DNA of 25,972 bases, taken from positions 1 through 25,972 of the IMG/VR virus record IMGVR_UViG_3300032087_000502; one strand, given 5' to 3'. A model generated the notes under the pieces. It did no database searches, was not told the origin of the DNA, and saw nothing but the letters and a program-made list of their open reading frames with translations. Of this stretch, positions 1 to 25,972 are shown piece after piece. How positions within the stretch are numbered: position 1 is the first letter of the stretch; every line of letters starts with the position of its first letter. This DNA is from a virus. The position numbers and the translations under genes are program-made.

Positions 1-2
1 TC

Positions 3-698
3 ACCAATACCAACGACAAGGTAGGCGTCATTGCTCTTGAGGAGGATTGGCGTAGGACTGTTGATGGTATCTTATCTATTGAGGCTAATGATCGCCTGCA
101 CATTGATAGCGTCAGAGCTAAGTACAGTGAAGAAGAGATAGATAATTTCTTTAATGTTCTTTATGACGGGCAGAACAAGAACCGCGTCTTTGTCCATGCC
201 CATCTTGGGATGAACGATGTTGATAGTGTGTTCTCTAAACTGCGCTTCATGGCAATGGGCCTTGAGTGTAAGTGGATAGTTTTTGACCACTTGCATATGC
301 TTCTGTCCATGACAACGGATGGTGACGAGCGCCGTAACATTGATGCAATTATGCACAACTTCAGAACGCTGGTAGAAGAGACAGGCGTGGGCCTGATACT
401 TGTGTCACACCTCAGAAGGATTGATGGCAATCGCGGTCACGAGAATGGTATTGAGACAGGACTGAATCACCTACGCGGTTCACAGAGTATCGCTCAGTTG
501 TCAGACTGTGTGATATCTTTGGAGCGTAACCAACAATCAGAAGATCCCGTTGAAGCCAGCACCACACGAGTCCGTGTACTGAAGTCCAGATACACAGGCG
601 ATGTGGGTTTAGCAACACACTTGTTTTACGACAAGGACAGTGGTAGGCTCAGTGAGATATCAATGGAAGTAGAAGAGCAAGAGGAGATTGAGTTGTGA
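3..698 (+). CDS. T7 gp4-like replicative helicase, C-terminal part (5' end outside window)
   Basis: The reading frame is open from the left edge, so the gene is partial; 231 residues are visible. They match the RecA/DnaB-type motor of T7 gp4: VGVIALEED near the start, Walker B IVFDH (fragment residues 92-96), the DER motif (108-110), LVSH (133-136), the DNA-binding LRGS...QLSDCVISLERNQQ stretch (157-178), and RVLKSRYTGD (191-200), whose Arg corresponds to the subunit-crossing arginine finger. Walker A, and any primase domain, would lie upstream and cannot be assessed. The role is unwinding at the phage fork with the downstream polymerase. The stop overlaps a GTG start of a 37-codon ORF, indicating translational coupling. 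Confidence 0.95.
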   Translation, partial: TNTNDKVGVIALEEDWRRTVDGILSIEANDRLHIDSVRAKYSEEEIDNFFNVLYDGQNKNRVFVHAHLGMNDVDSVFSKLRFMAMGLECKWIVFDHLHMLLSMTTDGDERRNIDAIMHNFRTLVEETGVGLILVSHLRRIDGNRGHENGIETGLNHLRGSQSIAQLSDCVISLERNQQSEDPVEASTTRVRVLKSRYTGDVGLATHLFYDKDSGRLSEISMEVEEQEEIEL

Positions 699-808
699 TT
701 AGCTGGGTAATAGTATTAGCAGTATGGATGGCTTACATTGAAATTGAGCATCCTGATCGTATGTACGAAGCAAAGGATGAAGTCTCTCATGAAGAGCATA
801 GTATTTGA
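695..808 (+). CDS. Putative 37-aa single-span membrane protein
   Basis: A short ORF starts at GTG 695, overlapping the helicase stop, and ends inside the polymerase gene. An AG-rich ribosome-binding site (GAGGAG) lies about 9 bases upstream. The peptide begins with a hydrophobic stretch of about 15 residues (ISWVIVLAVWMAYI) followed by a charged tail (EIEHPDRMYEAKDEVSHEEH), the usual look of a small bitopic membrane protein. It fills the only gap between helicase and polymerase. No homologue is recognised. Translation is supported only by the start signal, position and composition, so it could be a chance ORF in a 90-base spacer. Confidence 0.45.
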   Translation: MISWVIVLAVWMAYIEIEHPDRMYEAKDEVSHEEHSI

Positions 809-2543
809 CATAGAAGCAGACAGCCTAGAGCCTACGAAGATCTGGTGTATCGCGGCTGTCGATCCTGACTCTGGGGAGACAAAGACCTTTGGGCCTACTG
901 AGATTGTTCAGGGCTTGGCTCATCTCTCCAATGCAGACAAACTGATAGGTCATAACATCATTGGTTATGACTTACCAGCCATTAAGAAGATACACAATAT
1001 TGATCTAGCAGAGAATCGTGCAATTGTAGACACGCTGGTATTGTCTCGACTCTTTAACCCAACACGCGAGGGTGGACACAGCCTTGAGTCTTGGGGCTAT
1101 CGCATTGGTCTTCAGAAAATAGATCACAAAGAGTTTGGTGAGTACTCTCCAGAGATGCTGAACTACTGCCGCAATGACGCAGTACTCAACGCCAAGATGT
1201 TTAATAATCTTAAAGCAGAATCACGGGGCTTCAGCCGACAGTCCGTAGTGTTGGAACATGAAGCACTAAAGATTATTGCAGATCAAAGAGAACATGGTTT
1301 TCTTCTGGATGTACAGGCCGCAACGCTACTTGTTGCTGAGTTGACTGACCGCCTTAAGGAAGTAGAACGTGAGGTGCAGAAGACCTTCAGACCTAAGCAA
1401 ATAAAAACTATTCTTCTACCACACTTTACCAAGACAGGTGCGCTATCTAAGATGGGCCTTATCCAAGGCTCAGAAAAGAAGAGCCGCTTGACTCAAGAAG
1501 AATATGAAGAGCTTGCAATCAAGCGTAAGGCTGTACGGATTGAAGAAGTACCTTTTAATCTTGGCTCGCGCAAACAGATAGGTGAGTATCTGATTGACTT
1601 TGGGTGGAAGCCCAAGCGGTTCACGCCTACAGGCCAGCCAATCGTTGATGAGTCTACGCTCAGTAAGATTAAAGATATTCCAGAGGCCACACTGATTGCT
1701 GAGTACCTTCTGCTTCAGAAGCGAATAGCACAGGTGTCCTCTTGGCTTGAGGCCTGTCACGACGATGATCGTGTTCGCGGTTTTGTTAATCCAAACGGAA
1801 CTATCACAGGTCGCATGACACACAACAGCCCCAACATGGCACAGGTTCCTAACCTCTCAGCGCCCTACGGCAAAGAGTGTCGGGCTTGTTGGACTGTGGC
1901 AGATGGATACAAGCTAGTTGGTATTGACGCCAGTGGTCTTGAGTTACGGATGCTGGCACACTACATGAAGGACGAGGGATTCAAAGATGAAATATTGCAC
2001 GGAGACATACACTCAGCTAACCAACGACTTGCAGGGCTTGAATCGAGAAATCAAGCAAAGACATTTATCTATGCCCTCTTATACGGAGCAGGAGATGAGA
2101 AGCTTGGCAGTGTGGTTGGAGGAAACAAGCGTGATGGTGCGGAACTTAGAAAGCGTTTCTTCGATAATCTCCCTGCATTTAAACATCTTAAAGACACAGT
2201 TGGACGAGCGGCTTCAAAAGGTTTCCTCAAAGGACTAGATGGGCGTAAGCTATATGTCCGATCTGAACACGCCGCACTGAACACACTGCTTCAAAGTGCT
2301 GGTGCTATCGTCATGAAGCAGGCGATGATAGGACTCAATCAGCTAATCAGACTCAACACTCTGGACGCACACTTTGTCTGCAACGTGCATGATGAGTGGC
2401 AGTTAGAAGTAAAAGAATCTGTGGCTGATTCAACAGGAATGCTGGGGGTTGATGCAATAAAGCAGTCGGGTGAGGAGCTAGAATTATTCTGCCCTCTTGA
2501 TGGGGAGTACAAGATAGGAGATAACTGGAGTGAAACACACTAA
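789..2543 (+). CDS. Family A DNA polymerase, T7 gp5-like
   Basis: A 584-residue protein with an N-terminal 3'-5' exonuclease and a C-terminal polymerase. Exo I is FDIEAD (D7, E9), Exo II HNIIGYD (55-61) and Exo III YCRNDA (126-131). Polymerase motif A is DASGLELR (380-387), motif B R420..K424...Y428...YG433, and motif C VHDEW (533-537). Residue Y428 occupies the T7 Tyr526 / E. coli 762 position, a state associated with lytic phages and with efficient dideoxynucleotide use. T7 gp5 has 704 residues. Here the thumb segment corresponding to the thioredoxin-binding loop (about 199-255) is present but shorter and different, so the processivity partner is unclear. The frame extends upstream to TTG 738 and ATG 777, but ATG 789 matches the T7 N-terminus and has AAGG upstream. 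It overlaps the next gene by 14 bases. Confidence 0.95.
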   Translation: MKSIVFDIEADSLEPTKIWCIAAVDPDSGETKTFGPTEIVQGLAHLSNADKLIGHNIIGYDLPAIKKIHNIDLAENRAIVDTLVLSRLFNPTREGGHSLESWGYRIGLQKIDHKEFGEYSPEMLNYCRNDAVLNAKMFNNLKAESRGFSRQSVVLEHEALKIIADQREHGFLLDVQAATLLVAELTDRLKEVEREVQKTFRPKQIKTILLPHFTKTGALSKMGLIQGSEKKSRLTQEEYEELAIKRKAVRIEEVPFNLGSRKQIGEYLIDFGWKPKRFTPTGQPIVDESTLSKIKDIPEATLIAEYLLLQKRIAQVSSWLEACHDDDRVRGFVNPNGTITGRMTHNSPNMAQVPNLSAPYGKECRACWTVADGYKLVGIDASGLELRMLAHYMKDEGFKDEILHGDIHSANQRLAGLESRNQAKTFIYALLYGAGDEKLGSVVGGNKRDGAELRKRFFDNLPAFKHLKDTVGRAASKGFLKGLDGRKLYVRSEHAALNTLLQSAGAIVMKQAMIGLNQLIRLNTLDAHFVCNVHDEWQLEVKESVADSTGMLGVDAIKQSGEELELFCPLDGEYKIGDNWSETH

Positions 2544-2895
2544 AGTATATACTTTGTGGGGGAATATGTACGCCTCTGATGGTGTTTATCTTCCAGACGA
2601 AATCACATCAGGAAGCTATGTACACTGTTGCCACACACAAGACAGGGAGCAATGGATAGAATATAATGGCACATATATTACTGCCTATGATTCAAAAACA
2701 GACAAGCATTACGATATATCAGATGATGAGTTTTATGAAGGCTTAGATGAAGATACTCCAATGGCAGAAATATACGATGCTTTTGATTTGGGGCCGGGGA
2801 CTAGGAGAATAATAAATGGTAAAGAGTGTGTGTATTGGACTGATGGTATGTGGATTTCTAGAGAAAGGGTGGAATTAGATGAACGCCCAGCATGA
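2530..2895 (+). CDS. Hypothetical acidic 121-aa protein
   Basis: It starts at GTG 2530 inside the end of the polymerase gene, with AGGAG about 9 bases upstream, and ends 17 bases inside the next gene. The product is acidic and rich in Tyr, Trp and Asp, with no signal peptide, membrane segment or coiled coil. Notable segments are YVHCCHTQDREQWIEYNG near residue 30 and HYDISDDEFYEGLDEDTP near 70. I do not recognise a family. Its place between polymerase and nuclease genes, coupled on both sides, suggests a role in replication or nucleic-acid metabolism, but that is inference from position only. Confidence 0.8.
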   Translation: MKHTKVYTLWGNMYASDGVYLPDEITSGSYVHCCHTQDREQWIEYNGTYITAYDSKTDKHYDISDDEFYEGLDEDTPMAEIYDAFDLGPGTRRIINGKECVYWTDGMWISRERVELDERPA

Positions 2896-3163
2896 GCCTA
2901 ACAGAGTCGGTGACCTAGCTGAACATTACGCCATCACATGGCTATGGGACAACGGCTATCATGTGTTCAAGAACTGTGGATGCACAGGGCCAGTGGACAT
3001 TGTTGCCATGAACCCAGAAGGCGAGATCACTTTGATAGATGTGAAGTCTTATAAAGACGGCAGGCTATCTGCAAAGACTCCACTTCAGAAAGAACTTGGC
3101 GTACAATACTTACACTACAATTCAAAGACACGGAAGTGTCGATTCGTAAGGCATAGGAAATGA
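2879..3163 (+). CDS. Small PD-(D/E)XK endonuclease-like protein
   Basis: A 94-residue protein carrying the core of a PD-(D/E)XK nuclease: GDLAE (residues 11-15, the first acidic residue), GPVD (37-40) and LIDVK (52-56, giving D54 and K56), followed by a short basic tail FVRHRK. The length fits minimal archaeal-Hjc-like or group-I-intron-endonuclease-like members of the superfamily. Such proteins bind or cut branched DNA. Start ATG 2879 has AGGGTGG upstream and lies within the previous gene; the stop overlaps the next ATG (ATGA). It stands directly before a RecB-like nuclease, so the pair may act together in recombination or host DNA degradation. The precise substrate is not determinable. Confidence 0.8.
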   Translation: MNAQHEPNRVGDLAEHYAITWLWDNGYHVFKNCGCTGPVDIVAMNPEGEITLIDVKSYKDGRLSAKTPLQKELGVQYLHYNSKTRKCRFVRHRK

Positions 3164-4014
3164 AACTTGACACACTAATTGACGATATTTATGGACAGCT
3201 TTCAGAGCTATCCGAAGGTCGTGAATTTAATTTAAGTGATGAAGATCTGGACTTCACGCTGGCTCGTATCAAGGACTCGCTTCTAGCTTGGGCTAGGCCA
3301 TCAGAAAGAAACTCAGAGTTTTCTCTGCGTATGTCTAATGTTGGTCGCCCTGCTCGACAGCTTTGGTACGAACAGAACCGTGAGTCTGAGCCGTCAGTAC
3401 CTTCACCATCCCTACAAATAAAATTTCTTTATGGTCATCTCCTAGAAGAGATCCTGCTTATGCTTGTCAGGGCTTCAGGCCATGAGGTCACTGATGAACA
3501 GAAAGAGGTTACGGTTAAGGGTGTGAAGGGACACATTGATTGTAAGATTGATGGGGAAGTGGTTGATATCAAGACCGCATCTAAGTTCTCGTTCAATAAG
3601 TTCCGCGAGGGACGGCTACGAGAAGATGATCCTTTCGGATATATGTCACAGCTTGCAGGCTACGAGGAGGCTGAGAAGTCCTCTGAGGGCGGCTTTCTTG
3701 TAATCAATAAAGAGAGTGGTGAGTTGTGTTTATATCGCCCAGAGGAGCTTGACAAGCCTAGTATCAACACTCAGATACAGGATGTGAAGAAAGCCTTGAA
3801 GCTGGCTACTCCACCTCCACGCTGTTATGAATCTGTACCAGAGGGGAAGAAAGGCAACATGAGACTGCACCGTAATTGTACGTATTGTCCGTACAAGTTT
3901 GAGTGCTACAAAGACGCAAACAACGGTCAGGGTATTCGGACATTCCAATATGCGAATGGGCCAACGTATCTTACTCATGTTGAAGTTGCACCAAGAGTCG
4001 AGGAGATTGTGTGA
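3160..4014 (+). CDS. RecB/Cas4-like PD-(D/E)XK exonuclease with a cysteine cluster
   Basis: A 284-residue nuclease of the RecB-like PD-(D/E)XK class. Visible motifs are GHLLEE (92-97), GHIDCKI (124-130, D127), VVDIKTA (134-140, D136 and K138) and the RecB-type SQLAGY (163-168, Q164 and Y168). After the nuclease core come C222, C240, C243 and C249 (C-x17-C-x2-C-x5-C), which could hold an Fe-S cluster or zinc. In Cas4 and AddB the first cysteine lies before the nuclease core, so this is a variant layout. It sits where T7 carries its gp6 exonuclease, so a role in host DNA breakdown or DNA end processing is a reasonable inference. There is ATGA coupling upstream and GTG overlap downstream. Confidence 0.85.
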   Translation: MKLDTLIDDIYGQLSELSEGREFNLSDEDLDFTLARIKDSLLAWARPSERNSEFSLRMSNVGRPARQLWYEQNRESEPSVPSPSLQIKFLYGHLLEEILLMLVRASGHEVTDEQKEVTVKGVKGHIDCKIDGEVVDIKTASKFSFNKFREGRLREDDPFGYMSQLAGYEEAEKSSEGGFLVINKESGELCLYRPEELDKPSINTQIQDVKKALKLATPPPRCYESVPEGKKGNMRLHRNCTYCPYKFECYKDANNGQGIRTFQYANGPTYLTHVEVAPRVEEIV

Positions 4015-4280
4015 ACCGGAAGATAATGAAAAAGATTAACAGACAGGTTAAGGTTATTTCTGTCGAGTGGTTGCACAGCATCATGCCTGAAGGAGAAGCA
4101 GATAAAATAAATCTGAAAAACTTTAGGCAGTATCTAAACCAAACATCTCACTACTTCAAAGATAAGCAGTTCTTTAACTCTGCTTTTACAGAAAGGTGGA
4201 CAAGGAATAAGCTGAAAGATTTTTATAACAAAAATCCATATAGGCCTATTGACAGCTATACTATCGCTGACTTACAATGA
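4011..4280 (+). CDS. Hypothetical basic 89-aa protein
   Basis: It starts at GTG 4011, overlapping the exonuclease stop, with GAGGAG about 7 bases upstream; an in-frame ATG lies five codons later. The product is lysine- and asparagine-rich, with aromatic clusters (SHYFKDKQFFNSAF, LKDFYNKNPYRP) and no membrane segment. I do not recognise a family. It sits in a run of nuclease genes and is coupled on both sides (its stop overlaps ATG 4277), so it could be a nucleic-acid-binding accessory, but nothing in the sequence proves that. Confidence 0.75.
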   Translation: MNRKIMKKINRQVKVISVEWLHSIMPEGEADKINLKNFRQYLNQTSHYFKDKQFFNSAFTERWTRNKLKDFYNKNPYRPIDSYTIADLQ

Positions 4281-4417
4281 AACCTTTAAGCTTAGAGGCG
4301 CTAATATTTTATTGCGCCAAGCAACTAGCAGAAGAAGAGACTATAGACGATGACTTGTTGTTTGAGTTATATGTTATACTGAAAATTCACTTTGAAGGAA
4401 TACCTACAGTACATTGA
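4277..4417 (+). CDS. Hypothetical 46-aa protein
   Basis: A 46-codon ORF starting at ATG 4277, which overlaps the previous stop (ATGA), and ending at TGA 4415-4417, which overlaps the TTG start of endonuclease I. It fills the whole space between its neighbours. The peptide MKPLSLEALIFYCAKQLAEE continues into a Leu/Glu-rich, probably helical segment (DDDLLFELYVILKIHFEG). No family is recognised. Support comes from the exact overlaps at both ends and a plausible amphipathic protein. No strong ribosome-binding site is visible, consistent with coupled re-initiation. Confidence 0.6.
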   Translation: MKPLSLEALIFYCAKQLAEEETIDDDLLFELYVILKIHFEGIPTVH

Positions 4418-4893
4418 AACCTAGAATAAAAAAGGGGTACAGGAAGGCCCGTGTCAAAAGGCCTACTGATAAGGCACCCGTGAGGGGATACGATTCTAAT
4501 TGGGAGTATGAGCTTCACTCAGGCATACTCAACGATTGGAGTTTGCACTCTGAAAAGACTGCATATGTTGTTGAACATACCTACCATCCAGACTTCATTC
4601 GCGAGATAGACGGAAAGAAAATCTATCTAGAGGCGAAGGGCCGCTTCTGGGATCACAACGAATACAACAAATATGTTTGGATAGCTAAAGCTCTTCCAAA
4701 AGACATTGAGTTGGTGTTCTTGTTTGCTGATCCTAATGCCCCCATGCCCCAAGCAAAGCGTAGGAAGGATGGCACAAAGCGCAATCACGCTGAGTGGGCC
4801 TCTTCAAAAGGGTTCCGTTGGTTTTCTGAAGACAGTATTCCAGCCTCTTGGATAGACGCTTCAAAGAGGGAGAGCCTAAGCGATGATGAATGA
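4414..4893 (+). CDS. Endonuclease I (Holliday junction resolvase), T7 gp3-like
   Basis: A 159-residue protein aligned by eye over its length to T7 endonuclease I. The four catalytic residues of T7 (E20, D55, E65, K67) are matched by E31 (NWEYEL), D60 (YHPDF), E73 and K75 (LEAKG). The C-terminal segment HAEWASSKGFRWF...IPASWI also matches the T7 pattern. It resolves branched DNA during phage recombination, packaging and host DNA breakdown. The start is unusual: TTG 4414, overlapping the stop of the 46-aa ORF, with GAAGGAA rather far upstream (about 15 bases). No ATG is available upstream of the catalytic core, so translation probably depends on coupling. Confidence 0.93.
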   Translation: MKPRIKKGYRKARVKRPTDKAPVRGYDSNWEYELHSGILNDWSLHSEKTAYVVEHTYHPDFIREIDGKKIYLEAKGRFWDHNEYNKYVWIAKALPKDIELVFLFADPNAPMPQAKRRKDGTKRNHAEWASSKGFRWFSEDSIPASWIDASKRESLSDDE

Positions 4894-5041
4894 CCGCAAA
4901 CGTGAACGGTTGGAAAAGTTTAGCCGACACAAAAGAAAAAAGTACGAAGAACGTGACGATGAAAAGTACAAGCCAATCAAGAAGCGAAACAAATATAAGC
5001 TAAACATAAATGACTTAAATGATATTGAAGAGTTGGAATGA
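4883..5041 (+). CDS. Hypothetical small basic protein (52 aa)
   Basis: An ORF from ATG 4883 (or ATG 4886, the next codon) to TGA 5041, overlapping endonuclease I upstream and the DUF1289 gene downstream (ATGA at 5038). A GAGGGAGAG stretch upstream can serve as a ribosome-binding site. The N-terminal 40 residues are strongly charged and Lys/Arg-rich (NDRKRERLEKFSRHKRKKYE); the last 12 are acidic. This looks like a charged helix or small nucleic-acid-binding peptide. No family is recognised. Confidence 0.65.
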   Translation: MMNDRKRERLEKFSRHKRKKYEERDDEKYKPIKKRNKYKLNINDLNDIEELE

Positions 5042-5217
5042 AGTCACCCTGCACAAAGGTTTGTAAAATAGAAAACGGAGTGTGCATTGGATGTGGAAGA
5101 AATCTAAACGAAATCAGTAACTGGTCTAAATACACAACCGAAGAAAGGAGTAAGATCATTGGACGCCTATCAACAATACATTCACAAAAGCCGATACGCT
5201 CGCTACCTTCCAAGTGA
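5038..5217 (+). CDS. DUF1289 family Cys4 protein (59 aa)
   Basis: The N-terminal 44 residues match DUF1289: SPCTKVC (C5, C9), GVCIGCGR (C16, C19), then the typical LNEISNWSKYTTEERSKII helix. The C-x3-C-x6-C-x2-C set is expected to bind a metal or Fe-S cluster; the molecular role is not established. ATG 5038 overlaps the preceding stop. The gene overlaps the RNR start by 59 bases (5159-5217), and its last 15 residues lie past the usual domain end, so RNR translation begins inside it. DUF1289 proteins are common in proteobacteria and I recall phage copies. The adjacency to a metallo-cofactor RNR is suggestive only. Confidence 0.85.
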   Translation: MKSPCTKVCKIENGVCIGCGRNLNEISNWSKYTTEERSKIIGRLSTIHSQKPIRSLPSK

Positions 5218-7018
5218 AGAGCGCAGAGAAACATGGAAAGAAACAGTAACCCGCTACATCAAATACTGGGGAGATAAACTTAATGATGATGAGCGTGTAG
5301 AATTATTTAAAGCTATACATGATCTAGAAGTCATGCCATCTATGAGGGCTTTGATGACCGCTGGTGAGGCGCTAGATCGTGATAACATGGCAGGATTTAA
5401 TTGTAGCTACATTGCCATTGATAGCCCCCGTTGCTTTGATGAGATGATGTACGTACTTATGTGCGGGACAGGCGTTGGGTATAGCGTCGAAGATCAATAT
5501 GTTTCAAAACTTCCAGAGATTGCAGAGGACTTTCATGCCACAGATACAGTCATACACGTACCGGATTCAAAAATTGGATGGGCGAAATCGTATCGGGAGT
5601 TGGTATCGTTGTTATATAGTGGTCAAATACCAGAATGGGATACATCTAGAGTTCGACCTGCGGGTGCCTCGCTCAAGACTTTTGGAGGTAGAGCAAGCGG
5701 CCCAGAACCGCTTATCGACCTCTTCAAATTTACAGTTAGATTATTTAAGAGCGCGGCTGGACGAAGACTTACGTCCCTTGAATGCCACGATCTTTGCTGT
5801 AAAATCGCTCAAATCGTCGTTGTCGGAGGAGTCAGACGATCAGCCTTAATTAGTTTGTCAGATCTTTCTGACGATGCACTACGCCAAGCAAAGCACGGAG
5901 CTTGGTATAACACTGAGTCACAACGAGGACTCGCAAACAACAGTGCCTGCTATAACAGCAAGCCATCTTTTGAACAATTTCTAGACGAGTGGAGGAGTCT
6001 TTATGAATCAAAAAGCGGAGAACGCGGAATCTTCAGTAGAGCCGCAAGCCAAAAACAAGCTGAAAGAAACGGTAGGCGCGATAGCGACAGAGATTTCGGA
6101 ACAAATCCATGCAGTGAGATCATCCTTAGAAAGTCACAAGTATGCAACCTTTCAGAAGTTGTCGTCAGACCGGAAGATACGGCTGAATCTCTCAGGAGAA
6201 AAGTACGAATTGCGACTATCTTGGGAACTCTCCAAGCCACCCTCACGGACTTCAGATACCTAAGAGGAATCTGGAAAGCTAACACCGAAGAAGAGTCTTT
6301 GTTGGGTGTGAGCCTTACGGGTATTCTTGATAACCCTCTGATGACTCTTGAGAACGATGACCTTGATTTACTCCTTGAAGGCCTGCGTGATGTTGCTATT
6401 GAAACCAACAAAGAGTGGGCAGAGAAACTAGGTATCCCTCAGAGCGCGGCTATCACTTGCGTTAAACCTAGCGGTACGGTTTCCCAAATGGTAGATTCTG
6501 CGTCAGGCATCCACGGACGCTATGCCCCTTTCTATATTCGACGGGTTAGGGCAGATATGCGTGATCCATTATGTGCTGTCTTAGAAGACGCTGGAGTGCC
6601 TTGTGAGATGGATAACTTCTCACCCACTACCAAGGTATTCTCCTTCCCTAAGAAGGCTCCAGAGGCCGCTGTGTTTGCTTCTGAGCAGTCTGGTATGGAA
6701 CAGCTAGAGTTATGGGCCAAGTACCAAGAGCATTGGTGTGAGCATAAGCCCAGCATCACTGTCTACTACCGCGACTCAGAGTTTCTTGAGATTGGTAATT
6801 GGGTGTACAATAACTTTGATACCATCTCAGGCATATCTTTTCTACCTTATGATGAACACAGCTATGCCCAAGCACCATATGAACAGATCACAGAGGATGA
6901 ATACGCTGAAATGGTCAAGGACTTTCCAACAGAATTTGATTGGAATCTCAACGAAGCGGATGACTTCACTGAAGGAGCGCAAACACTAGCTTGTGTTGGC
7001 GGTGCTTGCGAACTCTGA
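5159..7018 (+). CDS. nrdJ: Adenosylcobalamin-dependent ribonucleotide reductase, class II monomeric
   Basis: A 619-residue class II ribonucleotide reductase of the Lactobacillus leichmannii RTPR type (739 aa there), making deoxyribonucleotides with a vitamin-B12-derived radical and no beta subunit. The active-site set is complete: C82 (FNCSY, C119 of RTPR), N316-P-C318-S-E320 (N406, C408, E410), C329 (C419), KPSGT (436-440), and the C-terminal redox pair C612/C617 (ACVGGACEL). The cysteine spacings of 11 and 5 equal those of RTPR. It is shorter than RTPR, mostly before the NPCSE motif. The TTG start at 5159 has AGGAG about 9 bases upstream and gives the family-typical KSRYARYLPSEERRE N-terminus. 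It needs host or environmental cobalamin. The next gene overlaps by 1 base (TGATG). Confidence 0.95.
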   Translation: MDAYQQYIHKSRYARYLPSEERRETWKETVTRYIKYWGDKLNDDERVELFKAIHDLEVMPSMRALMTAGEALDRDNMAGFNCSYIAIDSPRCFDEMMYVLMCGTGVGYSVEDQYVSKLPEIAEDFHATDTVIHVPDSKIGWAKSYRELVSLLYSGQIPEWDTSRVRPAGASLKTFGGRASGPEPLIDLFKFTVRLFKSAAGRRLTSLECHDLCCKIAQIVVVGGVRRSALISLSDLSDDALRQAKHGAWYNTESQRGLANNSACYNSKPSFEQFLDEWRSLYESKSGERGIFSRAASQKQAERNGRRDSDRDFGTNPCSEIILRKSQVCNLSEVVVRPEDTAESLRRKVRIATILGTLQATLTDFRYLRGIWKANTEEESLLGVSLTGILDNPLMTLENDDLDLLLEGLRDVAIETNKEWAEKLGIPQSAAITCVKPSGTVSQMVDSASGIHGRYAPFYIRRVRADMRDPLCAVLEDAGVPCEMDNFSPTTKVFSFPKKAPEAAVFASEQSGMEQLELWAKYQEHWCEHKPSITVYYRDSEFLEIGNWVYNNFDTISGISFLPYDEHSYAQAPYEQITEDEYAEMVKDFPTEFDWNLNEADDFTEGAQTLACVGGACEL

Positions 7019-7245
7019 TGGTTGCGCGGGACGCAACAATAATAGGGTTTCGGGTATTGATAGACTCAGACGGCTTGTTAGTTACTGAGCAGACTGAACT
7101 GCCAGATGAACATATAGCCAAGGTCTTTCGGGAGGAAGAATCTCAAGTATTAATTCGTGCGGCTATCAGAGCCTTTAAAGAAATTACTGGAGATGTACAT
7201 TCTAAACTGGAGACAGAGATAGACGCTATCAACAGGGTTTGCTAA
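7018..7245 (+). CDS. Hypothetical 75-aa protein at the end of the + arm
   Basis: ATG 7018 overlaps the RNR stop by one base (TGATG). The frame opens further upstream, but an earlier start would run into the RNR redox tail, so 7018 is preferred. The sequence begins MVARDATIIGFRVLIDSDGL and ends in a predicted helix (EEESQVLIRAAIRAFKEITGD). No family is recognised. It is the last gene of the + arm, and its last 17 bases overlap the end of the oppositely oriented DUF5872 gene. Confidence 0.7.
   Translation: MVARDATIIGFRVLIDSDGLLVTEQTELPDEHIAKVFREEESQVLIRAAIRAFKEITGDVHSKLETEIDAINRVC
7229..7245. other. Tail-to-tail overlap of the two convergent arms
   Basis: The stop of the + strand 75-aa gene lies 17 bases inside the - strand DUF5872 gene. 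No spacer exists between the two arms, and I see no convincing terminator stem with a T-run on either side. A weak 5-bp inverted repeat (CATCC/GGATG) just beyond lacks a T tract. Confidence 0.7.
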
Positions 7246-7531
7246 CATCCATTGCGGATGAGATAAGCCCACCTGTATCAGCCCTGTGGCGAGCAGTTTC
7301 CTTTGCAATCTTTTTAGGTTGCTTTGAAAATTGCTTGCCTTTTTTTGTGTCTTCTCTTTTCTTTGCAGACGTTGCGGCATACTCTGCGGAGGACAAAGAT
7401 TCTCTAGCACTCTTAGGAAGATAGCGTTCACCCGTAGCCTTTGGGCCTTGTGTAGAAGGCTTACCAGACTTGGTTCCCCAATCTTCTTTTGTCCAATCCT
7501 TTAGGGATTGCTGAGACTTTTTAAGTGCCAT
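7229..7531 (-). CDS. DUF5872-like small basic protein (100 aa)
   Basis: The body of the protein (KDWTKEDWGTKSGKPSTQG through the KKGKQFSKQPKKIAKETARH segment) matches the conserved small phage protein family I recall as DUF5872, whose function is unknown. It is lysine-rich and likely small and globular. AGAGGA lies about 7 bases before ATG 7531. The last 20 residues (ADTGGLISSAMDVSKPC) go beyond the family core and resemble the GGLIS...DM tag ending the three tandem genes upstream in the operon. It is the last gene of the - arm. Confidence 0.8.
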   Translation of the reverse strand: MALKKSQQSLKDWTKEDWGTKSGKPSTQGPKATGERYLPKSARESLSSAEYAATSAKKREDTKKGKQFSKQPKKIAKETARHRADTGGLISSAMDVSKPC

Positions 7532-7569
7532 ACAAATTCCTCTTATATAATTTTATGTAGAACTTGGCT

Positions 7570-7779
7570 TTATGTGTAGCCGCCTCCCGCGTCTTTGTAC
7601 TGCTTGGCAAGAAATTGGGCTTTACGTGCAGACCACTGCCCCGGCTTACCGCCTTTGCTACCCGCTTTAATTTTGTTAAACAGACGCTTACGCATCTCTG
7701 GCTTAGTGTAGTTTCCTGCCTCATTAACTTTACTTCCTTCATTATACATTTGTCGCTCTAGATCAAAGATACTTTTCAT
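7570..7779 (-). CDS. Conserved small marine-phage protein, SKGGKPGQWSARKAQ type (69 aa)
   Basis: The region MYNEGSKVNEAGNYTKPEMR...KAGSKGGKPGQWSARKAQFLA is a compact basic sequence that I recall from many marine phages as an uncharacterised protein. An upstream GTG at 7785 is possible, but ATG 7779 has GGAG at a good distance, and the GTG overlaps that signal. The first residues, MKSIFDLE, echo the YKSVFDME tag ending the upstream neighbour, suggesting they derive from the same repeated segment. Function unknown. Confidence 0.8.
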   Translation of the reverse strand: MKSIFDLERQMYNEGSKVNEAGNYTKPEMRKRLFNKIKAGSKGGKPGQWSARKAQFLAKQYKDAGGGYT

Positions 7780-7781
7780 AT

Positions 7782-8162
7782 TCACTCCATATCAAAGACA
7801 GACTTGTAAGAGACTTTACCGCCTCTACTATAAGCAACATTACGCTTCATCTTTCGGGCTTCTGATCTACGCTGTTGTTCACTGCCTACACCGTATGCAA
7901 AACCAGCCCCAAAGTCTGGACGGTTTTTATTATTCTTTTTACTCTTTTCTGCTCCTGACTCAAGCGCCCCCTCTACAGCATCTTTTATGGCTCCTTCAGT
8001 ATTACGAACAGTTTCACCAACCTTCCCCGGCATATTAGCGCCGATGCTTTGCCCTGTTGTTATATGAGAAACAAAGTTACCAACAGTATACGGGTTAGGG
8101 GTTACAACAGCACTAATCCCTGCAATAGCTGTTTCTAAATCTAAAATGTTTTTGTTAGCCAT
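7782..8162 (-). CDS. Tandem paralogue 3 of tagged small proteins (126 aa)
   Basis: One of three adjacent genes with the same build. They share a short N-terminal helix (here ANKNILDLETAIAG), a Pro/Gly-containing weakly hydrophobic segment with a TG(K/Q) turn (TPNPYTVGNFVSHITTGQSI), a variable Lys/Arg-rich middle, and a C-terminal tag (SRGGKVSYKSVFDME). ATG 8162 overlaps the upstream stop (TAATG), with an AAAGG-type ribosome-binding site inside the previous gene's last codons. The 31 bases coding for most of the tag are identical to those of the next gene upstream. No database family is recognised. A virion or assembly role is guessed from neighbours. Confidence 0.8.
   Translation of the reverse strand: MANKNILDLETAIAGISAVVTPNPYTVGNFVSHITTGQSIGANMPGKVGETVRNTEGAIKDAVEGALESGAEKSKKNNKNRPDFGAGFAYGVGSEQQRRSEARKMKRNVAYSRGGKVSYKSVFDME
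7785..7815. repeat. 31-bp perfect direct repeat, copy A (tag-coding)
   Basis: This segment is identical to 8171-8201 and encodes, on the - strand, the C-terminal tag around SYKSVFDME. It also contains the GGAG used as ribosome-binding site by the following gene. Identity at the DNA level, not only in protein, points to recent duplication or gene conversion. Confidence 0.9.
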
Positions 8163-8473
8163 TATCCTTTCTCCATATCAAAGACAGACTTGTAAGAGAC
8201 TCTACCGCCTTTAGCCACGGTCTTACGCTGGCGCATTTCTTGCTTTGCCATAGCCTGCTCCATCTCATTCATGGCTCTTACAGTAGGTGTAATTGTAACT
8301 TCGGGTGGAGTATCTTTATCTCGTCCCATCTCGTGCTGTAGTATATCCATACCATGACCAGCCAAGCCTTTACCTGTAGCTACTTGCAAACCTAAATCGA
8401 CAACTCCTAAAGGTGTAGGGTTTCGTGCTACTCCAATAGCCTTTCCAAGATTCATAATATTTTTAAGTGCCAT
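8162..8473 (-). CDS. Tandem paralogue 2 of tagged small proteins (103 aa)
   Basis: It has the same layout as its neighbours: N-terminal ALKNIMNLGKAIGVARNPTP, then a GVVDLGLQVATGKGLAGH segment, a variable middle (DTPPEVTITPTVRAMNEMEQ) and the tag AKGGRVSYKSVFDMEKG. ATG 8473 overlaps the stop of the gene upstream (TAATG), with GGAG from that gene's DME codons as ribosome-binding site. No catalytic motif, signal peptide or clear transmembrane helix is seen. Function unknown; paralogy with both neighbours rests on shared order of motifs and the tag. Confidence 0.8.
   Translation of the reverse strand: MALKNIMNLGKAIGVARNPTPLGVVDLGLQVATGKGLAGHGMDILQHEMGRDKDTPPEVTITPTVRAMNEMEQAMAKQEMRQRKTVAKGGRVSYKSVFDMEKG
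8171..8201. repeat. 31-bp perfect direct repeat, copy B (tag-coding)
   Basis: The second exact copy of the tag-coding segment at 7785-7815. A third, diverged copy begins near 8482 at the end of paralogue 1. Confidence 0.9.
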
Positions 8474-8805
8474 TATCCGTTCTCCATGTCTGTAATAGAC
8501 TTATAAGAAATTAAACCACCCTTAGCATTCCTTCCGCGCATAATCTTTTTTTGCTGTGGATCACGGAAGAAACCGCCTTCTGAAATAACATCGCCCTTTT
8601 TATTGGGGCCAACATTACCTGTGCCTGTAGCTGGCCCTTTAATAGTTCCTGCAAGATGCTCTGGAATTGTTTTACCCGTAAAAGCTTTTGAGGCTAGGTT
8701 GGCTCCCGTATAAGCTATCCCTGCTGGAGTAGGCTTTATAGCTGTAGTAACCACACCAGCAATGGGGTTATTAGCTAAATCTTTTATATCTTTAAAGGAT
8801 GGCAT
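8473..8805 (-). CDS. Tandem paralogue 1 of tagged small proteins (110 aa)
   Basis: The first and most diverged of the three tandem genes: N-terminal PSFKDIKDLANNPIAGVVTT, the segment AIKPTPAGIAYTGANLASKA with TGKTIPEHL, a Gly/Pro-rich middle, and the tag AKGGLISYKSITDMENG. Its NPTP/KPTP and ATGK/FTGK elements line up with paralogue 2. It begins two bases after the stop of the 88-aa gene. No known family is recognised. Function unknown. Confidence 0.8.
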   Translation of the reverse strand: MPSFKDIKDLANNPIAGVVTTAIKPTPAGIAYTGANLASKAFTGKTIPEHLAGTIKGPATGTGNVGPNKKGDVISEGGFFRDPQQKKIMRGRNAKGGLISYKSITDMENG

Positions 8806-8806
8806 T

Positions 8807-9073
8807 CTAATCTCCCGGTGGAAAACCTAACATTTTTTCATTTGAAATTATCCAAGACTTTGGTATTGCAATTTCTGCATCGCCTTGAACAGCTACCCCA
8901 TCTTCAACAAGAAAGTGTGGGCATATAATTATTGTATCTTTATCTTCGTAAACAATGATTCCGCATGAGACTGCCAAGGCTGAAGTAATCTTCTTTAGTT
9001 CTTCTATGTCCCTCCAACCTACGTTAGAACCTCCAGAGGCATCACGCCATACGATCTTATGTATCGTTACCAC
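8807..9073 (-). CDS. Hypothetical 88-aa protein
   Basis: It starts at GTG 9073, inside the last codons of the 1638-aa gene (7-base overlap), with AAGG a few bases upstream. Coupling is likely because the signal is modest and no ATG lies near. The protein looks like a small alpha/beta fold: IHKIVWRDASGGSNVGWRDI, then a helix, then strands (GIIVYEDKDTIIICPHFLV) and IAIPKSWI. No family is recognised. Its place after the giant internal protein and before the tagged cassette suggests an accessory virion or assembly role, without direct evidence. Confidence 0.75.
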   Translation of the reverse strand: MVTIHKIVWRDASGGSNVGWRDIEELKKITSALAVSCGIIVYEDKDTIIICPHFLVEDGVAVQGDAEIAIPKSWIISNEKMLGFPPGD

Positions 9074-9315
9074 TTGACCTTATCAGCCCAATAAGCCGCA
9101 GACATCTTTCCGCGCTTGATGTTCTTTCTGTGACGGGCTTTGAAGCTCTTGCGCTTGGCCTTCATACGTGCAGATTCACCAGCCTTTGGCTTGCCAGCAG
9201 TCTTAGCGCCCTGCTCACCAAAACGAATTATCTTTTCTTTACCGCCTTCGCAGGCTTTGACAACATGAGACTTCTTAGGGTGGTTAGGTGTGCGTCGAGG
9301 CTTGTTGCAGGCCAT
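9067..9315 (-). other. DUF6321 domain with possible internal start
   Basis: The last 82 codons of the 1638-aa gene begin with an in-frame ATG at 9315 followed by ACNKPRRTP, the N-terminus this family has when free-standing in other phages as I recall. AAGAAG precedes it directly. A separate short product from this internal ATG is possible but unproven. Confidence 0.4.
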
Positions 9316-12300
9316 CTTCTTCTTGTCAATCTTACCACCCTTAGCAACCGCATAGCGTCTTGTAACACCACCTTTAGAATATGCAAAGTCTTTACGTTCT
9401 CCACGCACCGCGTTCTTAACAAGCACTAGTGGGCCAACCTGAATAGCTTCATCACCAGCTATAATAGGGTCGCCAGTAACTCTATCAAAGAAATATGAAT
9501 GCCTGTCTGGGTTATAACCTACTTGAGTCCAATCAGGATCGTGGAGCGCCTGTTGAGCCAATACATAGTTCTCTTCATCAGACCTATTAATAAGATTACC
9601 ATCAATCCTAGCAAATGGAGACTTAGCTCCACCTTTCATAACCTTTTCAGCTTTTGCCTGCTCGCCTTTTGTCGGCATTAAATCTACGTTCTTTATAGCC
9701 GCTGTAGCTCTGTGCGAGGCTTTACCTTTGACATGAACAGTTGGAACCCACGTATCGTGATTCGTATAGGCCGGTATGTCTAACCTTAAGCCTACCTTCT
9801 GTCCATCAGGAATCTCTAGGTTAATCTTTTCTTTCTTATTTTTATCTAGTGCATTGAACATCTCATCATAAGTTGCTGGTTCAGGAACTTCTGCATACGG
9901 GCTGAGCGTTGCATCAGGCACAGGCATTCTTTCAAAGCCTTCCTTAACATTCTTTTCAGTTATTGGTTCAGCACCGGCCTTAGACAGTACCCTAGACAGT
10001 TGCTTAACAAGCGCACCAGCCGCAAAGCCTGAACGATCTTCTTCGTCTATGAAAGCCCCACCAGCCTGCTGGTCGTAGGGCCGTCCCGTCATCCTGTCTA
10101 TGCGCTCATCAGGCTCTACAGGGACTTGAGGGACGTTGTAGACTTCGCCGCCTTTACCATAAGCAGATCTCAAAGGAGGTCTTGGACGCTCCTCAACCTT
10201 TGTAAGCGGTGTCTGCTCATAAGCGTTTTGAATGCTGTAGAGGTTTTGTATATATGCGAAATATTCATCTTGCTCGTTAAGGCCTGTCTTTTTTACAAGG
10301 TCTATATAATTATTTTTTACGTAGTCTGTAAAGTAAGGGCGATTTCTGAACAAGGCTATCCGCTGATCGGCCCCAATGCCAGCCCTTTTTAATTCATATT
10401 CAGTCGCTATGTCGCCAATCAACAGTCTAGATCTACGCACTGTGTCATACAAATCTTGTTGGGCCTTGTAATCACCAGACAGCCTTCTTTCAAAAGATTG
10501 CAATACTTCTTCTGCATCTTTATTAAAGCTTGGCGTAGCTGAAGACTGATTGCCCCTTCTACCTAGATAATTTCTGGCGGCATAATAAACAGTCTCGTCA
10601 TCGTTTCTTGGGGTTATTCTAAATCCAGCAAGCGCGAGCGTTTCTAAATAAGGATCTCTTCTGGGCCTGTCAAAAGCGGCTTTCTTCTCATCAGAAAAAA
10701 TATTTCTTATGCCTGTCGTTGTTCCCGGCTCAAAGGTCTTTAATAGCTCTATTGCTACATTACCAAAAAACTCGCCTAGGGGCATTTCAGGTTCTGTTAA
10801 TACAGTGCCGTCTGAAGCTCTAACTGTTTCATCTGCTACCCTACCTTTAACAGCCCTACTTATATCAACAATAGCTTCCGTTAGTATGGACTGTTCAGCA
10901 TAAGGAGCGCCTAAAGATATTAAAGCTTGCTCTGCGGCACTAGAAAGGACTTCATCTAGTTCTTTACCTTGCCGTTCTCCAGAAATTATTTCGCCATATA
11001 TTCTTTGGATAGGTTCTTTTATAGTATTGTAAGAATCAATAAAGCGCGTGTCTATTGTCGCAGGCTTACCATCAACCATCGCATGGATTCTGGTGGCTTT
11101 AGACCAAGGCGTTTCGCTATTGGCTTGTGCCGCTTCTGCTTCAGCCTCATCAAAACCCATGAGATATTCACTTGCCGTTGACGCGCCCTCAAATCCTACT
11201 GTCGGGAGAAGCGTAAAGCCCGTCAGTCTTTTTGCACCTCTTGCCGCTATTACACGATTACCAGAATTTATTTCTTCAGCGGCCTGCTTAACAATATTTA
11301 TACTTGTCCTGATAATTTCTGATGGGAAGGCTGGGAAGTTTCCTACAAACAAATATCGCAGATTTTTAACAAAGGGAGGAACCAAGTCATAGTTTGGGAA
11401 AGTATTTCTAATAATTTGAGCCGCCCTCATTTCTAAAACTTCTTCGCTTTCATCAGGAAAAGCCTTCTTCAAAGTTTTAAGTTCATACTCAAAGGCATTC
11501 ATTTTGTAGAAATCGTCTGTTCCCATATAGACGGCTTCAGCACCTTCATCTATTTTCTTGAGATTCTTAATTGGCAACCGATCTATAAACCCCTTTGGGT
11601 CTATATTGAAATCTCTTAAAGCTCTTCTATATTCATTTACCTTTACACTGGTGTTGATTACGCCCAATCGGGTGTATCTCTGATAGGAGTCAGTTAAGGA
11701 CTTATCGTCAAAAAACCAGCCCTGCTGATTAGCAATAGCTTTCAAAGAATTTGAACCGCTATGGAAAGGATAAATCATCCCGTTCGCCAATCCAAACTGT
11801 GCTCCACCAAAAATGTTACGCATATGAGTACCTATACTGCGTACAGTTTTAGATTTTTGAGTTTCACCCTTTAAGCGAGAAAAAATACGTAAAGCTGTAG
11901 CAACCATACCATCACTACCAGCAAGAAAATCATCTTGCAACCCTTCTAAAGCCGCCTTAACTTGTGGTGTAGTGTACATCCCATCTAAAGGACTACCGGG
12001 AATATCTAACTTAGCATTATATTTTATAGACCTACCAGTTCTTTCGCTTGTTCTGGTTACTGGCCCACCACTTATAACATTCCCCGTCTTTGGATCAATA
12101 ACTTCTTTTTCAAAAAGATATTTACCAAGGGCCGCGCTCTTTAAATTCTCATTAAACCTGTTGTTTTCTACAAGCCTTGCCATCTTCGTGACGGTTAAGA
12201 TTACATCTTCAGATGGATTTTCAACCTCACCAAAAAACTCCTTGGCTGTTTTTGAAAGGTCTTGTCTTTCTAAAAGTATTTTTCTATTTTCAGCAGTCGT

Positions 12301-13983
12301 ATTTCTAAAGAATTTTAAAACATCGCCTCTAGATCCTTTTACACCGTCTAGAATTGAATCGACTATGCCTTGTGCCTCTTCGCCCATCCTCTTTATTTCA
12401 TCAGGAGTTATAGGCCCAGCCTCCATAGCTGTCTTCATCTTCATGTTCTGAATCTGCTGAACAAATCTTTTGACAACAGCATCATCAGGAGTATAACCAG
12501 CATCCTCAAACATCCTGTACGATTGTCTCAAATACTGACCAACATTATCTTCAATTGTCTTTTTAACATTACTGTCTGGGATATTAGAATTAACAATCCT
12601 AGAAGATAGCGAATCAATTAATTCTCTAGCCTCTAAAACATTTTCAGCTACTTCAACAGGCAGTCCCATCTTATTAGCTTTAAACTGTAGTGTGGCTTTT
12701 GGATCAAAATCATATGCAGTTGTCAGAGCCTGACGAACTTTATCTGTTACTTCGCCCTTCTCTTCAAGACTATTCAATGAGCGTTGCAAACGCATAGCTA
12801 TGTTTTCAGATTCTTGAATAATTTGTCTAGTCGCGTACTCTTTATCCCTGTGCATATTAAATGCTAATGGAGTAAAGTATCCTCTCGACGTAAACAAACT
12901 ACCTAAAAATCTGTTTATAAAGCTAGACTGTTGCATCTCAACTTGAGCCAAGCCTTCAGGAGTTTCTGAAAACTTCATAGTATCTGTAGGCTCTATTCTA
13001 GAAATTTGTATTTCTTCTCTAGCTTCTTTGAGCATCTTGAGTGCTTGTTCTGCTTGTTCTTCGGGACTTAATTTTTGTCCTTTCAATACGCCAAAGACTT
13101 CAAGCATTCTAGCGCCTAAAGCCCCACCGCCTTTACCAGCCAGCTTTATGCCTTCTAAACCTAAATCAAAAGCGCCAGATAAAAACATTGCTTCTAGACT
13201 AAGCTTTATTCTTTTATCCAAAGCATCATCATCTTCTTTGATTTGAAAAAACTCAACAAAGTCTTTTGTGTTCTGCTTTAATTGAATAACGCCTTCTTCG
13301 TCAAGATCAGAAACAATTCCAGCAATAGTCTCAGAAGGATCGTCAGAATACAAAGCGTTCTCAGTAATTACAGACGCCATACCGCCAGCCATAAGAGTTT
13401 GAGCAAGTTGAGGCAACTTACTTACGCTCTCGACAAAGGGCTTTGCAGTTTTATATGCACCCGCACCAACCACAAAGTAGGGTAGAATCATAGACGCTCC
13501 ACCAGCAAGAGTAGAGTATTCTTTGTACTCGCCTGTTTCTGGTTCGATGATGTCTTCTTTTTCTACATCAGCGCCGTATGCTTGCATACCTTTAGAAAGA
13601 TTATCAACTAATAGGTTTTTAAACTTAGTTACTGTTTCTTCAGGTATTAACTCACCTTCAGGCCCTTTGACGCCTATCATCTCTCCTACAGCACCTAGTG
13701 GATTTTGCCACGCGGCATTGAGAACATCTTGGCCTAGCTCTACTGGACCCATAGCTGTTCGCGCAAGGGTTTGAGTAAGGTCAGCCGCAAGGTTTTCTTC
13801 TGGAGGCTCAGAAGGCTCTTGTACAGGCTCTGGTGCTTCTTCAGGTTCTTTTTTAAAGGCTTCTAAAAGACCCTGCTCTTTAGCCCTTGCCTTAATTTCA
13901 TCATCAGACAGGGTGCCGTCATGCACAACATAAACTATGCGACCATCACCAAGTGTAACTTTTGTTCTGTATCTTTCAGTCAT
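9067..13983 (-). CDS. Giant 1638-aa internal-virion-type multidomain protein with C-terminal DUF6321 domain
   Basis: It is the largest protein here, following a 461-aa helical protein as T7 gp16 follows gp15. N-terminus: a small beta/helix unit (YRTKVTLGDGRIVYVVHDGT) then a Glu/Pro-rich linker (about 40-65). A hydrophobic Gly/Ala stretch (LAGGASMILPYFVVGAGAY, about 160-180) could touch membrane. The long middle is helical, with a conserved-looking TQKSKTVRSIGTHMRNIFGG segment. After a linker with a GKGGEVYNV motif comes a domain around 1380-1535 (LRLDIPAYTNHDTW...IQVGPLVLVKNAV), which I recall from other phage proteins but cannot name. Then SKGG and AKGG motifs and a DUF6321 domain (1557-1638, ACNKPRRTPNHPKKSH to WADKVKW), usually a separate protein. 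No lytic transglycosylase motif is seen. Likely a DNA-ejection or polyvalent protein delivered with DNA. Confidence 0.75.
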   Translation of the reverse strand: MTERYRTKVTLGDGRIVYVVHDGTLSDDEIKARAKEQGLLEAFKKEPEEAPEPVQEPSEPPEENLAADLTQTLARTAMGPVELGQDVLNAAWQNPLGAVGEMIGVKGPEGELIPEETVTKFKNLLVDNLSKGMQAYGADVEKEDIIEPETGEYKEYSTLAGGASMILPYFVVGAGAYKTAKPFVESVSKLPQLAQTLMAGGMASVITENALYSDDPSETIAGIVSDLDEEGVIQLKQNTKDFVEFFQIKEDDDALDKRIKLSLEAMFLSGAFDLGLEGIKLAGKGGGALGARMLEVFGVLKGQKLSPEEQAEQALKMLKEAREEIQISRIEPTDTMKFSETPEGLAQVEMQQSSFINRFLGSLFTSRGYFTPLAFNMHRDKEYATRQIIQESENIAMRLQRSLNSLEEKGEVTDKVRQALTTAYDFDPKATLQFKANKMGLPVEVAENVLEARELIDSLSSRIVNSNIPDSNVKKTIEDNVGQYLRQSYRMFEDAGYTPDDAVVKRFVQQIQNMKMKTAMEAGPITPDEIKRMGEEAQGIVDSILDGVKGSRGDVLKFFRNTTAENRKILLERQDLSKTAKEFFGEVENPSEDVILTVTKMARLVENNRFNENLKSAALGKYLFEKEVIDPKTGNVISGGPVTRTSERTGRSIKYNAKLDIPGSPLDGMYTTPQVKAALEGLQDDFLAGSDGMVATALRIFSRLKGETQKSKTVRSIGTHMRNIFGGAQFGLANGMIYPFHSGSNSLKAIANQQGWFFDDKSLTDSYQRYTRLGVINTSVKVNEYRRALRDFNIDPKGFIDRLPIKNLKKIDEGAEAVYMGTDDFYKMNAFEYELKTLKKAFPDESEEVLEMRAAQIIRNTFPNYDLVPPFVKNLRYLFVGNFPAFPSEIIRTSINIVKQAAEEINSGNRVIAARGAKRLTGFTLLPTVGFEGASTASEYLMGFDEAEAEAAQANSETPWSKATRIHAMVDGKPATIDTRFIDSYNTIKEPIQRIYGEIISGERQGKELDEVLSSAAEQALISLGAPYAEQSILTEAIVDISRAVKGRVADETVRASDGTVLTEPEMPLGEFFGNVAIELLKTFEPGTTTGIRNIFSDEKKAAFDRPRRDPYLETLALAGFRITPRNDDETVYYAARNYLGRRGNQSSATPSFNKDAEEVLQSFERRLSGDYKAQQDLYDTVRRSRLLIGDIATEYELKRAGIGADQRIALFRNRPYFTDYVKNNYIDLVKKTGLNEQDEYFAYIQNLYSIQNAYEQTPLTKVEERPRPPLRSAYGKGGEVYNVPQVPVEPDERIDRMTGRPYDQQAGGAFIDEEDRSGFAAGALVKQLSRVLSKAGAEPITEKNVKEGFERMPVPDATLSPYAEVPEPATYDEMFNALDKNKKEKINLEIPDGQKVGLRLDIPAYTNHDTWVPTVHVKGKASHRATAAIKNVDLMPTKGEQAKAEKVMKGGAKSPFARIDGNLINRSDEENYVLAQQALHDPDWTQVGYNPDRHSYFFDRVTGDPIIAGDEAIQVGPLVLVKNAVRGERKDFAYSKGGVTRRYAVAKGGKIDKKKMACNKPRRTPNHPKKSHVVKACEGGKEKIIRFGEQGAKTAGKPKAGESARMKAKRKSFKARHRKNIKRGKMSAAYWADKVKW

Positions 13984-15369
13984 TTAATATGGCTCAGTAC
14001 CAATAATCTCAGGTTCAATTGTTAGGCCTGAAATTAGACCACCCAATATAGATGTTCCCTTTTTAATGTAATCTTCTATATCTTCTTCAGTACCGTCTCT
14101 TATAGTAGCCGCATAATCTTTCAAAAAATTCTGCATAAATATGTTAGTAACCACATTAATTGACTGCGCTATACTCTCTTGATAAGCATCTTCTTTTCTA
14201 TAATTGCTAGTATCTTGGGCATATTTAGTATATAGCGCCATGAATCTAGCGAACTGCTGGGGTGAGCGCGGCTTTAATCCCGTAACACCCGGAACAACAG
14301 TAGCTTCTTCTCCCTCACCACCGGAAAGGGTTTCGGGTGAGGCAAGCTCTGCTAAAAACCTTTTACGCGCCCCTTCAGAAAAATAGTTTTGCACTACATA
14401 GGCCATGCCCTCAACAGTCTGAACTTCCCTAGTACCTATATGCTCGTCGTTATCGCTATCAAAAGGCTCTTTATTAGTTATTCGTTTATTACCCCGTGCA
14501 TCTGTCTCTATTTCAAGCACGTAAGTGAGGTCTTGATCGCCTACACGAGCAGTTATAATTTTAGGCTCACTGAATGCTCCTGTTGGTAGCTCTTTTATTT
14601 TTTGGCTTATCTTTTCAGCCGCCGCTTCGTTATCAGCATAATTTGAAGACAGTACAAGATCTCTGGTTCTTCCGTAAGTCTTCATCAGGGTGTTGAGTCG
14701 CTTGGCCTGCTCTGCCTCTGAAAGATCAATAGTTCCAGAAGGCCCTTCAACTTGAGGAGTGCTATATTCTTTTAGTGCCGCGAGTTGACGTAGCTCCATA
14801 TCTTCATTAGACATACCATCTACCATGCCACGCATAAAGGATGTAATGCCTTCTTGGATATTAGAAGGCCTCAAGCGTTTTTGAATTAAGTCAAGGCGAT
14901 TAGTGTAGCTTCCACTTTCAGGCGCTTGTTGAGCAATAGTCCTCATTTCTGATATCAAGCCCATCTTTTTCTTAGCTACTGTAGCCGCCATTTCATTAAC
15001 AAGCGCATCAAAGTGACTTGTACCTAACTGTGCGCTAGGGTTTTGTTGTTGAATCTGTTGCTGGGCTATTGGCTTTGCTAGACCTAGCTCATATTGATAT
15101 TGAGACATACCTGAATCCGCTACTCGCTTGTCATAATCCAATAAAAAAGCAAGGCTATTATCGGCTCCCCTAGCAACTTGCCTAGCTGACTGAACATCTT
15201 CACGTTGCATAAAGTTCATAGTCTTTTCTTGCAAAAAAGTATTAGCAAGTTTTTTTAAGATCTGAACGCCTGTCCCAAGATAAGCCGCCCTTTCTTCATC
15301 CTTACGTCTACGCCTATTTCTATCACGCTGTTGTTGAAGTAGGGATTGTCCAAACTCTTCAATAGACAT
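13984..15369 (-). CDS. Probable internal virion protein (461 aa), gp15-like position
   Basis: A mostly helical, charged protein: N-terminal EEFGQSLLQQQRDRNRRRRK with an Arg cluster, Gln-rich stretches (AQQQIQQQNPSAQLG near residue 130), then mixed helical and beta segments (IITARVGDQDLTYVLEIETD, about 270-290) and a C-terminal helical region ending in hydrophobic SILGGLISGLTIEP. It lies directly before the giant 1638-aa gene with no spacer, and its ATG 15369 overlaps the stop of the gene upstream. No Pfam family is recalled. An internal core or ejection role is inferred from order and composition, not homology. Confidence 0.7.
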   Translation of the reverse strand: MSIEEFGQSLLQQQRDRNRRRRKDEERAAYLGTGVQILKKLANTFLQEKTMNFMQREDVQSARQVARGADNSLAFLLDYDKRVADSGMSQYQYELGLAKPIAQQQIQQQNPSAQLGTSHFDALVNEMAATVAKKKMGLISEMRTIAQQAPESGSYTNRLDLIQKRLRPSNIQEGITSFMRGMVDGMSNEDMELRQLAALKEYSTPQVEGPSGTIDLSEAEQAKRLNTLMKTYGRTRDLVLSSNYADNEAAAEKISQKIKELPTGAFSEPKIITARVGDQDLTYVLEIETDARGNKRITNKEPFDSDNDEHIGTREVQTVEGMAYVVQNYFSEGARKRFLAELASPETLSGGEGEEATVVPGVTGLKPRSPQQFARFMALYTKYAQDTSNYRKEDAYQESIAQSINVVTNIFMQNFLKDYAATIRDGTEEDIEDYIKKGTSILGGLISGLTIEPEIIGTEPY

Positions 15370-15941
15370 TACTGTTGTACCTCTTCTTCTGGATTCTGTA
15401 ACAAACTAGTAGGCTCTACATCCATCTCTTCTGCGGTAGGTAGCTCTTCTAATTTAGCTTTGTCTTCTTCAGTTACAAACGGCAAGGGAATATCAGAAGC
15501 CGATATTTTTCGTAACGCATCTACTTTCTCTTTACTTAATTTAGTTCCAAAGAAGATTTCGTCTTGTAGTTCTTCCTCATCTTCGCCTCTAAAAATAACA
15601 GGCTCAACTCCTGCTCTTTCTGCAAGCGCCATAATCATATAGGCTGTAGGCTCTGCAAGAAGCATCATTAAATCTACGGTCCATTTGCCTGCCGTAAAGC
15701 CTTTAAACAACAGAACTTGAGCAACATCCATGACAGGCATATCATCAATTAATACCTGAATTAATCGCTCGTAATTTTCTTCGTCTATAAGCTGTGAAAA
15801 GATCCATTCAGAAGCCTCATGAATCGTCACATACTCTGGAGGCTGTTCATAAGGCGCTGGACTATCAGGATCAGAAGTAAGACTCTGCCCCGGAATAGCT
15901 CGACCACCATTTATTATCGTATCGTAGTATTGTTCATTCAT
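15369..15941 (-). CDS. Conserved phage structural-module protein (190 aa)
   Basis: An acidic protein whose central part (PPEYVTIHEASEWIFSQLID ... VAQVLLFKGFTAGKWTVDLM, then PTAYMIMALAERAGVE) matches a protein I recall from marine podophages in the structural block, without known function. The middle is helical and moderately hydrophobic (about 85-125); the ends are acidic and Pro/Glu-rich, as in a scaffold-like or adaptor protein. Both ends overlap neighbours by one base (TAATG type), so it is tightly coupled to the 418-aa and 461-aa genes. A small internal-virion or assembly role is inferred. Confidence 0.7.
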   Translation of the reverse strand: MNEQYYDTIINGGRAIPGQSLTSDPDSPAPYEQPPEYVTIHEASEWIFSQLIDEENYERLIQVLIDDMPVMDVAQVLLFKGFTAGKWTVDLMMLLAEPTAYMIMALAERAGVEPVIFRGEDEEELQDEIFFGTKLSKEKVDALRKISASDIPLPFVTEEDKAKLEELPTAEEMDVEPTSLLQNPEEEVQQ

Positions 15942-17197
15942 TATGAATAACCCTGCTGTCTCATAAAGTCAAAGTAGGAGTATAGGCTTGAAAGATCTCC
16001 GAAAGGCTTAGACTGAAGATCAGCACTGTAGGCCCTGTAGTATTCTTGTGCCTGTCCTGTATTAAACATATCTCCAATGCCGGTTGTAGACCCCATATCA
16101 ATTGCTGGTACTGCAATAGCGTACTGGTTATATTGATATTCAGGAACATCTTCTAGGCCTATAGCCTGCATGACCTTAGTTGTGCCTGCTTGCACTATTC
16201 GTGCTGGGGCTTGTGCTATTTCTTCTTTAGTAAGCCTGACGCCTTTTTCATAAAGGCCTTTTCCTAGAGCCATGCCCTTTTCAGCAACTGTCTCTGGGGC
16301 CACGTAAACAGGCTCTCCTGTGGTTATAGGCGCGGTTGTCCTTCCGCTCGCTACAGCCGCTGGAGGTGGCCCACTCATATAAGTTACGCCATCTATTGTC
16401 CCTACGGGGCCAAAAGGATCAGCGGTTTTACGTACAATAGCTCCTGTAGCGTCTGTAGTATACGATCCAGCCTGCACACTTTCCAGAACTGTAGGAGGTC
16501 TAGAAGTAACGCCACCTGTCGGGGGTGCCATATCACGAGGAGTAAGCAGGCTTTGCCCCTCCATCGTAGGTGCGGGGATTTCTGGGCTTGTCATAGCGCC
16601 TTCAATTTGTCCCTGCAAGCCCTCTTGAACCTGTGCTGTTTGTCCTGCCGCTAACTGTGCGGCTTGGGCAGGATCAACAGTAGGTACAAAAATATTTTTA
16701 CCGGCGGCTACTGTATCTGTCATGGCCTGCTGAGTAGCCTCCCAGACACTGCTCCAGTTAGAATCGCCTACATTAATATTCATTTTTGCAAGCCCTTTAC
16801 CAATAAAGCTATCTGGAGTAACTCCCAAGCTATTTGCAAAAGCCCCTACAGTTTCTCCAACAACTTTAGTAACACCTTCTGATACAGTACTAAAGAAGTT
16901 ACCGACACGCCCAGCAACTTTTACAGCCCCTTGGATAAAACTAGAAGCCGCTTGACCTATAGCTCCACCGCCCTGTAACATTCCTGCAAGCCCACCAACA
17001 ACTCCGGGGCTTGTGCCAACCAACATTCCCGATAGGATTTGCCCGACCCCCGGCAGGACTAGAGCAAGACCAATTTGACCAATGATGCCAATCTTACCCA
17101 TAAATTTTCCAACAGACTTAAAGACACTTTTAACGGCTTTGCCAATTTTTTTAAAGACCTTTTTTATGCCTTTGAATATTTTTTTAAAAAATCCCAT
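15941..17197 (-). CDS. Internal virion/membrane-active protein (418 aa) with Lys-rich amphipathic N-terminus
   Basis: The first 38 residues are a run of Phe/Ile/Val alternating with Lys (GFFKKIFKGIKKVFKKIGKA and onward), like a cationic amphipathic membrane-active peptide. A hydrophobic Gly-rich segment follows (IGIIGQIGLALVLPGVGQILSGMLVG, about 37-62), then Gly/Ala-rich sequence, and a Pro/Thr-rich, probably flexible region (190-290). The C-terminal 80 residues are Tyr-rich and polar (YYRAYSADLQSKPFGDLSSL). I recall the same N-terminus in other marine phages. By position and build it may play the T7 gp14 role (entering the host envelope during DNA ejection), which is inference. It ends one base inside the 190-aa gene. 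Confidence 0.7.
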   Translation of the reverse strand: MGFFKKIFKGIKKVFKKIGKAVKSVFKSVGKFMGKIGIIGQIGLALVLPGVGQILSGMLVGTSPGVVGGLAGMLQGGGAIGQAASSFIQGAVKVAGRVGNFFSTVSEGVTKVVGETVGAFANSLGVTPDSFIGKGLAKMNINVGDSNWSSVWEATQQAMTDTVAAGKNIFVPTVDPAQAAQLAAGQTAQVQEGLQGQIEGAMTSPEIPAPTMEGQSLLTPRDMAPPTGGVTSRPPTVLESVQAGSYTTDATGAIVRKTADPFGPVGTIDGVTYMSGPPPAAVASGRTTAPITTGEPVYVAPETVAEKGMALGKGLYEKGVRLTKEEIAQAPARIVQAGTTKVMQAIGLEDVPEYQYNQYAIAVPAIDMGSTTGIGDMFNTGQAQEYYRAYSADLQSKPFGDLSSLYSYFDFMRQQGYS

Positions 17198-17199
17198 AA

Positions 17200-20100
17200 T
17201 TAAGGGCCTCCTCCATCTGGGAAAAACTGATTAATCAAATCGGTTAGCGTGTTTACAGTTGTATTACTGCTATTTCCAACTGCCGCCTCATTACCAAGAG
17301 CTACTGCTAACAATTGAGTCTTTCTAGTTTCTGAATTTTCGTATGCCTGATTTATGTAATTAGCCTCATCTCTAGCCGCCAGCCAAGCATTTTGTTGCTG
17401 TTGCATAGACATAGCAAAAGCATTCTGAACATTTTGTTGATTTGCCGCGTTTTGTGCGGCTGTCTCAGCCAGAGAAACCTGACGCCTCCAAGCAATATCT
17501 GCTTGAGCAATAGCATTAGCATTAGCCGCATTGAACTGTTCGCGTCTAAAGTCTTGGTCAGAATTAAACTGATCGGCTTGTAAAGTCATTTGAGCCTGTG
17601 CAATTCTTTCAGAGCTATCAGCACGTAGTTGTGCGGCACTAACAGTAGCATTAGCACTTATTTGAGTGCTTGCTATTTGAGCATCTGCACCAATCTGAGT
17701 AGTTGTTATACGTGTGTCTGCATCTAATTGAGCAATGTTCTGTCTATTTGTTGCATCAGCATTAAATTGCGACATAGCATTTGCTTGAGAAGCATTAAAC
17801 TGATTTATCTGAGCCGCTAAACTTTCATTAAACTGATTAACTTGATTTTCGCTTTGAGCATTGAACTGCTTTGCGGCATTGTCCATAGACTGATTAGACA
17901 ATAAAGTTTGTTGCATCATCTGAGCATTAAGTACTGCTGACTGCTGACGATTGTTTAGGTTTGCCATGTCCATCTGCAAAAAGGCTTGGGCATTCTGGGC
18001 GGCAAGCTTTGTTCTATTATCAGCATTAGAAAGATCTAAAGCCGCCATTGCTGTAGCATTTTGCATAACTGCTTGTTGACGATTATCCAAGTCCTTCATG
18101 GTCATAGTTTGCATAAACTTACTATTGGCAAGTTGAACTTGTTGGTTGGCATCAAATTGTTTTATGTCCATATTGGCATCAATCTGAGCATTAAACATAG
18201 CGGCTTCTTGTTGATTTGAAAGGTTTGTAATCTCCATTTGCTGTGCAAGTTGAGCATTAACCTGTGCCGCCTGCATACGCTGTTGATACACTGCTAACTG
18301 TTGTGTATTCTGAGCAGACATATTTTGAGCATCTGCTTCATTTCTAGCCTGTAAGTTTGCAAGCTCAATTTTTTCAGCCGTAGACAAACGAGCAAGTTCT
18401 GCATTCTGCCTCAACTGAGCATTTTGAGAAAGAACATTAACTGTAGTCATTAGCTCCTGAAGCCTAAAGCGATTGGCTTCTGTAAAGTTTGCGGCATCAG
18501 TAGCGGCACGTTCAGCAAGATTTGCAAGTTCCATTTGCTGTTCATTTGCTAAATTAGCCATATCCATTTGTTGTGCAAGCTGAACATTAGTCTTCTTAAA
18601 ATCTACAAGAGTATTTAGATTTGTTAGCCTTGTTTGATTTTCAGCCGTCATTGTATCTCTTGCGGCGGCATTCTGTTCAGTAAGATTTGAAAGCTCTAGC
18701 TGAAGCTCTGAAGATAGGTTTGCTTTTTCCATATCTTGTTGTAGTTCAGCTTGTCGCATTGTACGATTCACTTGAGCATTGTATTGAGCAAGACGCGCCT
18801 GCTGGTCAACGCTTAAGTTTTGTGCGCCTGCTTCGTTTAGTACTTGCAAGTTAGCAAGATCTAACTTAGTAGCAGAATCTAAATTAGCTATAGCAACCTG
18901 TTGCCGTTGTGCAGACTCTTGAGATGCTCTTTGTTGAGCATTTTGAAGATTCTGCATCCTTGTCTGCTGTTGTAGCTGTGCGGTTGTTAATGTAGCTTGT
19001 TGTTCAAACTCACTCTGACGTACATTAATTTCTTGCGCCATTGCCGCTGTCTGAGAGGCCGCTGTTTGACGATTAGCAAGGTTTGCCATACGTTGTTGCA
19101 TGACTTGTGAAGCCTGCTGTACGTTTGCCTGTTGCTCATTTGAAAGATTTTGTGATGCTCGTTGTTGAAGGGCTTGAGCATTGCTTTGAGCAATTGGTAA
19201 GGCGCTTTGAATAATAGCATTAAACAAAGCATCCCTTCCTACTGTAGAAGCAGAAAGACCTCTTTGAGCCATTTGAGCGTTTATAGCATCTACGGCTGGT
19301 TTAGCCCATGCTGGAACCTCTCCATCTTCCATACCAGCAAGCAAGCCTTCCATCTGTGTAGAAACTAAAGCTTCTTTTGGAAGAGCCGCTACAGCCGCTT
19401 TGACAGAAACAGGTTCAGTATCTAATTGAGCCTCTACGGTTTGAGGATCATCAAGAATTGCGGCAGTTACTTCAGGAGGAAGATTACCTACAACAGCATT
19501 CATATCAGCCGCCGCCGCCTTCCTTGCTTCGCCTGTGACCGCCTGTCTAGATGCCGCCGCTAAAGTAGGAATACCTCCAATCTGTGAGGCATCCCCCTTT
19601 GGGGCTTCTCCTAGAATAGCTTCGCGACCTTCAAGATCAATTGAAGGCGCATTACCTAATTGTTGTGCTATTCCTCTTTTGGCTTCTCCAACCTGTGCAG
19701 TTCTTTGTGCGGCTAAAGCAAACTCTGGGATATCATCAAGGTTTACACCCTCACCAGTAACAATTTCCATCAAGTCTTTTTTAGTTCTTTCTGAAATTTG
19801 CTGTGCAATACGTGTGGCTACCGCAGGACTTTGAGCCTCAATAACTGAAAAACGCTCATCGCTTGTAATACCGTCAGCATATTCTTTTGCTTCTGGACGC
19901 TGTGCGGCAGTAGCCCTAGCCGCCTCTTCTTGCGCTTGATCTCTTTCAACCGCTACAGCCCTTTCAGTTAAACCCTGTTCTTCAAACTGAGCAAGGGCTT
20001 CATCACTAAGCTCGCCCTGCTCTGCTTCAACAGTTGGTACATCTCCCTCATCAATAAGCGTTGCATCATACGTAGAAGCTTCTATAGCATTAGGAGCATC

Positions 20101-21687
20101 TGCTGTTGTAAGCGTAGCTTGAGCAACACCTGAAGATGATGTTGCTGGTGTTGCTGATGTGCTTGGGGTTGCTGAAATTGGAGGCCCTGCCTGAACGCCT
20201 GTTGCCGGTCCAGTTGTCGCTGGTCCAGTTGTTGTCCCGCCTGATGAAACTGAAGATCCCGACGAAATAGTTGGCGCTTGTACATCATAAGTAGTGTCAA
20301 GAGTAACAGGATCAGCACCAGCAGGCGTTTTAGTCACACGATCAGAAATGTCTTCTGCAACATCACTGACACCATATTGTGGGCCAGTGGTGCCTGCGGT
20401 ACTAGTTTGATCAGAAGGTGTTTTAATTACTCTATCAGAAATGTCTTCTGCAACATCACTGACGCCATATCTTGGGCCACCTGTTTGTCCCGTTACTACA
20501 TTTAATAAATTAGAAGCCGTTGTTTCAGCGTTTGAGGCTGTTTCTTGCCCTTTATTTGTTTGTCCCGTTACTACATCTAATAAATTAGAAGTCTTTGTTT
20601 CAGGAGTTTCTATTACTTCTGGTCTTGGTCCAGCAGTTCTAGGACCGCCTGTTCGTGGACCGCCTGTTCGTGGACCGCCCCTTAAGTTAGGCTTGTTTCT
20701 TGTATTCGCTTCTCGCCCTGCTTCAGCTAAAACATCAGGATTACCACGCCTGAATGTTTCTAGCACTTCAGGACTCATTGGCCTAGGGCCTCCTGTCATT
20801 GGCCCAAAAGGTCTAGGGGGTGCGCTCTTTGGTGGCGCATCTTTTATATTGGCTGTTTGACCGCTCTGTAGTTTTTTTAGCATTTCAGGACTCATTGGCC
20901 TAGGAGTTGTTGTAGATCGTCTACCACCGCGTCGAGCCGCATAACGAATACCACCACGCCTAGCACCACCGCGCCCTTCTTCGTCCTCGTCTTCGTCCTC
21001 TTTTTTACTTAGATCAGGCGCTGTTACTTTACGAATATTTTCTTCTTTCATTTCTGTAACAGGAGTAGCATATACTTTAGGATCATTCACGTTGGTTTTT
21101 TCAGGTGTATATACATGGGCTTCGGGCAAGTCTTCTACTGTAACAGGATCAGGATATTCAAAACTATCCCACACAGAAGAGCCGGGAGCTTTAGGACGAG
21201 TAGGATCTTTAGAGGGTACATAAGGCGTACCATCATCTGTCGTGCCGCCACCAAGTGTTATACCCGTATTATTGCCCCCAAAAGAAACACCAAAAATATT
21301 TCCATAACCAAGCCCCATCGAACCAAGGCCCCCACCAATCACAGCTTCAAAATCTTCTTTGCTTCCTTGATATCCTGCTGAAACTGCATTTTCATAGATT
21401 GTATCTATATCAATGGTTGGGGTTTCTTGAGTAGTTTCAGAAGTATTATTACTTCCTGAAGTTGACTGACCACTACCAAAAGACTGTTGAAATTCTGCAA
21501 AAGTCCCATCAAATGAACCATTACCTTTTGCCAGTTCGTACATAGCTTTTAAAGTAAATTCTGGTACATCACTATGGCTAGGACTATGTGGCACATACCG
21601 ACCCACTTTATTTATAGAGTGTGAGCCTTCATGGTATTTCCGTCTTCTATGTCTAGCGACTTTTTTTGCTTTTTGCTTTTTAGCCAT
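17200..21687 (-). CDS. 1495-aa repeat-rich filamentous-type virion protein
   Basis: Three zones are visible. Residues 1-225: a basic start (AKKQKAKKVARHRRRK) and polar, Gly/Ser-rich sequence. Residues about 225-530: low-complexity Pro/Gly/Thr/Arg segments with short internal repeats (PRPMSPE twice, GGPRT three times, NLL(D/N)VVTGQT twice, a 31-residue YGVSDVAEDISDRV unit twice). After a mixed helical part, residues 835-1439 are Ala/Asn/Gln-rich and repeat every 11 residues without a break, followed by a 56-residue tail. No Cys-rich, catalytic or signal sequence is seen. GAGGAA stands before ATG 21687. It follows the endolysin gene and precedes the internal-virion block, so a rod-like internal or tail component is most likely. 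The family is common in marine phages as I recall, but function is unknown. Confidence 0.75.
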   Translation of the reverse strand: MAKKQKAKKVARHRRRKYHEGSHSINKVGRYVPHSPSHSDVPEFTLKAMYELAKGNGSFDGTFAEFQQSFGSGQSTSGSNNTSETTQETPTIDIDTIYENAVSAGYQGSKEDFEAVIGGGLGSMGLGYGNIFGVSFGGNNTGITLGGGTTDDGTPYVPSKDPTRPKAPGSSVWDSFEYPDPVTVEDLPEAHVYTPEKTNVNDPKVYATPVTEMKEENIRKVTAPDLSKKEDEDEDEEGRGGARRGGIRYAARRGGRRSTTTPRPMSPEMLKKLQSGQTANIKDAPPKSAPPRPFGPMTGGPRPMSPEVLETFRRGNPDVLAEAGREANTRNKPNLRGGPRTGGPRTGGPRTAGPRPEVIETPETKTSNLLDVVTGQTNKGQETASNAETTASNLLNVVTGQTGGPRYGVSDVAEDISDRVIKTPSDQTSTAGTTGPQYGVSDVAEDISDRVTKTPAGADPVTLDTTYDVQAPTISSGSSVSSGGTTTGPATTGPATGVQAGPPISATPSTSATPATSSSGVAQATLTTADAPNAIEASTYDATLIDEGDVPTVEAEQGELSDEALAQFEEQGLTERAVAVERDQAQEEAARATAAQRPEAKEYADGITSDERFSVIEAQSPAVATRIAQQISERTKKDLMEIVTGEGVNLDDIPEFALAAQRTAQVGEAKRGIAQQLGNAPSIDLEGREAILGEAPKGDASQIGGIPTLAAASRQAVTGEARKAAAADMNAVVGNLPPEVTAAILDDPQTVEAQLDTEPVSVKAAVAALPKEALVSTQMEGLLAGMEDGEVPAWAKPAVDAINAQMAQRGLSASTVGRDALFNAIIQSALPIAQSNAQALQQRASQNLSNEQQANVQQASQVMQQRMANLANRQTAASQTAAMAQEINVRQSEFEQQATLTTAQLQQQTRMQNLQNAQQRASQESAQRQQVAIANLDSATKLDLANLQVLNEAGAQNLSVDQQARLAQYNAQVNRTMRQAELQQDMEKANLSSELQLELSNLTEQNAAARDTMTAENQTRLTNLNTLVDFKKTNVQLAQQMDMANLANEQQMELANLAERAATDAANFTEANRFRLQELMTTVNVLSQNAQLRQNAELARLSTAEKIELANLQARNEADAQNMSAQNTQQLAVYQQRMQAAQVNAQLAQQMEITNLSNQQEAAMFNAQIDANMDIKQFDANQQVQLANSKFMQTMTMKDLDNRQQAVMQNATAMAALDLSNADNRTKLAAQNAQAFLQMDMANLNNRQQSAVLNAQMMQQTLLSNQSMDNAAKQFNAQSENQVNQFNESLAAQINQFNASQANAMSQFNADATNRQNIAQLDADTRITTTQIGADAQIASTQISANATVSAAQLRADSSERIAQAQMTLQADQFNSDQDFRREQFNAANANAIAQADIAWRRQVSLAETAAQNAANQQNVQNAFAMSMQQQQNAWLAARDEANYINQAYENSETRKTQLLAVALGNEAAVGNSSNTTVNTLTDLINQFFPDGGGP
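17899..18228 (-). repeat. Five 22-residue higher-order repeats
   Basis: Residues 1154-1263 form five units of exactly 22 residues, e.g. DLDNRQQAVMQNA and ANLNNRQQSAVLNAQ, each two hendecads long and directly following the 55-residue units. Confidence 0.85.
18229..18888 (-). repeat. Four 55-residue higher-order repeats
   Basis: Residues 934-1153 form four units of exactly 55 residues, each opening with ANL or ARL plus an (E/D)L(A/S)NL segment and closing with a Q(A/V)QL or ELQ plus QQM(E/D) type segment. Each is five hendecads long. They are clear in protein but diverged in DNA. Confidence 0.85.
20341..20463. repeat. Direct repeat pair, 93-bp period
   Basis: A 30-bp identical segment at 20341-20370 recurs at 20434-20463, with similar flanks. 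It codes for the doubled VSDVAEDISD unit (31-residue period) in the linker of the 1495-aa protein. The neighbouring NLL(D/N)VVTGQT segments are also repeated in DNA, beginning near 20482 and 20557 (75-bp period). Confidence 0.85.
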
Positions 21688-21698
21688 TTATCTATTCC

Positions 21699-22058
21699 TC
21701 AGTACGACCAGATTGCAGGAGATGGAAAAGCTTCTTCTGCCATATCTAAGTGTATAAATCGTCCTTTTCCTTTTTGATTAACACCTATTCTTTTTATACC
21801 ATGCTTCATGGCAACTTCAAGAACCTTTAAAGCTTTATCTCCGCTTACTGCTATATCAACTGCACAGCCTGTTGTATGTGCGCCTACGCGACTTTTAGAA
21901 GCCTCTATAGGGTGGTCAACACATCTGTAACCAGAGCTAATAACAAAAGGAAAATTACATTCTTCTCTAATGTTATTTAAAACCTTTAAAAATTCATCAT
22001 CAAACTTATAAGTACCGCAGTGTTGACAACTCAACTCTTCTTTTGTAAAGTAACTCAT
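21699..22058 (-). CDS. Endolysin: M15-family zinc peptidase
   Basis: A 119-residue single-domain peptidase of the M15 (D-Ala-D-Ala carboxypeptidase / peptidoglycan endopeptidase) type, cutting cell-wall peptide bridges at lysis. The expected zinc ligands are H61 and D68 in VGAHTTGCAVDIAV and H103 in RFIHLDMA. SSGYRC (41-46) precedes them as usual. A CxxC pair (C11, C14) lies at the N-terminus. There is no signal peptide, so export depends on the holin encoded directly upstream. The stop lies next to the GAGGAA of the 1495-aa gene. Confidence 0.9.
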   Translation of the reverse strand: MSYFTKEELSCQHCGTYKFDDEFLKVLNNIREECNFPFVISSGYRCVDHPIEASKSRVGAHTTGCAVDIAVSGDKALKVLEVAMKHGIKRIGVNQKGKGRFIHLDMAEEAFPSPAIWSY

Positions 22059-22059
22059 T

Positions 22060-22455
22060 CTAGTCTCTAGCGACTTTCTTCGTTTTCTCTACAGTTCTCA
22101 TAGCTCCTAAGCCCAACATACCCAAAAGTACTGGCATCATTTCAGAGATATCAAGATTTGGCATGACAACATCTATACCAGCCAAAGCACAACCAAAGTT
22201 CCCAATAGGCACAGCAATAAAATTAAACCCCATACCGGCAACACAAATCCAACCTGTCGCTGGACGCCATCCACTAACAAAGATGCTAGTGTGTTTAGCT
22301 TCTTCACGATTAATTGATATTTGTTCTTTAGCCAATTCATGGGCGTGTCTTGTAGCCATTGTAGAAATTTCATGGGCCAACCTCGCTTTTTCATCCGCAT
22401 CAGGAATGAACTTGTCTAAAAGGCCCGTAATCGGGCCTACTAGCATTTCTAACAT
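22060..22455 (-). CDS. Holin, GTA 3TM type
   Basis: A 131-residue membrane protein. The N-terminal amphipathic helix and charged segment (DEKARLAHEI ... ISINREEAKHTSIFVSGWRP) is the signature of the gene-transfer-agent 3TM holin family. Two clear hydrophobic segments follow (ATGWICVAGMGFNFIAVPIG, about 67-86; EMMPVLLGMLGLGAM, about 105-119), with a weaker one at the start and between, and a Lys/Arg tail. It forms inner-membrane holes that release the endolysin encoded next. GGAAGG stands about 10 bases before ATG 22455. The family is frequent in alphaproteobacteria and their phages. Confidence 0.88.
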   Translation of the reverse strand: MLEMLVGPITGLLDKFIPDADEKARLAHEISTMATRHAHELAKEQISINREEAKHTSIFVSGWRPATGWICVAGMGFNFIAVPIGNFGCALAGIDVVMPNLDISEMMPVLLGMLGLGAMRTVEKTKKVARD

Positions 22456-22460
22456 TTTAC

Positions 22461-22835
22461 TTAGCCTTCCCAGCCAGCATCGTTTTCGTCGTAAACACCG
22501 TCACCATTGGTGTCGCAACCGCGTTGCCAGTACTGCATACCAAAGGTGTAGCCTTCGTGCCACGGCTCATATGCCAAGCACCATTCGTGCGACCCAACCT
22601 CTAAACCATCTGTAGGCTGTGCAACATAGTCACGTTTACTCCACGGTGCTTGAGCCGTAAAATAAATGTTTTTGTTGTTATATATTTTACGCTTAAACAA
22701 AGTACTAGCTTCGCTGGCAATATAAATCTCTTGACCAGCCTCTAGAGTATATGTAGAACCATCATCATAGTTGATAACAGTTTCTGCATACGCAGAGCCT
22801 ACAAAGAAAGCTAAAAACATAAGAAAGTATTTCAT
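22461..22835 (-). CDS. Secreted 124-aa protein with EF-hand-like calcium loop
   Basis: A cleavable signal peptide is evident (MKYFLMFLAFFVGSAYA, cut after residue 17), so the mature part is periplasmic or outer-membrane-facing. The mature protein is beta-rich at first (ETVINYDDGSTYTLEAGQEI), then has a Trp/Tyr-rich core (GSHEWCLAYEPWHEGYTFGM) with two cysteines that could pair. It ends with DTNGDGVYDENDAG, a dockerin/EF-hand-like loop. AGGAG stands about 8 bases before ATG 22835. I recall homologues in other marine phages, without known function. Its place in the lysis cassette suggests a role in envelope disruption or superinfection blocking; a classical spanin lipobox is absent. Confidence 0.8.
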   Translation of the reverse strand: MKYFLMFLAFFVGSAYAETVINYDDGSTYTLEAGQEIYIASEASTLFKRKIYNNKNIYFTAQAPWSKRDYVAQPTDGLEVGSHEWCLAYEPWHEGYTFGMQYWQRGCDTNGDGVYDENDAGWEG

Positions 22836-22846
22836 AAAAGTTTCTC

Positions 22847-23122
22847 CTATCTAAACATATAAACAACCACAGAGGCTGTTGCTGTAATGATAACCCAAAA
22901 CAACCTCTCAATACTAGTAGTTGTTTTAGAATTTAAAATGACATTGTTACTCAAAGTTCTTAAATCATCTTCTTGATCGTCCAATCTTTTTTCGTGTCTA
23001 TCAAGTCTTTTAAATACAGACAACATACGCTCTTCAATACGTGCTAAATCAGAGACTGTATCAGATAACTTATCCAACTTTTCTTCTATACGCTCTAAGC
23101 GTTGATCGTTTACAACAGCCAT
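22847..23122 (-). CDS. Coiled-coil protein with C-terminal membrane anchor, XhlA-like (91 aa)
   Basis: Residues 5-70 form a strong coiled coil of heptads (RLERIEEKLDKLSDTVSDLA), followed by a hydrophobic C-terminal helix (LFWVIITATASVVVYMF). This build matches the XhlA family, which assists holin/endolysin lysis; no specific active residue exists to confirm it. An upstream ATG at 23128 is in frame, but GGAGG touches it directly. ATG 23122 has GGAGG at the normal distance and is preferred. It overlaps the end of the 157-aa gene's reading frame region within the same signal. Confidence 0.75.
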   Translation of the reverse strand: MAVVNDQRLERIEEKLDKLSDTVSDLARIEERMLSVFKRLDRHEKRLDDQEDDLRTLSNNVILNSKTTTSIERLFWVIITATASVVVYMFR

Positions 23123-23124
23123 TG

Positions 23125-23598
23125 TCATCCTCCAAAACTCTGTATAAAGCTAACGGTTGTCCATACAACCCCACCGGCTACCATTAGTCCTATAACAATG
23201 GCTGATACATCTAGCATTCTTCTTTGCCTGCGTCTTTGCTTGTAAATTATACGTTCTCTTTTAGCTCGTATGTCTCGACGCATTTGCATCATTTCTTTAT
23301 AAGTGTCTTTACCATAAGCCCAAGTAATTAATTCTCTTACTTGCTTTTCTTGTTCTTCTATTTTCTTTTTAGCAATAACAGCATTAAGTGCTTGTTCCTC
23401 TACAGAGTTACCGTCAAACATCTTTTTAAATAACGGTGGGTTCTCTGCCTCTTTTTCAGCTTCTTTTATGTCAGACACCAGCCCATACCAGTGTCCTAGC
23501 TTTTGAGCTACGTGTTCAATCTCTGCGCCTTTACTAACAAGGACTTGAATACCCTTGAACGTAGAGGACGCTATAGCTACTAAAGATACGGGGTCCAC
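23125..23598 (-). CDS. Conserved hypothetical with C-terminal transmembrane helix (157 aa)
   Basis: GTG 23598 starts MDPVSLVAIASSTFKGIQVL, a conserved opening I recall from other marine phages. A long charged helical middle follows (KEAEKEAENP..., KKKIEEQEKQVRELITWAYG, then an Arg/Lys-rich stretch RRDIRAKRERIIYKQRRRQR). One transmembrane helix lies near the C-terminus (VSAIVIGLMVAGGVVWTTVSFI). The positive-inside rule puts most of the protein in the cytoplasm. It adjoins the XhlA-like gene, so a lysis or membrane role is possible. The ribosome-binding site is weak; coupling to the upstream gene (3-base gap) is likely. Confidence 0.75.
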   Translation of the reverse strand: MDPVSLVAIASSTFKGIQVLVSKGAEIEHVAQKLGHWYGLVSDIKEAEKEAENPPLFKKMFDGNSVEEQALNAVIAKKKIEEQEKQVRELITWAYGKDTYKEMMQMRRDIRAKRERIIYKQRRRQRRMLDVSAIVIGLMVAGGVVWTTVSFIQSFGG

Positions 23599-23601
23599 AG
23601 A

Positions 23602-24030
23602 TTACTCTGGCTTTGTAGGCCATGTGATAGTTCCGGGGAATCCTTCTTGCTGTGGTACATCTCGTAAAGCCTGCCTGTAGGTCGCCATATCTGCTGACAT
23701 GGTTACATCAGACAACCCGTAGTGGTCTGTAGCCTTTAACAAACGATCTCTATGTGCGCGATTATTGGCGCTTGCTTCGTCTTCTGAAAGGTCTTGAACT
23801 TGCCACTGTTGTGTCCACACTCCATCAACATTTTGAACGCTTTGTGTAACTCGTTGACTTTTGTAGTCTATTGTTGGTGATGTAGTTTCCGTAACACGAT
23901 GCACTCCGTAACTAGCTAAAGTAGCGTCAGGAATTGTTTGAGGGAAACTTGTTTGTGGATTTTCACGGCGTAGCTCTCCAATGTTGTATGGAAATTTAGC
24001 TACCGCACCGTTTGTGATTTTAACAAACAT
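23602..24030 (-). CDS. Tail-fibre assembly chaperone-like protein (142 aa)
   Basis: The N-terminal part (FVKITNGAVAKFPYNIGELR ... YGVHRVTET) and the C-terminal part (MATYRQALRDVPQQEGFPGT followed by ITWPTKPE) match phage tail assembly chaperone families encoded next to tail fibres. They help fold or attach fibre proteins. AAGGA lies about 9 bases before ATG 24030. It follows the propeller fibre gene directly, as expected for such a chaperone. Confidence 0.8.
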   Translation of the reverse strand: MFVKITNGAVAKFPYNIGELRRENPQTSFPQTIPDATLASYGVHRVTETTSPTIDYKSQRVTQSVQNVDGVWTQQWQVQDLSEDEASANNRAHRDRLLKATDHYGLSDVTMSADMATYRQALRDVPQQEGFPGTITWPTKPE

Positions 24031-24046
24031 AAATTATTCCTTTTAG

Positions 24047-25600
24047 TTAAAGATCAAAAGACCAAATAGCGGCAGTGCCGTTGTCAATAACATACATTTT
24101 TTTGCCGTTTGATTTAAAAAATACACCTTCAGGCACAAGAGTATAATCAGTAAGACTAAAATTTTGATTGTAAGAAGCGGTAGAAACATCCCATGCAGTG
24201 CTTAAATCATATTCAAAAACAGCATCATTTGTATAACCAGTAACATACATTTTTAATCCATCATCTCTAAAATAAAGGCCGCTTGGATTTGTTGCTTGGC
24301 TATTGACACTAAAATTTTGATTGTAAGAAGCAGTGGAAACATCCCATGCAGTGCTTAAATTGTATTCGTTTACATCATCTCCGCTTCTACCAAGAACATA
24401 CATTTTAGTGCCGTCTGACTTAAAAGAAATGGTCATTGGATTAGTTTCTTGAGTTGAAACAGAGAAAACTGTTGTATGAGAAGCAGTGCTAATATTCCAC
24501 GCAGTGCTTAAAGAGTATTCGTTTACCTCATCACCATTAAGGCCAACAATAAACATTTTTGTACCATCGGACTTAAAGAAAAGACCGGAAGGCTGGAGTT
24601 CTTGGGCTGAAATACTAAAACTTCTGGTGTAAGAAGCAGTAGTAAGATTCCATGCTGTACTCAAACCGTATTGAAGAACAACATCACCAGTTGCATCCGT
24701 AACGTACAATTCAGTTCCATCTGGTTTAAAAAACAAATCAGTAGGGTTTACAGTTTGTGATGCAACGCTAAAATAATTGGTTGTTGGCGCGGTAAAACTT
24801 GCTGTAGAAACATCCCATGCCGTACTTAAAGTAAATTTTGTAAATCCCCAATTTGATCCTCCAATAAACATTTCTGTACCGTCAGACTTAAAATCAAGCC
24901 CTGTTGGGTTATTTTCTGCCTCCAATCCACTAAGATCCTTGTACTGAGAAAAAGAAGCTGTACTAATATTGTATGCCGTAGTTAAATCAAATTCATACAC
25001 ACGGGGGCCATAAGTACTATCAACAATAAACATTGATGTACCATCATCTTCAAATCGTAGACCCTTAAAGGAGTTTATTGCTGGATTAACTACGCTTGTT
25101 GATCCTATATCAAGCAGTCTAGTATACGATGCAGTGCTAATATCCCATGCAGTGCTTAAACTCCATTGAGTAAGCCAATCTAACGACCCACCATTAACAA
25201 TGTAGACTTCAGTTCCGTCCGGTTTAAAAAAAAGTCCTCGTTCTGGGCTATGATTTACACCCGATACAGTAGTTAAATTACCAAGATCTCTAGTATAAGA
25301 AGCAGTAGAAACATCCCATGCAGTGCTTAGTGTATATTGATAAAGTTTGTTATTTTGTAGGCCCGTAACATACATTTCAGTTCCGTCTGATTTAAAAAAA
25401 AGCGCCTGTGGATTATTGTCTTGTGTTGTAACCTGAAAGCCTTGATTGTATGTTGCTGTAGACAAATCATATGCTGTTGATAAATCGTATTCACGCACAC
25501 TGTCAGGATTGGTATTGGTAATAAAATATATTTTAGTTCCATCAGGCTTCAAAAATATATTTTGATTTGAACCTTGTGGTTGCGTAAATTTAAAGTTTAT
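24047..25600 (-). repeat. Ten tandem blade repeats, partly near-identical in DNA
   Basis: Repeat period is 153 bp (51 residues) in the last four units and up to 174 bp in earlier ones. The segment at 24155-24178 is identical to 24308-24331, and a CCCATGCAGTGCTTA core recurs at many blades (near 24190, 24340, 25145, 25315). DNA-level identity suggests continuing duplication or conversion. Confidence 0.85.
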
Positions 25601-25699
25601 TGGACTACCATTAAAAACAGCCGTAGAAATATCCCAAGCTATACCACCACCAGCGTTACCAGCGGAGGCTTGAATTGCTTTTAAAGCTAACCTACTCAT
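24047..25699 (-). CDS. Tail-fibre-associated beta-propeller-like repeat protein (550 aa, ten repeats)
   Basis: After about 20 residues, the protein consists of ten repeats of 51-58 residues. Each contains F-F-K-S/P-D-G-T-x-M/L-Y/F-V/I, then a turn, then (E/Q)Y-x-LSTAWDVSTASY and a short strand. The DG-x-x-(M/L)-(Y/F) strand pair resembles TolB-type PD40 or NHL propeller blades. The first repeat is split, with strands at the N-terminus (IAWDISTAVF) completing the last blade at the C-terminus (FKSNGKKMYVIDNGTAAIWS), as in ring-closed propellers. No enzyme motif is seen. Placed after a fibre gene, it likely binds host surface sugars or proteins. TTG 25732 could extend it by 11 residues; ATG 25699, overlapping the upstream stop (ATGA), is preferred. 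Confidence 0.8.
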   Translation of the reverse strand: MSRLALKAIQASAGNAGGGIAWDISTAVFNGSPINFKFTQPQGSNQNIFLKPDGTKIYFITNTNPDSVREYDLSTAYDLSTATYNQGFQVTTQDNNPQALFFKSDGTEMYVTGLQNNKLYQYTLSTAWDVSTASYTRDLGNLTTVSGVNHSPERGLFFKPDGTEVYIVNGGSLDWLTQWSLSTAWDISTASYTRLLDIGSTSVVNPAINSFKGLRFEDDGTSMFIVDSTYGPRVYEFDLTTAYNISTASFSQYKDLSGLEAENNPTGLDFKSDGTEMFIGGSNWGFTKFTLSTAWDVSTASFTAPTTNYFSVASQTVNPTDLFFKPDGTELYVTDATGDVVLQYGLSTAWNLTTASYTRSFSISAQELQPSGLFFKSDGTKMFIVGLNGDEVNEYSLSTAWNISTASHTTVFSVSTQETNPMTISFKSDGTKMYVLGRSGDDVNEYNLSTAWDVSTASYNQNFSVNSQATNPSGLYFRDDGLKMYVTGYTNDAVFEYDLSTAWDVSTASYNQNFSLTDYTLVPEGVFFKSNGKKMYVIDNGTAAIWSFDL

Positions 25700-25972
25700 C
25701 CTAAAGCTTGCCCCGCTGTAAACCCGTACCAAGTTGTGCCGCCGTCATGGGTGATAAACACAAAGTAATCAACCGCTGATGCCGTAGCTGTCAACGTAGG
25801 CGCTGTAGCACTAGGCCAATCTACTGATGCAGGCCAAGTTACTGTATACCCAGAAGCACTAGCATCCTGCACAAGTTTCAACGTAAACGCAGATACCTTG
25901 CCGCTAGACGCTGGGTTGCTAAACGTAAACGTAGTATTCTCAGTCAGTGTATGACTAAAGTTTGTACCATCA
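25696..25972 (-). CDS. Tail fibre protein, C-terminal 91 residues (5' end outside window)
   Basis: The frame is open to the right edge. The visible end contains TFTFSNPASSGKVSAFTLKL, then YTVTWPASVDWPSATAPTLT, then DYFVFITHDGGTTWYGF and AGQALG. This is the recurring C-terminal domain of many phage tail fibres and other fibre-like proteins, probably a beta-sandwich trimerisation or receptor tip. The rest lies outside the window. The stop overlaps the ATG of the propeller gene. Confidence 0.85.
   Translation of the reverse strand, partial: DGTNFSHTLTENTTFTFSNPASSGKVSAFTLKLVQDASASGYTVTWPASVDWPSATAPTLTATASAVDYFVFITHDGGTTWYGFTAGQALG

Follow-up and report, generated by a model that had tools for sequence, protein, structure and literature searches.

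The analysed window is a 25,972-nucleotide stretch of viral DNA (IMG/VR record IMGVR_UViG_3300032087_000502, positions 1 to 25,972), which encodes on its minus strand a protein with a long array of 11-residue (hendecad) repeats. A sequence-only reading had placed these repeats at 17371-19185, and these positions correspond exactly to residues 835-1439 of the 1495-aa open reading frame. The gene and its parts are located as follows.

17200..21687, minus strand: whole gene, 1495 aa (translation of the ORF)
19486..21687, minus strand: residues 1-734, a basic start and then a Pro/Thr/Gly-rich low-complexity region (translation)
19186..19419, minus strand: conserved core module, residues 757-834 (alignments of relatives)
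17371..19185, minus strand: hendecad array, residues 835-1439, 55 x 11 residues in a single register (autocorrelation and phase scan)
17881..19200, minus strand: quantised zone, residues 830-1269, from anchor PIAQ to anchor NAAKQFN, 440 residues = 4 x 110 (anchor distances in homologs)
18598..18927, minus strand: about residues 921-1030 (+/- about 10 residues), one contiguous stretch of 110 residues that the 330-residue class lacks (single-block ungapped alignment)
17860..17880, minus strand: anchor motif NAAKQFN, residues 1270-1276, end of the quantised zone (homolog comparison)
17287..17649, minus strand: uninterrupted helix of 121 residues, residues 1347-1467, mostly pLDDT 78-91 (AlphaFold2 model)

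The array gene is flanked by lysis genes upstream and by a series of genes downstream.

22060-22455: holin, upstream of the array gene
21699-22058: endolysin, upstream of the array gene
15941..17197, minus strand: 418-aa gene that follows the array gene; its product has an amphipathic/hydrophobic N-terminus with a cationic amphipathic start and matches tape-measure families weakly
15369..15941, minus strand: 190-aa gene of the conserved downstream set
13984..15369, minus strand: 461-aa gene of the conserved downstream set
9067..13983, minus strand: 1638-aa gene, partial match to the virion structural protein family phrog_22602

Beyond the lysis genes, the upstream region encodes small proteins and a tail-fibre-assembly-type protein. 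On the downstream side the family has a conserved series of genes, of about 400, 200, 470 and 1500 aa, whose sizes do not scale with the length of the array; these are probably internal-virion genes. Judged from its sequence, the 418-aa neighbour is a probable membrane-active partner. A 33-nt tandem repeat within it (17118-17188) encodes a cationic amphipathic segment (KGIKKVFKKIGKAVKSVFKSVGK), in which an 11-residue period occurs again.

Searches with the 1495-aa protein gave no match above threshold in Pfam, PHROGs, NCBIfam or PDB sequences, and profile searches of the PDB and Foldseek returned nothing meaningful for it. Residues 1-734 are likely disordered, and the length of this N-terminal part before the core anchor is very variable among relatives (132-929 aa, and 1504 in L098). 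The core module carries the motif P.WA..AV......RGLSASTVGRDAL..AIIQSALPIAQSNA in the alignments of relatives. By tblastn, homologs were found in 26 phage records, comprising the pelagiphages HTVC115P/103P/104P/033P, HMO-2011, Roseobacter CRP phages, rhizobial phages, CHOED, and Aeromonas and Pseudoalteromonas phages. Phages with this gene are HMO-2011-type and related podoviruses (PMC6918029), and in nearly all related phage records the gene is labelled as a hypothetical protein. Two scans of viral contigs yielded 103 loci, one of which (L001) is identical to the window protein. The window protein contains the core module with the RGL-x-x-S motif and ALPIAQ of the HMO-2011 gp25 family, and it shares the synteny of that family, with lysis genes upstream and genes of about 400, 200, 470 and 1500 aa downstream. 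The array protein belongs to the HMO-2011-type marine podoviruses. HMO-2011 gp25 and its counterparts in HTVC115P, CRP phages, phiM6, CHOED and Slicky01 are true homologs, alike in core, anchors and neighbourhood, but these named phages have shorter arrays, with 66-220 residues between the anchors compared to 440 in the window and up to 990 in other environmental relatives.

Distant relatives of the core were also found in bacterial genome contigs, including prophages that lack the hendecad array. Two Aeromonas prophages (L122:4794-5444 and L126:4785-5411) encode a minimal core protein of about 200 aa without any array; in an Aeromonas prophage this protein has 199 aa, and its gene follows tail-type genes and precedes a small hydrophobic protein. 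An Alteromonas prophage (L125:4746-7370) combines the same core with a different array, which has a 44-residue period and Gly-containing turns (QQFQSGENAADRSFQQELEQLR...LLDAQGEQRL) and apparently stands in for the hendecad array. Since the core occurs both without an array and with another one, it is the constant part of the protein, and the array is an elaboration that ranges from none to about 99 hendecads. Remote relatives of the core protein were seen in Vibrio phages as well.

The 11-residue repetition is real and far beyond chance. Autocorrelation of residues 835-1439 gave peaks only at multiples of 11, and the top eleven lags up to 129 were 110, 55, 44, 22, 11, 33, 121, 88, 77, 99 and 66. 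Compared to shuffles these lags had z-scores of 4.4-10.3 by identity and 5.8-12.4 by BLOSUM62, while the next lag reached about 2-3; the leaders were 110 and then 55 by identity, and 55 and then 110 by BLOSUM62. A phase scan confirmed the claim of an unbroken register, with one register across residues 842-1423. The nested units described earlier were likewise recovered: the consensus of homologs of the same length shows four units of 55 residues at about 923-1142 and, after them, units of 22 residues at about 1143-1252.

The strongest feature, which the sequence-only reading missed, is that the length of the array is quantised across relatives. The distance was measured between two anchors, PIAQ (from its P, residue 830) and NAAKQFN (residue 1270). 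Without exception the 86 distinct homologs have a distance divisible by 11, in a range of 66 to 990 residues. In 69 of the 86 it is also a multiple of 110, thus of ten hendecads (110, 220, 330, 440, 550, 660, 770 and 990), and the remaining distances are 66, 88, 143, 154, 209, 264 and 319. Counted as distinct lengths, all 15 are divisible by 11 and 8 of them by 110 as well (binomial p 3e-5 for 110), whereas no 11/110 rule was found for the lengths of the N- and C-terminal flanks among the homologs. On a tree of core and C-terminus the array changed length at least 34 times and crossed at least seven times between multiples of 110 and other lengths, with the 11-register kept throughout; the tree is a quick one, and fewer length changes might suffice if the gene has recombined internally. 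The 440 class has its additional 110 residues in one contiguous block. A BLAST alignment split them into several gaps, but a single contiguous block scores equally well or better. Each 110-residue unit consists of two unlike halves, as seen in its pattern of cap-like motifs, and this may be the reason why 55 alone goes unused as a step. In the longest arrays the protein sequences of the units share only about 30-55% of their residues, and in L011 the DNA is 46-58% identical to itself when shifted by 330 or 660 bp (somewhat less in L048 and L035). The identity between the units being this low, they must be old. We also considered the array as a ruler for neighbouring proteins, but the gene sizes showed no visible correlation. 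A length of 143 (13 hendecads) occurs at three separate places in the tree (L104, L105, L106, L108, L109, L110 and L113), which suggests either that one and the same block of 187 residues was lost from the 330 class more than once or that the arrays were exchanged in recombination.

Column statistics, pooled over the 86 homologs (30,346 residues), show a distinct chemistry for each position of the hendecad. Column 1 is Ala (37%), 2 is Asn (60%), 3 is Leu/Ala, 4 is Gln/Ser/Asn/Thr, 5 is Ala/Asn, 6 is charged (47%), 7 is Gln (53%), 8 is Gln (59%), 9 is Ala/Met, 10 is charged (48%) and 11 is Leu/Met, with large hydrophobic residues in 73%. Charge is thus confined to columns 6 and 10 and does not exceed 18% in any other column, while Gln, after its maxima at columns 8 and 7, is next highest at column 4 (26%). 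Hydrophobicity has power peaks at 2.75 and 2.2 residues (11/4 and 11/5). The dominant 3.67-residue period (11/3) of a classical single-seam hendecad coiled coil was looked for in the array and is absent, and the array is therefore no simple coiled coil of that type. On a helical wheel hydrophobic residues gather on two faces that lie opposite each other, near 42 and 222 degrees, with charge centred at 131 degrees and amides at 328, their centroids 197 degrees apart. The two hydrophobic faces are present in 72 of 72 long homologs, but since column permutation gave a non-significant p = 0.17 we take this pattern as a description.

Several lines of evidence support that the array is helical rather than disordered, in agreement with the sequence-only reading. 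Pro (0.01%) and Gly (1.05%) are nearly absent from the pooled array, and covariation is concentrated at small separations and strongest at i+3/i+4, as in helices. AlphaFold2 predictions, made for the monomer, contain helices only, with pLDDT 51 for residues 735-1495 (most of the array around or below 50) and 68 for residues 1143-1495. Cap-like motifs of the form L-[S/T/D/N]-x-x repeat every 22-33 residues in the array. A beta-solenoid, suggested by the 2.2 and 2.75 hydrophobic periods and the 22-residue units, was rejected, as AlphaFold gave no strands, Ala and Gln dominate, and Pro and Gly are so scarce; disorder was ruled out along with it by the helical evidence, and this rejection covers the array only.

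The column chemistry resembles that of a known DNA conduit. The H protein of phiX174 is a decameric DNA-pilot tube (PDB 4JPP; PMC7354561), 170 A long with a lumen lined mainly by Asn, Gln and Arg, in which residues 151-183 form three hendecads (PMC7354561). Scored with the column profile of the family, H 151-183 fits in only one of the 11 registers (+10.7, the others about -12 to -63), with modest statistics of p 0.0002 against shuffles and 0.027 against column permutation. In hhalign the family aligned to exactly H148-180, with an E-value of 0.05 and a probability of 1%, and over these three hendecads of H only. In this register Gln falls at the lumen-facing columns 8 and 4, the lumen-facing positions themselves being inferred from PMC7354561. 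Both proteins are helical and have Gln at columns 4 and 8, Ala at 1, Met/Ile at 3, Leu/Ile at 11 and Glu at 10, with an amide-rich face opposite a charged face, but column 9 is Lys in H and Met/Ala in the array. Moreover, the H tube has three hendecads followed by heptads over 121 residues and 17 nm, compared to 55 hendecads here, and it belongs to an ssDNA microvirus, with no significant overall homology. The likeness in sequence supports what may be a similar working principle; common descent does not follow from it.

The array gene sits in a cluster of large late proteins beside tail and lysis genes. The ejection proteins gp14/gp15/gp16 of T7 are likewise large helical proteins of a short-tailed phage that are encoded together and that likely lengthen the tail so that it crosses the envelope, but they contain no hendecad arrays of such length (best 33-mer scores), and sequence comparison detected no homology between gp14 and the array protein. 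Tape-measure proteins of siphophages and myophages also have long helical repeats whose number sets a length. However, short-tailed phages lack a tail tube whose length could be measured, and the length of the array does not follow that of neighbouring genes; the array protein has no match to tape-measure profiles and only the 418-aa neighbour matches, weakly.

We tentatively propose, with a probability of roughly 0.4, that the array protein serves the HMO-2011-type podoviruses as a helical ejection protein, of the internal virion or DNA-pilot kind, and contributes to a trans-envelope conduit. In favour of an ejection role, its gene lies directly downstream of holin and endolysin and upstream of a conserved set with one virion structural match; a search of the literature found no virion proteomics of the HMO-2011-type group. 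Its place in the virion, its ejection, its oligomerisation and its inside and outside faces would, we infer, be as follows. The conserved core and the C-terminal helix would frame the hendecad array, and copies of the protein would be packed in the head or tail. On infection, these and the products of the next four genes could form a conduit that protects the DNA across the envelope. Columns 1/5/9 and 3/7/11 of each helix would pack against two neighbours, the charged columns 6/10 would point outward, and the Gln columns 8/4 would line the inside as in the decameric phiX174 H tube. Only multiples of 11 would survive since the register is fixed, and the usual step would be 110 because the two 55-residue halves differ. 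Against a tube, the two hydrophobic seams are almost opposite and indicate no clear subunit number. A straight helix would also be far longer than the envelope, at about 90 nm for 605 residues and up to 160 nm for the roughly 1085 residues of L011. The 90 nm that the sequence-only reading gave for a single helix should not be taken as established, as the confidently predicted helix spans only 121 residues near the C-terminus and the cap-like motifs and Gly-containing prophage repeats would suit hairpins. Its envelope-spanning conduit is plausible from the gene position and the resemblance to the H tube, and stands as a proposal.

An ejection or internal-core protein whose array is a stack or bundle of helical hairpins (22-/33-residue helices, two hairpins per 110) instead of continuous tube helices is possible but doubtful. 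It would remove the length problem of straight helices of 90-160 nm, and it agrees with the 22/33 spacing of the cap-like motifs, near which AlphaFold breaks the helices (at low confidence) and around which the scarce Gly favours columns 10, 4 and 3; the Gly-containing turns of the Alteromonas array point the same way. However, the array contains essentially no Pro and, at column 2, almost no Gly, helix propensity has no systematic 55-periodic dip, indels in any supposed loop are only multiples of 11 across the 86 homologs, and no clear long-range covariation appeared in these few sequences. Tail fibres often contain long coiled coils made of repeats, and genes of fibre and fibre-assembly type lie upstream, so that an external coiled-coil fibre, whisker or tail needle has to be weighed too. 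We consider it improbable: the first helical harmonic is weak (1.85, against 8.35 for the second), unlike in a single-seam dimer or trimer, the gene is co-located with the probable internal-protein set, and neither end has a receptor-binding or collar-type domain in family and PDB searches.

The 110-residue quantisation could also be a mere by-product of recombination between 330-bp repeats, without structural meaning. Repeat arrays commonly change by whole units, and the extra 110 residues are indeed contiguous. Still, because the units are old (46-58% nucleotide identity in L011), unequal crossing-over would be expected to join them only seldom and would often break the register, and yet all of the at least 34 changes, seven of them crossing between 110-multiples and other lengths, kept the 11-register. 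This explanation, which we regard as somewhat unlikely, touches the 110 step alone and is compatible with any functional reading; the likelihoods given to these alternatives are not exclusive.

Within the preferred conduit reading, a more specific form appears rather unlikely at present: a helical DNA conduit with an amide lining, which abundant dsDNA podoviruses would build on the 11-residue plan of the phiX174 pilot tube and whose length would evolve by ten-hendecad modules (about 16.5 nm each if fully extended) as a modular pipe or ruler. To our knowledge such a conduit was not previously described in short-tailed phages. If the H-like tube is true, unrelated phages with ssDNA and with dsDNA would be linked by one helical design of their DNA conduits. 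The tight quantisation of length in 11s and 110s is in any case a directly testable structural rule.

Elsewhere in the window, a 561-aa ORF (24047-25732) contains 153-nt tandem repeats (51 aa) at 24155-24533. It matches beta-propeller families (SGL, WDR36 first propeller), and one gene of the relative L031 carries the annotation WD40 repeat protein. Lastly, a 619-aa ribonucleotide reductase of Class II (B12-dependent) is encoded at 5159-7018, and upstream of it are genes for a Cas4-domain exonuclease and a family A DNA polymerase.
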